This document shows, one piece after another, positions 1-52,643 of a DNA stretch of 52,643 nt. The notes beneath the pieces were generated by a model. That model was not told the DNA's origin. It searched no databases and saw nothing but the letters and a program-made list of their open reading frames with translations. Source of the DNA: a virus. Both the position numbers and the translations under genes were made by a program. The stretch's first letter is position 1, and every line of letters begins with the position of its first letter. The stretch is taken from positions 72,322-124,964 of the IMG/VR virus record IMGVR_UViG_3300027816_000067; one strand, written 5' to 3'.

Positions 1-3000
1 AGTGATGCCAAAATTTTCTAATAGTGTGCTAAGTTGATTAGCTTGTTCTTGTGTAATATTACGTGATTTTCTAATAGCTTCTACTATTTTCTGATACTCA
101 TCAAAATATTGTTTTGCTTTTACCGTATCAATTTCACCATTTTTAGTTATATTATTGCCTGCTGAATTTTTTAAATTTGTATTCCATTCGTCAATAATTA
201 ACTGTTTTATATTTTTTCTATTAGCATTAAATACTCTCATGCTAATTTCATTACCAAATTCTAGTTCTTTAATATTACGAATTACTTTTAAAAATGGAGT
301 ATACGCTTTGTTAAAAGCAACAAATAATTTAGTTTTAAACTGTTCATCTGCTAAAGCCTTAACAACAACATCTCTTAATTCAGGACGTTTATATTGTAAC
401 TCCTGAAGTTTTGCGATCATTTCATTTGTTGTATTAACATCAGCTAAATTATTAAATAAGAAATTTACAATTTCATCGTAATTTGCAAAACTAGTAAATC
501 CTAAATCATCATTAGTTTCACTGGTTCCTTTAACAAATTCTCCATTAACAATACTATATTTTTCTAGTTTACGTAAAAACTTACGAACATCATATGAAAA
601 GTTATCTTTAGGATTTTCTGTTAATCTACTTTTATCATGAATAGTATCAAAATTCTCTTCTTCATACAGCTCTTCAAAACTAGTATTATTTATATCTTCT
701 AATACTTGTTCATTAGTCTCACCTTCTGGTGTATACTTTAATCCATAGCGTCTAAGATCAGCTAATGCTTTTCCAAAATATCCATCAACATCACTAATTT
801 CTTTATCTTGATTCTCTACAAAAAACTGATTAATCAGATTTTGTAATTTAGCTTTTCTAGGGTCAGTATTAGGTAATTTAAATTCTGCTTGGCGAAGACC
901 ATTTAGAATAGAGCCATATACTGTAATTAAACCTAATTTATAATCGTTCTTACCAATTTTTTCAATAAGTTTAGTATCAGATAATCCTTCAAAATTAGGA
1001 TTTTTTGCTCTATAATTATCTAAAGCTTTAAAAAACTGATAATTAATCATAGCTACGCGCTTTCTAGCTACAATAGGATCTTCTATAACTTTATATTTGG
1101 GAGATGTGTTTTTAACAGGAAGTTGCTTATCTTTATAATAACCAGTATTAATTCGATACATTAATGTATCAATATCTACTTTGTTAAATACTGATTTAAT
1201 TGCAGTCCATAATTTTCTAAAAAACTGTCGTATATTGTAAGATAAAGAATCTGCATTAGCACCGTCCTCTTGGACATACTCCATAAACTCATCTGCTAGT
1301 TTTTCTTCTAATTTTAAATCATTAGTATTATAAACAGATTTGTCTAAAGAAGATAGTCTAATTATTTCTTGTTTTTGTTGTTCAGTTAAAGTAATTTCCT
1401 GCCAAGTATTACCATATTCATCAGTAATTAATACAGGATTATATCCTTGTTTTTTAAGAATATTAGCTACAGTATTCTCATAGAAATTATAAATAGGTTT
1501 TAAAGCACCAAACCCTTCTTTTTCTACTCTTTCAAGTTCTTGTTTAAGTTGGTTTATTTCTTCACGAGTTTTAACTCTATCTTTTTTAATTTTGTCAATA
1601 AATTCTTCTGCTCTTTCTCTTTTACTATAACTAACACCTTTTTCACCTACATTATTTACAACATAAAATCTACCATCTGTATCTTGTTCAATAGTGTAAT
1701 CAAAAAATTCTTGTTCGAGAACTTTAATCCTATCTTCTTTCTGCTTTTTAAACTCTTCTAAAGTAGTGTGACCTTCAACTTTACTAGCTGTATTACCTGA
1801 AGGGAATAATACCTTTTCATAACCTTTCTTAGCACTATCTTGAATAATAGATTTAATAAAGAATGTAACCCAGTTGTTGTCTTTATTCAGAAGTTGGAGA
1901 AATTGATTTTCTTGTTCTCCTGAATAAATTTCTTTAGGAGTATCGCTAGAAAAATCAACGTCTAGTAATTCTTGTAAAGCTAAACTTTTCTTATCCCTAC
2001 CTTTCTGAAACAAATCAGATTGTATTTCTTGTATTTCTACAACTTTAGTAATTGTATTGTAATACAATCTTATCCAACCAATAGTATTATCATCAGCAAA
2101 AGAAGCGTGGGCTTTTATAGAAGGTGTAATCAAAGGGGTATTAATTTTTAATTCCTGATATACCCAACCATCCTCAGATCTATACATTTCTGCTTCTCTA
2201 GGATTATTACGAGAAGCTACTAAATTAATTCCACCCTTACCGTAAATATTAGTAGGTTCTTTTACAATAGAATCTTTTTTAGCTTGCTCAAATTCTTCTA
2301 TTGTAATACTTACAGGTTCACCATTTATTATTTTTAAATATTCAGGACGATTATACCCTTGCTCAACTATATAAGTTACACCATTTGAAATAAATCCTTC
2401 TCCTCCATCATCTAATTGTTTTTGAGCTTCTGGACCAAACGCAGTATTAATCTCAACAGTATAACTATAATTAGCTAATAAAGAAGTAAGTATTTCTTCT
2501 CTATTATAAGGATTTTCTACACTTAAAGATTTAAGTAACTCTATTTGTTCTTTAGGTATTTGTAAATCTTGTTGTAATTTTTGCCAAAATTGTTCTCCTT
2601 TCCATTGTCCTTTATCTCTCTTTTTAAACCATTCAATAGCTTTATCAGATGAAAGAATATTAACTGATTTTAGTTGAAAATCAACAGCATTATATCTTGC
2701 AATAGTATCTACAGAATCAAAACTTCTAGGAATACCATATCTTATAGAAGCTTCATTTAAAATAGCTTCTCTTTCTTTTGGTGATAAAAATAGATTAAAT
2801 ACAGCGTGAAATGCTTCGTGATAAGCTATTTTATTAGGTGCTGCGTTATATAAAATAATTGCCGCATCTTTAAACATACCCCAAGCATATCCACCGTTTT
2901 TCTTAATCTCAATTAAATGAGGAATAATTTCTACTGGAACTTGTGGTAAATTCTTTTCAAACCAAGCACGAATTTCTCCTTCATTTAAAGGAGTATAATT

Positions 3001-6000
3001 ATCTCCATCTGTAGCTTCTTTAAACTTCCCAATATCTCCTAAATCAATAGACGTAATTCCAAAATCTACATCATTTAAAGAAAATTTTTCGTTTAATCCT
3101 GCAATATTAGAATGTTCAACTGTTGTTTTAGCTTCTGAAATAGGAGCATCTTTAACAACTTCAGGAATGTAAGGTTCAACAATTACTCTAGTAGAGTGAA
3201 AATAATCTGGATGTAAATCTGTTACAATATATCCGTTTTTAGAAACAGTACTATTGTAAGCTTCGCCATTCACTGTTCTATTAATTTTATTTACATCAAT
3301 TTGAACACGGAGTTGACCTAGAACTTCAACAGCATTTTCCTCTGTAAAAGTTTTAATAGTCTTAGTTTTATTATCAGTTAGAACTAAATTATAAGACTGA
3401 GTGTTAGGACTATAATATAAATCACTAATAGAAACAATATCAGAAATTCTATCAACTGCTTCTCTTCTTTGTGTGGCATCTGTAATTTCTTTAAATGAAA
3501 GAGCCATTGATCTTACTTCTGCAAGTAAATCAGGAAAAGTATTAAGAGTTTTATTAAATATCTTAATTGGTAGTATATTACCTGATTTATCAGGTATCAT
3601 CATATAAACAGCACCTTTTTCTACATTTTTTTGTGCAGTTACCTTATTAACATAAGGATGATTAACGTCACCAAAATCAAGATAAGCTTGACCATTGGTT
3701 TTTTGACGACCAATAGCAAGTACCAATTTATTATTTCCTATAATATCTAAAGGATTTTGTTCTAATGGCTTACTATCTTGACGTAAGTTATGAATAGGAC
3801 CAGATTCATAACTTTTTAATTTAGTAGTTGGTGTAAGAGTAATACGACCAATCTTATTAGTAGTATTTAAAACCTCACTCCACAACTTTTCTTTAAAAGC
3901 TTTAAGATTATTTGAATTATCTTTACTACCAAAATTTTTAGTTTCAGTCCATATAGGAACAGCACCTAGAATAACTCTGTTAGTCTCTGTTTTATTATTA
4001 TCTTTATAATAAACAATTTCTATTTGAGCATTATTTGCATCTATTTTTTCAAATCCTTTAATGGTACCTTTATTAAAAGAATCGTTAAAATCATATTCAT
4101 AATATAAAGTAGAACCAACGGGGATTTCTCCTCTATTTAACGCTCCCCAATTTATCTTTTGACTTAACGAAGAAGTATTTAAAACTAGTCCGTTTTCTGT
4201 TTCTGTAAATGAACCATTCTCATATTTAAACTCAAGACTAGCTGTTTTCCACGGGTTAGTAGGGTAGCCAACTGTATTCTGTTGTGTAGTTGTTTCTTTT
4301 GTTTTAATATTAACATCTACACCATCAGAGTTAGTCGGTTCTTTTTTAAGATCTATTTTAGTAACACTTACAACAGAATTAGATTGCTTAAAGTAATTAT
4401 TAAGCTTAGTTTTAAATACAGGATCACTATTATACCGTTCTGCTATATACTTTTCATCAACAACAGTATTTTCAGGAATACCACCATTTAGTATAGCCAA
4501 GTTAGTAATTTCTTGTACTTCTTTAGCTTTTAAAAGAGAGTTATCCGTCCAGCGTGTTTTTAATGAAGCCTCTAAATTTACTTCATCAATCTTTGAAGCT
4601 GTAGCTTGTATTTCTTTAACTTTAACAGCTAAAGCTTCTTTAAATTCTTTATCTTTATTAATAATTTTAGCTGCTTCTTTTAATTGAACTAGCTCTTCTT
4701 CAGTAGTATTTTTATTAATCTTTTTAGTTAATGTAAGTAATTCTTTATTTTGAGTTTCTTCCCGTAAAGTATTAACTTTATCCTGAATTTTTGCAGGATT
4801 ACTAGCCAGTGTTGCGTCTTTATTCAGTTGTGCAAGTTGTAGTTCTTCAACACTTTTTAAGAATGTATTTTGTGTTAAAAGAGAAGTATCTACCTGATTT
4901 AACTTTTCTTTAACTTGATCTTCTGTTAAACTTTGATTCGTTTTAACAGTTTCTAAAAATAAAGCATAACTATCTTTCTTTTCTTTAAGTAGATTATCTT
5001 TAATTTCTTTATCAATACCTAAATCTTCTGGTTTTAAAGCTTCCAGCGATTCAATGTCTTTACTAAGTTCTAATACTTTAGTAAGATCAGAAGTTAATTT
5101 AAAATCTTCTGTTAGTCTGCCTAATTCTTTATTAACCTCTTGTTGTCTTAAATCTAAAGAAGCACGTTTAATATTTCTACCTGCTTTATTTGCAAGTAAA
5201 AATCTCATTGTTTCTCCAGTATTATTTTTTCTAACGGTATTAAAGTAAGATTCAAACCCTTTTAATTGTTCTAATCCCCATTGTCCTTTAGCATTAATTT
5301 CTTTTGCTTCTTCTTGCGAAATGTCATCAGCTGGTTTAGTATCAACCATCATTTGAAACAAAGATTCTGCATGATCTGCTCTTCCTTGTTCTAATAATTC
5401 AAAGATAAATCTATAAGATTCTTCCTGTTCAATTTTTAAAAATTTCTTTTTATCTCCTTCAAATACAGCTAATTGTTTTTGATATTCTGTATCACGTAAT
5501 TCATTAGCTATTTGTTGTTGTTTTGCAAATTTATTATTAATAGCTGTACCAGCTACTTCAAATACACCACCACCTAATGCACCAAAGAAAACAGAAGTTA
5601 AAAAGTTTTCATCAGTTGCATATTTAGCTAATCTTTCAGGATAAGATAAATAATCTTTTTCACGAATACCATATTTTTGAGCAACTTCTCTTGCTTGTTC
5701 TTCAGCTGTAATAAACTGATAACCTTCTTCTGCTCCTTCAATACCCATTTGAGTAAGAATAGATTTTGCAGTAGATTTATTAGCATTAGATAAAGCCAAC
5801 TCCTTCCCTTTTCTAGAATAAGTAGACCAACCTTTGTTAATCATACCAAATTGAACAAGATCATTCATAATCAGTGTCCAATTTTTATTATAAACAGATT
5901 TAGCAGCTTCTTTTGCTGCTTGTTTTGCTAAATCATCACTAAATCCTTTTTGTTTAGCTTCTTCAAGAATAGTATTGTATGTTTCTGTTGCCTCCATCAT

Positions 6001-6630
6001 GTTTTCAGCATGACGTGACATACCAGCCATTGTAATGGTTTCTAAGCCCGCAGTAGCTGTATTAAAAACTGGACTTCCTTCTGCAACTCCAATAGCTTTT
6101 AACAATTTATGTCCTCTCATTGCTCTAGCTGTTGCACCTAAAGCTTTAGTTCCAGCCATTGCAGGAATCATTAATGAAATTGCACTACCAATAGAAGAAA
6201 AATTTTCAAAAAACCACTCACTTACATCTGCTGTCTCTGTATTATTATATACAGGAAACATATCTTGTTGGAGTTCTTCATTCTTTTTTGCTGCCCACTC
6301 TGATATAACATTACCAAACTGTTTCTCAGAATCAAAAGCAGTAGTAATAAGTTGAAGTGGATTTAAATATCCTGCACCTTCTACTGCTCCTAATACAACT
6401 TCTCCACCAAAATTAACTAAACTATTACCTAATTCACTCCAAAATCCTTGATTAGCTGCTTTTACATCATTAGGATTAGAATCAGTTGTTAATCCTTGTA
6501 AAAAACGAGAATCAGAAGTCATTCTTAAACCACCTATAGGTGATCTAGGATTAATATCTGCCTTATAACGAAATGGATTAAATTCTTCAGTTTCTTTACC
6601 AGAACTGAGAAAAGGATTAATATTGCTCAT
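1..6630 (-). CDS. Giant virion-associated polyvalent-type protein (partial, C-terminus off the window)
   Basis: An open frame of 2210 codons starts at the ATG ending at 6630 and reaches base 1 without a stop, so the C-terminus lies outside the window. It begins one base after the stop of the preceding cargo-type gene. Visible parts: a small-residue and hydrophobic N-terminal segment, long Glu/Lys-rich probable coiled coils between about residues 350 and 700, a zincin-type HEAFH motif at residues 1271-1275 (in YHEAFHAVF), and an EIQSDLFQKG motif with QSD at 1537-1539. In other phage and conjugative giants, the QSD block marks large polyvalent protein-associated domains, which can be injected with DNA. 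crAss-like phages place giant packaged proteins (virion RNA polymerase subunits) directly after the cargo genes. I see no DxDxD polymerase motif in the visible part. Injection into the host cell and protease activity are inferences. Confidence 0.75.
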   Translation of the reverse strand, partial: MSNINPFLSSGKETEEFNPFRYKADINPRSPIGGLRMTSDSRFLQGLTTDSNPNDVKAANQGFWSELGNSLVNFGGEVVLGAVEGAGYLNPLQLITTAFDSEKQFGNVISEWAAKKNEELQQDMFPVYNNTETADVSEWFFENFSSIGSAISLMIPAMAGTKALGATARAMRGHKLLKAIGVAEGSPVFNTATAGLETITMAGMSRHAENMMEATETYNTILEEAKQKGFSDDLAKQAAKEAAKSVYNKNWTLIMNDLVQFGMINKGWSTYSRKGKELALSNANKSTAKSILTQMGIEGAEEGYQFITAEEQAREVAQKYGIREKDYLSYPERLAKYATDENFLTSVFFGALGGGVFEVAGTAINNKFAKQQQIANELRDTEYQKQLAVFEGDKKKFLKIEQEESYRFIFELLEQGRADHAESLFQMMVDTKPADDISQEEAKEINAKGQWGLEQLKGFESYFNTVRKNNTGETMRFLLANKAGRNIKRASLDLRQQEVNKELGRLTEDFKLTSDLTKVLELSKDIESLEALKPEDLGIDKEIKDNLLKEKKDSYALFLETVKTNQSLTEDQVKEKLNQVDTSLLTQNTFLKSVEELQLAQLNKDATLASNPAKIQDKVNTLREETQNKELLTLTKKINKNTTEEELVQLKEAAKIINKDKEFKEALAVKVKEIQATASKIDEVNLEASLKTRWTDNSLLKAKEVQEITNLAILNGGIPENTVVDEKYIAERYNSDPVFKTKLNNYFKQSNSVVSVTKIDLKKEPTNSDGVDVNIKTKETTTQQNTVGYPTNPWKTASLEFKYENGSFTETENGLVLNTSSLSQKINWGALNRGEIPVGSTLYYEYDFNDSFNKGTIKGFEKIDANNAQIEIVYYKDNNKTETNRVILGAVPIWTETKNFGSKDNSNNLKAFKEKLWSEVLNTTNKIGRITLTPTTKLKSYESGPIHNLRQDSKPLEQNPLDIIGNNKLVLAIGRQKTNGQAYLDFGDVNHPYVNKVTAQKNVEKGAVYMMIPDKSGNILPIKIFNKTLNTFPDLLAEVRSMALSFKEITDATQRREAVDRISDIVSISDLYYSPNTQSYNLVLTDNKTKTIKTFTEENAVEVLGQLRVQIDVNKINRTVNGEAYNSTVSKNGYIVTDLHPDYFHSTRVIVEPYIPEVVKDAPISEAKTTVEHSNIAGLNEKFSLNDVDFGITSIDLGDIGKFKEATDGDNYTPLNEGEIRAWFEKNLPQVPVEIIPHLIEIKKNGGYAWGMFKDAAIILYNAAPNKIAYHEAFHAVFNLFLSPKEREAILNEASIRYGIPRSFDSVDTIARYNAVDFQLKSVNILSSDKAIEWFKKRDKGQWKGEQFWQKLQQDLQIPKEQIELLKSLSVENPYNREEILTSLLANYSYTVEINTAFGPEAQKQLDDGGEGFISNGVTYIVEQGYNRPEYLKIINGEPVSITIEEFEQAKKDSIVKEPTNIYGKGGINLVASRNNPREAEMYRSEDGWVYQELKINTPLITPSIKAHASFADDNTIGWIRLYYNTITKVVEIQEIQSDLFQKGRDKKSLALQELLDVDFSSDTPKEIYSGEQENQFLQLLNKDNNWVTFFIKSIIQDSAKKGYEKVLFPSGNTASKVEGHTTLEEFKKQKEDRIKVLEQEFFDYTIEQDTDGRFYVVNNVGEKGVSYSKRERAEEFIDKIKKDRVKTREEINQLKQELERVEKEGFGALKPIYNFYENTVANILKKQGYNPVLITDEYGNTWQEITLTEQQKQEIIRLSSLDKSVYNTNDLKLEEKLADEFMEYVQEDGANADSLSYNIRQFFRKLWTAIKSVFNKVDIDTLMYRINTGYYKDKQLPVKNTSPKYKVIEDPIVARKRVAMINYQFFKALDNYRAKNPNFEGLSDTKLIEKIGKNDYKLGLITVYGSILNGLRQAEFKLPNTDPRKAKLQNLINQFFVENQDKEISDVDGYFGKALADLRRYGLKYTPEGETNEQVLEDINNTSFEELYEEENFDTIHDKSRLTENPKDNFSYDVRKFLRKLEKYSIVNGEFVKGTSETNDDLGFTSFANYDEIVNFLFNNLADVNTTNEMIAKLQELQYKRPELRDVVVKALADEQFKTKLFVAFNKAYTPFLKVIRNIKELEFGNEISMRVFNANRKNIKQLIIDEWNTNLKNSAGNNITKNGEIDTVKAKQYFDEYQKIVEAIRKSRNITQEQANQLSTLLENFGIT

Positions 6631-6631
6631 G

Positions 6632-8644
6632 TTATTTTAGATATTTTTCTACTTCTAATGGAACAAGACTCTTATAATATTCTGGAAAACTACTAAGAGT
6701 CTTTGCTACTTTCATTCCTGCTGCGTCAGTAATAACTACATAACCAACAAAAGGTACTGATTTTCTCATAGCTTTATCAGGATTAGGAACACTTATTACA
6801 TCAAACGTCAAATTCATATTCTTTCCAACAGAAGGAATATAAACGTTATCTGCTTTAATTTGTGTAGAATTACCTGCCATTGCAGCACTCATTACATCTT
6901 GCATAGGTTGTAATGCACTATCTTCAACAGGAACAATTACACTTCTTTTAAATGTTTTACCATCCTTATCTTGATATATAAAATCGTAACGCTGTCCTGG
7001 TCTACCACTAATAGGATTAATTTGTGCAAGACCATTATATGTTACATCTACTAGTTTTCCATCTTTTTGAGTTTCTTCCAAAAACGAAGAAATATCTACT
7101 ACACCTTCTCGTTTAGATTCTTTATCAGCACCTAATTCAAAAACATCTCTACCTCCAATAGTTCTAATAATATTAGGAATATTTAATTCTTCTCCTTTAC
7201 GCTTCATAGAAGCTCTAGTTTCAATCGGAGTCCAAACTCTATTATCATTCATAACTGCTGCATTTTTAACAGCATCTTTATGATTCTCTAAAGTTTGTTT
7301 CATATATTCAGGATTATTCCATCGAGGCTCATTAATTCTTAAATAATCATCAATTTGTTTTTGATACTTTTGAGGATCATTTAACCACTGTTCTGGAACT
7401 TTATTATCAGTAACTTGTTGAACTAAAAATTGCTTTTTACTATCATTAGTTAAGTTAGTGATATGTTTATTTTGAATTTCTTCTTCTTCAACACTAGAAG
7501 CTTCTCTAAACTTATAATTAACTGCACTATTATCTGCACCTTCGGCTATTTGTTTTGTCAAAGGTTCCTGTGTTTTATTAATATATGCTTGAGGACTAAG
7601 CTTATCCTCTGTTTTCTCATTATAATAATATCCTCTCTTGGTACCTTCCGGTGTACTAACATTTCCTATATAATTACCATAAACAAATTTTCCGTCTACG
7701 TAATTTAAATCTTCATACTTATCTTTAGCATGAAGATTTTTACTAGATATATCTTGAATGGCTAAAGAAGAACCAACAGGAGTCATTCTATCATACATCC
7801 ACTCTGGATAAACTTGTTGTTGAGATTTATCTTTAAGGAATCTGTATTTACCACCTATAGGTTGATTTGTTCTGGGATTAATTTCTCCAGCAACGTATGC
7901 TACACCAGCTAAAATTTCTTTATTTAATTGTTCTCCGAGACCAAGAACATTCATAGTCTGAGTATAGCTTTTAAATTCAGAAGAACCTTCTAAATATCGC
8001 ATTGCAGCTTGTTGAATATCTTGCATTGTTCTATATTCACCACCTACAATAGTATAGGTACCATCACCATTATTTTGAATTTTACCTACTTTTCCTTGAG
8101 ATTCCATTCCTTTAATGGCATCGTCAAGCATCTTTGATACGTCTACACTTTTAGAAGGTACAAAACCACTAAATTGACCTTGTAATACCTGATCTCTAGT
8201 CATAGCAGAATTATCTGCCTTTGTCTTATTTAATGCTGCTTGATAAACGTCTGATTTAATTTCTCCTTTCTCATAACGCTCTTGTAATGAGGCTTTATAA
8301 TCTCCATAAGCTTTTTTACGTTGCATTAAGGGAGTAATTTCTTGAGCAAATTGTCTACTCGCTTTCTTTACTTCTCTACCAAGATTTTCATAATCTCCTC
8401 TTTCAGACCATTGATCTATTTGACCACGATACTTACCCATTAATTCCTCTGCATAATATGAGTCTGGTTCAAATGGAGCGACACTCTGTTTTAGAGTGTC
8501 TGTTTGATAACCTAATACATCTGCTGTTTCCGCAGCAACTTCATAATCATTACGTCTTTGCGTAATTAATTCATTTAATTCTTTATTAACATTACCCATA
8601 TATGGTTGTATATATGGGTTAATATTAAAATTAGGTAATGACAT
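6632..8644 (-). CDS. crAss-like virion cargo/internal protein candidate
   Basis: A 670-aa soluble protein with no membrane segment. The N-terminal 150 residues are predicted helical and rich in charged residues and Gln (NELITQRRNDYE, KKASRQFAQEITPLMQRKKAY); the rest is mixed alpha/beta. It sits between the Gly-zipper protein upstream (overlapping by one base at 8644) and the giant gene. In crAss-like phages this slot, just after the muzzle protein, holds cargo proteins packed in the capsid or tail barrel. The family call rests on position and general character, not a motif I can name. Its start MSLPNFNINPYIQPYMG is Asn/Pro-rich like the giant's N-terminus (MSNINPFL), which might be a shared packaging tag. 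Confidence 0.6.
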   Translation of the reverse strand: MSLPNFNINPYIQPYMGNVNKELNELITQRRNDYEVAAETADVLGYQTDTLKQSVAPFEPDSYYAEELMGKYRGQIDQWSERGDYENLGREVKKASRQFAQEITPLMQRKKAYGDYKASLQERYEKGEIKSDVYQAALNKTKADNSAMTRDQVLQGQFSGFVPSKSVDVSKMLDDAIKGMESQGKVGKIQNNGDGTYTIVGGEYRTMQDIQQAAMRYLEGSSEFKSYTQTMNVLGLGEQLNKEILAGVAYVAGEINPRTNQPIGGKYRFLKDKSQQQVYPEWMYDRMTPVGSSLAIQDISSKNLHAKDKYEDLNYVDGKFVYGNYIGNVSTPEGTKRGYYYNEKTEDKLSPQAYINKTQEPLTKQIAEGADNSAVNYKFREASSVEEEEIQNKHITNLTNDSKKQFLVQQVTDNKVPEQWLNDPQKYQKQIDDYLRINEPRWNNPEYMKQTLENHKDAVKNAAVMNDNRVWTPIETRASMKRKGEELNIPNIIRTIGGRDVFELGADKESKREGVVDISSFLEETQKDGKLVDVTYNGLAQINPISGRPGQRYDFIYQDKDGKTFKRSVIVPVEDSALQPMQDVMSAAMAGNSTQIKADNVYIPSVGKNMNLTFDVISVPNPDKAMRKSVPFVGYVVITDAAGMKVAKTLSSFPEYYKSLVPLEVEKYLK

Positions 8645-10728
8645 TATCCAATAGGTTTACGTGAACGTTTATAGTAATTACCAAATATTTTACGCAACAT
8701 TCTATCATCTAGATTTTCATCTGCCCATCTTTGAAAAACTCCAGTATCACCTTCTTTAAAAGTAGTCATAAAGTTTTTCATAAAATCTAATTGTTGAGAA
8801 TCTTTCATTGCTTGATTACCCATAATACTACGTAATCCAGCGTCAATATTTTGTTGAGTTAATGCACGTCTTTGATTACGATTATTCATTGATTCTAACC
8901 TAGCTTGATTTGTTACTGATGTATTGAACATATTAGTTCTATTAGACATATCATTAAATCTAGCTTTAAATTGATCTTCTCTACCAAATTCATCAAGACT
9001 TGCTCGATTTAAACTTTCTAAGCTTTTAGCAAAAAGATTAGATTGTAATGCTTGGTTATCTTGCGCTCCACTTCCACGTAGTCCTTGTGTTGCTGTTCTA
9101 TAAGCACCAAATACTTGATCTCTCAAGTAAGGCATCCTATTGGTAAAATTATAAACAGGAGCAGGAGCAACATCAGGAGTAAACTCTGTTTCTAATTTAT
9201 TAATCTGTGCTTGATTAGCTAAAGTTCCAATTCCTGTAGCAAGTAAACCTGTATTACCTTGTAAAGCTTCTAAAATATCTCCAAATTTATATTTAGGTAA
9301 CATACCACCTTTAGCATAGGACATTCCATATGCTTTAGTTGCACCACTGGGTTTAAATGCTCCTCTTCCACCAGAAACTCCTGATATAGCACCAAAGTTT
9401 GTAGGATATACCTGACTTTCTTTTACTTTGCTACTCTTTTCTGTCGTTTGTTTATTTTTAGTAACGGGTGTCATCATCTCCATTTCAATAATAGCTGCAT
9501 TATCATTAGTAAATGGCACGTAGTTCGCAGGCGCACCTTGTGGATATTTCCATTTATTGATAGCATCACCATCAAACTTACCAATGTGAATACGAGAAAT
9601 ATTTGGATCAGAATCAAATGCATCTTTTACTTTATTCACACCAAAACCTTCCCAAAATAAATTTTGATTACCTTGTAATGGAGTATTCCATGGTACTTGA
9701 TTTTCTTGCCATGCTTTTTTCCAAGCATTATATTCTTCTCTAGTAACCCATCCTCTATCCTGCACAAAACCTTTTTCTTTAGGTTCTTTACTTGTAAAAT
9801 AATTATAAATACTTTCTTGACCTTTTACAATTTTAGGTTTACCGGGTTCAGTAGTTCCACCTTCTGTCATTTTACGAAGATAACCACCAAAACGCATTTT
9901 ATCGTTAGATATATTTTTATTTATTTTCTGAAATTCTTGGTCTTGAAATAATGTATCAACAGCACTATTTAATCGTTCTAACATTAATTTTGCTGTTCCC
10001 GCCTCTCCTAATCTTGTTGATTTAAGATTAGTTTCATATTCTCCTTTTTTCTTAGCATATCTTTCTGCTAATGAAGCATAAGTATCATCTGACTTAATAT
10101 TAACACCTAAACCTTTTAATTGTTCTAATACCTCTTTAGAAGGTTTAAGTCTATTAGATAATACCATGTTATCTTTTATAACTTCTCCATCTTCAATTTC
10201 TATATCTGCTTGATTATCCTGATTAGTATCAATGGGAATACCACCATTTGCGTGAGTATCTCCTTCATAAACAGCAGCATTAGATGAAAGTTGTTTTACT
10301 TCTGAATCATCAGTAGGATAAGGTAAATAACCTCCGGCAGGACGCATTGGTAAATAAGTACCATATTTAGCTGTCATTATTCCTTGAGAAGGAAAAGTAC
10401 TAAGTACTTGTTGAGATTGATTTTTAATTAGTGATGTTGCACGTTCAAGTCTTTCTTGTCTAATTCTTCTTTCCTCTTTTTTTGCTTTCTCGTTTCCAAA
10501 AACAGATGTTAAACCACCAATTACACCCCCTGCTAATGCACCCCAAGGGCCAGCTACCATACCTGCACTAGCGCCTTTAAGAACACCACTAGCCCCTGCC
10601 GCTAGATTACTTCTAACACCAAATTCATTTCCTGGATCTAAAACATCAACAAGATTACCTGCCATACCTGCAAAAGGAGCAGTCTCAGCGTTTAGATAAT
10701 CACCAAACTTATATTTTTTAAGTTTCAT
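8644..10728 (-). CDS. crAss-like cargo/ejection-type protein with Gly-rich membrane-active segment
   Basis: A 694-aa protein. Residues 42-77 are a Gly/Ala zipper (SAGMVAGPWGALAGGVIGG) of the kind that inserts in membranes in phage ejection proteins. A block with HANGGIPIDTNQDNQADIEI followed by EDGEVI resembles the (N/G)GGIP...E(V/I)E.GEVI blocks common in Bacteroidota phage internal proteins. The motif KYKFGD occurs twice, at residues 5-10 and again in mid-protein (MLPKYKFGD), each before an Ala/Gly-rich stretch, which suggests an internal duplication. The C-terminal 130 residues are helical and Asn/Arg/Gln-rich. It overlaps the next gene by one base and is one base from the muzzle gene, so the genes are probably translationally coupled. 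A role in DNA ejection is inferred. Confidence 0.6.
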   Translation of the reverse strand: MKLKKYKFGDYLNAETAPFAGMAGNLVDVLDPGNEFGVRSNLAAGASGVLKGASAGMVAGPWGALAGGVIGGLTSVFGNEKAKKEERRIRQERLERATSLIKNQSQQVLSTFPSQGIMTAKYGTYLPMRPAGGYLPYPTDDSEVKQLSSNAAVYEGDTHANGGIPIDTNQDNQADIEIEDGEVIKDNMVLSNRLKPSKEVLEQLKGLGVNIKSDDTYASLAERYAKKKGEYETNLKSTRLGEAGTAKLMLERLNSAVDTLFQDQEFQKINKNISNDKMRFGGYLRKMTEGGTTEPGKPKIVKGQESIYNYFTSKEPKEKGFVQDRGWVTREEYNAWKKAWQENQVPWNTPLQGNQNLFWEGFGVNKVKDAFDSDPNISRIHIGKFDGDAINKWKYPQGAPANYVPFTNDNAAIIEMEMMTPVTKNKQTTEKSSKVKESQVYPTNFGAISGVSGGRGAFKPSGATKAYGMSYAKGGMLPKYKFGDILEALQGNTGLLATGIGTLANQAQINKLETEFTPDVAPAPVYNFTNRMPYLRDQVFGAYRTATQGLRGSGAQDNQALQSNLFAKSLESLNRASLDEFGREDQFKARFNDMSNRTNMFNTSVTNQARLESMNNRNQRRALTQQNIDAGLRSIMGNQAMKDSQQLDFMKNFMTTFKEGDTGVFQRWADENLDDRMLRKIFGNYYKRSRKPIG

Positions 10729-13700
10729 TTATAATTCAGCTTTACGTATCTTTACACCAAAATCGTATAAATATAATGAATTTTGTGTTAAATCCAAGTT
10801 AGGTGCATTATCGTACTTAAATCTTACTTTAGCATATACACCTACTAATGGTTTCTTTTTATACACGTCTGCATTTGCATCCTTCATTTTATTAAAGTTC
10901 CATGTATTATGCGCTGCTCTAGTATTTCCAGGATTATTAAAATCACTATGAGGTTGTATTACAATTTCTCCTGTTTGTTGATAATTTGTTTCTAGTTGTA
11001 TATGAGAAATAGTTTTATCTCTTATTAACTGGTTATTACTATCAAACATTTCACTAGTCCAAAATGTATTAAAGAATATTTTATCATCTTGTTGATAATC
11101 ATTAAATACCAAATCAATATAGGATGGTTGAACACTATTACCAAAATACTTACAGATAGTTCCTTCTACATTAAATTGATGTATCTTATTATCTTTAAAT
11201 CCAAAGAAAGTCTTATTGTTAAAAAACATATAATCAGGAGTATAATCGTGATACCCTACCCACTGTTGATCGGACAAAGAGAAAGAAATAGTAAAAGGAT
11301 TAGTATTAGATTTTTTACTGAATATTAATCTTTTAAACATAGGATCATAACAAGTCATAATACCTTGACCTGTAATGGGGTTATCTGGAAATGTATTATC
11401 TATTAAGCAATTATCTCTAAAGAAATTAAACATTCCAAAATTAGATATTTCCTGAACACCATTTGGTCCAATTATAAATACTCTTCCTGTATTTTGATCT
11501 AACCAACTATATCCACCTAAAAAAGAACAACAACCAAATATATTTTGTACTCCTAAATAACCTAACCTAGAAGGAATAGGTTCTTTTGGTTCTTGTGAAA
11601 ATATATCGCCAGCACCTAAAAATACTTCTGTAGAATCAAAACTAAGTCTATTTGCTCCAATAGTCCTAAATAAACCATATCTATGATGAATTAACAATAC
11701 ATCATCTAATACTGCAAGATTAACAATTTCTCCTCTATTTCTATTCTTATCATAAAAATCATTAGATAAAAATGTTTTCCATGAATTTAATCCTGTAAAA
11801 TTAGTGCCAGCTACACCACTACGAATAACTCTAAACGGAAATTTATTAGTTACCTGATTAACTTTATTAGGATTATATATTAATGCTTGATTAATATAAT
11901 TAGTTTCTTTATAATCACTTTTAAAACCTGATGTATCGTAAGTATCACTTCCAAAATTAAATTGTATTCTTCTATCGTCTGACTTTAGATAAAAATTAGA
12001 AGCATTAGTTTTTGGATAATATTTTGTATTTTCATTTCCATCTACCTCATATCTTAATCTAGTATTGTACCTACTTTCACAAATATGATACCTTATTGTC
12101 ATTGCTCTAGCTTTATTATTAGTTATATCACTTGGTCTAGCGCTAGTACTACCTACGTGCATTTTTGTAATAGGTCCAATAAATCTATCACCGTAACCAA
12201 TATGATTTTTAGTATATAGTGGTGGAGCTACTGTACCATCTAATAAAGGAGAACAAATTGTTAAAATTTGTTGATCGTATAAACTATGAACATTAGACTT
12301 TACTTGACATAAAGAATATAAGTACGTCTCTTCAATAAAGTCTGTTGGAGTAGGTTCATTACCTTGTATTAAACCAGTTGGAATAAAAGTAATACCCAAT
12401 TTAGTATCATAGTTAATACGTTTAAAACTAAAATTTGGAGGGTTACCTTCATTCATTCTTTCATATAATGTACTTTTTAAATAGATAGATTCACCACTTC
12501 GTAAATTATATTTATTGCCGTCTAATACACCATTTGCTAAATATCTAAATTCGGTTACTGGAAAAGTACTAAGAGTATTAATCATAACATGATCAGGAAA
12601 CTCTCTTTTAACTCCAGAAACAACACCAGGAACTTTTATAGGTCTATTTATGTAATCTAAGAGATATATAAAACCACTATTATCTGGAGAAACTACATCA
12701 CCTCTTGAATCTCTGCTTCCAAAATATCTATACCTTGCTTCTAATCTAAGGTATAATTGAGAAGTAGATAATTGTGGTTTATCTTTAAGTAAATCTCTTA
12801 TGTGTGACCTAATACTATTAAACTCAATAGATTGAACACGTGTACCATCATAAGATGACTCATTATTATATGCGGTATCCCACTCTATATTATCCGTTAC
12901 TGTTGGATTTTTAGCACTAAATTGTAATAAATCTAATCCATAATTAATACAATCTTCATAATCTTTTTTAGCATAACAAATAAAATAACCTGAAAATTTA
13001 CCTTGCATTTCAACAGGAATTGCAGGTATATACGTGTCAATACCTAAAATATCTAATTGAGATTTTAAATATTCGGGATTACTATTGTAATGTCTAGTTC
13101 TACATTCTTGATAACTAGGAAATACGTGATGTCTTACTCGTTGACCACCTAAACCACCAGGCCAATTAGGAGGATACTCTTCATTTTCATTCTCCCAATA
13201 ACCCATATTTGAGTAAAAAGACTGGTTAGGACTTATAGTAGTTCCGGCTGGAGTAAGAACAGTAGTATAAGTAGTATCGCTTTGATTAGTTGTATCTCTT
13301 ATTTGGTATCTTTTAGCTGCAATACCACCTACAGTAATATTAGCTAAAGGATCGGGTTCTCCGGGAATAACTGGTCTACCAGGAATATGATATGCTTTTG
13401 ATAAAGAACCATTATTTAATACAAATACTATATAAAAAGCATAAACTTCTTTATGTCCAAAAGTAGGTAAGTTTTGTGCATTTAAATTATTTGCACTTGT
13501 AATTGTGCTATTATAATAAATTTTTATTTGATTAGCTACTTCTTGAAAATTAAAATCTTCTTGTGTTTCTAAATCTGCAAGATATAGTACATTATGAAGT
13601 TGAGCCATTGCTCCAACTTTTGTATAAATAGGTTTTGAAGTTAATACTTCTTCTAAAGATAAAGTAACTGGTGTTTCTGAACCAATATAAGTAATCGTCA

Positions 13701-14523
13701 TATTTGGTCCAATGATAATTTCTTCTTTAATTTCAAAAGCTGTTTTAACACCATTGATAGTACTAATAGCTACTAAAACAAAACTATTATATGATGTATC
13801 TAAACCAGTTAATTGAATTTGAATAGATTTACCAGTAAAAGAACCAGGAGGAGTACCGTCATATAATGAAACATTACCTGTAATATCTTCAACAACATAT
13901 ACAGAGCTTTGAAATGGACTATAATTTGTAATAGTTCCATCTATATTTTTATATTTAATTGCAAACGTATAGTGTCCTGCTTTTATGCTTCCACCACTGT
14001 TTAATATTGTAGAAACTATGTTTGGGCTTTTAAAAGAAGGAAACAGGTTTAATTTGTTTAAGTCTGTGGCCGTTATAAAAGCTTTTCCAACAGTAAGAGC
14101 AAAACCTAAATTATCAATATTAGCAATTCTTGCTACATTATTTTTATCTGTCCAAGATATTATACGTTGTTTTAAAAAATTGTAATCAAATTCACTTGAT
14201 CTAATAGGATAGTTTTGACTAAAATTTAGTAAATTATCTATAATAATATCAGAATAAACTCCATTAGTTTCTACAACACCTAATCTGTCTTGACCACCAT
14301 TGATTCCATCAGAATAAACAACATAAGAACCATCAGGAAATACAGTTGTTCCAATAGGTTTTGCTGTTGCAAATGGATAACCTGTTGCAGTTACAACAGT
14401 ACCTAGATCGGATGTAATAGCACGTTTTTTCTTATCTTTTAAAATATTACGTGCATCAATCCAAGTTCCTTTTGGTTGATTAAACTCGTTACTATCTTGA
14501 TATAATCCTTTATCGGGTAACAT
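10729..14523 (-). CDS. crAss-like tail muzzle / stabilisation-type protein
   Basis: A 1264-aa, mostly beta-rich protein with many Asn/Thr/Tyr residues and no membrane segment. The N-terminus (MLPDKGLYQDSNEFNQPKGT) matches the KGLNxD...QPKxTYRxAxN opening that I associate with the large crAss-like stabilisation/muzzle proteins. In the phiCrAss001 virion the muzzle closes the distal end of the short tail. Its placement also fits: after three small connector-type genes and before two cargo-type genes and a giant gene. It overlaps the previous gene by one base at 14523. The family call is fairly secure; the exact position in the tail is inferred from family knowledge. Confidence 0.7.
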   Translation of the reverse strand: MLPDKGLYQDSNEFNQPKGTWIDARNILKDKKKRAITSDLGTVVTATGYPFATAKPIGTTVFPDGSYVVYSDGINGGQDRLGVVETNGVYSDIIIDNLLNFSQNYPIRSSEFDYNFLKQRIISWTDKNNVARIANIDNLGFALTVGKAFITATDLNKLNLFPSFKSPNIVSTILNSGGSIKAGHYTFAIKYKNIDGTITNYSPFQSSVYVVEDITGNVSLYDGTPPGSFTGKSIQIQLTGLDTSYNSFVLVAISTINGVKTAFEIKEEIIIGPNMTITYIGSETPVTLSLEEVLTSKPIYTKVGAMAQLHNVLYLADLETQEDFNFQEVANQIKIYYNSTITSANNLNAQNLPTFGHKEVYAFYIVFVLNNGSLSKAYHIPGRPVIPGEPDPLANITVGGIAAKRYQIRDTTNQSDTTYTTVLTPAGTTISPNQSFYSNMGYWENENEEYPPNWPGGLGGQRVRHHVFPSYQECRTRHYNSNPEYLKSQLDILGIDTYIPAIPVEMQGKFSGYFICYAKKDYEDCINYGLDLLQFSAKNPTVTDNIEWDTAYNNESSYDGTRVQSIEFNSIRSHIRDLLKDKPQLSTSQLYLRLEARYRYFGSRDSRGDVVSPDNSGFIYLLDYINRPIKVPGVVSGVKREFPDHVMINTLSTFPVTEFRYLANGVLDGNKYNLRSGESIYLKSTLYERMNEGNPPNFSFKRINYDTKLGITFIPTGLIQGNEPTPTDFIEETYLYSLCQVKSNVHSLYDQQILTICSPLLDGTVAPPLYTKNHIGYGDRFIGPITKMHVGSTSARPSDITNNKARAMTIRYHICESRYNTRLRYEVDGNENTKYYPKTNASNFYLKSDDRRIQFNFGSDTYDTSGFKSDYKETNYINQALIYNPNKVNQVTNKFPFRVIRSGVAGTNFTGLNSWKTFLSNDFYDKNRNRGEIVNLAVLDDVLLIHHRYGLFRTIGANRLSFDSTEVFLGAGDIFSQEPKEPIPSRLGYLGVQNIFGCCSFLGGYSWLDQNTGRVFIIGPNGVQEISNFGMFNFFRDNCLIDNTFPDNPITGQGIMTCYDPMFKRLIFSKKSNTNPFTISFSLSDQQWVGYHDYTPDYMFFNNKTFFGFKDNKIHQFNVEGTICKYFGNSVQPSYIDLVFNDYQQDDKIFFNTFWTSEMFDSNNQLIRDKTISHIQLETNYQQTGEIVIQPHSDFNNPGNTRAAHNTWNFNKMKDANADVYKKKPLVGVYAKVRFKYDNAPNLDLTQNSLYLYDFGVKIRKAEL

Positions 14524-15317
14524 TATTCAATATTTGAAGGTTGTTCTAAATTCATAAAAAACTCTTGACCCCACTCATTACCTATTGCAAATCGACTCCA
14601 AGTATTTCTAAATCTTTCGGCTGCATCAATGCTAGGCATTTTAGGAGCATTTTCTGCACGAAGTCTATAAGTTTCCCACATTTGATATGCATCTTTCCAA
14701 GAAAGATCAGGGTGTTTAAATCCTTTTAAAAGCATATTATAAACTACATACCACTCAACTGCCATTTTATAATCAGCATCATCAAGAATACGAGGATAAC
14801 CATTTTTATCTAAGGCAAAACCTACATAATGTAATTTAATCAATCCTTCTGTAAATGATGTATAAATATAGTCTCCATCTAAATTATAATAAGGAGCACC
14901 AGGAGAAATACCTGTTGTCCTTGGATTGTCTTCTGCAAATCCATATCCTGTTTGATCAGAACCTAAAAACATTTTTACACCACGATAAGTACAGTCAGGA
15001 TTATATTCTACTTGAGGAAAAGGAGTAGTGCCGTCGGGATTAAGTAGATTTCTTTCTGAAAAAGCATCAGGTAACAGTTGTTCTATTACTTTAATACGCT
15101 CTACATGACACGGAACTTTTGCTCTATTATTAGTTACTTTAATATAAGGTGGTTCTGTTTGTTTATGTTCAAATCCAGCATGATAACCAATAGCTTGAAT
15201 AGCTAAACCAATATCCTCAATAGCATCACCAATCCAACTTGAATCAGGTGGTCTAAATGTTCTTTGTACTTTGTTTAAAATAGTAGAAACAGAAGTAAGT
15301 TTATGAATGTGAGGCAT
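14523..15317 (-). CDS. crAss-like connector/ring-type structural protein
   Basis: A 264-aa protein. The N-terminus (MPHIHKLTSVSTILNKVQRT, then FRPPDSSWIGDAIEDIGLAI) and the C-terminal helical part (VEWYVVYNMLLKGFKHPDLSWKDAYQMWETYRL, here quoted only as its start VEWYVVYNMLLKGFKHPDLS) are typical of a small neck protein. It is directly upstream of the muzzle gene and overlaps both neighbours. In crAss-like phages several ring proteins between portal and muzzle are encoded here. I cannot say which ring it is. Confidence 0.5.
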   Translation of the reverse strand: MPHIHKLTSVSTILNKVQRTFRPPDSSWIGDAIEDIGLAIQAIGYHAGFEHKQTEPPYIKVTNNRAKVPCHVERIKVIEQLLPDAFSERNLLNPDGTTPFPQVEYNPDCTYRGVKMFLGSDQTGYGFAEDNPRTTGISPGAPYYNLDGDYIYTSFTEGLIKLHYVGFALDKNGYPRILDDADYKMAVEWYVVYNMLLKGFKHPDLSWKDAYQMWETYRLRAENAPKMPSIDAAERFRNTWSRFAIGNEWGQEFFMNLEQPSNIE

Positions 15318-15783
15318 ATTCTGCTTGTGGATTTAATTGTACTGCTTTTGCAACTGCTCTTCTATTTCCTGTCATTGGTGTAAACTTATACATTTTACAA
15401 TTCTTAATAAAAGTAGCTGCTTTATCTTTAAACCAAGACCATTTATAATAATCTCCTTCATGGTAAATAAACCATTTTACACCATCAAGTGCAGTAGTTT
15501 TATTAAAAGGAGTAAGTCCACTATCTATTAATTCCTGTTTTCTCTTTTTAGAAGCTCCCCAATTAATACTTTCACCCTTTCTTGCTACACGAAGAACTTT
15601 AAAATATCCTATATTTATTTTAAAATTATATTCGTTAAATATAATTTTATTAGAAACACCTTTATGAAATTCTCTAACTACATCGTAAAAATCTCTATAG
15701 GAACAAGTTTCTTTATTTATTAAACCTTGTTCTATGCAAAGATTATAAATTGATCTAGTATTATATTGACTGTTAGGATTCAT
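15301..15783 (-). CDS. Connector-cluster protein, function unknown
   Basis: A 160-aa basic, soluble protein (YNTRSIYNLCIEQGLINKET; WGASKKRKQELIDSGLTPFN; KWFIYHEGDYYKWSW). It overlaps the next gene by 17 bases and the previous one by 11, so it is part of a tightly coupled neck-gene cluster. Conservation of order suggests a ring or collar role in a crAss-like tail. No family motif is visible to me. Confidence 0.5.
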   Translation of the reverse strand: MNPNSQYNTRSIYNLCIEQGLINKETCSYRDFYDVVREFHKGVSNKIIFNEYNFKINIGYFKVLRVARKGESINWGASKKRKQELIDSGLTPFNKTTALDGVKWFIYHEGDYYKWSWFKDKAATFIKNCKMYKFTPMTGNRRAVAKAVQLNPQAEYASHS

Positions 15784-16417
15784 TTAATTTAATTTCTTGC
15801 GTTTCTGGTACTTGACGTACTGATCTATATTCTTCAAGAATAAATTGTTTAATAAGACGTTTCATATCATCATCAATATAAACAGCCTCTAAACAAGGTT
15901 TACCTTCACAATTAGTTAAATTTAATAATTCTAATGGATTACCAAATACATCTCTAACATTAATACGTTGTGTAGCACTATTAAAAATATAAATGTATCC
16001 ATCTACATAATCGTAATAAGTATCTGATTTAGTAAATTTATTACCTTCTAATATATTTTTTATAATGTAAGAAGGAGCGTAAGTAAATGCTTTTTCTGCA
16101 TTAGCGGAACCAACAAATAAGAAAGGAGTAGACATATTATTTGTTCTAACTCCAGAAGGAACTCTGTCTATTGTTCTAGATACTTCACACTCTATATCTT
16201 CGTCAATGCAACATTCAACTGCTTTAACTTTCTTTAATTTTAAACAAATTTTTTGCTCGCTACCTCTAGGAAATCTACCATTTTTATCAAACTCTTGTTT
16301 TAAAATAGTTGCTCTATATCCTATAATAGACTGTTTTAATACCTCTAAAAAAGGTAAATCAAATTGTTTATTAAAAATTGTTGCAATTTCTTCTGCAAAT
16401 ACTTTTATTTCAGTCAT
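15773..16417 (-). CDS. crAss-like neck/ring-type structural protein candidate
   Basis: A 214-aa soluble protein. The N-terminal half contains a Cys-rich stretch (KVKAVECCIDEDIECEV); the C-terminal part is acidic and helical (DDDMKRLIKQFILEEYRSV). It is the first of three overlapping soluble genes before the muzzle gene and comes after the membrane-gene cluster. Role inferred only from position. Confidence 0.5.
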   Translation of the reverse strand: MTEIKVFAEEIATIFNKQFDLPFLEVLKQSIIGYRATILKQEFDKNGRFPRGSEQKICLKLKKVKAVECCIDEDIECEVSRTIDRVPSGVRTNNMSTPFLFVGSANAEKAFTYAPSYIIKNILEGNKFTKSDTYYDYVDGYIYIFNSATQRINVRDVFGNPLELLNLTNCEGKPCLEAVYIDDDMKRLIKQFILEEYRSVRQVPETQEIKLNES

Positions 16418-16788
16418 AGTAATAAAGCAATTACAATAAGTACAGGACTAATAATTTTTAATAACTTATTTTGTCGTTTAAGTTCTTTATTTTCTGATTT
16501 TTTAATATCTACTATCTTATTACTATTAGATTGAATACTGTCTTTGTTTGTGATTATTTTATTATAAATAACACTATCTAATCTATAATTTTTAATAATT
16601 TTATCTTGAGTTAAAATTATAGTATCTTTTTTTGCTATAAGACTATCTTTCTCTAAGCTAATTTTTTTAATAACTTGTAAAGAATCATCTTTTTCTAAAG
16701 ACCATTTTAAAATATTAATATCAACTAAAACTTTCTGACTATAAGTATAATTACTTATTAGTAGAAGTAGAAAAATTATCTTTTTCAT
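16414..16788 (-). CDS. Small exported coiled-coil protein, spanin-like candidate
   Basis: A 124-aa protein with a signal-peptide-like N-terminus (MKKIIFLLLLISNYTYSQ, cleavage probably before Gln18), a long Lys/Asp/Ser coiled-coil region, and a hydrophobic C-terminal anchor (LLKIISPVLIVIALLL). There is no lipobox Cys, so it is not a standard outer-membrane o-spanin. It overlaps the next upstream gene by 38 bases in another frame, a nested or overlapping arrangement often seen in spanin pairs. A role bridging the envelope at lysis is an inference. Confidence 0.5.
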   Translation of the reverse strand: MKKIIFLLLLISNYTYSQKVLVDINILKWSLEKDDSLQVIKKISLEKDSLIAKKDTIILTQDKIIKNYRLDSVIYNKIITNKDSIQSNSNKIVDIKKSENKELKRQNKLLKIISPVLIVIALLL

Positions 16789-17128
16789 ATCTTTTTATTA
16801 TTAACAACAGTACTGAATCTGTTGTTAAATGATTATATCTTCCCTTGATATTACTTAACTCCTTAGTCAATAAAACTATTCTATTATTTCGTAACGTAAC
16901 TTCTTTATTAATAGAATCTATTTTAAGAAATAAATTTAACTTATATTTTGCGTTATATGTTAACGAATCTTTTAGTTTATTATTTATTTCTGTTAATTCT
17001 TTATTTTTTTGTTGTAACTCAAAAATAACTGACTCATTGTATTGTTTCTTATTACCCTCTAAGATTAGAGTAGTAATCAGAACGATTATTAAAAATATAA
17101 GTAAACTAACTGCCTTGTTGTTTCCCAT
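16751..17128 (-). CDS. Small membrane-anchored coiled-coil protein, i-spanin-like candidate
   Basis: A 125-aa protein with one N-terminal transmembrane segment (AVSLLIFLIIVLITTLIL, residues about 6-23) and a long coiled coil (FELQQKNKELTEINNKLKDS onward), the architecture of Rz-type inner-membrane spanins. It overlaps the neighbouring genes by 38 and 23 bases. Together with the 16414-16788 product it could form a two-part spanin, but the partner lacks a lipobox. Confidence 0.5.
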   Translation of the reverse strand: MGNNKAVSLLIFLIIVLITTLILEGNKKQYNESVIFELQQKNKELTEINNKLKDSLTYNAKYKLNLFLKIDSINKEVTLRNNRIVLLTKELSNIKGRYNHLTTDSVLLLIIKRYEKDNFSTSTNK

Positions 17129-17435
17129 ACTTTGTTTGAATAAAATTATCTAAATTTTTACTTCCTAAATTTGCAAAGTAGCATAAATCTAAAGACCACC
17201 ATACCTGTTCTCCAACTGATATACCAAAAACACTAATTATAGCTAGTGTAGGAAATAAAGCAAGCCATATAATAGCAGATAATTCTCGTAATTGCCACCA
17301 AGTATCTTTTCCTCGTAAATCATTAATTATATTATTACGCTGCAAAAAATAAATAGCATATATTTGTATTAAACAAGATATTGCTATAAAATATGCAATA
17401 TAATTAGCAAGATTGTCTTTAATTAAATCAATCAT
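17106..17435 (-). CDS. Small membrane protein, holin-like candidate
   Basis: A 109-aa protein with two hydrophobic segments (about residues 11-30, NYIAYFIAISCLIQIYAIYF, and residues 51-72, LSAIIWLALFPTLAIISVFG). Its size and topology would suit a class II holin, and it lies in a run of overlapping membrane genes near an endolysin gene. No holin family signature is recognised. Confidence 0.45.
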   Translation of the reverse strand: MIDLIKDNLANYIAYFIAISCLIQIYAIYFLQRNNIINDLRGKDTWWQLRELSAIIWLALFPTLAIISVFGISVGEQVWWSLDLCYFANLGSKNLDNFIQTKYGKQQGS

Positions 17436-17815
17436 AATAAACCATCAGGAGGCATAATTCCTTTAAGAACAAGATATAAACCTACAAACTGAATAATTAA
17501 TTTAATAAAGTCTTTAGAAACATCAACCATTTCTTGTTTAAATGTTTTCTTTATATTAAAACTAAGGTCTTGTTCTTTATCTTTTTCGTGTATTTCTTTA
17601 ATTTGTACTTTAAGAGTTTCTATCTCTTTTTCTAACTCTTCTTGTTTTTCAAGAACACCTTTGTGTTTATTTTTCTTATCACCATAAATGCCAGTATTCA
17701 TAGTATAAACTAACTCTAGTACCTCGTCTAGTTTTTTACTAACTTCTCCCAAGTCCACTTTTAATTCTTGCATATCTTGTTCTAAACTATCTAAACGTAG
17801 ATCTTCCATAACCAA
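17432..17815 (-). CDS. Coiled-coil protein with C-terminal membrane anchor (XhlA-like architecture)
   Basis: A 127-aa protein: acidic heptad-rich coiled coil over about residues 1-75 (EDLRLDSLEQDMQELKVDLG), an amphipathic linker, and a C-terminal transmembrane segment (FIKLIIQFVGLYLVLKGIMP). This order resembles XhlA-type lysis accessory proteins, but it is much longer and the match is architectural only. It has a 4-base overlap with the downstream gene. Confidence 0.45.
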   Translation of the reverse strand: MVMEDLRLDSLEQDMQELKVDLGEVSKKLDEVLELVYTMNTGIYGDKKNKHKGVLEKQEELEKEIETLKVQIKEIHEKDKEQDLSFNIKKTFKQEMVDVSKDFIKLIIQFVGLYLVLKGIMPPDGLL

Positions 17816-18255
17816 ATACCGATTAATAATTCAAAAATTTTAATTATACAATTAACAACTGGTACTGTAATCGGTTTATTAAATTTTTTAATTTTTGTAA
17901 ATAATAAACCTATATTTCTTATTGTATTGTCCAATAAGTTATTACCCAGATGAAAAATTCTAGAAAAAGATAGTCTTTCTCTTTGATATGCTACACTAAT
18001 ATTTAATAATATATCAAAAAGGACATGATATATTAATAAAATAGAAAGAAGTAATAGTAAGCTTGTTACTGTTACTCCATAAGTCCTAATTAGTAAAATA
18101 CTAGGAATAATTACACGTAATATTGCATCATATGTATGCCATAGCCTCTGAAATTTTTTATCAGAAGAAATACCATATCTAATAAGCAAACTTTCGTTAG
18201 CTATATTATATATCAGTAAAACTAATACAATTAATATGATTAAATCACTTGTCAT
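17791..18255 (-). CDS. Polytopic small membrane protein, unknown
   Basis: A 154-aa Ile/Leu-rich protein with three to four hydrophobic segments (IILIVLVLLIYNI; VIIPSILLIRTYGVTVTSLL; IIKIFELLIGIWLW). It overlaps both neighbours, by 25 bases and by one base. It belongs to the membrane-gene cluster at 16.4-18.3 kb; a holin or superinfection-exclusion role is possible, but neither can be shown from the sequence. Confidence 0.45.
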   Translation of the reverse strand: MTSDLIILIVLVLLIYNIANESLLIRYGISSDKKFQRLWHTYDAILRVIIPSILLIRTYGVTVTSLLLLLSILLIYHVLFDILLNISVAYQRERLSFSRIFHLGNNLLDNTIRNIGLLFTKIKKFNKPITVPVVNCIIKIFELLIGIWLWKIYV

Positions 18256-18728
18256 TATTGCGTTTTCTTATCTTCTTCTTTTACTAGAAATCCTAATTCT
18301 TCTAATGTAATTTTATTATAAATTGTTAAATCTGCGCCATCAGAAGTAGTAAAGATTTTAAACTTTACAGAAACAGGTTTTTTAAGAAGTTCTCGTAAAT
18401 CTGCTTGACGTTTTTTCTCACCGTCTTTAGTATATACATTTACTTGATATTCTTCTTTAGTATCTACTCCTTTAACTGTTTTAGTTCTTTGCATTGTCTC
18501 TTTTAAGAGTACTTGCTGACCTTTGTCATTTTCATAAGTTGCACAGTTGTCAAGATCAATAACTTGTACTTTTTCGTTATAATCTTCAAACCAAGGTTTC
18601 ATAGAACGAAGTGTTCTAGCTTGCATTTCTCCTCTATGAGTACCCTCTGAAATAGAGATACTGTTAAGAATACTAAATAACTCTAATGCTTTTTCATTAG
18701 TCATTGTTTCTAATTCCTTTTTTTCCAT
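18255..18728 (-). CDS. Soluble phage protein, unknown
   Basis: A 157-aa charged soluble protein (SEGTHRGEMQARTLRSMKPW; KDGEKKRQADLRELLKKPVS). It heads the membrane-gene cluster with a one-base overlap and is preceded by a 70-base AT-rich gap (18729-18798), the longest gap in this part. The gap contains TTGATA and TATAAC-like boxes about 18 bases apart on the minus strand and could hold a promoter. No family recognised. Confidence 0.45.
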   Translation of the reverse strand: MEKKELETMTNEKALELFSILNSISISEGTHRGEMQARTLRSMKPWFEDYNEKVQVIDLDNCATYENDKGQQVLLKETMQRTKTVKGVDTKEEYQVNVYTKDGEKKRQADLRELLKKPVSVKFKIFTTSDGADLTIYNKITLEELGFLVKEEDKKTQ

Positions 18729-18798
18729 AATATAAAAGTTTTGTGGTTATATAATGCTAATATATTAATTATCAACAAGTTAGCCAAATTTTAACTTA

Positions 18799-19305
18799 TT
18801 AAACTAATTTATCCCAAGTAAAATGATCTTTAGGAACTTTAAAAAACATATCTTTAGCTTCTAATCTAAATTCCCAATGCCATCTTTCACTAGGAACTGT
18901 TCTTACTAATTTATTGTATCTAAAAGCATTTTTAACTAACCATTCATAAGAAGGTAGTGTTCCACCTTTAGGATTAGTTACATTAAAATCATAAGCTATA
19001 CCTGGACCATGATTAGAAAAACCAGGTCTTCCTGTTTCAGGATTAAATAATTTAGGACTTGCAGTTTTAAGATAAATAATGTCATTAACTTTTGTTTTAT
19101 CAATAACATTCCTTTTTCTTAAATCCAACTGTTCAATAGGAGTTCTAATACCTTTTGCAATAGATATATCTACACTATTTTTCTTAGCATCTGCTATTAA
19201 GCTTCTAAGAATAGGAGCATAAATTTTAAGTACTTTGGCGTTTCCAATGTACTCATATTCTGCCATTCCTATACTCTTACCATCTTTCCACAATTCTATC
19301 ATCAT
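18799..19305 (-). CDS. Endolysin, peptidase M15 (VanY/D-Ala-D-Ala carboxypeptidase type)
   Basis: A 168-aa protein with the M15 zinc site: SNHGPGIAYDF (His99 and Asp106, the H-x6-D spacing) and ERWHWEF (His143). Family members cut the peptide part of peptidoglycan, acting as L,D- or D,D-peptidases. There is no signal peptide, as expected for a phage endolysin that needs a holin to reach its target. It overlaps the upstream gene by 4 bases and sits beside the membrane-gene cluster, which supports a lysis role. It is a different M15 lineage from the second lysin at 46476-46946. Confidence 0.75.
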   Translation of the reverse strand: MMIELWKDGKSIGMAEYEYIGNAKVLKIYAPILRSLIADAKKNSVDISIAKGIRTPIEQLDLRKRNVIDKTKVNDIIYLKTASPKLFNPETGRPGFSNHGPGIAYDFNVTNPKGGTLPSYEWLVKNAFRYNKLVRTVPSERWHWEFRLEAKDMFFKVPKDHFTWDKLV

Positions 19306-19733
19306 ACTGGTAACTCTCCATTTGCCTGACGAATTAAAATAACTTCTCTTAAAATACCCCTTGCTAAATCATCTAAACAATCTCCATTACCAACTCCCGG
19401 AAATGTATTAAGTATTTTAGACTCAAAATAAAAAGCTAAAGTTATAGCATTAGGATCAACAGTATCATCCGACAAATAAAGTCTTGTTGTAGAAGATATT
19501 TTACGTTGATTTATCATAAAAGTTTCTTCATAACTTTCTACAGCTTTTCGGGCGCGTTGAGTAGTTCCATTAGGAATTGCATCAGTTGTTTCATCAGTCT
19601 CTTTTAATGTTACAAGATATTGCACAAAAAGAGGATAACCGTCTCGTCCTATTGGCGCAGCAGTCAATTCTAGTATCATTCTTTTTCCTGTAACAGCATC
19701 ATTATTTGTCACTTTAAATTTAACTTGTGCCAT
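19302..19733 (-). CDS. Phage structural-type protein, unknown
   Basis: A 143-aa soluble beta/alpha protein beginning MAQVKFKVTNNDAVTGKRMI, with AAPIGRDGYPLFVQYLVTLK and NTFPGVGNGDCLDDLARGIL. It is followed by the endolysin gene with a 4-base overlap. No family recognised; its place among structural and lysis genes suggests a virion or morphogenesis role. Confidence 0.4.
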   Translation of the reverse strand: MAQVKFKVTNNDAVTGKRMILELTAAPIGRDGYPLFVQYLVTLKETDETTDAIPNGTTQRARKAVESYEETFMINQRKISSTTRLYLSDDTVDPNAITLAFYFESKILNTFPGVGNGDCLDDLARGILREVILIRQANGELPV

Positions 19734-19744
19734 ATTATTTTAAT

Positions 19745-20977
19745 TTATATAAATCCATAACCATAAGTTCCTCCACTTGCGGAAGGAGGAGGAGGAGGAG
19801 GATAATGTAAAATTTCTACTTCTATAGTATAGTAGTTAGTAATTGAAAAATTAGAGCAAATTATAGCAAGACCTTCTCCTGGTCTTATCATAATACCTTG
19901 TTGTTTTGTACTATATCCATTACCATTTCCTTTATAATTTAACTGTGATGCAAATAAAGCATTTACTCCAACTTGTGTATTTTGAGGAACTAACAATAAA
20001 TTTCTAACCATACCAATTCCTCTTACAAAAATTGTATTTGATAAAGGATAACCTAAATTTTGTATTAGGTCTAAAGATGTAACTACTGCATACTTTGGAC
20101 CGTTATCTTCTATATGATTTTCTCTAACAGATAAAGCTGTTGGTATCGTTGTATCTGATCTTACTTTAATAGGAGTTATTAATCTACCTCCTCGTAAACC
20201 ACCAAATGTTTTTAAAATTCGTACTTTAGGAGAATCTTGTGCTTCACCAGTAATAGAAAAAGGACCAAGTTCAAACATATCTATGGAATTAATAGATATA
20301 TTTCCAGTAGTTCCTGTTCCATTAGCTAGCCCTATTAAAGCTTGTTTACCGGTATCACAAATTACCTCATTTATAAAATAACTATTTCCATTAAATGAAA
20401 AATTAATATTAATATACCAAGCAGCAGCTCTGCTTGGGTTTGCATTATCATTAGGTGTAATAATAAGTGCTTCATTTTCTCGAATTAGAACTTGTTCAAT
20501 ATTTGCATCGCCATGTCCTGCTCTTAATACTGTTGCTGTTCTTGCACTATTTGTTCCTTGTATAGAACCAAACCCAGTTCTATAATTAATATTTGCAAGT
20601 GCTCCTGCTCCTATTGCAGAAAAAGGAGCAACAAAAACTCTTCTTAATAATGTAAAAGTAGCACCAGGAACAGTGTCAGTATGTTTTCTACAAACTACAG
20701 CAGCAGGTAAATTAGGAGCATTAGATCTTAATTTATTAATATTAATATTAAAATACTCATTATCCTCTGGATTAATTAAAGCAGAAAATCCTGGACCATG
20801 ACTAATGCGTTGTATTAAAAATCTACTATCTGTGCCACTAACCATTGCTGGTTTAATAGTAATATTTTTAACTTCAAAATATCTACGTAAATCAGATTCT
20901 TCATTATTAGTTATACTAATTAATGAATCTTCTTGATTTCCAAAAATATTTCTAACAACTTTAAATGTTTCAGCCAT
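19745..20977 (-). CDS. Virion surface/appendage-type protein with Pro- and Gly-rich tail
   Basis: A 410-aa beta-rich, Asn/Gly/Thr-rich protein ending in a poly-Pro stretch and a Gly/Tyr tip (PPPPPPSASGGTYGYGFI). Two segments look alike, LIRENEALIITPN near residues 165-178 and MIRPGEGLAIICSN near residues 360-373, which suggests two copies of one beta fold; the neighbouring 176-aa protein has a similar SEGFAIVNVTL strand. A capsid decoration or appendage role is inferred. It overlaps the preceding gene by one base. Confidence 0.45.
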   Translation of the reverse strand: MAETFKVVRNIFGNQEDSLISITNNEESDLRRYFEVKNITIKPAMVSGTDSRFLIQRISHGPGFSALINPEDNEYFNININKLRSNAPNLPAAVVCRKHTDTVPGATFTLLRRVFVAPFSAIGAGALANINYRTGFGSIQGTNSARTATVLRAGHGDANIEQVLIRENEALIITPNDNANPSRAAAWYININFSFNGNSYFINEVICDTGKQALIGLANGTGTTGNISINSIDMFELGPFSITGEAQDSPKVRILKTFGGLRGGRLITPIKVRSDTTIPTALSVRENHIEDNGPKYAVVTSLDLIQNLGYPLSNTIFVRGIGMVRNLLLVPQNTQVGVNALFASQLNYKGNGNGYSTKQQGIMIRPGEGLAIICSNFSITNYYTIEVEILHYPPPPPPSASGGTYGYGFI

Positions 20978-21183
20978 TATTGTTGAATATAATTTAAATC
21001 GCCGTTTCTAAAACATTCTAGTTTATAACCTTTAACTAATTTTTTCTGTTCTTTAGGTTCATCATATTCTCCTAAAATAATCCATTCCTCATTGTAACAA
21101 TTACTACAAGGAATAATTCTAGAATTTTCGTCTTTATCAAATTCTACTATACTTTTATGTCCACATTTACATATAAATTCCAT
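20977..21183 (-). CDS. Small zinc-ribbon protein
   Basis: A 68-aa protein with paired Cys sites, CKCGHK at the N-terminus and CSNCYNEEW later, so probably a single zinc ribbon. Such small ribbons are common among phage genes and may bind nucleic acid or protein. It lies between two beta-rich structural genes. Function unknown. Confidence 0.5.
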   Translation of the reverse strand: MEFICKCGHKSIVEFDKDENSRIIPCSNCYNEEWIILGEYDEPKEQKKLVKGYKLECFRNGDLNYIQQ

Positions 21184-21192
21184 AAGATAATT

Positions 21193-21723
21193 TTAAGATG
21201 CACTATCTGTAAATTCGATTTCTGCGTCTGCAGTTACAGTTGCTGTTGCTAATGTAACGTTTACAATAGCAAAACCTTCTGATGTGCCTGACACAGCTGT
21301 TAAAGGTTCTATTGCTGTATCTCCATAACCACTATTCCAAATTTCTCCAAATGGAATAAGAGTTAATAAAGCATCCATATCAAGAGTTGTTACAGTTGCT
21401 TCATCATTTTGCCACAATATTTGACGATAAATATGAGAAGTTGTAATAGTTCTGTTGGTTCCGGCTGTAGTACCAGCATTTAAAGCTGCATAAGCAGAAC
21501 TATGAGGTACAGGTGTAACTCCGGTTCCAGCTGAAGCTGCTGTAATTCGTTGAACACGTACAGTACCTAAACCACCAGTACCAATACCAGTACCGTTGTT
21601 AAGAAAAAACATTCTATAAACTCGAATAAATCGAGTAGATGTGTTAGCATTAAATACATCTAACATATCTTTGTTAGCTGCATATGTAATACCTTGACTT
21701 GTTGCTCTCCAAGTATTTGCCAT
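21193..21723 (-). CDS. Beta-rich virion protein candidate
   Basis: A 176-aa Thr/Ala/Gly-rich protein (FIRVYRMFFLNNGTGIGTGG; VTADAEIEFTDSAS). Composition and predicted beta strands fit a decoration or small structural protein. It shares an EGFAI-type strand near the C-terminus with the 410-aa protein at 19745-20977, so the two may be related. It has Ala/Gly-rich codons but remains in the AT-rich region. Confidence 0.45.
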   Translation of the reverse strand: MANTWRATSQGITYAANKDMLDVFNANTSTRFIRVYRMFFLNNGTGIGTGGLGTVRVQRITAASAGTGVTPVPHSSAYAALNAGTTAGTNRTITTSHIYRQILWQNDEATVTTLDMDALLTLIPFGEIWNSGYGDTAIEPLTAVSGTSEGFAIVNVTLATATVTADAEIEFTDSAS

Positions 21724-21724
21724 A

Positions 21725-22012
21725 TTAATATGTTATAATTTTTCCTGTTCCTTTTGTTGATTTAAATAATTCAATGTCTCCTTTATCAGTTTGAACCTGA
21801 TAAATTCTATTACTTCTTGCTGCTTCAATCATTTTTGCAAACTTATCTTTAGTTTCACCAGGAGGTAATGATCTCCATCTTTCTACATTTATTTTTACTA
21901 CAGCGTTACAAATTAATTTTAAATCATGTTGTGATAGAATCTTACCTTTTTCCGGATGTACTACGTAAACACAATCTCTATCTACATCATATCCTGTTGC
22001 TAAATGTTTCAT
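21725..22012 (-). CDS. Small phage protein, unknown
   Basis: A 95-aa basic soluble protein (KHLATGYDVDRDCVYVVHPE; NVERWRSLPPGETKDKFAKM). It is one base from the next gene and 33 bases from the fibre gene upstream. It is the last clearly AT-rich gene before the fibre. No family recognised. Confidence 0.4.
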   Translation of the reverse strand: MKHLATGYDVDRDCVYVVHPEKGKILSQHDLKLICNAVVKINVERWRSLPPGETKDKFAKMIEAARSNRIYQVQTDKGDIELFKSTKGTGKIITY

Positions 22013-23700
22013 AATTTTAATGGTTAAGTTGTAAATATAAGTTATTTAAGAAGTAACTTCAACTACTAACTCAACACCTATATGATTTGCAGCAGTATTA
22101 GAAGAAACTTCTAATTCAAAATAATCGTTTTCTACAACTGTAGTATCCCAACCTGTTAAAGTAAACCCGTTGTTTGTTCTAGAAGCACTTAACGATGGCT
22201 GAACGGAACCAGTTATATCTACTCCATTTTTTCTAACTCTTAAAGTTGCTGTTGTACTCACATCAGCTAAAGCTTTCCATCTCACAATTCTACCAGCATA
22301 AGGAGAAATAATAATAGTTCTTACTTTTGTACCCGTAGTAACTACTCCTGACTCTCCTGCAATGACTGTAATTATCTTCTCATTCTTTAAAGAATAAATA
22401 CTACCGCTAGGACTTCTCCATTGCCAATTTCCTGCATTAATATAAGTAAATATACCTCCAGTTGGGTTTCCTGTAGGTGCAGTTAATACATTTGCAATAT
22501 ATAAACCACGCTCCATTGACTGCCAAGTCACGGATGTTGTTAACAATCCTATGTTCCCATCTAATCCACTTCCTGCTTTATTACCGTAACTTAAATAAAG
22601 ATCTCCACCATTATTATTTCCGCTTTGAGCATTTCCAGAACGAATTGTAAGATTTTGCCCAACCGCTAGATTACTAGAAGAGTAAATTTCTCTATTGGCG
22701 CTTAAAATAATCCCTGTAAAAGAATTAAGTGATCCTCCGCTTATCAAAACTAATTTAGAGACAGTGTTGAAAAATAACCAGTTATTAATAACAACTTGAT
22801 TTTCCGAATTTAAATGTAGGTTAGCATTAAATAAATTATTACTTGCAGAAATAGTTCTATCACCAGCAAAGGTAGAATCTCCCAATTTTAAGGTTGTAGT
22901 TTGTAATCCTATTGATGCTCCTCCTTTTGGGGAAAGCAATAACGGCACCGCTCCAGCGCTACCATCAGTTACTATTGATCTTGTAGAGCCTGCAACAAGT
23001 GTATTATCTCCTAAAGTAATATCTCCATTGGCAGCACTAAATAATTTTCTACCAATGGCATTAGTGCCATTACTTACCATTAGTTCGTTACTTACTGCAC
23101 TGTTGGTTATTCCACCACCTGCACCTAACCCAACCCAAGCACCATTCTGTCTAAACCTGAATGTGTTAGATGTGGTGTTATACATGATCAACCCATTAAC
23201 CGGACTTGAATCATCTACTGTGTTAGTGCCTACTACAAGAGAGCCATTATTACCTGTTGCAAAAGTTTGGCGGCCAGTAAACGTTTTGGCACTAAGAACG
23301 TAACCTCTATCGACTAAACTTCTGTCGGTGTAGTTAGCTGAATAATCATTTCCATATTTTAACCCTCCCTGTCCAACGTTACCGGCTTCTCCAAAAAAAA
23401 CTTCTTCAACCGCTTCCTGGTTAAACACTCGGAACCTTCCTCCTCCTCCCAAACCATCCCCCGCATTAAAAGTAATTTCGTAGCCACTATAGTCGATAGA
23501 CGTGTTAGAATTAAGACTACCCGTCAACCACCCATTCAAATCACTTCTGCTCGCAGTCTCCTGCCATACTGTACCGTTATGCCAGTTAGGTCTATTACTT
23601 GTTGTTGAATGTATTTGTAAACCACTATAAGGACTTCCAATAGCATTACGTTGGGTATCTGTCATTCGCGGCAAAGCGAAACCCTGTGTGGTGGATTGGA
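22013..23700. other. Composition transition between crAss-like and siphophage parts
   Basis: Bases right of about 23.7 kb are near 50% GC in hand-counted lines; bases left of 22.0 kb drop to 20-35%. Between them, inside the fibre gene, the value is mixed (lines of 37%, 53%, 48% and 35%). Gene content changes at the same place, from HK97-type siphophage genes on the right to crAss-like podophage genes on the left. The transition starts near the repeated GFALPRM...W block (nt 23558-23695), a sequence type shared widely among Bacteroidota phages, so it is a plausible site for recombination or for a false assembly join. Confidence 0.6.
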
Positions 23701-24907
23701 TGTCGAGAATGGTATTGGCATTGGTTAGCGAAGTGCCTCCGATCAACATAGAGCCTGAAGTATTTCGCCATGCGATGTGAGTTGCGCCTGTAAGAGACGT
23801 CAGTGTTGGGTTATAGTCAATGCCGTTGATTGTCCCGCTGTAGCTTGCTGTAGTATTATAGGTTGGATTCAGCTGCAAATGCGTATGCGTATTCGTACCG
23901 GAATTTCTTGTAAATCCTCCTTTGGTGCGGATAAATACACCTGAGTTGACTCCACCTATATTTGTGTCAGAAGTCGTCTCCCGTATCTCCATCGCAGCAC
24001 CACCAGTAGGTATTGATGAAAGATCAAAGCGAAATGGATTTGTTGCCCCCGCAATAGAATTTATTTGGCCCACATTAATATTTGATCCACCTCCTCCGCC
24101 AATAAGTGACGACCAGCCTTGATAAGAACTTCCTATCCATGTATGCGTTGTAGCCGTTGTTGTTAAATTCAATGTACCTTCATCGTTTAGTGTTAATCGT
24201 GTTACGTTGGCGCTATTAGCCACGCGCAAACCAAAGGTCGAAGATGTAGTACCCGTACCACGGACGTCCAGCCTTGTGTTGTCTGTAATAGTGGCACCCG
24301 TGGGCCCAACCAGCAAATTCCCGTTCAGTAGATTCACATTGTTTGCGCCCAAGGCATTAGTTCCTATCGCCAGCAACGTGCCGCTGAAATCGGGCAGCGT
24401 ATAAGTACGATCGGCTGTTATGCCAGTTGCGTCAAAAGTGCGTATGAACGAACTTCCACCTGTGCCTAACCTCCAGTTCAATCGTCCGCTATTATCTGCC
24501 CAAAGCGTTGTTCGGCTTGCGGCACCCGTTGGGTTGGCGCTCTGCCAATCCATCTGCAAAAAGCCAGCGCCAGCAGTGCCGTTCACACGCAGTGATTGCA
24601 AAGTTTCAGCACCGGTAATTCCATACCCGCTAAGAGTGGTGGGGGTGCCAGTGATCTTGCTCCAAGCTAAAGAATTTAACCAAGAAGGATTGGAGTAGCT
24701 ACCAGAAAGAAGGGGAAACAAATTCTGCCACTGAGATATACTCATCTTTCTGTTAGCCCCTCCTTGTACCACAGGCACTAACTCCGTACCAGTTGGGTCA
24801 GTGGCTGCTGGCATGTCGCTTATTTTAACGCTTTGCGCACTTGCCGCAAGCGCAACAAGTAGCAAAATCAGCGCAGCGATTAAGATGGATAGTAATTCAC
24901 GTTTCAT
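22046..24907 (-). CDS. Large tail fibre / receptor-binding protein candidate with signal peptide
   Basis: A 953-aa protein. Residues 1-25 look like a Sec signal peptide (LIAALILLLVALAASAQS), followed by VKISDMPAATDPTGTELVPV, a common opening of Bacteroidota phage fibre and surface proteins. The body is Asn/Thr/Gly-rich repeats; residues 405-450 hold the TTQGFALPRMTDTQRNAI...W block known from Bacteroidota adhesins and fibres, and related W-blocks recur at 570-595 and in the C-terminal third. The C-terminal 90 residues form a beta domain of carbohydrate-binding or trimer-tip type. Base composition falls from about 50% GC in the N-terminal half to 32-40% towards the 3' end by hand counts. It overlaps the holin-like gene by ATGA at 24904-24907. 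Receptor binding is inferred. Confidence 0.65.
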   Translation of the reverse strand: MKRELLSILIAALILLLVALAASAQSVKISDMPAATDPTGTELVPVVQGGANRKMSISQWQNLFPLLSGSYSNPSWLNSLAWSKITGTPTTLSGYGITGAETLQSLRVNGTAGAGFLQMDWQSANPTGAASRTTLWADNSGRLNWRLGTGGSSFIRTFDATGITADRTYTLPDFSGTLLAIGTNALGANNVNLLNGNLLVGPTGATITDNTRLDVRGTGTTSSTFGLRVANSANVTRLTLNDEGTLNLTTTATTHTWIGSSYQGWSSLIGGGGGSNINVGQINSIAGATNPFRFDLSSIPTGGAAMEIRETTSDTNIGGVNSGVFIRTKGGFTRNSGTNTHTHLQLNPTYNTTASYSGTINGIDYNPTLTSLTGATHIAWRNTSGSMLIGGTSLTNANTILDIQSTTQGFALPRMTDTQRNAIGSPYSGLQIHSTTSNRPNWHNGTVWQETASRSDLNGWLTGSLNSNTSIDYSGYEITFNAGDGLGGGGRFRVFNQEAVEEVFFGEAGNVGQGGLKYGNDYSANYTDRSLVDRGYVLSAKTFTGRQTFATGNNGSLVVGTNTVDDSSPVNGLIMYNTTSNTFRFRQNGAWVGLGAGGGITNSAVSNELMVSNGTNAIGRKLFSAANGDITLGDNTLVAGSTRSIVTDGSAGAVPLLLSPKGGASIGLQTTTLKLGDSTFAGDRTISASNNLFNANLHLNSENQVVINNWLFFNTVSKLVLISGGSLNSFTGIILSANREIYSSSNLAVGQNLTIRSGNAQSGNNNGGDLYLSYGNKAGSGLDGNIGLLTTSVTWQSMERGLYIANVLTAPTGNPTGGIFTYINAGNWQWRSPSGSIYSLKNEKIITVIAGESGVVTTGTKVRTIIISPYAGRIVRWKALADVSTTATLRVRKNGVDITGSVQPSLSASRTNNGFTLTGWDTTVVENDYFELEVSSNTAANHIGVELVVEVTS

Positions 24908-25173
24908 TCCGTTTCTGTTTTTTTGCTTACGATTTTTTCAGCACGGTTAAAAATTTTGTCGAAATAATTCTCGTTCATAAACAAAAGAAACAGGCCTAAA
25001 ATTAAAGGCCAAAGAGGTGTGTGCCAGTCGTAAGGTATCTCTGTTTTTAGTTCAAAGAACGCTGGCAGAATATATTTGATCGCGTACATAGTCGCGGATA
25101 TGGACATGAACACGGCTCCCAACATTGTAGTTACAGGGTTTCTTTTTGGGTTTGCATTTTCGATTAAGCTCAT
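24904..25173 (-). CDS. Holin-like two-TM membrane protein
   Basis: An 89-aa protein with two hydrophobic segments (TMLGAVFMSISATMYAIKYI and PLWPLILGLFLLFM) joined by a short polar loop, and a charged Lys/Glu C-terminus. Size, topology and location beside a fibre gene fit phage holins. The gene overlaps the fibre start by 4 bases (ATGA). It belongs compositionally to the GC-richer siphophage part. Confidence 0.55.
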   Translation of the reverse strand: MSLIENANPKRNPVTTMLGAVFMSISATMYAIKYILPAFFELKTEIPYDWHTPLWPLILGLFLLFMNENYFDKIFNRAEKIVSKKTETE

Positions 25174-25189
25174 ATAGATTTTGTTTTTA

Positions 25190-25645
25190 TTACTCTACTA
25201 AAATGTTTCCAGTGCCATCTTCAAGGCCAATAGGCGTTGTACCGTCTTCCATCAATATAAAGCCTTCCTCCGCCGAAGGTGGCGGCACAAAGATAAAAGG
25301 TATTCCGCGTCTGTAATACTTTTCTGTGCTTTGCACTCCATCAAACGCGCAAACGTAAAAGAAAAGCCCCTCAGATAAATCCTGTTCGGCCACACTTGCC
25401 GATGTTCCTTTACCTCTGTAAACAACTTGAAAGCGCGGGTTATCGTCTGCCTTTGAGTATGTAATGCCGTCAAGGGGAAAGAAATCAAACGGCTTTTTAC
25501 TGGCAACAACTAGCGACTGTTCTCCGTTGCCTTTTGTCCATGACAAAGTTTGAGTGCCTGAGTTGTATAGCACGTTGGTATCCTGCACGGTAGGGGTTAT
25601 CTCCGCGTGATTGGTTACCTGGCCATATATGTTTCCATTTCTCAA
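25190..25645 (-). CDS. Minor tail/tail-tip protein candidate
   Basis: A 151-aa beta-rich protein. The middle looks like an Ig- or fibronectin-type fold (NVLYNSGTQTLSWTKGNGEQ; FFYVCAFDGVQS) and the end carries the FILMEDGTTPIGLEDGTGNI motif, a pattern I associate with short tail or baseplate proteins of Bacteroidota phages. It overlaps the next gene by 4 bases. Role in the tail tip is inferred from position downstream of the tape-measure block. Confidence 0.5.
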   Translation of the reverse strand: MRNGNIYGQVTNHAEITPTVQDTNVLYNSGTQTLSWTKGNGEQSLVVASKKPFDFFPLDGITYSKADDNPRFQVVYRGKGTSASVAEQDLSEGLFFYVCAFDGVQSTEKYYRRGIPFIFVPPPSAEEGFILMEDGTTPIGLEDGTGNILVE

Positions 25646-26088
25646 AGCAAGTTTAAATAATTTTCGTCCTTCAAAGTTAAGAAAACTGCACCAGTAAAAA
25701 ACGGGTACTTATCCGATAGCTTTTCCATCTCGTAATTTTCCTCTTTCAACCAACTTTGGTTTTGAATGAAAATCGAATTGTGCTGCAAGGCAAGTTTTAG
25801 TTTTTTGTGCTCGTAAGGCGGCATAGGTTCAACCTCCAAATGTCGCTGTGTTTTAGTCGTGCTCGAAAGTTTGTCAATACTTCCGCTGCCATCCTCCACG
25901 CTTTCGTTTTCTTCGGGGTATCGCTCCTCGTAAAATCGGGCAAAAATCCGGTGATTGAAAGCGGGCGAACCCGAATTGTAAATAATCCCGGCAAAGTCTG
26001 AATCGTTCGATACCGTTACCAATAGCGAATCCTCGTGCAAATCGCGCACGTTTTGAAGATCAGACCGAGCGATAACGACCTTTGCCAT
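25642..26088 (-). CDS. Tail-region protein, unknown
   Basis: A 148-aa acidic soluble protein (VIARSDLQNVRDLHEDSLLV; FARFYEERYPEENESVEDGS). It lies in the tail operon between two small beta proteins and overlaps the next gene by 4 bases. It reads as a structural or assembly protein, but no family is recognised. Confidence 0.4.
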   Translation of the reverse strand: MAKVVIARSDLQNVRDLHEDSLLVTVSNDSDFAGIIYNSGSPAFNHRIFARFYEERYPEENESVEDGSGSIDKLSSTTKTQRHLEVEPMPPYEHKKLKLALQHNSIFIQNQSWLKEENYEMEKLSDKYPFFTGAVFLTLKDENYLNLL

Positions 26089-26092
26089 ACGG

Positions 26093-26482
26093 TTAAGCCT
26101 GTACGGTTATGGTGCAACCGGTAATGTTTACGGCTGCCCCGGACGTGATTGCATCGTCATCTATAATCAAATCCGCTCCTGATTCTGCTACGGACATATC
26201 CATCACGATTAACCCGGATGAGCTTATGAAGCGGGCATATCCAGCCGTGCCGGTACCTGATGCCAGGCCTAACCAGGTTCCATTTTTTGAAATCACGCCA
26301 CCGCTGGCCGCAGTAAATGGACTTGCCGGTAGCGTAATCGTGCAAAGCAACGTGCCGGAAGCAGCATCGTTTGCCGAAGCTGGCTGAGTTCCGGTTCGAA
26401 TTTGGACAGTGCCGTTAGCAAACAGTCCGGCCTTATGGTTTGCGATTGAGTTGCGGTAGTTCGTGTTTTTTCTGTACGCCAT
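26093..26482 (-). CDS. Small structural/tail protein candidate
   Basis: A 129-aa Ala/Gly/Thr-rich beta protein (NGTVQIRTGTQPASANDAAS; GTAGYARFISSSGLIVMDMS). The pattern resembles small phage proteins carrying a beta-sandwich, often found near tail-fibre genes. No signal peptide. Assignment is from composition and location. Confidence 0.45.
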   Translation of the reverse strand: MAYRKNTNYRNSIANHKAGLFANGTVQIRTGTQPASANDAASGTLLCTITLPASPFTAASGGVISKNGTWLGLASGTGTAGYARFISSSGLIVMDMSVAESGADLIIDDDAITSGAAVNITGCTITVQA

Positions 26483-26505
26483 AAATTGTTTATTTAACTT
26501 TTTTT

Positions 26506-27336
26506 TTACTCTTCTATTGGAACACTCCGTTCATAAATTTCTATTGCTAAGTCATCCGTAGGCAGAAGCTCAGTGTAGTTGTAAATGATTTCCGACATGT
26601 TGTCGCCTATGTTGAATACATGGGTGTGCACAGCAGTTCCGTTTTTGTAGAATTTCACCAAACCGACATCTTGAGCAATGCCGCCATTTGATGTTTTCTG
26701 CGCCCGGCCAGTTACGTTGCCAGTGCCATCGCTTTGCAAAATACCGCTTTCGGTATCGCTTAATCCTAAGCTGGTATCTAAACTAAATGATTTAATTTCC
26801 AGGGTGTTTGTAAATCGTGACTCCCAGAATAGGAAGCTAGTAAATCCAAACAAGCTGCCAACGATGTCGTAAGGGATGGCATTAACGATAGTTCCGGCCA
26901 CGGCTTCCACTGGATCGTTTACGCCACCTGAAATATTGAATGCCGTCACGGTGTTGGTTATGGTTCCGGATACCGCTTCAATTGGGTCAACCACCCCACC
27001 GTTAATATCAAAGAACGACAGCACAATTTGAGCCCGGACGTAGGCGTTATCTACTCCAATGTCCGTCCAACGGAAACCCGTATCAAAAACGTAGATACCA
27101 TTTACAAATGATTTAGTAAAGGCCCGTGTGTGCAGCACCGTTCCGGCCTTGTCTAAAATTTCAAGCTGATAATTGAAATCGCTTGTGTCGTAAAACTGCA
27201 ATGCGATTTCATCTTCAGCGTTCCACTTTTTAAAGTAACACGCATGATCTACACCGGGCTCCGGCTTTTCGTTGTAAGTGGGAACGCCAAGCGGCCAAAA
27301 CTGAATCGGTATTGCATTTGAGATATTTATGCTCAT
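26506..27336 (-). CDS. Tail protein candidate with internal 24-residue repeat
   Basis: A 276-aa beta-rich protein. The start (ISNAIPIQFWPLGVPTYNEK) and body (EDEIALQFYDTSDFNYQLEI) resemble minor tail proteins found after the tail-hub gene in Bacteroidota siphophages. Residues 109-128 and 133-152 are near-copies of one unit (INGGVVDPIEAVSGTITN and ISGGVNDPVEAVAGTIVN). A 30-base gap separates it from the 714-aa tail gene; no promoter is evident there. Confidence 0.5.
   Translation of the reverse strand: MSINISNAIPIQFWPLGVPTYNEKPEPGVDHACYFKKWNAEDEIALQFYDTSDFNYQLEILDKAGTVLHTRAFTKSFVNGIYVFDTGFRWTDIGVDNAYVRAQIVLSFFDINGGVVDPIEAVSGTITNTVTAFNISGGVNDPVEAVAGTIVNAIPYDIVGSLFGFTSFLFWESRFTNTLEIKSFSLDTSLGLSDTESGILQSDGTGNVTGRAQKTSNGGIAQDVGLVKFYKNGTAVHTHVFNIGDNMSEIIYNYTELLPTDDLAIEIYERSVPIEE
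26881..27012 (-). repeat. Tandem 24-codon repeat in minor tail gene
   Basis: Two adjacent copies of a GGV-DP-EAV-GTI-N unit start 24 residues apart in the 276-aa tail protein. The protein copies are about 75% identical, while third codon positions differ, so this is an older duplication rather than an assembly artefact. Confidence 0.7.
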
Positions 27337-27366
27337 GGCTCTACGTCAGTTACAGTAATATAATTC

Positions 27367-29511
27367 TCATAGTTCTTCATTGTTTCTCTGAATTAGGAGC
27401 ATGTTCGCCTTGCTTTTGAATACTGAATAGTCTAAATCTAATAGATAACAGGGAATAAATCCAGTACTTCCTCTACTAATTCCCACTGCGTTATTCTTAT
27501 TTTCATTCAGCAACTTGTACGTTTCCCAGCTCATTTCATAATTACCGACTTCCACCAAGTAAGGGTACCAAAGCCTTGGTGAACCCGTAGATGAGTAGTT
27601 TGACCGCTCATTTATTAATTCGTCAGGATTGGTAGTAGCTTCATAATCAGTAGGACGTAATCTAGTTTGAGCTAAGTTATTTCCCTCTCCTCTTCCAAAC
27701 ATGTACAACAACCCATCATAGTTGAATAAATTCCTCCACCGTTTAAAGACCCTCATCACAGTGTGGCGAAGATTGGCTCTTGCAGAGGAGTTTAAAATTC
27801 CAGTTATTGAAGCAAAGTTTTCCGCAAACTCAAGTTGCCAATTACTTCCATCCGGAATAACAGACACCAGCATCATGTCCTCATCCAATCGGTCATCCTT
27901 GCCAAACTCTAGTTTGTTCCTCCTGCTCCGCTCAATAGCCAGCCCAGCAGTTATAAAGGAACTTAAAATTTTCAAGTCTTCCCCAAAGGTAGCCGCCTGT
28001 ACATTTCGGGTCTGCTTTGTCTGAGGGTCATCAATACCTGAACTACTTTCAGCACTCCATTTCTGATAACCAATCTCCACACTATTTATAAACCTCTCTG
28101 CATCAAACCTTCGTACTATGTTTCGACAATCTGGAAAATTAACAATAACAGTAGGATTGAAAGCGTATGCCTTATCCTCAATGTAAATTTTGTCTTCACC
28201 TAAAACCTTAGTGTACCCTAAACAAAGATTGAACATCGGGTCAGCTCCTTTCCACCACTCGTCAAATGACATTGAAATCTCCTTGGTGGCGAAGTCATAA
28301 CCACGATTGTGTTTGCCTCTAAAAATTGCGTTCCTATTAAAGGTAGCGTTGCTGAATTTAGTTGATACTAGGGGAGAGTTATTGGAAGTGTACTTACGCA
28401 GTATATTATCCGCAGCATCTTTTATAAGGAATGCATCCGTGGAGGAATCTGGAAATGAGCTGTTAGTCTGAGCATATAAACGGTTTGTGCTAGCAACATC
28501 AAAATGAACTCTGTTGGTACTACCAAATGCCTCAAGATTCGAAGTCACACGGATATAAAAATAAAATTCATCTCCTGCTGAACAGTCGGTAAATGTAGGA
28601 TTGAATGAAGGTTGAAGCGCTCCGAAATTCAACCACCCACTATCATAAGGAACATTAGTCAAAACAGTATGTGGCAAAAATACTGTAGTGTGGATATCCA
28701 AGACCCCAGTTTCTATTTTTCTACGAACAATAAAAATATCAGCAGATATTGTGTCAAAGTTTTGGGGGTCTCCGACAGTAATCTTCATTCGCATTTCATT
28801 GGAGAACACCCAATCTCCTGTACTTCTGGAATTAAGTTTTAGGAAAAATAGTCTATCTGTTGTAGGAAGATTGTTACTAACTTGGTCTTCAATACCAAAA
28901 AACTCTCCAACATCATCATTTAGTTGATTGGCTGAGAGAGCAGGGATAAAATACTTAGTAGTGTTGCCTGTGTAAGTTGCCCCAAAAAAAGGAGTTGCTG
29001 AATCCCTATCTGCACGAATCTGCTTCAGCAACAGTTGACTTCGCATTTTAACAATAGTTTTCGGAACTACTGTTACAGTGCCTCCACCTACAGCTCCAGT
29101 AGATAGAAGATCAACAGGCTTCTTTATTTGGTTTATGAACTTACTCCAAAAATCATCTCGAATAACAGGTGCTACAATTTTATACTCCTGGTCTCCGGCT
29201 GAAAGTTCCTCCATCTGAATAAGTCGAATGGTTCCGGTATATAAAGTTTCCCACACCCCCTCTTCAAAAGAAATCTCGAATCTTACTCCAATTACAGTAC
29301 TGGGGCCAAATGAGTTCCTAATAGTTCTAAGAGTTTCAAAGGCCGAACCGTACCACATGAAGTTGCCTTTGAAGTGTTCAATTAGCGTGTGGTATTCCTC
29401 ATGCCGCTCAAGGGACAGAGTAATATCCTTCCACCCAGCAGGGTTGGTTACAATTTGCTGTCCTCCAGAAATACTTGGATGGATGAAGTAGGTTCTGAAT
29501 GCCGGAGTCAT
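27367..29511 (-). CDS. Large tail-tip/tail-hub-type protein
   Basis: A 714-aa protein starting MTPAFRTYFIHPSISGGQQI, with GWKDITLSLERHEEYHTLIE and FEISFEEGVWETLYTGTIRL in the N-terminal part, an opening that looks like a distal-tail or hub domain. The rest is mixed beta, with WYPYLVEVGNYEMSWETYKL near the end. It directly follows the tape-measure gene (4-base overlap at 29508-29511), the usual place of distal tail and tail-associated hub proteins. Membership in the hub class is inferred from position and size. Confidence 0.55.
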   Translation of the reverse strand: MTPAFRTYFIHPSISGGQQIVTNPAGWKDITLSLERHEEYHTLIEHFKGNFMWYGSAFETLRTIRNSFGPSTVIGVRFEISFEEGVWETLYTGTIRLIQMEELSAGDQEYKIVAPVIRDDFWSKFINQIKKPVDLLSTGAVGGGTVTVVPKTIVKMRSQLLLKQIRADRDSATPFFGATYTGNTTKYFIPALSANQLNDDVGEFFGIEDQVSNNLPTTDRLFFLKLNSRSTGDWVFSNEMRMKITVGDPQNFDTISADIFIVRRKIETGVLDIHTTVFLPHTVLTNVPYDSGWLNFGALQPSFNPTFTDCSAGDEFYFYIRVTSNLEAFGSTNRVHFDVASTNRLYAQTNSSFPDSSTDAFLIKDAADNILRKYTSNNSPLVSTKFSNATFNRNAIFRGKHNRGYDFATKEISMSFDEWWKGADPMFNLCLGYTKVLGEDKIYIEDKAYAFNPTVIVNFPDCRNIVRRFDAERFINSVEIGYQKWSAESSSGIDDPQTKQTRNVQAATFGEDLKILSSFITAGLAIERSRRNKLEFGKDDRLDEDMMLVSVIPDGSNWQLEFAENFASITGILNSSARANLRHTVMRVFKRWRNLFNYDGLLYMFGRGEGNNLAQTRLRPTDYEATTNPDELINERSNYSSTGSPRLWYPYLVEVGNYEMSWETYKLLNENKNNAVGISRGSTGFIPCYLLDLDYSVFKSKANMLLIQRNNEEL

Positions 29512-31781
29512 TTGCCCATTACTGATCTACGAATCAACTTTCTATTTCTGTGCTCGTCTTCCCGAACTTCATAGAGCAACGAACCTTGGCGCACTAAGCT
29601 CGGTTGAGAGGATTTGTAAGCAGCTATCAACTTTTTATTCTCCTCCCTCATTACCTTAGCCATTGTCAGCATACCAAGCTGCTCTGAGTTCATACGTTGC
29701 TCTACACCAATGCCTGAAAGCGCAAGAGCCTTGGTCTCGTCAGCAGTAAACACCTTAGAGCCTTTCTCCAAGTAAGTGAGTGAAGGCCCATTGGGAGACA
29801 AGGAGAATCTCCCAGAAGGAGTTTGAATCAACTCTGGCCCCTTCTCCCCAACAATTGCCAAACCTCCCGGTGCGAAGTCGGTACCTTTTTCGAATTTCAT
29901 TATTTGAGATCGGGCTGTAGCAAATGCAATTTTAATCAGCCCTGAGATTGCAAGGGCTCTCGCTATACCAGTAGCTCCGAAGGTAAGAACAGAATCTGGG
30001 GTAGATAAGGCTTGAGCTGTAGCCTTTGCAATGGTAGCATGCTGCACTGCCAGTAACTCCTTCTCAACCTGATTAAGTAGGAACACCAAGGCTCCTTTCG
30101 AAAGCGCCCTGATAAAATTATCATTGGACTGGAGCGCTCCCTGAATTGTAGCTACTAACTCGTTGGTCAGAGAGGTCATGTACATAGTCTCATCCATGAA
30201 CTGTTTTTTGCGCCGTTCAGACTGACTCATAAACTTTTCTGTAGTCTCCTCTCCGTATCCATTTATGACTTCTTGTACCTGCTCCTCCCAAGTCTTCAAT
30301 TCCTGTAAACGAACAAGCATTGCATCAAACTCTTCTTTCCGCTTCTTATCTTGTTCGTTTAACATCTGAGCCCGTTGCAAGTCAGCATTGATCTCGTTTT
30401 GAATTCGCTGCTCTAATTCAGCCTTCAATTTGGCAGTAAGTTCCTTAGCGTTTTTTGTTCTGGTGGCCTGTTCTTCAGCGTCAATCAATAACAACTCTTT
30501 GGATGCATCTTGGCGAATCTTTAACAACTCGGCTTCCTCGTCCTCAGTCAGCTTACGGTTTTCTTTAAAGTAAACCGCTTTGTTGCCCAGTAACCAAAGA
30601 GCAAGTGTCTTTGCTTTATTTACTTCGGCAACACCGGCCTCTCTTTGCCTATCGACACTCTTAATAATCTCCTCTTGTTTCTTGCGCTCTAGATCAAAAG
30701 TTGCCTCACCTCGTATTTGAAGCAGTCTAATTTCCAGATCGTATCTTTCTTCCATCGTTGTTCTCTCCTTAGCGTAGCGCTCAATAGCTTTTTGACTAAC
30801 TTCGTCAGCAATATCCGAAAACCACTTGAATGCAGCAGCAGCGGCAACCAATACACCCGCGACCAAGAAAATTGGATTGGAGAACAAAGCAACTCCAATG
30901 GCTTTAAAGGACTTTCCGATTCCTCCCAAGCCTTCAATAATTTCTTTGGAAGACATTCCCTTCAAACTTGCTGCTAACTGATTGGCCGAAGTGGCCGCAC
31001 CGCTCAAGTCCCCAGCTCGAAGTTGGGACCCCAATTGTTGAAAAGACCCTGCAATGTTTTCCACTCCTGAGGCTTGAGTGTTCTTCACCGCATCATTAAT
31101 ATCATTAAGTTCGTCTTTCAATTTACCGGCTCTTTGAGCAGCGGCAATAAATTCTGGACTGCCTGTACCAAGCGTTGCTGCAATTCCTGCCATCTCATCT
31201 TTAGCCGCACGTAACTCCAGCTTCAATTCCTTAGTGGCGTTTTCATATTGGCCAACCTTATCTTGGTGCTGACCCATACTTGCCTTCAAGTCTTTCACGG
31301 CTTGGTCTTGTTCTTCAATAACCTTCAATAACTCCCGACCACTATCGCTGTTTCGTTCTTGGTCACTGCGGAGTTCGCGGTAGGCATTACGATTCGCCTT
31401 GAGGGCAGCTTCCAATTCATGAAGGCTGGAAGTCTGAGCCTTAACGGACTTTGCATCCTTATCACCAAGAACAGACTTTTGTCTAGTCTCTTCCTTAACT
31501 TTTTGAAGTACTTTGATTTGATCTTGGTAAGCTTGAGTGTTTCGAGCTTCGGCAGTGGCCACTTGCTTCTGGATTTTCTCTAGCTCCATTTGAGCTAATG
31601 TTAAATCTTCAATAGCTTTCTTGTGTTTCGAGGGGCTATCTCCATTAGCAGCAGCGTTGAAACTCTTCGTTACCTCCATAAGTTTGTAGGCAGAGTTGAC
31701 GGCCTCCATCATGTTCTTGCTGAGGACTAACGGAGCGTCAATAGCTTCCTGGGATAGAATGTCTTGTTTTTGAATACTCAT
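29508..31781 (-). CDS. Tail tape measure protein
   Basis: A 757-aa protein. Residues about 55-240 are helical coiled coil, 294-320 a hydrophobic segment (IGVALFSNPIFLVAGVLVAA), then a second long helical charged region, and at the C-terminus the tape-measure-type motif FAPGGLAIVGEKGPELIQTP. It sets tail length and helps DNA exit in long-tailed phages; the usual rule of about 0.15 nm per residue gives a tail of roughly 110 nm. It lies between a chaperone-like gene (4-base overlap) and the tail-tip gene, as expected. Its presence shows that region B encodes a siphovirus-type tail. Confidence 0.85.
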   Translation of the reverse strand: MSIQKQDILSQEAIDAPLVLSKNMMEAVNSAYKLMEVTKSFNAAANGDSPSKHKKAIEDLTLAQMELEKIQKQVATAEARNTQAYQDQIKVLQKVKEETRQKSVLGDKDAKSVKAQTSSLHELEAALKANRNAYRELRSDQERNSDSGRELLKVIEEQDQAVKDLKASMGQHQDKVGQYENATKELKLELRAAKDEMAGIAATLGTGSPEFIAAAQRAGKLKDELNDINDAVKNTQASGVENIAGSFQQLGSQLRAGDLSGAATSANQLAASLKGMSSKEIIEGLGGIGKSFKAIGVALFSNPIFLVAGVLVAAAAAFKWFSDIADEVSQKAIERYAKERTTMEERYDLEIRLLQIRGEATFDLERKKQEEIIKSVDRQREAGVAEVNKAKTLALWLLGNKAVYFKENRKLTEDEEAELLKIRQDASKELLLIDAEEQATRTKNAKELTAKLKAELEQRIQNEINADLQRAQMLNEQDKKRKEEFDAMLVRLQELKTWEEQVQEVINGYGEETTEKFMSQSERRKKQFMDETMYMTSLTNELVATIQGALQSNDNFIRALSKGALVFLLNQVEKELLAVQHATIAKATAQALSTPDSVLTFGATGIARALAISGLIKIAFATARSQIMKFEKGTDFAPGGLAIVGEKGPELIQTPSGRFSLSPNGPSLTYLEKGSKVFTADETKALALSGIGVEQRMNSEQLGMLTMAKVMREENKKLIAAYKSSQPSLVRQGSLLYEVREDEHRNRKLIRRSVMGK

Positions 31782-32305
31782 TTTCCTTTGGGCTCAGACC
31801 GTTTCTTTATAATCTTTTTGTACTCGTTGTACCTTGCAAGAGTAATGTCGTCAGGGACTGTGAAACCTAATTGTACACATAAGGTAGCCATCAACTCTTC
31901 GAAGGTAATGGCGTTTTCAGATTCCCCCTTAAAGTTAGCTACCTCAGATTGTAGCATACGAATACGCGTGGTGAGTTCGGACGAACGTCTTACTAACTCA
32001 GAAAGAGCTGCGTCATACTCCTCTGTATTGGAGTATGAAAATTTATAACCACGGGCAGTGAGATCGGAAATAATTTGTTGATCTACTTTAAAAGCAAGTA
32101 TAATGATGGCAGTTCGGATTAAGGTGTACTCAGCCACTACTTTTTCGTAAGCCTTCAACGTGCGAATGTAGTGGTAAAACTGATTGTTATTTGAACTGGT
32201 ACTGTTCTTCTTAATAATCTCCTCCCAAGTATTCACAAGAACCTCCTGAGGTGGATTACCACTCACCACTAACTGCTTGTATTCTTGAGTCTCCGCTATT
32301 TGCAT
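31778..32305 (-). CDS. Tail assembly chaperone candidate
   Basis: The open frame extends to 32434, but that start would overlap the upstream gene by 101 bases with a very basic N-terminus; the ATG at 32305 (MQIAETQEYKQLVVSGNPPQ) gives a 175-aa protein just after the upstream stop. It is helical and charged, lies between the major tail protein region and the tape measure, and overlaps the latter by 4 bases, the position of tail assembly chaperones. No slippery-site fusion with the preceding ORF is obvious. Function inferred from position. Confidence 0.5.
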   Translation of the reverse strand: MQIAETQEYKQLVVSGNPPQEVLVNTWEEIIKKNSTSSNNNQFYHYIRTLKAYEKVVAEYTLIRTAIIILAFKVDQQIISDLTARGYKFSYSNTEEYDAALSELVRRSSELTTRIRMLQSEVANFKGESENAITFEELMATLCVQLGFTVPDDITLARYNEYKKIIKKRSEPKGK

Positions 32306-32333
32306 AAAGACTTTTAATGGTATTTTAGAGTAG

Positions 32334-32747
32334 TCAAATATTTTCCAAGATGGCTTTGGAGACTTCCGGGAGAACAATCTGTTGCGCCACTCTTTCAGTG
32401 TTGACTTTATCCGTTCCAAAAATCTCTTCACCATACTTCGCTTTTAGTTCTGTAGTCTTCTCGTCTCTCGAATCAAATAATACCGAGAACTCATCTGCTT
32501 TCAGGTACATTGCATTGTAAAAGTCACCGGTCAATTTCAGGTCTACTGTAATTCGACCTTTCATGTTTGCGTACGCAATACTGGCATACTCTCCCAATGG
32601 TTCCCCCTCCCGATCAAAGGAGTCTTGAAGCTGCTCTCTGTTAAAGTCCAATACGGCTTGCTCATTCTGTCTTAGAGCCTGAAGCGCGACACGCTCCAGG
32701 TCTAAGGCAGCTAAATTAACAGCAGCTTGTTTTAGCTTCTCAAGCAT
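32334..32747 (-). CDS. Tail completion/minor tail-type protein
   Basis: A 137-aa protein with a helical N-terminus and a second half reading NMKGRITVDLKLTGDFYNAM and AKYGEEIFGTDK, a pattern I recognise from short Bacteroidota phage proteins near the major tail gene. It overlaps the major tail gene by one base. Role in tail completion is a guess from position. Confidence 0.45.
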   Translation of the reverse strand: MLEKLKQAAVNLAALDLERVALQALRQNEQAVLDFNREQLQDSFDREGEPLGEYASIAYANMKGRITVDLKLTGDFYNAMYLKADEFSVLFDSRDEKTTELKAKYGEEIFGTDKVNTERVAQQIVLPEVSKAILENI

Positions 32748-33634
32748 TAAGACACATCCAGTGTGGCCGAAGTCAGTACCTCAAACGCTGTCACGGTCAG
32801 CAACGAAGCATCTCGAAGCGTCACAGTACCGTCAACGAAATTGCCCGTACGGACTACGTTGTACACCCCTGAGCCAACGGAAGTTTCCGTTACTGAGGTA
32901 GGATTCTGTGCACCTCCAGCGGCTGTGAAGGCAAGGAAATCTGCCAGCAGTAATCCACTAACAGGAGTGCCGTCACACTTCGAGCGTACCGTAGCAGTGA
33001 AAGAGCCTGCAAGAACACTGCTGAGAATGATTTCCGCGTCAGTCAATGGAATCAACTCACCAACAAAGTCGGCAGGGATCATCAACCCACGATCGTCAAT
33101 CTCGTTGTGGTCTTTCAGTACAAAATACACCGGGCTCTTGGTCGCAACACTTCCATCGCTGATAATCAACTTCTCAACGTTGATAAGACTGGTACGGAAA
33201 CCAGCGCCATCTCCGTTGGACAGCTCCGTCATAAAGAAGTTGTTGTTCAAATCAAAGAAAATCACACGGTCGTCAGAGCCGGAGTGGCTGAACATAGCTT
33301 TGTGCAGACACAGATTCTTGGAGATGTGTGCACGAAAACGATACTTGCCCTGACGGACACGAATGTCAGTCAGTGGAGTTTCTTCGTACACCACCTCTTC
33401 ACTCACAGCCTCGCAATTCGAGAAGGTAGGCCACAAGTAAATACGGGAAGCAAGACCAGCCTTGAGCGCATTCTGAAGAAACGTCTTCAGTGCGGCAGGG
33501 TTAGCCAACGTTGCAGCCGGGATACTGAAATTGGCAGGAGTCGTGATGGCTCCAGCAAACAGACCGGGCAACTTGTTACACTTACTGGCACCAAGGTTTT
33601 GCTTAGGGTCAGTAGAACAGATTATTTCTGCCAT
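32747..33634 (-). CDS. Major tail tube protein candidate
   Basis: A 295-aa protein with an N-terminal domain (MAEIICSTDPKQNLGASKCN) typical of tube proteins in this phage group and a C-terminal Ig-like extension from about residue 205 (ATVRSKCDGTPVSGLLLADF, with SVTETSVGSGVYNVVRTGNF). Higher GC than its neighbours agrees with a strongly expressed virion gene. It precedes the chaperone and tape-measure genes and follows connector genes, which is the standard order. Ig-like tails on tube proteins are known to bind carbohydrate or mucus in other phages; that is not shown here. Confidence 0.65.
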   Translation of the reverse strand: MAEIICSTDPKQNLGASKCNKLPGLFAGAITTPANFSIPAATLANPAALKTFLQNALKAGLASRIYLWPTFSNCEAVSEEVVYEETPLTDIRVRQGKYRFRAHISKNLCLHKAMFSHSGSDDRVIFFDLNNNFFMTELSNGDGAGFRTSLINVEKLIISDGSVATKSPVYFVLKDHNEIDDRGLMIPADFVGELIPLTDAEIILSSVLAGSFTATVRSKCDGTPVSGLLLADFLAFTAAGGAQNPTSVTETSVGSGVYNVVRTGNFVDGTVTLRDASLLTVTAFEVLTSATLDVS

Positions 33635-33640
33635 AATTTT

Positions 33641-34177
33641 TTAACAGTTAGTTTCTTTTTGGTTAATTCTCAAATTCACAATTTCGATTGCATCAATTGG
33701 ATCGCTAAAAACCTGACGCTGAGCCGCTTTTTTATTGTTCAATGTTTCTTCGGGTGTGCCCCAAAAGTAACGGTTGATAGACGTGTGTTCTGGGCGTTGC
33801 AAATTGCCGCTCCACATAAACAAACCCGAACGTTTGAGGGCTACAAAAAATCGTTCGTACAGCGGAAACAATGTTGGTTTGAACACCCGCGTTAATCGCT
33901 CCTCTGCGTTCAGGTTCTTTTCAGTGGCCGCAATAATGGCAAGGTTAAGGCTATATCGCAGCATGTCGCCATCACGCTCAGGTGTGGTGGGCAACCGCAA
34001 AACAATTAGCGGAAACCTTTTATTGTACCTTGCCGGGCTTTTGGCCATTGCAACTATGCGCTCGTTAACTTCGGCAACGTGACCAAACATGTAGTAAGGC
34101 GCATCCTCTGCGGCATCTCCGTTCAGCGTTCGCATTAACTGCACTACGGTTCCGATATCATCCTCGATGATTCTCAT
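33641..34177 (-). CDS. Tail terminator/head-tail joining protein candidate
   Basis: A 178-aa soluble protein (NERIVAMAKSPARYNKRFPL; IVLRLPTTPERDGDMLRYSL) placed between the connector gene (4-base overlap) and the major tail gene. The local order (portal, protease, capsid, connector, this gene, tube) matches tail terminator or tail completion proteins of siphophages. No diagnostic motif. Confidence 0.5.
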   Translation of the reverse strand: MRIIEDDIGTVVQLMRTLNGDAAEDAPYYMFGHVAEVNERIVAMAKSPARYNKRFPLIVLRLPTTPERDGDMLRYSLNLAIIAATEKNLNAEERLTRVFKPTLFPLYERFFVALKRSGLFMWSGNLQRPEHTSINRYFWGTPEETLNNKKAAQRQVFSDPIDAIEIVNLRINQKETNC

Positions 34178-34899
34178 AAACCGAAGGCGTTAATGTATTC
34201 CGGGTAACAGAATTTGTCTGCCAGGTATTCGCGGAAGTCGGTGTACCCTTTACTTGTTACCAGGTCATTAAAGTCCTCATAATTTTCGTAAAGGTAACCA
34301 TATAGCGAATCTTGGTTTTCGTTGGCAGATGGATATTGGTCATCGTACAACACGCCGATAAGTTCCGCGAATCGATTGTACCCCGCAACAATCATCGGAG
34401 TAGGGTTTACAATAGTGGCATTTTCTGCGGCACTTATTACCGCACCAGACCCGGTAATGCTATGCGCGTATTCACGCAAGTATTCAGCATGTAGGTACGG
34501 CACAATTGCCTCGTTAAAGCCTAACCATTGTTGTTCGAATCCGCTCCAGTTATACGTGGTGCCTTTTTTTAAGACCAGCCATCGGTCGACAGGTTGCAGC
34601 GTCCAGCCAATTAAAGTATCGGGCACGTTTTGATTATTGTTGATAGTCGATTGATAAATCGATAATCCATAAACCACGCGATCACCTATACTGTAGTGTG
34701 GATGCGGCGTTGTCGTCCATTCAGCAGGCAAGGCTTCAACGCCAGATTTTAAAGCGTTCCAAAAAATCAGCCCTAAAGTCTTTTGTAATATCTCTTTTTC
34801 TTTACGAGTAAAGAACGCAGTGAGGCCACTATCGCTATCAGGCGATTGGCGCACCGTGTAAGGAGGCGCAACAAAATCCGTTAGGGCTGTGAATAGCAT
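34174..34899 (-). CDS. Head-tail connector/adaptor candidate (DUF6712-like)
   Basis: A 241-aa protein rich in aromatic residues. It has GLSIYQSTINNNQNVPDTLI and WLVLKKGTTYNWSGFEQQWL in the middle and a helical end (YGYLYENYEDFNDLVTSKGY). Proteins of this kind (I recall the DUF6712 type) lie just after the capsid gene of Bacteroidota siphophages and act as head-tail adaptors. It overlaps the next gene by 4 bases. The family name is from memory, so moderately sure. Confidence 0.5.
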   Translation of the reverse strand: MLFTALTDFVAPPYTVRQSPDSDSGLTAFFTRKEKEILQKTLGLIFWNALKSGVEALPAEWTTTPHPHYSIGDRVVYGLSIYQSTINNNQNVPDTLIGWTLQPVDRWLVLKKGTTYNWSGFEQQWLGFNEAIVPYLHAEYLREYAHSITGSGAVISAAENATIVNPTPMIVAGYNRFAELIGVLYDDQYPSANENQDSLYGYLYENYEDFNDLVTSKGYTDFREYLADKFCYPEYINAFGL

Positions 34900-34912
34900 C
34901 GAATTGTTTTTT

Positions 34913-35362
34913 TTACTGCCGCATAAAATAAGCCTGAGCCGTGAACGTGGCGTTCATGGTACCAGTTCCCGTCCAGCTCACGCGGTAAAACGGAAACGGA
35001 CTACCGTTAATGCGCCAGTGATAGGCAGCAGTAGCGTCAGCAGCGGTAATCGTTGGCAGAGCGGTTTGCGTTTCAATGGTTCGCAATGCAACAAAACTTG
35101 TCCCATCCAGCGAGCCAAGTAGCGTAATAGTGCCACCAACCGTACCGGATACTTTCGTAACGTTTACCTGTACGACCGTATAGCTTGCACGTTCTTGCAG
35201 CAATCGCGGAGTAGTCAGAAACGCAGTACCGGTATTTACAACGGTTTCAAAAAGTGCCGATGTGCCGGACACCAAGTTAACCGTCTGGCCATTCGAAGGC
35301 GCAGCAATAATCGCGAACAAGGCTACCAAGCCCACGATCAGGAAATTGAATTTAGTTTTCAT
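34913..35362 (-). CDS. Beta-sandwich virion/secreted protein with signal peptide
   Basis: A 149-aa protein with a clear Sec-type signal (FNFLIVGLVALFAIIAAPSNG, here given by its first 20: FNFLIVGLVALFAIIAAPSN; probable cleavage after Gly25) followed by a small beta-sandwich (GGTITLLGSLDGTSFVALRT; GSPFPFYRVSWTGTGTMNAT). It lies directly downstream of the capsid gene, where decoration proteins are usually encoded, but a capsid decoration protein should not need export. It could instead be delivered to the cell surface. Confidence 0.55.
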   Translation of the reverse strand: MKTKFNFLIVGLVALFAIIAAPSNGQTVNLVSGTSALFETVVNTGTAFLTTPRLLQERASYTVVQVNVTKVSGTVGGTITLLGSLDGTSFVALRTIETQTALPTITAADATAAYHWRINGSPFPFYRVSWTGTGTMNATFTAQAYFMRQ

Positions 35363-35396
35363 TTTTCTTCTTTTACTTTTTCGTTACACCATTCGA

Positions 35397-36635
35397 TTAG
35401 TCAAGCAATGCAATAGCAGCAGGAATGTCAGTCACTTTTGCAAATGCATTCAGGTCAACGTTACGAACGAGTAACGCAGTACGCTTACGCGCCTTAATCG
35501 TCATCATATCGTTGATGAATTGGTTTGCGATGAATCCCATTTCAACCTCAATTCCACCAGCGGTAAACTGAGTGGCCCAATTAAAGTCACCCACCAGCAT
35601 TTCGTTTACTCCAGGCAAGGCATGAGGAATCACGCGAACGCCATTTACATTAGCGGTTCCATCTGGTAAGAATTGCACAAATTGCGGGTTCAGGTAATGA
35701 CCGTCAACGGCTTTTTTAATCAGCATCTCGTTGAAGCGAGCGTAAGAAATAATCGCGGTGCTTGCGCGGAATTTCGATTCCCGGCCAGCGTTAATTTGCT
35801 CGGCCACTTTTACGATTAGGTCAAACAAGTTCGGCTCATCCAGTTGCAAATCAGGCGCTACATACGTTGGCGCGTACGTAAGGATACCGGTAATGTTTGG
35901 AGCAATACCATTGGCATTCCACAAATCAGCATCTTCACGCAAGCCAACGTTAACTTGTAACAGTTGTTCAATTTCGCCAGCGATGTAGTCAACATCGTTA
36001 AAGGCTTCCATTGACACCGGCACTTGGTCGCCAATTTTTTGCAGCGACAAAGTGTACTCTTGCCACGGAAAGGTAGATTCCGGGAAAGCGTTATTTTCAG
36101 CAACGGACGCAGCCGCGCGGGTAGGTGCCGATTGATCCACATAACGAACAATCCCGTTTGAGTTAGGCGCAATCGGGCGTTGACGGAACAAAGATGAAAG
36201 CGTAAAACTACGATATGCCACTTGGCCAATGTCATCCAAGCGCATTGCCTGCGTGGTGTTGGTAACGGACGAGCGGAGTACCGGCGCTTTGGTAACGGGC
36301 ACCTCAATTTTGAAAGACGTTTTCTCGCCCTTCGCAATGCGCCCCATCACATCTTTCTTTTCTTCGATCAATTCGGCCACAGACTTGTCTTTGTTGCCGC
36401 CTTTGCCGGTCAGTATCTTGTTGATTTCAAGCCCTTGAGCCTCTACGGCTTTCGTCAGCTTTTCAATTGCATCGGCTTTAACACCCGCTTTTTCAAGGGT
36501 TTCGGTAAGTTTTTCGGTTGTTACCAAGCCTTCCGTAGCCTTTTTGATTTCATTCTTCACGGCCTCAATTTGGCTGCCGTGTTCTTTTCCGAGCTTTTGG
36601 ATTAGCTCCTGAATTTCTTTCACTTCGATTTCCAT
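35397..36635 (-). CDS. HK97-type major capsid protein
   Basis: A 412-aa protein. Residues 1-105 are a helical scaffold (delta) domain (QELIQKLGKEHGSQIEAVKN; AVEAQGLEINKILTGKGG), removed by the prohead protease in this family. The HK97 fold follows (MRLDDIGQVAYRSFTLSSLF; SLQKIGDQVPVSMEAFNDVD; an E-loop and P-domain region; VEMGFIANQFINDMMTIKAR near the end). The gene follows the protease gene by 13 bases. Length and domain order fit the phage_capsid family. Confidence 0.85.
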   Translation of the reverse strand: MEIEVKEIQELIQKLGKEHGSQIEAVKNEIKKATEGLVTTEKLTETLEKAGVKADAIEKLTKAVEAQGLEINKILTGKGGNKDKSVAELIEEKKDVMGRIAKGEKTSFKIEVPVTKAPVLRSSVTNTTQAMRLDDIGQVAYRSFTLSSLFRQRPIAPNSNGIVRYVDQSAPTRAAASVAENNAFPESTFPWQEYTLSLQKIGDQVPVSMEAFNDVDYIAGEIEQLLQVNVGLREDADLWNANGIAPNITGILTYAPTYVAPDLQLDEPNLFDLIVKVAEQINAGRESKFRASTAIISYARFNEMLIKKAVDGHYLNPQFVQFLPDGTANVNGVRVIPHALPGVNEMLVGDFNWATQFTAGGIEVEMGFIANQFINDMMTIKARKRTALLVRNVDLNAFAKVTDIPAAIALLD

Positions 36636-36648
36636 TTTTTTGATGGTT

Positions 36649-37455
36649 TTAGTTTATAATTGATTTGCGATACACGTCCACCAAATCATTTACGTTCAGA
36701 GTGGTTTTTACCGGCTCAGTTTTTTCAGTGGGTTTACCCGGCTGAATTTTATTGTTCAATGTTGGTGTAAGTACGTTTGATCCTAACAATACAGCAGACA
36801 CTTCGATTAGTTTTGCTTCACGCACGGCAAAGAAAAATCCGGCTTCTTCTGCTTCCTCTTTGTTGCCGAGTGATGGGAACACTTCTTCCCAGGTTTCATA
36901 CTCGGATTTGTAGTTGTCATCATTTGCGGCCAATTCAATCTTGGTGTAAATCATTCCTACCGAATGTTGATCTACCGCATCGTCTTTGTATTCCTCGTAA
37001 ACCTTTTTGTTGAGCCTGGCTTCGATTTGGCTTTCCATAAGTAATACAACCGTATCACCGTTTTTAGGATGGCCAAGCGCCCGCCACTTCATCCCGACTT
37101 CGGCAAAGGAAAGCGGGCGGCCAACCTTTGCCGCAAGTTGAAACTTATGATCGTGCAGGTGTGGGATGCGCGTGCCGCGTTCCTGAATTGATTTTGCAAA
37201 TATGCCATTTAAGTGTACGTCTCCATGACTGTCTAACCAATTGTAAGTGTTGGAAACAATAGTCCGTTTCAATATGCCTTTTTCCTCATCGTTCTCATAA
37301 AGGTATCGGCCCTTTGTAACGGATGGCTCAAACGACTTATTAGGCAGCAGCGTAATCGCATCGGCAATTTTCATTTTTTGCGTTGCCAAGCGGAAGTCTT
37401 TTTCCGCGATTAGCCGCTGATATGTGGCCTTGTCAATGCGTGTTTTCATTTGCAA
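36649..37455 (-). CDS. HK97-type prohead protease (peptidase S78 family)
   Basis: A 268-aa protein with TIVSNTYNWLDSHGDVHLNG at residues 65-84, the His-rich stretch HLHDH at 99-103 and DQHSVGM at 162-168, giving candidate His and Ser165 for the catalytic pair. The family matures the prohead by cutting the scaffold domain of the capsid protein. It sits between the portal block and the capsid gene, in the standard order. An alternative start two codons on (MKTRIDKATYQ) is equally likely. Confidence 0.8.
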   Translation of the reverse strand: MQMKTRIDKATYQRLIAEKDFRLATQKMKIADAITLLPNKSFEPSVTKGRYLYENDEEKGILKRTIVSNTYNWLDSHGDVHLNGIFAKSIQERGTRIPHLHDHKFQLAAKVGRPLSFAEVGMKWRALGHPKNGDTVVLLMESQIEARLNKKVYEEYKDDAVDQHSVGMIYTKIELAANDDNYKSEYETWEEVFPSLGNKEEAEEAGFFFAVREAKLIEVSAVLLGSNVLTPTLNNKIQPGKPTEKTEPVKTTLNVNDLVDVYRKSIIN

Positions 37456-37621
37456 TAGGTGTTACTTCAACTATAAAATGATTAACAGAAAAATACACAA
37501 TGCCACCATCGTTTTTGTTAACTTCAATGCAGTCTTTTAATTGGCAAACGCTTGTAGCGGTGTACGTTGCAATTGTAAAGAACATTAACGTTTTTACTTC
37601 AACTTTCATTAATGTGTTCAT
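37433..37621 (-). CDS. Small protein between portal and protease genes, unknown
   Basis: A 62-aa protein (MKVEVKTLMFFTIATYTATS; KNDGGIVYFSVNHFIVEVTP) with a weakly hydrophobic N-terminus, then a beta-like segment. It overlaps the protease start by 23 bases and the 35-aa gene by ATGA at 37618-37621. The tight coupling supports a real gene; function unknown. Confidence 0.4.
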   Translation of the reverse strand: MNTLMKVEVKTLMFFTIATYTATSVCQLKDCIEVNKNDGGIVYFSVNHFIVEVTPIANENTH

Positions 37622-37725
37622 TTGCGCACAATTTGTTTTTTGTCAGTCATTGCCTTTTTTATGGCTTTGATCCGTTCGATTTCCTCGCGGGAAATCTTAA
37701 TCTTCGGTTCCGTTTGCTTCGGCAT
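37618..37725 (-). CDS. Tiny basic helical protein (35 aa)
   Basis: ATG at 37725, stop at 37618-37620: a 35-aa, Lys/Glu-rich helix (EPKIKISREEIERIKAIKKA). It overlaps its neighbours on both sides (29 bases with the 61-aa gene; ATGA with the 62-aa gene), which makes it likely to be translated. It might be an RNA-binding or adaptor peptide. Function unknown. Confidence 0.4.
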   Translation of the reverse strand: MPKQTEPKIKISREEIERIKAIKKAMTDKKQIVRK

Positions 37726-37882
37726 TGCGTTTTGCTTTACGTTGTTTCCGATTTTCAATAGCGCGATTTATACGCTCAATGTATCGGTTTGGCTTCTTTA
37801 CCGGCACATCAACAAACACTTCGTTGATTGATTCGTCCGGCACAAAAGGTTTTTCTTCGGTTGCTTTTTTCTTGCGTCCCAT
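37697..37882 (-). CDS. Small basic protein after portal gene
   Basis: A 61-aa, Lys/Arg/Glu-rich protein (MGRKKKATEEKPFVPDESIN; RINRAIENRKQRKAKRNAEA), with a basic N-terminal tip and a basic helix. It starts one base after the portal stop. Small basic proteins here might aid capsid assembly or bind DNA; this is not testable from the sequence. Confidence 0.4.
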   Translation of the reverse strand: MGRKKKATEEKPFVPDESINEVFVDVPVKKPNRYIERINRAIENRKQRKAKRNAEANGTED

Positions 37883-37883
37883 G

Positions 37884-39368
37884 TTATTGTTGATTTTGTT
37901 GAGATGGCTGACCTAAAATTTCCGAGGCTTGCTCTGGTGTAAATCCGTAAACCACTGTCAATATCCCAAGCGCAGATTCGCGCGTACTTGTTCCAGCCGC
38001 TACGCTCGCTTGAATGTTTAGAATACCTTGAACGCCTCCAACGCTGCCGCGTAATTGAGCCTGAGCCGCTAACGTTTCAACGTCAGACTGATTGTCATCC
38101 GCTGGCGGTGGTATTTCTTTTCCATCGCCAAAGCCAAGTTTTTGCAGTTCAAATCTGTATTCCGATTGGGTGATTTGTTTGTCTTGCAACAGCAGCGACA
38201 AATTAGTTATAGCAGTGCGCTTTGCTTCCGATTTGGTTTTCAAATCGTCTTCGAAAATTGGCAGATAAAAGTAATCCGCGATAATACGTGTCTGGCGATC
38301 TTTACCTCTCAGGTCGTAATCAATACCACCGATCCATTCGTTTGCCTCTGGCATGATGGTACGAACGTATAAACCCTTTTCAGCCTGCTTTTGGTTTTCG
38401 AATGTTGCCCCGCTGATAGACGCAAAAACATCTTTAGGAACGCCAGCAGCATCGCATATCTTAAAAAAGCCTTCGCGGGTTTCCTCAAAGATTCCTAAGT
38501 TCTGCGGGTTGTTTGTACCTGCCTGTTCCCATCGCAAATTTTGACTGGTAACAATTGTTTGCTTTTGACCCTTTAGCGTTCCATATTTTGAAAACGCCCT
38601 TTCTAAACGTTGGCGTTCTTCTTTTGGAAGTTCTATTGAACCGCTTATGTCCTTACTGTCATTTACCCACGCACCATTAGCGCCACGATGCGCTAAGATA
38701 ATCCCCCTGGATTCATAAGCCATTTTGAGGTTATTGATAACTGCGCTCATGGCCATGTACTTACTCTGGCCGACTAAGATTTTATCGTCAGTAGAGTTTT
38801 TGATCTTAGTCCGATTGTCGTTGAAGTGAATGATGTTTTCGCCTTCAACTTTATCGTACTCGTTATCGGCTTTCAGTATTTTGTAGAAAACCTTTGGCGG
38901 CTCGCTGTGCAGGTAAAAAGGAAGTTCAGCATCGTACTTGCACTTAATGATGTCGTGAGGGATTGTAAACAATGCCTTCACATTGCCGTTGCCCATGCCA
39001 AAAGGCAGGAGCTTGTATATGTACTCGTTGCCGTAAACTTCGCGTAAAATTTTAGTCTGAATCAAAAATTCCTTGTCGCCCTGAAACCAATTCGGGTTTG
39101 AGATTAGGTTTATGATTCGCTGCCCTTCGGTTGTTTTCTTTTCGTTGCCATCAGCGTCAACTTCTTTCAGGCGCATGTTAGCATACGAGCGGGCTTTCAG
39201 TGCAATAGGTGCGTAAACTTCTGGTATGGTTTCGAAAGCCTCCATTACGTCGGCCTCTTTGAATGTGTCAGCGGATGAGGCGAGAACGTACCAATATTGC
39301 CCGCCTTCCCTGCGCCAGCCGAGTAGATTTGTAAACGTCCTAATTAGCTTAGGAAATGTAGCTGCCAT
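37884..39368 (-). CDS. Phage portal protein (HK97 type)
   Basis: A 494-aa protein with portal-family landmarks: an N-terminal wing segment (ANMRLKEVDADGN), LREVYGNEYIYKLLPFG, GENIIHFNDNRTKIKN, a stem/crown region (GFFKICDAAGVPKDVFASIS), and a C-terminal Gln-rich region. It forms the dodecameric channel through which the terminase pumps DNA. It starts 167 bases after the terminase stop; the gap holds a terminase-end remnant and a candidate promoter/operator cluster. Confidence 0.8.
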   Translation of the reverse strand: MAATFPKLIRTFTNLLGWRREGGQYWYVLASSADTFKEADVMEAFETIPEVYAPIALKARSYANMRLKEVDADGNEKKTTEGQRIINLISNPNWFQGDKEFLIQTKILREVYGNEYIYKLLPFGMGNGNVKALFTIPHDIIKCKYDAELPFYLHSEPPKVFYKILKADNEYDKVEGENIIHFNDNRTKIKNSTDDKILVGQSKYMAMSAVINNLKMAYESRGIILAHRGANGAWVNDSKDISGSIELPKEERQRLERAFSKYGTLKGQKQTIVTSQNLRWEQAGTNNPQNLGIFEETREGFFKICDAAGVPKDVFASISGATFENQKQAEKGLYVRTIMPEANEWIGGIDYDLRGKDRQTRIIADYFYLPIFEDDLKTKSEAKRTAITNLSLLLQDKQITQSEYRFELQKLGFGDGKEIPPPADDNQSDVETLAAQAQLRGSVGGVQGILNIQASVAAGTSTRESALGILTVVYGFTPEQASEILGQPSQQNQQ

Positions 39369-39425
39369 TCATATTCGTATATGCAAATATACGTTTATTT
39401 GAGTATTCGCATAAACGAGTATACA
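39369..39425 (-). promoter_or_regulatory. AT-rich palindrome cluster and candidate promoter upstream of portal
   Basis: Two inverted repeats overlap by two bases: CGTATAT (39376-39382) with ATATACG (39387-39393), and CGTTTAT (39392-39398) with ATAAACG (39411-39417). GAGTAT is directly repeated at 39401 and 39417, 16 bases apart. On the minus strand, TATATTTG at 39384-39391 fits the Bacteroidetes -7 box (TAnnTTTG) and would start RNA about 10 bases before the portal ATG. A -33 box is weak. Probably an operator/promoter for the head genes. Confidence 0.45.
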
Positions 39426-39479
39426 AATATTACATTTGTGCCATAGGTTGTCATTGTTTTAGGTCGAAAGGGCCGCGTT

Positions 39480-39533
39480 TTAAAGCCGATTACTCAAAGC
39501 CGCAAGCCTTGCCGCGTCCCAAAGGTGATTGTT
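39480..39533 (-). pseudogene. Remnant of a second terminase C-terminus (nuclease motif III)
   Basis: Two bases after the terminase stop and in another frame, 17 codons plus TAA read NNHLWDAARLAALSNRL, against the terminase's own last residues NDHLWDATRMTVLGNRL (11 of 17 identical). Most codon differences are at third positions, so it descends from a diverged, once-functional terminase rather than from a recent duplication. It covers the last nuclease Asp motif. The base before it is not a start codon, so it is not translated alone. It is most likely a recombination scar from exchange of the terminase 3' end between related phages. Confidence 0.75.
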
Positions 39534-39535
39534 TG

Positions 39536-40954
39536 TCAAAGTCGATTACCTAACACTGTCATTCGGGTTGCATCCCACAAATGGTCATTACCATCAATGG
39601 GGTCATCTGTAGTTACCCAAATACCGTTTACTCGAGCCCGTGCTTTCGTGTAGCCGCTTTGCTCCTTACGCCATTCCGGGCAATCGACAATGTGAATGCG
39701 ATACTTTAGCAGCGCTGAGTTGCCAAACTTGCGCGACCCTGGGTAAGTGTTAGCCGCCAAGACTCGGAAACCTTCGCGCCTACAAGCGGCAATCATGCCA
39801 CGGCCCCCATCATCTCCAGAGGGATCGGCCCAAACCGTTTCGCCCTGTGAAGGCAAATTTTGTTTGAGCAATGGCATAAGCTCATTTGGGCTGGGCGTTG
39901 GTTGGTAGAACATCTTTTGCAGATAGATGTTGTTGCCCATTACCCCTACCTTAACTAAGGCAGACGGACTTGTAGTGTATCCAAAATCCAAGCCCCAGTA
40001 GATTTTCTCGATGTTGGCTGGGAAATTTTGAACCCAAACCACATTCGGGAAAATCAAACCTTCGGGTGCGCGTCTTTCACCCTCACCGTAAACCGACCAA
40101 TTGTAAGCGTCAGCCGTGCCGGTTGCCTCGTTGTACTTGCACCGCTCCAGTTCGGACAGATCGGCCCGGTCAAAGCCTTTCGTATTGGCTTGTGTGTCGT
40201 ATGCCTTTGCCAGGTTGACCGCGTTTACAACTTCATTAACCTGATCGCTTTTGGCCCCGAATGCCTTAGCAATGCGGGAGGCGGCAATCGGTTGGTAGCT
40301 TTCAATCTTTGACCGTTCGTTGGGCGAGATAAACGGGTTATCGTGGTACGTGGTCTTTAGATAGCCCACGTCCGACCGTGGCATGACCGAATTGAAAATG
40401 TAGTGATCCGCGTATTTTGGGTTAAAATCCGCAAACCAAAACTTACGGCAGCGCATGGTGGCCTGATCGAATACCTCTTTAGGTATGTCCAGAACTTCAT
40501 TGAAGTACACGTAATCGGAGCCGGCACCCATAAATTTTGACAAATCGCCATCTGCACCTAAAAAATTTACCCGGTTGCCGAATAGCTTGAAAGTCGATAT
40601 TTCCTGTTTTCGAAGAAAAGGGTTATCGACTATACCAAAGTCTGAAAGCCTCTTTGCATAGTCATCGTACAGGGTTGTCTTGAAGCTGTTGTACGTATCG
40701 CGTATTACGTTTATCGTTGCGTTTGTTTCGAATGTGGAGGTTAGCATTACCTGAAAGTCAATCGCAGCCGTGGTCTTTCCGGATCGGCTTGACCCCTCTA
40801 AAAGCAACCCGGACTTTATGCCGCGCGTCTGGCATTCGGCTTGATATTGCTCGTAGCTAATCTGCTTTTTTTGGTAAGCGCTAAATAATTCACTTCGCTC
40901 TTTGTGCCGGAGTTGTTTGGATAAAAACGAAAGATTGGGATTGATTAAAGGCAT
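39536..40954 (-). CDS. Terminase large subunit
   Basis: A 472-aa protein. ATPase part: Walker A GSSRSGKT at 54-61 and Walker B VYFNE at 149-153 (catalytic Glu153). Nuclease part: WGLDFGYT (Asp323), VWADPSG (Asp377) and HLWDATRM (Asp461). The enzyme cuts concatemeric DNA and pumps it through the portal. It follows a zinc-ribbon gene with no gap and lies two genes after the small terminase candidate. The C-terminal nuclease motif has a diverged second copy just downstream. Confidence 0.9.
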   Translation of the reverse strand: MPLINPNLSFLSKQLRHKERSELFSAYQKKQISYEQYQAECQTRGIKSGLLLEGSSRSGKTTAAIDFQVMLTSTFETNATINVIRDTYNSFKTTLYDDYAKRLSDFGIVDNPFLRKQEISTFKLFGNRVNFLGADGDLSKFMGAGSDYVYFNEVLDIPKEVFDQATMRCRKFWFADFNPKYADHYIFNSVMPRSDVGYLKTTYHDNPFISPNERSKIESYQPIAASRIAKAFGAKSDQVNEVVNAVNLAKAYDTQANTKGFDRADLSELERCKYNEATGTADAYNWSVYGEGERRAPEGLIFPNVVWVQNFPANIEKIYWGLDFGYTTSPSALVKVGVMGNNIYLQKMFYQPTPSPNELMPLLKQNLPSQGETVWADPSGDDGGRGMIAACRREGFRVLAANTYPGSRKFGNSALLKYRIHIVDCPEWRKEQSGYTKARARVNGIWVTTDDPIDGNDHLWDATRMTVLGNRL

Positions 40955-41197
40955 TTACTTTACTACAGTCGCAATCAGTTCCCCGTTTACGATCAAATCA
41001 CGCACCACGACGCGCTTTGTTTCGAATAGCACCCCCGCATTAGTGTGCCCGCAATAATAGCAGCACCTGGAAACGTAACGGGCGCGGTGTTCATTCAATA
41101 CTGTTTCGCATGCCGGGCATATCTGCACGGTGTAATACTCGCCCCAGCGCGACCCTGGCGGCATATACTGGTCGGATATCCGCTTTACTTGCGTCAT
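40955..41197 (-). CDS. Small zinc-ribbon protein between terminase genes
   Basis: An 80-aa protein with two Cys pairs, ICPACETVL and CCYYCGHTN, consistent with one zinc-ribbon. The stop abuts the terminase start, so the genes are probably coupled. It might help DNA binding at packaging initiation, but this is not known. It is basic and ends with a beta hairpin (VVVRDLIVNGELIATVVK). Confidence 0.5.
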   Translation of the reverse strand: MTQVKRISDQYMPPGSRWGEYYTVQICPACETVLNEHRARYVSRCCYYCGHTNAGVLFETKRVVVRDLIVNGELIATVVK

Positions 41198-41237
41198 CTT
41201 AGCGCGGTCGGTTTGTTGGCCGGGAAATGGAAAGAGG

Positions 41238-41576
41238 TCATTCCGCTTTCAATTGATCCGGGAAAAGGTCTGAGGTTGTCTTGCGGGTGTCAACAATTCC
41301 CGTAAAATCCACGGTCTGCTTTGCTTTGCCCTCGGTTCTGTCAAAAATCTGTTCAATCGCCCGTATATCCCCGTCATTTGCTTTCTTTAACAGTTTGCGA
41401 ATGATGACTTCCTGAAACTGCCTGCGCTCCTTCTTGCCATCAATGACCACTTCAACATCCTCCTCCAGCATTTCCTTTAGGATGGTCGAAAGGTTACGGC
41501 TACCCTTTGGCCTGCCGTTGGGGTTGCCTGATTCGCCTTCTTTAAATTGGTTAAGATGTTCGTTAGGTATTGGCAT
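41238..41576 (-). CDS. Small terminase subunit candidate (DUF5681-type)
   Basis: A 112-aa protein with an N-terminal EGESGNPNGRPKGSRNLSTI motif, typical of the DUF5681 phage domain usually found next to large terminase genes, and helices (VIIRKLLKKANDGDIRAIEQ). The small subunit picks the packaging site on DNA. It lies two genes upstream of the large subunit in the same operon, which supports the role. It overlaps the end of the methyltransferase by 14 bases. Confidence 0.65.
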   Translation of the reverse strand: MPIPNEHLNQFKEGESGNPNGRPKGSRNLSTILKEMLEEDVEVVIDGKKERRQFQEVIIRKLLKKANDGDIRAIEQIFDRTEGKAKQTVDFTGIVDTRKTTSDLFPDQLKAE

Positions 41577-42749
41577 GTGCCTGTATTTCGCCTGTTTTAA
41601 CGTATTCCTGCCCGTTTCGCTTAATCTTCAAAGACGGGTCGAGTTTAAGCATCCGGTCGATGATTACTTGGCAGTATTTGGGGTCGAGTTCCATGCCGTA
41701 ACATTTGCGGTTGAGTTGGTGGGCGGCTACCATTGTTGTGCCGCTGCCTAAAAACAAATCCAAAACCATATCATCTTTACGACTTGCGTGTTCAACGGCT
41801 TTTGCAGCCAATTCAACGGGCTTCATTGTTGGGTGTTCTTCTGACTTCTTGGGCCTCGGTATGTCCCACACGTTTGTCTGTGTGCGGTCACCATAAAACG
41901 TTGTGCCGTTATCAACCCACCCAAACCAAATGGGCTCGTATTTATTCTGATATTTACCCCTTCCGAGAGTAAATTGGTCTTTATTCCAATAACAGTCGAA
42001 CAATGAAGTGCTTTATCGGCAGCCATAAACATTATTCTACCATCATGGCCTGGGGGGCCAGCCATATAAACACATCCCTTATTAAACAAAACAATATTTG
42101 AAATAAACCCAGTGCAGAATGTTTCAAAATCCTCCCCACTCATGTTGTCGTTCTCTATTTCTCTTTGCTTAAACTTGGGGTGTTTTATATTGCCGTAGTT
42201 GATATTGTAAGGAGGATCGGTAAAAACCATATCAGCCTTTTGCCCATTCATCAACCTACCCACCGCATCCGAATCCGTACTATCCCCACAAAGCAACCTA
42301 TGCTCCCCAATCTCAAACAAATCGCCAAGTACTATATCGGTTTCAATTCCACCTTCAGGAACATCAAAGTCATCTTCCTCCGCATCAAGCTGTTGAATAT
42401 CAGGAACATCAAGACCCCATTCGGTCAGTTTGTTAGCATCCCATTCATTCGCCAACACATCCCAATCCCACTCACCGCCTGACACGTTGTCTTTTATTAT
42501 AAACTCCCTTTGCTGCTCCTCTGACCAATCGGCCACGATAACTGGCACTTCTTTCATTCCTGCTTCGATGCATGCTTTGAGGCGCATATTGCCACCTAGC
42601 ACGATCATATCTTTGTTTACCACGATAGGCCGCTTGTTGAGCATATCGGGAAAGTCTTTGATGGACTGGACTAGCTTTTTAAACTTGTCGTCCTTTATTA
42701 GCCTTGGATTGTTCGGGTTGGGCTTAATCTTTGAAACTGAAATTGTCAT
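41563..42749 (-). CDS. ParB-domain DNA methyltransferase, split by a one-base frameshift
   Basis: Start ATG at 42749, with a strong GGAGGG site 5 bases upstream. Residues 1-95 are a ParB-like domain (GGNMR at 52-56); then a beta-class methyltransferase with the catalytic DPPY at 178-181. After KALHCSTVI the frame goes to IGIKTNL and stops at 41823. The -1 frame carries the expected continuation WNKDQFTLGRGKYQ and the SAM-binding FLGSGTT, ending at 41563. Adding one T at about 41988 restores STVIWNKDQF, so one base is missing or read wrongly. It is probably an adenine-N6 or cytosine-N4 enzyme; target and host role are unknown. The same frame also opens upstream at 42863, with a 38-residue hydrophobic leader; I chose 42749 for its RBS. 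Confidence 0.75.
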
Positions 42750-42859
42750 GCTCCCTCCATTACGTAGTGTGTCAGCTTGCTTCCACGTGGAACGTTCCCG
42801 TTTAGCCGCAAAGATCAAGATTAACAGGATTATAAATACGGCTAAAGTCAGGTAACGTT

Positions 42860-43045
42860 TCATTTCTCGTTGATGTACGGCTTACCAGCAACCCTGACAA
42901 CCTCGAAGTTGCGGAGGCACTCGTGTTTGCCCCGGTACTTGGTGACCGATTCGGGGTAGCCTTTGATTAGCTGATAGACGTAAACGTGGGAAATGTTGTG
43001 TTTTGCGGCAAATTTAGCGGGGGTCAATAGTTCGTTGTTTTCCAT
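42860..43045 (-). CDS. Small helix-turn-helix DNA-binding protein
   Basis: A 61-aa protein: LTPAKFAAKHNISHVYVYQL at residues 6-25 is a compact HTH of MerR/excisionase type, followed by a basic C-terminus (TKYRGKHECLRNFEVVRVAG). It is the first gene of the leftward late operon, next to the divergent regulatory region, and could act as local regulator or packaging-site protein. Its stop overlaps the ATG at 42863 as ATGA, so a hydrophobic 38-aa leader fused to the ParB-methyltransferase, or a separate peptide, may be coupled to it. Confidence 0.5.
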   Translation of the reverse strand: MENNELLTPAKFAAKHNISHVYVYQLIKGYPESVTKYRGKHECLRNFEVVRVAGKPYINEK

Positions 43046-43073
43046 GAAATAGCTGTTTTAGCCGCAATTATAA

Positions 43074-43081
43074 CAAATTTA
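43074..43081 (-). promoter_or_regulatory. Leftward promoter -7 box candidate
   Basis: TAAATTTG on the minus strand matches TAnnTTTG and would start RNA about 20 bases before the HTH gene start at 43045. There is no good TTTG box 19 bases upstream. A TTGACA...TATAAT pair with 19-base spacing (minus strand, 43091-43119) overlaps the region and is an alternative. Confidence 0.4.
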
Positions 43082-43121
43082 ACGGTATTATAAAAATATT
43101 TAAAAAAAGATTGTCAATAGT

Positions 43122-43152
43122 TTTGTGGTTTGGTGTAAAGTGTTTACATTTG
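43122..43152 (+). promoter_or_regulatory. Rightward Bacteroidetes-type promoter
   Basis: TTTG at 43122-43125, 19 bases, TACATTTG at 43145-43152: the Bacteroidetes consensus with ideal spacing. It faces the rightward genes; the first ATG is 43176. With the leftward boxes it forms a divergent control region for late (left) and early (right) operons. Confidence 0.65.
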
Positions 43153-43175
43153 TAAAGTAATTGAAACGGGAACAT

Positions 43176-43412
43176 ATGAAAACTTGGCCGCGCGAAACAA
43201 CAATACCGGGATGGTATAACGAAGAAATTGAAATGACCGTTAGGCTGCATGAGCAGCAGCTACAAGAGGGCGGGGAAATTATACACGAAATTGAAGTGGT
43301 AAACAACCCCGAAGGACTTAACGACCGCGATCAAATTGAAAGCATTATGCGTCACTTTAGCGATTCTTTTGGCAAGATGTTTACAGACAACCCTCAAATT
43401 ATAACTTTATAA
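43176..43412 (+). CDS. First gene of rightward operon, small unknown protein
   Basis: A 78-aa acidic protein when started at ATG 43176 (MKTWPRETTIPGWYNEEIEM); a TTG at 43161 would add five residues. It ends SDSFGKMFTDNPQIITL. It directly follows the rightward promoter, so it is likely expressed early. No family recognised. Confidence 0.45.
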   Translation: MKTWPRETTIPGWYNEEIEMTVRLHEQQLQEGGEIIHEIEVVNNPEGLNDRDQIESIMRHFSDSFGKMFTDNPQIITL

Positions 43413-43431
43413 CTTTTAAACCAATAAAAAA

Positions 43432-43677
43432 ATGAAAGCATTTGTCGAGGAAATTCTTCAACCAAACGGACGCGGCCATTATCTTGTATTTGGAGCCCAC
43501 CGCGCTTACGACTATGACCGCAAGTTTACCCAATGTTTTGTATTTAATCCTAACCCTGAGTTTGACCAAAAAGTATGGGGTAAGGATTTAGCTTATAAAC
43601 AGGCGATGGAGTACGTTAAGCGAATTGAAGAAATGACAGCAGAAAAGAAAACAATAATTTACCAAACGCCTGATTAA
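43432..43677 (+). CDS. Small early protein, unknown
   Basis: An 81-aa soluble protein (KAFVEEILQPNGRGHYLVFG; FDQKVWGKDLAYKQAMEYVK). The gap to the previous gene is 19 bases and to the next start 46 bases. No family recognised. It is in a recombination-gene operon, so an accessory or anti-host role is possible but unsupported. Confidence 0.4.
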   Translation: MKAFVEEILQPNGRGHYLVFGAHRAYDYDRKFTQCFVFNPNPEFDQKVWGKDLAYKQAMEYVKRIEEMTAEKKTIIYQTPD

Positions 43678-43723
43678 TGAGCGCCACACAAACGAGACTT
43701 TGAAAACATCCGTGACTTTTAAT

Positions 43724-44335
43724 ATGGAAACGCCTAAAGTACCCGCTAAAATTGAAAGCAACCTGCCCACGTTGCAAGAACTGTTTGATGACAGCCTAGA
43801 AGTAGCCGCAAAATCGGAGGGCTTAAATGCCATTTTAAACACCCAACCGCCTGAGAAGTGGATTAAGGAACATCCATTTATAAAGATGGATTCCAAAGAT
43901 GCCAACGGTAATCCTATTAAAATACCTTACAGATACTTGCCAATTGACCGAGTTGAGTTCCTTCTAAGGAAGATATTTAAGCGGTTTTGGGTAGAGATTA
44001 CAGGCCAGGGAACTGCTTTCAACGGGGTTTGGGTTACTGTTAGGATTCATTATTTTAATCCAGCCACTAATGAAATGGCTTGTTCTGATGGGATAGGGTC
44101 AGTTCAATTACAGACCGCAAAGGGAACAAGTCCTGCTGATTTGGTTAATATCAATAATGGAGCTTTGGCAATGGCTTTCCCTGCCGCTAAGACATACGCC
44201 ATAAAGGATGCGGCTGAGCTGATAGGTAATATATTTGGAGCCAACATAAGCCGCAAAGATACCCTTGCCTTTGTGCCTGATGAAACCATACTAGCAAAAG
44301 TTAAATCCAATAAAGAAAAGCTCAATGGAAATTAA
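43724..44335 (+). CDS. Single-strand annealing protein candidate (Rad52-like)
   Basis: A 203-aa protein from ATG 43724; an in-frame TTG at 43700 would add eight residues. YRYLPIDRVEFLLRKIF (about 70-86), VWVTVRIHYFNPATNEM and AAKTYAIKDAAELIGNIFGA resemble the core of phage Rad52/Sak-type annealing proteins, with the conserved (K)DAxxxxxxxFG helix. The gene overlaps a YqaJ-type exonuclease gene by 11 bases, the usual pairing for phage recombination systems. The pair would repair or recombine phage DNA. The family is moderately sure; ERF or RecT is less likely because their motifs are not seen. Confidence 0.6.
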   Translation: METPKVPAKIESNLPTLQELFDDSLEVAAKSEGLNAILNTQPPEKWIKEHPFIKMDSKDANGNPIKIPYRYLPIDRVEFLLRKIFKRFWVEITGQGTAFNGVWVTVRIHYFNPATNEMACSDGIGSVQLQTAKGTSPADLVNINNGALAMAFPAAKTYAIKDAAELIGNIFGANISRKDTLAFVPDETILAKVKSNKEKLNGN

Positions 44336-45059
44336 AAGATTCATATTCGAGAATAAAAACGACTGGATGGAGGTTCGTAAGGACTTGTTCACCGGATCGA
44401 GGATTAGCGAAATAATGCCAAACGGTAAGCGATTGATGACAGAGGAGGAACTAATCGCCTACAAAAAAGAGAACCCTAAAAGCAAAGCAAAATATATTGA
44501 GGATGAAACCGCTTTAGGGGATGGGGCTATTTCTTACATTTTGGAAATCATTCAGAGATTAGAGGGAGCGCCTAAAGATGAATATTACTCTAACTCTATG
44601 GAGTGGGGTAACGATCAGGAGCCTAACGCTGTACTTCGTTACTGTCAGGATTACGGGTTTGATCTTTACGCTGATGATGTAATTTATACAAGCGTGGGAG
44701 GTACTGTATTCTTTACAGGTGATGACTTGCTAGGGTGTACTCCTGATGTAATTCTTCCCACTAAAATAGTACAAGTTAAATGCCCTGATTCAAGCACTCA
44801 CCTACGGTATAAACTGTTTTTGAATGAGGATAATTTCCAAGAATCGGAAAGCAAATACTTCTATCAGATGCAATTGGAAATGATGCTCACCGAAAGAAAG
44901 CAGGGTGATTTCTTTTCCTTTGACCCAAGATTCAAAAGAGAAAAAATGCAGACCCATAAAGTAGAGGTAGCCGCTGATATTGATGTGCAAAATGCTATCT
45001 TTAGAAAGGCTAAACTTTGTAAGGCTAAGATAAACGAATTTATAAACGAATTAAAATAA
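44325..45059 (+). CDS. YqaJ-type (lambda Exo-like) exonuclease candidate
   Basis: A 244-aa PD-(D/E)xK nuclease. DWMEVRKDLFTGSRI (13-27) is the family's N-terminal W..R....TaS block, SMEWGNDQEPNAVLRY (91-106) the E...G...E helix, GCTPDVILPTKIVQVKCP (137-154) the active site with Asp141 and Lys152, and YFYQMQLEMML (179-189) the Q.Q helix. Where most family members have a Glu (D-x9-ExK, or D-x8-ExK), this one has Gln150 (CAA codon). It would resect 5' ends and load the annealing protein made just upstream. Activity with Gln is uncertain. Confidence 0.7.
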   Translation: MEIKRFIFENKNDWMEVRKDLFTGSRISEIMPNGKRLMTEEELIAYKKENPKSKAKYIEDETALGDGAISYILEIIQRLEGAPKDEYYSNSMEWGNDQEPNAVLRYCQDYGFDLYADDVIYTSVGGTVFFTGDDLLGCTPDVILPTKIVQVKCPDSSTHLRYKLFLNEDNFQESESKYFYQMQLEMMLTERKQGDFFSFDPRFKREKMQTHKVEVAADIDVQNAIFRKAKLCKAKINEFINELK

Positions 45060-45322
45060 TGGCATACGAACAAAAACCCAATAGCGGAACGCTATTTAAG
45101 AACGAAAGAAAAACCGCCAGCAACCACCCGGACTATACGGGTAAATGGATGGATATAACCGGTAAGGTCTGGAATCTTGCCGGATGGGTGAAGCAGGGGA
45201 AGAAAGGCAATTTTTTAAGTCTATCGGCCAGCGAGATCAGGACTAACTCGGCTGATGGTGCGCCAAGTACTCCCCCTTCACAAACTATTGAAACAAGATA
45301 CGAAGATGACTTACCATTTTAA
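45059..45322 (+). CDS. SSB-like small protein with acidic C-terminal tip
   Basis: An 87-aa protein: a single OB- or beta-type domain (TGKWMDITGKVWNLAGWVKQ; GKKGNFLSLSASEIR) and a disordered tail ending YEDDLPF, nearly the DDxPF tip by which SSB proteins recruit partners. The gene starts on the exonuclease stop codon (shared base at 45059), next to recombination genes. It would coat or chaperone single strands. Much shorter than bacterial SSB (about 170 aa). Confidence 0.55.
   Translation: MAYEQKPNSGTLFKNERKTASNHPDYTGKWMDITGKVWNLAGWVKQGKKGNFLSLSASEIRTNSADGAPSTPPSQTIETRYEDDLPF
45286..45306. repeat. Exact 21-bp direct repeat, copy 1 (copy 2 at 45456-45476)
   Basis: The stretch starting TATTGAAACAAGATACGAAG occurs twice in identical form, 170 bases apart, and is read in different frames (as IETRYED in the first, LKQDTKR in the second). 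Flanks differ at once, so it is a short duplicate rather than a longer repeated gene. Confidence 0.9.
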
Positions 45323-45325
45323 ACC

Positions 45326-45502
45326 ATGAGCGCAACAACACAAACCCCGGAACCCATGCGAAAACTTGTAATATGGTTTTTGCTGCTGATCGTGGCAATA
45401 ATGGCCATGCACTTCTTTACTTGCTGTCAGTCGGTTTACCCCGCTGAAAACAAGGTATTGAAACAAGATACGAAGAGGTATAACGAAAAGGTTGGGCGGT
45501 AA
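45326..45502 (+). CDS. Small single-TM membrane protein (58 aa)
   Basis: ATG at 45326, stop at 45500-45502. The 58-aa product has a central membrane segment (KLVIWFLLLIVAIMAMHFFT), then CC, and a short polar tail (NKVLKQDTKRYNEKVGR). CC sits near where a lipobox Cys would be, but the preceding residues (FFT) do not fit a lipobox. It shares a base with the following ATG (TAATG at 45500-45504), so it is coupled to it. Function unknown; the tail contains the second copy of the 21-bp repeat. Confidence 0.5.
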   Translation: MSATTQTPEPMRKLVIWFLLLIVAIMAMHFFTCCQSVYPAENKVLKQDTKRYNEKVGR

Positions 45503-45822
45503 TGCAACTTGATTTTTTCGAACCCAAACAGCGGCCATCGTTCCACAACTCCGTGCCCATACACGGCAAGGAATTGATACAGGCCGAACGTAACGCGAAG
45601 GCGCAAGAGGCGCGGGTGTTAACAATATTTCAGGAAACAGGGCGCGATTACAACGCCTGGGAAATGTACCAAACATATCAGGAACGGTTTGGACTGGCTT
45701 TGAAGGATTCGATTAAACGGGCGCTTACCAACCTGACAACCGAGGGCAAGCTGGAACGGACTAACGTAATGCGGCCCGGACAATGGGGCGCGGGAAATTC
45801 GGTTTACAGGCTATGCAAGTAA
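45502..45822 (+). CDS. Winged-helix-like regulatory or replication protein
   Basis: A 106-aa protein, helical in the middle (EARVLTIFQETGRDYNAWEM), with a wing-like end (RALTNLTTEGKLERTNVMRP; GNSVYRLCK). The pattern helix-helix-ALTNLTxxGxL resembles winged-helix DNA-binding domains. Overlaps both neighbours (TAATG at start; 10 bases at the end). Might regulate early genes. Confidence 0.5.
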   Translation: MQLDFFEPKQRPSFHNSVPIHGKELIQAERNAKAQEARVLTIFQETGRDYNAWEMYQTYQERFGLALKDSIKRALTNLTTEGKLERTNVMRPGQWGAGNSVYRLCK

Positions 45823-46010
45823 CAGACTACCCTAAACACTTCGACACCGAAGTTAAGGCACAAGGCGAGGCCGAGCGGTTGTCGGCTGAATATGACAGCC
45901 TTGTTTACGTCATCGCCTCCACGTTTGGCGGCTATTGGGTGGACGTGGTGTATGACATCTACTCGGATGAAACGTTAATAGCGACTTGGTATAACGGGCA
46001 ACTGCAATAG
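45813..46010 (+). CDS. Small protein, unknown
   Basis: A 65-aa acidic, aromatic protein from ATG 45813 (MQVTDYPKHFDTEVKAQGEA; GGYWVDVVYDIYSDETLIAT), overlapping the previous stop; an in-frame ATG at 45783 would add ten residues that are simply the other frame of the upstream gene. No family recognised. Confidence 0.45.
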   Translation: MQVTDYPKHFDTEVKAQGEAERLSAEYDSLVYVIASTFGGYWVDVVYDIYSDETLIATWYNGQLQ

Positions 46011-46011
46011 T

Positions 46012-46176
46012 ATGCCACGGAAATACACAAAGGCAAGGCGGGAAGCTCGTAAACGCAACAAAGCGATTTATGACCGCCTGTACTATCAGAGAAACAAGGT
46101 TAAATTTAAAACCAAAAAAGAATGCCTAAAGCGAAATCAAGTAGCGGAGACTGGAGCCGGACTCACCCCTACCTAA
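46012..46176 (+). CDS. Small highly basic protein (54 aa)
   Basis: ATG at 46012, stop 46174-46176. The product is Lys/Arg-rich (MPRKYTKARREARKRNKAIY; QRNKVKFKTKKECLKRNQVA), probably nucleic-acid binding. It begins one base after the preceding stop and overlaps the next gene by 55 bases in another frame, so the last 18 codons are shared. Real coding is likely for the first part; function unknown. Confidence 0.4.
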   Translation: MPRKYTKARREARKRNKAIYDRLYYQRNKVKFKTKKECLKRNQVAETGAGLTPT

Positions 46177-46325
46177 GAGGGATACCCGAAAACGAACGGA
46201 GTACCGCCACAATCAAACGGACGCGAAAAAAAGGAATTGATCGCAATGTGATGGTAAGCGTTAACGACATGGTTATCTGGCATTGCAAGGACGGTAAAGT
46301 ATTGATTAATGTTGCAACAGCCTGA
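46122..46325 (+). CDS. Small basic protein, unknown
   Basis: A 67-aa protein (KAKSSSGDWSRTHPYLRGIP; RKKGIDRNVMVSVNDMVIWH) with basic N-terminal half. Overlaps both neighbours (55 and 17 bases). No family recognised. Confidence 0.45.
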   Translation: MPKAKSSSGDWSRTHPYLRGIPENERSTATIKRTRKKGIDRNVMVSVNDMVIWHCKDGKVLINVATA

Positions 46326-46479
46326 ACACTTTGCCACAATGGACAAGATGGCCCCCATGCTTACCCGCCTGCTGGCATTACTTGAAGTGCGCGAAGGCGT
46401 GGAATACAAGGAGGACGGTATCGTTTTCCATTACAACGCATGCGAAGTGACTGTAAAAATTAAAGAACCTAAAAAATGA
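46309..46479 (+). CDS. Small protein before lysin gene (56 aa)
   Basis: ATG at 46309, TGA at 46477-46479. The 56-aa product (QQPEHFATMDKMAPMLTRLL; LEVREGVEYKEDGIVFHYNA) has a helix and a beta pair. The stop overlaps the lysin ATG as ATGA, so translation is coupled. Function unknown. Confidence 0.45.
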   Translation: MLQQPEHFATMDKMAPMLTRLLALLEVREGVEYKEDGIVFHYNACEVTVKIKEPKK

Positions 46480-46946
46480 AACTATCCACATACCTAACAC
46501 TTGAAGAGGCTACCCGTAGCCAGACGGCCAAACGTAACGGACTGAGCAACGAGGTAACAAACCCGGAGCATCTTGAAAATCTCAAATGGCTGGCCAAAAC
46601 CGTCTACGACCCACTCAAATTTGAGTTCCCCGAAATGTTAATCCAAATTATTTACCGAACGCCAGCCGTAAACAAAGCCGTGGGCGGTGCGTTGCGCAGT
46701 CAGCATTTGGTTGGTGAGGCTGCCGACCTTGACAGCCCTGACAACAAACTCAACGCGGCCATTTTCCGGCACATCGTCAAAAACCTGCCGTTCGATCAGG
46801 TCATTTGGGAGTTTGGCAACGAGGCAAACCCCGACTGGGTACACGTAAGCTGCAAGCGCGGCAATATCGGCAACCGCAAAAAAATCACCCGCGCCATTCG
46901 CGAGGGTGGTAAAACCAGGTACATACCGTTTAACCTGCCTCTATGA
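46476..46946 (+). CDS. Endolysin, peptidase M15 (M15_3-like)
   Basis: A 156-aa protein with the M15 zinc site in the compact form SQHLVGEAADLD (His77 and Asp84) and DWVHVS (His123). The N-terminus (STYLTLEEATRSQTAKRNGL) is typical of the M15_3 family of phage and bacterial cell-wall peptidases. Overlaps a holin-like gene by 4 bases, forming a two-gene lysis cassette in the rightward arm. A second M15 lysin occurs at 18799-19305 in the crAss-like part. Confidence 0.75.
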   Translation: MKLSTYLTLEEATRSQTAKRNGLSNEVTNPEHLENLKWLAKTVYDPLKFEFPEMLIQIIYRTPAVNKAVGGALRSQHLVGEAADLDSPDNKLNAAIFRHIVKNLPFDQVIWEFGNEANPDWVHVSCKRGNIGNRKKITRAIREGGKTRYIPFNLPL

Positions 46947-47218
46947 AATACAACCTTTTTGACGGACACCGGCCAAAGCAGGAGCCAAGGTACTGCAAGC
47001 AATACGAGGCAGAAACGCTTAAAATGTTGAAACTGACCGGAATGCTATTAGTCGTGTTTATAGCCACTTTAGTAGCTGTCATGAGTATTCTTGCCAACCG
47101 GGAGGCGATAGACGCTATAAAGCCACAGTATCAAGCCTACGGGGTGTTTATTGTTTGCCTTGTTGGCGGCTGCTGGTGGGTGGTTAAATTTTTAAAGTCT
47201 CAAAATGAGCAAATGTAA
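46943..47218 (+). CDS. Holin-like two-TM protein
   Basis: A 91-aa protein with two transmembrane segments (about 31-50, TGMLLVVFIATLVAVMSILA; 66-82, YGVFIVCLVGGCWWVVK) after a charged N-terminus. It overlaps the endolysin by 4 bases, the usual holin-lysin pairing. Likely forms membrane lesions at lysis. No family name assigned. Confidence 0.6.
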   Translation: MKYNLFDGHRPKQEPRYCKQYEAETLKMLKLTGMLLVVFIATLVAVMSILANREAIDAIKPQYQAYGVFIVCLVGGCWWVVKFLKSQNEQM

Positions 47219-47486
47219 AACTTGTAAACACTGGAAAAATCAACAGGCAGAGTTAGGCTACTCTAAGTTTGACGGCATTTGCACAGCTAAGAATTGGCAA
47301 TATAAATTTGACAATAATAGCGCGGCAAAGGTATTAGATCGTCAAAATAGAAGTCAGGCGCATACGGGAACGCATGTATTTGAATTTCAGCATGACATTG
47401 CTCCACTAATAGCCGTACCTGAAAAAAGCCGGTATTGCTTAGTAACTCAGGATGAGTTTGGGTGTATTCACCATGCACAAAATTGA
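47205..47486 (+). CDS. Small Cys-containing protein, possible zinc site
   Basis: A 93-aa protein with CKTCKHWKN at the start, CTAKNW in the middle and CLVTQDEFGCIHH at the end; the Cys/His set could bind zinc. Similar short 'CxxCKxW' proteins are frequent in Bacteroidota phages. It overlaps the holin gene by 14 bases. Function unknown. Confidence 0.5.
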   Translation: MSKCKTCKHWKNQQAELGYSKFDGICTAKNWQYKFDNNSAAKVLDRQNRSQAHTGTHVFEFQHDIAPLIAVPEKSRYCLVTQDEFGCIHHAQN

Positions 47487-47493
47487 AAAAAAC

Positions 47494-47524
47494 TTTGGTG
47501 GAAAGTAAAAATACTTTAAGTTTG
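47494..47524 (+). promoter_or_regulatory. Bacteroidetes-type promoter before replication block
   Basis: TTTG at 47494-47497, then 19 bases, then TAAGTTTG at 47517-47524: a full consensus promoter with ideal spacing. Transcription should start near 47531, before the structured leader. Confidence 0.7.
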
Positions 47525-47530
47525 TACTTT

Positions 47531-47617
47531 CAATCCGGGGGCAGCCGGAAACAGTGACTTAATTACCCTTGTTGGGGGATGGCCTGCCCGCCTGAACCCG
47601 ACAAGGGATTTTTTTTT
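47531..47617 (+). ncRNA. Candidate small RNA or leader with two hairpins
   Basis: Between the promoter and the next ATG the sequence holds a 5-bp hairpin (TCCGG 47534-47538 with CCGGA 47545-47549) and an intrinsic-terminator hairpin with a T run. A transcript from the promoter to the terminator would be about 85 bases. It may be a stand-alone small RNA or an attenuator that controls the replication genes downstream. Confidence 0.55.
47566..47617 (+). terminator. Intrinsic terminator just before replication gene
   Basis: Stem CCCTTGTTGGG (47566-47576) with CCCGACAAGGG (47597-47607), 11 pairs with one G-U, a 20-base loop holding a small GGC/GCC stem, and nine Ts at 47609-47617. The ATG of the next gene is two bases on. 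Without antitermination or readthrough, the replication gene would not be expressed from the upstream promoter. Confidence 0.75.
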
Positions 47618-47618
47618 A

Positions 47619-48215
47619 ATGGCTAAGGATAAGAAATCGGTTTTGCTGTATTGCGATTTAATAACCACGGTTGAGGAGTTGGATGACGTGGACGCTGGTT
47701 TATTGTTTAAGCATTACCTAAGGTACATAAACGATCAAAACCCCGAAGCGCCTTCAAAACTAATAAAGATTGTATTTGAGCCAATAAAGCAATCATTGAA
47801 GCGAGACCTTAAAAAATGGCAGGAAAAGGCGGAAAATAGAAGTATTGCTGGTAAGGCTGGTGCTGAGGCAAGATGGCAAAAGATGGCAAAAGATGGCAAA
47901 CGCATAGATGAGATGGCAAAAATGCCTGTTAGTGTTAATGTAAAAGATAGTGTAACAGTAAATGATAGAGAGATAGAAGTATTTGGCACACTCCCTCAAA
48001 AGTTTTTTACAGTTAAATCCAAATACCTACACGAAAAGCCATGCCGGGTACACCAAGACGGATTTAGACAATACTGCGAAAAGCACCTTCTTGGTACTTG
48101 GTTCAAACGCGACTACATGGCCGAACTGTTTTGGAAGGAAAATGAAGGGAAGATGTTCAACGAGCATACACACGTAAACAACGTCATGCTTAAAATCAAT
48201 AACTCAAATGGATAA
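47619..48215 (+). CDS. DUF6291-like replication protein candidate
   Basis: A 198-aa protein. The N-terminus (MAKDKKSVLLYCDLITTVEE; GLLFKHYLRYINDQNP; KIVFEPIKQSLKRDLKKW) matches the DUF6291 pattern in phage replication modules, and after a Lys-rich linker comes a C-terminal domain (KYLHEKPCRVHQDGFRQYCE). Immediately downstream are a small gene and a helicase-type ATPase, as in lambda O-P modules. The linker region contains four phased 10-bp repeats in its DNA. An initiator role is inferred; it is not a recognised classical RepA or O family. Confidence 0.6.
   Translation: MAKDKKSVLLYCDLITTVEELDDVDAGLLFKHYLRYINDQNPEAPSKLIKIVFEPIKQSLKRDLKKWQEKAENRSIAGKAGAEARWQKMAKDGKRIDEMAKMPVSVNVKDSVTVNDREIEVFGTLPQKFFTVKSKYLHEKPCRVHQDGFRQYCEKHLLGTWFKRDYMAELFWKENEGKMFNEHTHVNNVMLKINNSNG
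47871..47920 (+). repeat. Phased 10-bp iterons in replication gene (candidate origin)
   Basis: AGATGGCAAA occurs at 47871, 47881, 47891 and 47911, i.e. start spacings of 10, 10 and 20 bases, one or two helical turns. An A-rich strand follows (47921-48010). In lambda, four iterons and an AT-rich unwinding element lie inside gene O, so this could be the phage origin. Because the unit is 10 bases, slippage would also shift the reading frame. Confidence 0.6.
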
Positions 48216-48561
48216 CGTAACGCTTCAAAAGCTGGTTGGCCGACCTAACTTTCTAAAAGACCATAACTTCAAATACTTGGAGTTTAGCGTAACGATTACC
48301 GAAAGGTTGGCAATCCTACGTGAGATAGCCGAAAGCCTGCCACAGGGCAAAAGAAAGACGCAGATGACCGAAATCATAACTTTCCTACATACGGCATTTG
48401 AGGACGTGGTTAAAGACTACAACGCGCTCCAGGAGGGTAGCGTGGCCCGTAACCATATCGAGGACATGGCGGCCAGTCTGATTTTTAAGGAACGCGAGAT
48501 AAGCCACCTGACGCAATTAAACAAAAGTTTAACCCAACGCTTAAAAGATGTTAAGTCCTGA
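48208..48561 (+). CDS. Small helical protein between initiator-like and helicase-like genes
   Basis: A 117-aa helical, charged protein (VTITERLAILREIAESLPQG; FKEREISHLTQLNKSLTQRL). It overlaps the DUF6291-like gene by 8 bases and the ATPase gene by 14. Position suggests a helicase loader or replication accessory, but no family is seen. Confidence 0.5.
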   Translation: MDNVTLQKLVGRPNFLKDHNFKYLEFSVTITERLAILREIAESLPQGKRKTQMTEIITFLHTAFEDVVKDYNALQEGSVARNHIEDMAASLIFKEREISHLTQLNKSLTQRLKDVKS

Positions 48562-49483
48562 GGATGCTTTAAAGCGTATTGCTGCCCGGTATGACATGGA
48601 AAATCATTACTTCGCACAGCCGGAGGAATGGATATATGAGATTAAAACTGGCGTTAAGTTTGAGGTTCACAAGTACGGCCACAAACTGATAGACCACCAC
48701 ATGCCCTACAAGCAGGGCCAGTTGACGGTATTTGTCGGCAATACCAACGTGGGCAAAACCTACACTGTTCTTTACCTGCTTTCTAAAATGCTTAACCGCA
48801 AAAAGCTAATTGTATATTCGGCTGAGAACCGTATCAGTACGCTTGCCAGGTATTTAATCCAGTTTTGTTTTAACACCAACAACCATGCAACGATACTGGA
48901 TAAAACCAAATGGCTTTCCGACAGGGTTGAATTTATCCGGCATGAGAAACGATTCACACACATAGAAATTTTAACCCAGTTTGTAAAGGGCCAGCACCGT
49001 GGATTTGATGCTGACATGATGTTCATTGACCCTTACAACGCGCTTTCAATATCGGGCGGCCACGAAGGGCATTATGATGCGATTGAGGATTTACGGATAT
49101 TCACCCAGCAAACCGGCAAAAGCATTTTTTTAAACTGCCACACGGTTACCGAAACACAACGGCAAAAGCTGGATAAGTCCGGGGCTACCGCGGTTCCCAT
49201 GATGAGCGATGTGGAGGGCGGTGGTAAGTTTCCAAACAAGGCCGATGACGTTATAGTAGTTCACCGCAACCTTTACCACATGGACGAGGAAGAACGGTTT
49301 ACAACGCTTTTATACGTTGGTAAGGTTAGAAACAAAGAGGGAGGCGGTCAGCCCACAAGGTTTGACGAACCTATAAGGATGAGGTTTAAACGCGACTGGA
49401 CGGGGTTTGAAACGGATGAGGACAAGATTAATCAGGCGTATGACGACACAAACGGATGGGCAACATTGAAAGCACCGTTTTAG
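48548..49483 (+). CDS. RecA/DnaB-type replicative ATPase/helicase
   Basis: A 311-aa protein with Walker A GNTNVGKT (64-71), Walker B MMFID (157-161) and a sensor-like FLNCHTVT (195-201), the features of the DnaB/KaiC/RepA branch of RecA-fold ATPases. No separate N-terminal primase or DnaB NTD is present, so it is like RepA- or phage-type helicases. Likely unwinds DNA at the origin. It starts within the previous gene, so translation is probably coupled. Confidence 0.65.
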   Translation: MLSPEDALKRIAARYDMENHYFAQPEEWIYEIKTGVKFEVHKYGHKLIDHHMPYKQGQLTVFVGNTNVGKTYTVLYLLSKMLNRKKLIVYSAENRISTLARYLIQFCFNTNNHATILDKTKWLSDRVEFIRHEKRFTHIEILTQFVKGQHRGFDADMMFIDPYNALSISGGHEGHYDAIEDLRIFTQQTGKSIFLNCHTVTETQRQKLDKSGATAVPMMSDVEGGGKFPNKADDVIVVHRNLYHMDEEERFTTLLYVGKVRNKEGGGQPTRFDEPIRMRFKRDWTGFETDEDKINQAYDDTNGWATLKAPF

Positions 49484-49517
49484 CGGGGCAATTTTGAAAC
49501 ATTAATTATCAAACAAT

Positions 49518-49655
49518 GTGAAAACTAAAGAAGAAATTTTGGAGGGACACTTTGGAAGTGACTATTGGATGAATACCAGTTTGCAATACATTTTACGTGC
49601 TATGGATGAAGATGCGTCCGTTGACTCAAGGAACAACATTGCTTATTTGATATGA
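49518..49655 (+). CDS. Small acidic protein (45 aa), GTG start
   Basis: GTG at 49518, TGA at 49653-49655. The product (KTKEEILEGHFGSDYWMNTS; QYILRAMDEDASVDSRNNIA) is acidic and helical. Its stop overlaps the methyltransferase ATG at 49652 as ATGA, which supports translation. The KTKEEIL start is like the KYTKEQIL start of the next protein. Confidence 0.45.
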   Translation: MKTKEEILEGHFGSDYWMNTSLQYILRAMDEDASVDSRNNIAYLI

Positions 49656-50461
49656 AAAAATATACTAAAGAACAGATTTTAATAGCAGCAGAAATCGGAG
49701 AAGTTTCAATAATTGATGCAAGGCACGTAGTTTCATTACTTGACGAAGCTGTCATTTTGGAACGAAAACGAAAATTGCGTTTTGAATTAAAAAAGAAGGG
49801 TCGGCCTTTATTGCTCGATTTATTTTGTTGCTCTGGTGGTGCTGGTATGGGATATTATCAAGCGGGGTTTGATGTAACAGGAATTGATATTGAACCGCAA
49901 CCAAAATATCCTTTTAAGTTCATTTTGAGCGATGCAATTATTTACCTAAAAGAACACGGCAAGGAATACGATTTCATTCACGCCTCACCACCATGTCAAG
50001 GGTATAGCCACCTAACACCAAAGGAACACAAAGGCAATTATGAAAAGTTGATAGATGTATTGCGTGAATTACTAAATGAAATAGGAAAGCCGTATTGCAT
50101 TGAGAATGTAGCGGGGGCAAAAAATGAACTTAAAAATCCTACCATGCTTTGCGGTTCAATGTTCAATTTGCGTACTCAGCGCCACAGGTTCTTTGAAACT
50201 TCATTTCCTTTGGTTGCACCTTGTAAATGTGATCATAGCGAACTACCACTATTAGTAACGACAGCAAGTAAAGCAAGTAGAGAAAAGCGTTTCAAACTTG
50301 GTATGCAACCAAAGACAGTAAAGAACGCCCCTCTCGCTTATGGAATTGACTGGATGGACTTTAAGGGATTGAAAGAAGCAATTCCTCCCGCTTACACAAA
50401 ATTTATTGGTGAAACTTTTTTGTGCGGTGGGTTTTTTAATTCAAATGCCAATTTTGCATAA
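49652..50461 (+). CDS. C5-cytosine DNA methyltransferase
   Basis: A 269-aa protein with the C5 set in order: motif I LLDLFCCSGGAGMGYYQAGF (54-73), catalytic SPPCQGYS (112-119, Cys115), ENVAGA (151-156), TQRHRFFE (175-182) and EAIPPAYTKFIGE (242-254). It is short, and the target-recognition region between motifs VIII and X is about 60 residues, so it is a minimal phage-type enzyme. It methylates cytosine at C5, perhaps to protect phage DNA from host restriction. The last residues read TFLCGGFFNSN. Confidence 0.8.
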   Translation: MKKYTKEQILIAAEIGEVSIIDARHVVSLLDEAVILERKRKLRFELKKKGRPLLLDLFCCSGGAGMGYYQAGFDVTGIDIEPQPKYPFKFILSDAIIYLKEHGKEYDFIHASPPCQGYSHLTPKEHKGNYEKLIDVLRELLNEIGKPYCIENVAGAKNELKNPTMLCGSMFNLRTQRHRFFETSFPLVAPCKCDHSELPLLVTTASKASREKRFKLGMQPKTVKNAPLAYGIDWMDFKGLKEAIPPAYTKFIGETFLCGGFFNSNANFA

Positions 50462-50510
50462 CGTAGGAGGGGTTTAAAATCGTAGGGCAACTAACACGAT
50501 AAAACTAACT

Positions 50511-50723
50511 ATGAAATACATAAAGAATTTTTTAAAAAATGCGAAGGGTCGGGTTTTAGAACCAATACCCAAACGATATAATCAGTTGGTAAATAAATGG
50601 GAAACGAGTTGGATTTTATTGAAGACTTTACAAATATCAAAGTATGAAATTGCTAGAGGGTATCCAGAAACAAAATATATTGTTGACAAAACCTACAGTA
50701 TTAGCTTATGTAAAAGAGGTTGA
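50511..50723 (+). CDS. Small basic protein, unknown
   Basis: A 70-aa basic protein (MKYIKNFLKNAKGRVLEPIP; NQLVNKWETSWILLKTLQIS). It follows the methyltransferase by 49 bases. Its last 80 bases are also read in another frame by the next ORF, which could mean overlap or a single gene with a frameshift. Function unknown. Confidence 0.4.
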   Translation: MKYIKNFLKNAKGRVLEPIPKRYNQLVNKWETSWILLKTLQISKYEIARGYPETKYIVDKTYSISLCKRG

Positions 50724-50967
50724 TTCGCTCGACCAATTTCAAAAAACTAAGATTTTTTTAGACCGTCATATTACAGATTTGTTTCTGACGTTGACTGGTT
50801 CAAAATACCCAACACAAACATTTGAAGAGTTTATTTCACCAGATAATGTTGAGATAAGAGACATGGGGGAAGATTGGTCTAAGTTTCAATTTGCTCAACG
50901 ATACGACCATGTATATTTTGGAATTTATGATTGGTACTGGAAATTCAAACACCGAATTAACTTATGA
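50644..50967 (+). CDS. Small acidic protein, unknown
   Basis: A 107-aa protein (AYVKEVDSLDQFQKTKIFLD; YPTQTFEEFISPDNVEIRDM; FAQRYDHVYFGIYDWYWKFK), acidic, with an aromatic C-terminus. It overlaps the 70-aa ORF by 80 bases. If the two are one gene, a one-base shift in the overlap would join them; I cannot decide. A 30-codon ORF (MKLLCGGAFFKKILF) begins on its stop. Confidence 0.4.
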   Translation: MKLLEGIQKQNILLTKPTVLAYVKEVDSLDQFQKTKIFLDRHITDLFLTLTGSKYPTQTFEEFISPDNVEIRDMGEDWSKFQFAQRYDHVYFGIYDWYWKFKHRINL

Positions 50968-51227
50968 AACTCTTGTGCGGTGGGGCATTTTTTAAAAAAA
51001 TTCTTTTCCACGAAAATAACTATGAAAAGCGCACTACCCGTTGCCCTATGTTTTAAACCCCTTGTTGGCCTGTGCGCTGGCCTAGCGCGGGCCGCTTAAC
51101 GGTGTTTTAGAATCCCGTTTTTTGGCCTGTTTTCGGGGTTTTAAAAATATTTTCAAAAATATCTTGATTAAATGTAACAAGTAATCAAAATAGTCGTATA
51201 TTTACGTAACAATTAAACGAAACGACA
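50968..51227. other. Non-coding, GC-structured gap before small-gene block
   Basis: No convincing gene apart from a 30-codon ORF starting at 50964. A short hairpin sits at GCGCT-GGCCT-AGCGC near 51074-51088. TTTTAAACCCC (51051-51061) is nearly complementary to GGGGTTTTAAAA (51135-51146), 73 bases apart. A promoter/leader copy begins at 51161. The gap may hold a regulatory RNA or the end of the previous transcript. Confidence 0.5.
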
Positions 51228-51236
51228 ATGACAACC
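51161..51236 (+). promoter_or_regulatory. Repeated promoter/leader module, copy 1
   Basis: Begins ATCTTGA, then CAAG and TCAA boxes, TATATTTAC (51197-51205), AATTAAACG (51211-51219) and ends at the ATG at 51228 with ATGACAAC. A second copy lies at 52240-52317. TATATTTAC is close to, but not exactly, the TAnnTTTG box. Probably drives the small-gene block. Confidence 0.55.
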
Positions 51237-51434
51237 GCACAAAAATTACAAATCGAAACAGCAAAATTTGTAGGACAAAACATCCTTAAAGTAACTGGTA
51301 ATGACATTGCTAAATTCTATACAATGGAATTTACCTCTAATCTGTATGCTCAAAAGGTTGCTGCTATTTTTAGCAAGTTAAATGCCTTAGTTAATGTTGA
51401 AGGATCAAAACTTACTATGATATGGACGAAATAA
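51228..51434 (+). CDS. Small protein, unknown
   Basis: A 68-aa protein (MTTAQKLQIETAKFVGQNIL; KVAAIFSKLNALVNVEGSKL). First gene behind promoter copy 1. It overlaps the next ORF by 13 bases. It faintly resembles the protein at 51583-51807 in start (MTT), helix and final Trp (TMIW / TWFFRI), so they may be old paralogues. Confidence 0.45.
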   Translation: MTTAQKLQIETAKFVGQNILKVTGNDIAKFYTMEFTSNLYAQKVAAIFSKLNALVNVEGSKLTMIWTK

Positions 51435-51586
51435 AATTTTCTAACGGTGGTAGGCAATTTATAGCCTACCACAAAGGAGATCAAAAATATGACGTTTATT
51501 CTGGCGGATTATTAAAAGGGCTTGGCGTTGACTTTCTTCTTATAGTTATGCTTTATGAATATTGTAAAGGGCATAAAACGCCATGA
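51422..51586 (+). CDS. Small protein (54 aa)
   Basis: ATG 51422, TGA 51584-51586. The product (EIKFSNGGRQFIAYHKGDQK; GGLLKGLGVDFLLIVMLYEY) has a short hydrophobic run near its end. Overlaps the previous gene by 13 bases and the next by ATGA. Function unknown. Confidence 0.45.
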   Translation: MDEIKFSNGGRQFIAYHKGDQKYDVYSGGLLKGLGVDFLLIVMLYEYCKGHKTP

Positions 51587-51807
51587 CAACTACACAAAAT
51601 CAAATCTCAAGAATAGCTCAGGATTGGTCAAAAATTGCTAAGGAGCCAGTAAAAGTTGAAAACGTATCCGGTACTATCTATGGTTTTTGCTCTGAGATTG
51701 CAGCTCTAAGACTAGCTAATAAATACAGAAATTCAGGTGACAGCGCAAAGGCTGATTTCTCAAAGAATCTTAACACTTGGTTTTTCAGAATTGAACTTGC
51801 AAACTAA
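51583..51807 (+). CDS. Small protein, unknown
   Basis: A 74-aa protein (MTTTQNQISRIAQDWSKIAK; GFCSEIAALRLANKYRNSGD; LNTWFFRIELAN). ATGA overlap with the preceding gene. The FCSEIAALRLANKY helix looks like a small phage domain but I cannot name a family. Confidence 0.45.
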   Translation: MTTTQNQISRIAQDWSKIAKEPVKVENVSGTIYGFCSEIAALRLANKYRNSGDSAKADFSKNLNTWFFRIELAN

Positions 51808-52066
51808 ACTATTTCAGGAACTGGCTAAGCCCCGGTTCCATTACCACCATTACAGAATATCGAATCATAAAATTTGGTATGGATATTCTTGTAATGAAAA
51901 GCCAATTGTTGGAGGCATTAGATTTTTGTGTGAAACTGTTGAAGAAACTTTAAGTCTGATAAAATCATTCAATGGTGATGGTTGGGTAATAACTACTTTC
52001 TTAATTGATTATGAAGGAGATGACGGAATAATAATAGACTCAAGGTTTAAACAGTATTCACTATGA
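51737..52066 (+). CDS. Small protein, start uncertain
   Basis: The open frame begins at a GTG at 51737 (109 aa), overlapping the previous gene by 71 bases. A downstream TTG at about 51791 (NLQTKLFQELAKPRFH) would fit better. The product ends EGDDGIIIDSRFKQYSL and its middle has NGDGWVITTFLIDYEGDD. The stop overlaps the AT-hook-like gene as ATGA. Function unknown. Confidence 0.4.
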   Translation: MTAQRLISQRILTLGFSELNLQTKLFQELAKPRFHYHHYRISNHKIWYGYSCNEKPIVGGIRFLCETVEETLSLIKSFNGDGWVITTFLIDYEGDDGIIIDSRFKQYSL

Positions 52067-52209
52067 AAAATAAAACCCACGGAGGTAAACGTAAGGGCGC
52101 AGGCCGTCCAAAGCTGCCGCCTGAATTGAAGAAAGAGGAAACAGTTACTATGCGAATACCGAAAACGAAAGTACCGGCTGTACTCAAGGCTATTGGCAAA
52201 TTAACCTGA
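52063..52209 (+). CDS. AT-hook-like small basic protein (48 aa)
   Basis: ATG 52063, TGA 52207-52209. The product starts KNKTHGGKRKGAGRPKLPPE, with the GGKRKGAGRPK motif frequent in phage and mobile-element proteins and AT-hook-like for DNA minor-groove binding. The rest is VTMRIPKTKVPAVLKAIGKL, like a ribbon-helix-helix strand-helix. Might be a small regulator. Not confirmed. Confidence 0.5.
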   Translation: MKNKTHGGKRKGAGRPKLPPELKKEETVTMRIPKTKVPAVLKAIGKLT

Positions 52210-52239
52210 TTTCAAAGGTCAAAAAATAAATTAAAAATA

Positions 52240-52317
52240 ATCTTGAAAAGTGTTGCAAGATTCAAGTAGGCGCTGTATATTTACATCGTAATTAAACGCT
52301 AAAGCAAATGACAACTA
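52240..52317 (+). promoter_or_regulatory. Repeated promoter/leader module, copy 2
   Basis: Same order as copy 1: ATCTTGA, CAAG and TCAAG boxes, TATATTTAC (52276-52284), AATTAAACG (52290-52298), ending at ATGACAAC from 52308. By eye about two-thirds of bases match over 75 positions, with the ATG 23 bases after TATATTTAC (22 in copy 1). Confidence 0.55.
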
Positions 52318-52466
52318 CAACAAACACCTACGCAACAATCATCTTCAATGGTTCAAAAACTTACATGGTAGTTGATTCAGCTAACCAGTGCCACTTTGCA
52401 ACCCCATCAGAAAGAAAAGCTAAAAACTTCTTAGCTAAACTTTTAAAGGCTGCTGGCGCATGCTAG
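52308..52466 (+). CDS. Small protein (52 aa)
   Basis: ATG 52308, TAG 52464-52466. The product (TYATIIFNGSKTYMVVDSAN; SERKAKNFLAKLLKAAGAC) is basic with a C-terminal helix and a final Cys. It follows promoter copy 2 and overlaps the last ORF by 7 bases. Function unknown. Confidence 0.45.
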   Translation: MTTTTNTYATIIFNGSKTYMVVDSANQCHFATPSERKAKNFLAKLLKAAGAC

Positions 52467-52643
52467 TAGGTGATAAAGTAAAGTATAACCACTTGAATGA
52501 AGTGGTTATACTAAAAATTGAAGGAAACTACGCCCTTATTCAATTTGATTCAGGAACTAAGATTTGCACTAATCTTCACGGCTTAAAAAAATCCCCCAAG
52601 TGTGCATCGTTGAGAGGCAAGGAGGATGTATTAAAAATGACCC
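52460..52643 (+). CDS. KOW/SH3-like small protein (partial, C-terminus off window)
   Basis: The ATG at 52460 opens a frame with no stop before the window end (61 codons visible). The start MLVGDKVKYNHLNEVVILKI with GNYALIQFDSGTKICTNLHG resembles a small SH3- or KOW-type barrel as in ribosomal or phage proteins. Its early codons contain a perfect 13-bp inverted repeat. Function unknown. Confidence 0.45.
   Translation, partial: MLVGDKVKYNHLNEVVILKIEGNYALIQFDSGTKICTNLHGLKKSPKCASLRGKEDVLKMT
52482..52512. repeat. Perfect 13-bp inverted repeat inside last ORF
   Basis: AGTATAACCACTT (52482-52494), spacer GAATG, then AAGTGGTTATACT (52500-52512). It lies 22 bases after the ATG of the partial ORF. 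As RNA it would be a strong hairpin near the start of translation; as DNA it is a possible operator. No T run follows, so it is not an intrinsic terminator. Confidence 0.8.

Follow-up and report, generated by a model that had tools for sequence, protein, structure and literature searches.

The window analyzed here, a stretch of 52,643 bases, is the last part of the 124,964-bp IMG/VR record IMGVR_UViG_3300027816_000067. The right ends of the two coincide and the window starts at record position 72,322; contig coordinates below refer to whole-record numbering. Between a crAss-like block on the left and a siphophage block on the right lies a 953-aa fibre ORF (Table 1), which was confirmed to be unbroken. 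The GC content is 0.297 in window 1-22045 vs 0.448 in window 24908-43000, and along the record low-GC sequence at 6-95 kb is flanked by high-GC sequence, at 1-6 kb and beyond 95 kb. Capsid and portal genes are present separately on each side of this switch. The 125 kb of the record form one unbroken sequence, in which the end of the siphophage tail region is followed by a first copy of the repeat, the crAss-like genome, the second copy and siphophage sequence again. The switch in composition and gene content that was noticed in the sequence-only reading is therefore real, as GC and gene families both differ.

Table 1. Features of the window, in window coordinates.
Feature	Position	Strand	Basis or remarks
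crAss-like block	1..22045	-	crAss_CARG1; collinear with crAss relative G021; GC 0.297
Hybrid fibre ORF, 953 aa	22046..24907	-	siphophage N-terminus 340 aa, shared middle ~233 aa, crAss C-terminus ~379 aa
crAss-side fibre C-terminal part, GC 0.361	22046..23186	-	continuation in IMGVR_UViG_3300008450_000933; native predecessor is contig 5735-7540
701-bp exact repeat, GC 0.444	23187..23887	-	identical to contig 5034-5734 and to the independent crAss contig
Remainder of shared module, GC 0.434	23888..24235	-	~95% to contig 5735-6082; siphophage alleles
Siphophage-only fibre N-terminal part, GC 0.507	24236..24907	-	
Siphophage block	24908..52643	.	Pfam/profile matches; near-identical siphophage-only contigs elsewhere
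Tape measure	29508-31781		
HK97 capsid (Phage_capsid)	35397-36635		
Portal (Phage_portal)	37884-39368		
Terminase (Terminase_3)	39536-40954		
YqaJ, replication gene	44325-45059	plus	
DnaB-like helicase, replication gene	48548-49483	plus	

The crAss-like block of the window is the right part of a ~90.5-kb crAss-like genome, the remainder of which (contig 5735-72321) lies to the left of the window. The Pfam domain crAss_CARG1 (cargo-1 domain) is found at window 8644-10728. To the left of the window, the portal matches gp20 of crAss001 (PDB 7qog, 2e-32) and phrog_6547 (6e-87), while the MCP matches phrog_11589 (3e-78) and aligns with crAss MCPs across 98% of its length. The left part thus carries both the MCP and the portal of the crAss type, taken here as the mark of Crassvirales, and the description of the left genes as crAss-like is borne out. 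The likeness to known Crassvirales (cr8_1, crAss002 and crAss001) includes the cargo-1 domain and a relationship across most of the portal and MCP sequences, and the spacing of the repeat copies would fit their genome size of ~90 kb; however, the MCP here is only ~29-31% identical to theirs, and the phage belongs to an environmental lineage. A diverged tandem repeat array, with copies ~76-83% alike, is also present in the crAss part at contig 32815-33087 (12815-13087 in L004).

In the right part, terminase, portal, HK97 capsid and tape measure are found in order, as in an HK97-type siphophage, and the block also encodes a methylase alongside YqaJ and the DnaB-like helicase. The earlier assignment to an HK97-type siphophage with a tape measure holds by these Pfam families, whereas the GC content, put previously near 50%, is 39-49%. 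The lysis genes placed on this side could not be confirmed, with no Pfam match in the small ORFs at 24904-27336. The siphophage sequence in the record sets a lower bound of 34,490 bp on the genome, which rises to 37,140 bp when an independent contig is added as an extension; this is a plausible size for a siphophage. The circle was not closed: the extending contig (G004) reaches 2,650 bp beyond the right end and falls short of the left end. Most portal matches come from phages of Flavobacterium and Polaribacter. Polaribacter phages Freya and Danklef, Flavobacterium phage hattifnatt and Leeuwenhoekiella phage Arctus_1 have portals related at 24-28% and genomes of a similar size class, and the fibre N-terminus is 49% identical to that of Arctus_1 over 65 residues. 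These Flavobacteriia siphophages are nevertheless distant, and the phage collection gave no match at the DNA level.

Two other features of the siphophage are mentioned here. Beside a ParB-domain gene at window 41823-42863, two siphophage contigs (L007 and L009) are unmatched over most of 41516-42777, which is possibly a strain-variable segment. At the right end (window 50470-51061), small ORFs are each flanked by a private pair of inverted arms, and such ORFs are also found at 939-1373, 1488-1873 and 2087-2434 of L032 (IMGVR_UViG_3300008114_000366), a siphophage contig extending beyond the record. The arms are 15-22 nt long, perfect or near-perfect, AT-rich and 310-550 nt apart; six perfect pairs of at least 14 nt at 100-700 nt spacing occur in 6.5 kb vs 0.035 expected from first-order Markov sequences. 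The arm-enclosed ORFs might be mobile small-gene units. One of them, encoding 108 aa, contains a patch of 152 bp (L032 1528-1679) that recurs at 97% identity in the crAss-like phage, at contig 30358-30509 (L004 10358-10509), and an independent crAss contig (G007) ends within this patch.

A second fibre ORF, of 1126 aa, is located near the left end of the record at contig 4160-7540, outside the window. The two ORFs share 1,139 bp at 96% identity, including 701 identical bases (window 23187-23887 and contig 5034-5734). Outside the shared stretch, similarity between the copies ends sharply towards the C-terminus and fades gradually towards the N-terminus. The left ORF has a C-flank with a GC content of 0.485 and an N-flank of 0.371, and the window ORF mirrors these values with 0.361 and 0.507, so that both ORFs combine a crAss-like half with a siphophage half, one in the reverse order of the other. 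The join had been placed in or just downstream of the 953-aa ORF. It lies inside the ORF, with the breakpoint anywhere in the 701-bp repeat and no finer placement, and a second, mirror-image join is present at contig 5034-5734. Database comparisons of the fibres yielded little: there was no Pfam match for the fibre proteins and no PHROGs match for the left ORF, the proteins have only weak, partial matches in the phage collection, and megablast of both halves against that collection found no match.

When the flanks are re-paired, the C-flank from the window and the N-flank from the left copy give an open 1215-aa fibre of the crAss-like phage, and the left C-flank and the window N-flank give an open 864-aa fibre of the siphophage. 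The first of these pairings is observed in an independent assembly. The 15.9-kb contig IMGVR_UViG_3300008450_000933, from another metagenome, is 99.7-100% identical to the crAss species of the record and connects the crAss capsid genes, by way of the N-terminal part of the fibre and the 701-bp repeat, with the C-flank of the window. Its alleles are those of the left copy at 20 of 20 sites on the N-side, identical over the 701 bp, and those of the window at 22 of 23 sites on the C-side. Beyond the module, its last 94 bases match the window at 89 positions and the left copy at 34. This contig shows the native path of the crAss-like phage, which is broken in the studied record. In a crAss relative (G021) that covers the stretch between window ~17 kb and contig 7.5 kb, the counterparts of the genes at contig 89.7 kb and 7.5 kb lie ~5.3 kb apart, and no siphophage gene is matched between them. 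Re-pairing would yield a crAss circle of ~90.5 kb. The two copies of the repeat are 90,474 bp apart, a normal size for a crAss-like genome (83-95 kb for known crAss genomes).

For the siphophage, near-identical contigs carrying siphophage sequence only were found in several other metagenomes. One of them (L042), from another sample, has siphophage alleles at all 19 sites on entering the module and ends 114 bp into the repeat. No contig of the exact species was found to cross the repeat, and the native siphophage path is based on relatives. One relative (G015) is collinear through portal, capsid, tape measure and fibre, and its collinearity extends to contig 4178-80, where a 509-aa protein and small genes are encoded; the C-terminus of its fibre shares 46% identity with that of the left copy. 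Another (G013, 38.4 kb) contains relatives of both siphophage ends, and in both G015 and G013 the left-end genes of the record co-occur with the siphophage capsid. Differing flank pairing in independent assemblies is thus seen in the same species for the crAss-like phage and in relatives only for the siphophage. The sequence-only reading had held that a mosaic phage would be contradicted if, among other signs, each half matched a different intact genome with another continuation past the join. Largely this is what the genome fragments show, with the crAss half continuing on its own in an independent sample and the siphophage relatives leading to genes at the other end of the record. Siphophage capsid and crAss portal occur together in none of the 14 related records. 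In IMG/VR, a search that reaches close relatives only found the module elsewhere in two records, one a crAss and one a siphophage contig, and searches with the C-terminal part of either fibre returned nothing beyond IMGVR_UViG_3300008450_000933.

We conclude that the record is almost certainly an assembly chimera. Its sources would be two distinct phages of a single community, one crAss-like with ~90.5 kb and the other a siphophage of the HK97 type with ~34.5 kb or more. A chimera at a shared fibre motif had been suggested as the simpler view. The present analysis supports it and traces the cause to the identical repeat of 701 bp found at both joins. This length exceeds a short read and probably the usual read pair, and an assembler would be unable to match entries with exits in a repeat longer than the read. 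Two circles with one common exact stretch would form a figure of eight in the assembly graph. With two entries and two exits, one pairing would give two circles and the other a single walk through both, and the record has the second form. The wrong pairing would lead from siphophage to crAss at the left copy and from crAss to siphophage at the right copy. We infer that the swap occurred in assembly and not in the cell, and under this chimera reading the 953-aa and 1126-aa ORFs are therefore both artificial hybrids. It should be mentioned that many assemblers break at such a repeat instead of walking through it, which counts against a chimera. Published work on phage assembly has attributed chimeric contigs and breaks to repeats and to regions shared between phage genomes (PMC10563150, Phables; PMC10914622, COBRA). 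The record resembles these cases in that an exact stretch is common to two genomes in one sample and the flanks are mispaired; it differs in that the walk crosses the whole second genome and returns, leaving both hybrid joins in one record.

One crossover between two genomes, circular or concatemeric, would produce precisely this arrangement, in which both hybrid ORFs stay open. If two co-infecting phages had recombined once, by homology, within the 701 bp they share, a transient cointegrate of ~127 kb uniting both genomes could have formed in the cell and then been sequenced. For an assembler to recover such a molecule, however, it would need to be more abundant than the two parental phages, and no phage head, crAss-like or siphophage, is known to package a joined genome of ~127 kb, which also counts against it. 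Moreover, the crAss-only path is present in another sample and siphophage-only contigs in several, and the IMG/VR module search, with its reach of close relatives only, gave no further hybrid record. We regard a cointegrate as very unlikely.

The intact ORFs at both joins and the continuity of the record could also be taken to indicate a stable mosaic lineage with two complete structural programmes, that is, a true phage with both tail types. Against this, the composition remains distinct between the two parts, each part has relatives lacking the other, the same crAss species in another sample crosses the repeat without siphophage sequence, and the set of related records holds no carrier of both. 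A mosaic lineage is thus not supported, and its probability is close to nil. Two fibre ORFs in one record whose middle parts are 96% identical would also be expected from a single phage with a duplicated fibre gene, the copies being kept alike by gene conversion. The flanks of the copies come from different phages, as judged by composition and relatives, and are re-paired in an independent contig. Duplication within one genome was rejected on these grounds as extremely improbable.

With the chimera recognized, the record no longer stands as evidence for a phage with two tail types, and the 125-kb IMG/VR entry should be split. The near-identical fibre module is nonetheless genuinely common to the crAss-like phage and the siphophage. 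A crAss contig from one sample holds the whole 1.14-kb module, and the siphophage contig L042 from another sample holds 462 bp on the N-side, of which 348 bp lie outside the exact repeat and are diverged but homologous; identity across all 701 bp in the siphophage itself is seen in the studied record alone. The shared module implies that part of a fibre gene was exchanged recently between unrelated phages, a known kind of event. Fibre modules common to distantly related phages have been described for Alteromonas schitovirus A5 and others (PMC10579305), where a host-recognition segment is likewise near-identical across unrelated morphologies. Here, in contrast, the partners are a crAss-like phage and a siphophage, and only the ~1.1-kb middle of the fibre gene is common. 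The GC content of the module (0.44) is nearer that of the siphophage than that of the crAss-like phage, which suggests that it moved towards the crAss-like phage. A search for the module in bacterial genomes did not find it.

Both phages are probably phages of Flavobacteriia. Since the crAss MCP also matches Flavobacterium phages, as the siphophage portal does together with Polaribacter phages, a common flavobacterial host is plausible. The 701 bp identical in both suggest that the two phages met in the same, possibly flavobacterial, host and exchanged receptor-binding segments. The shared module thereby offers a clue to which host an environmental crAss-like phage infects.
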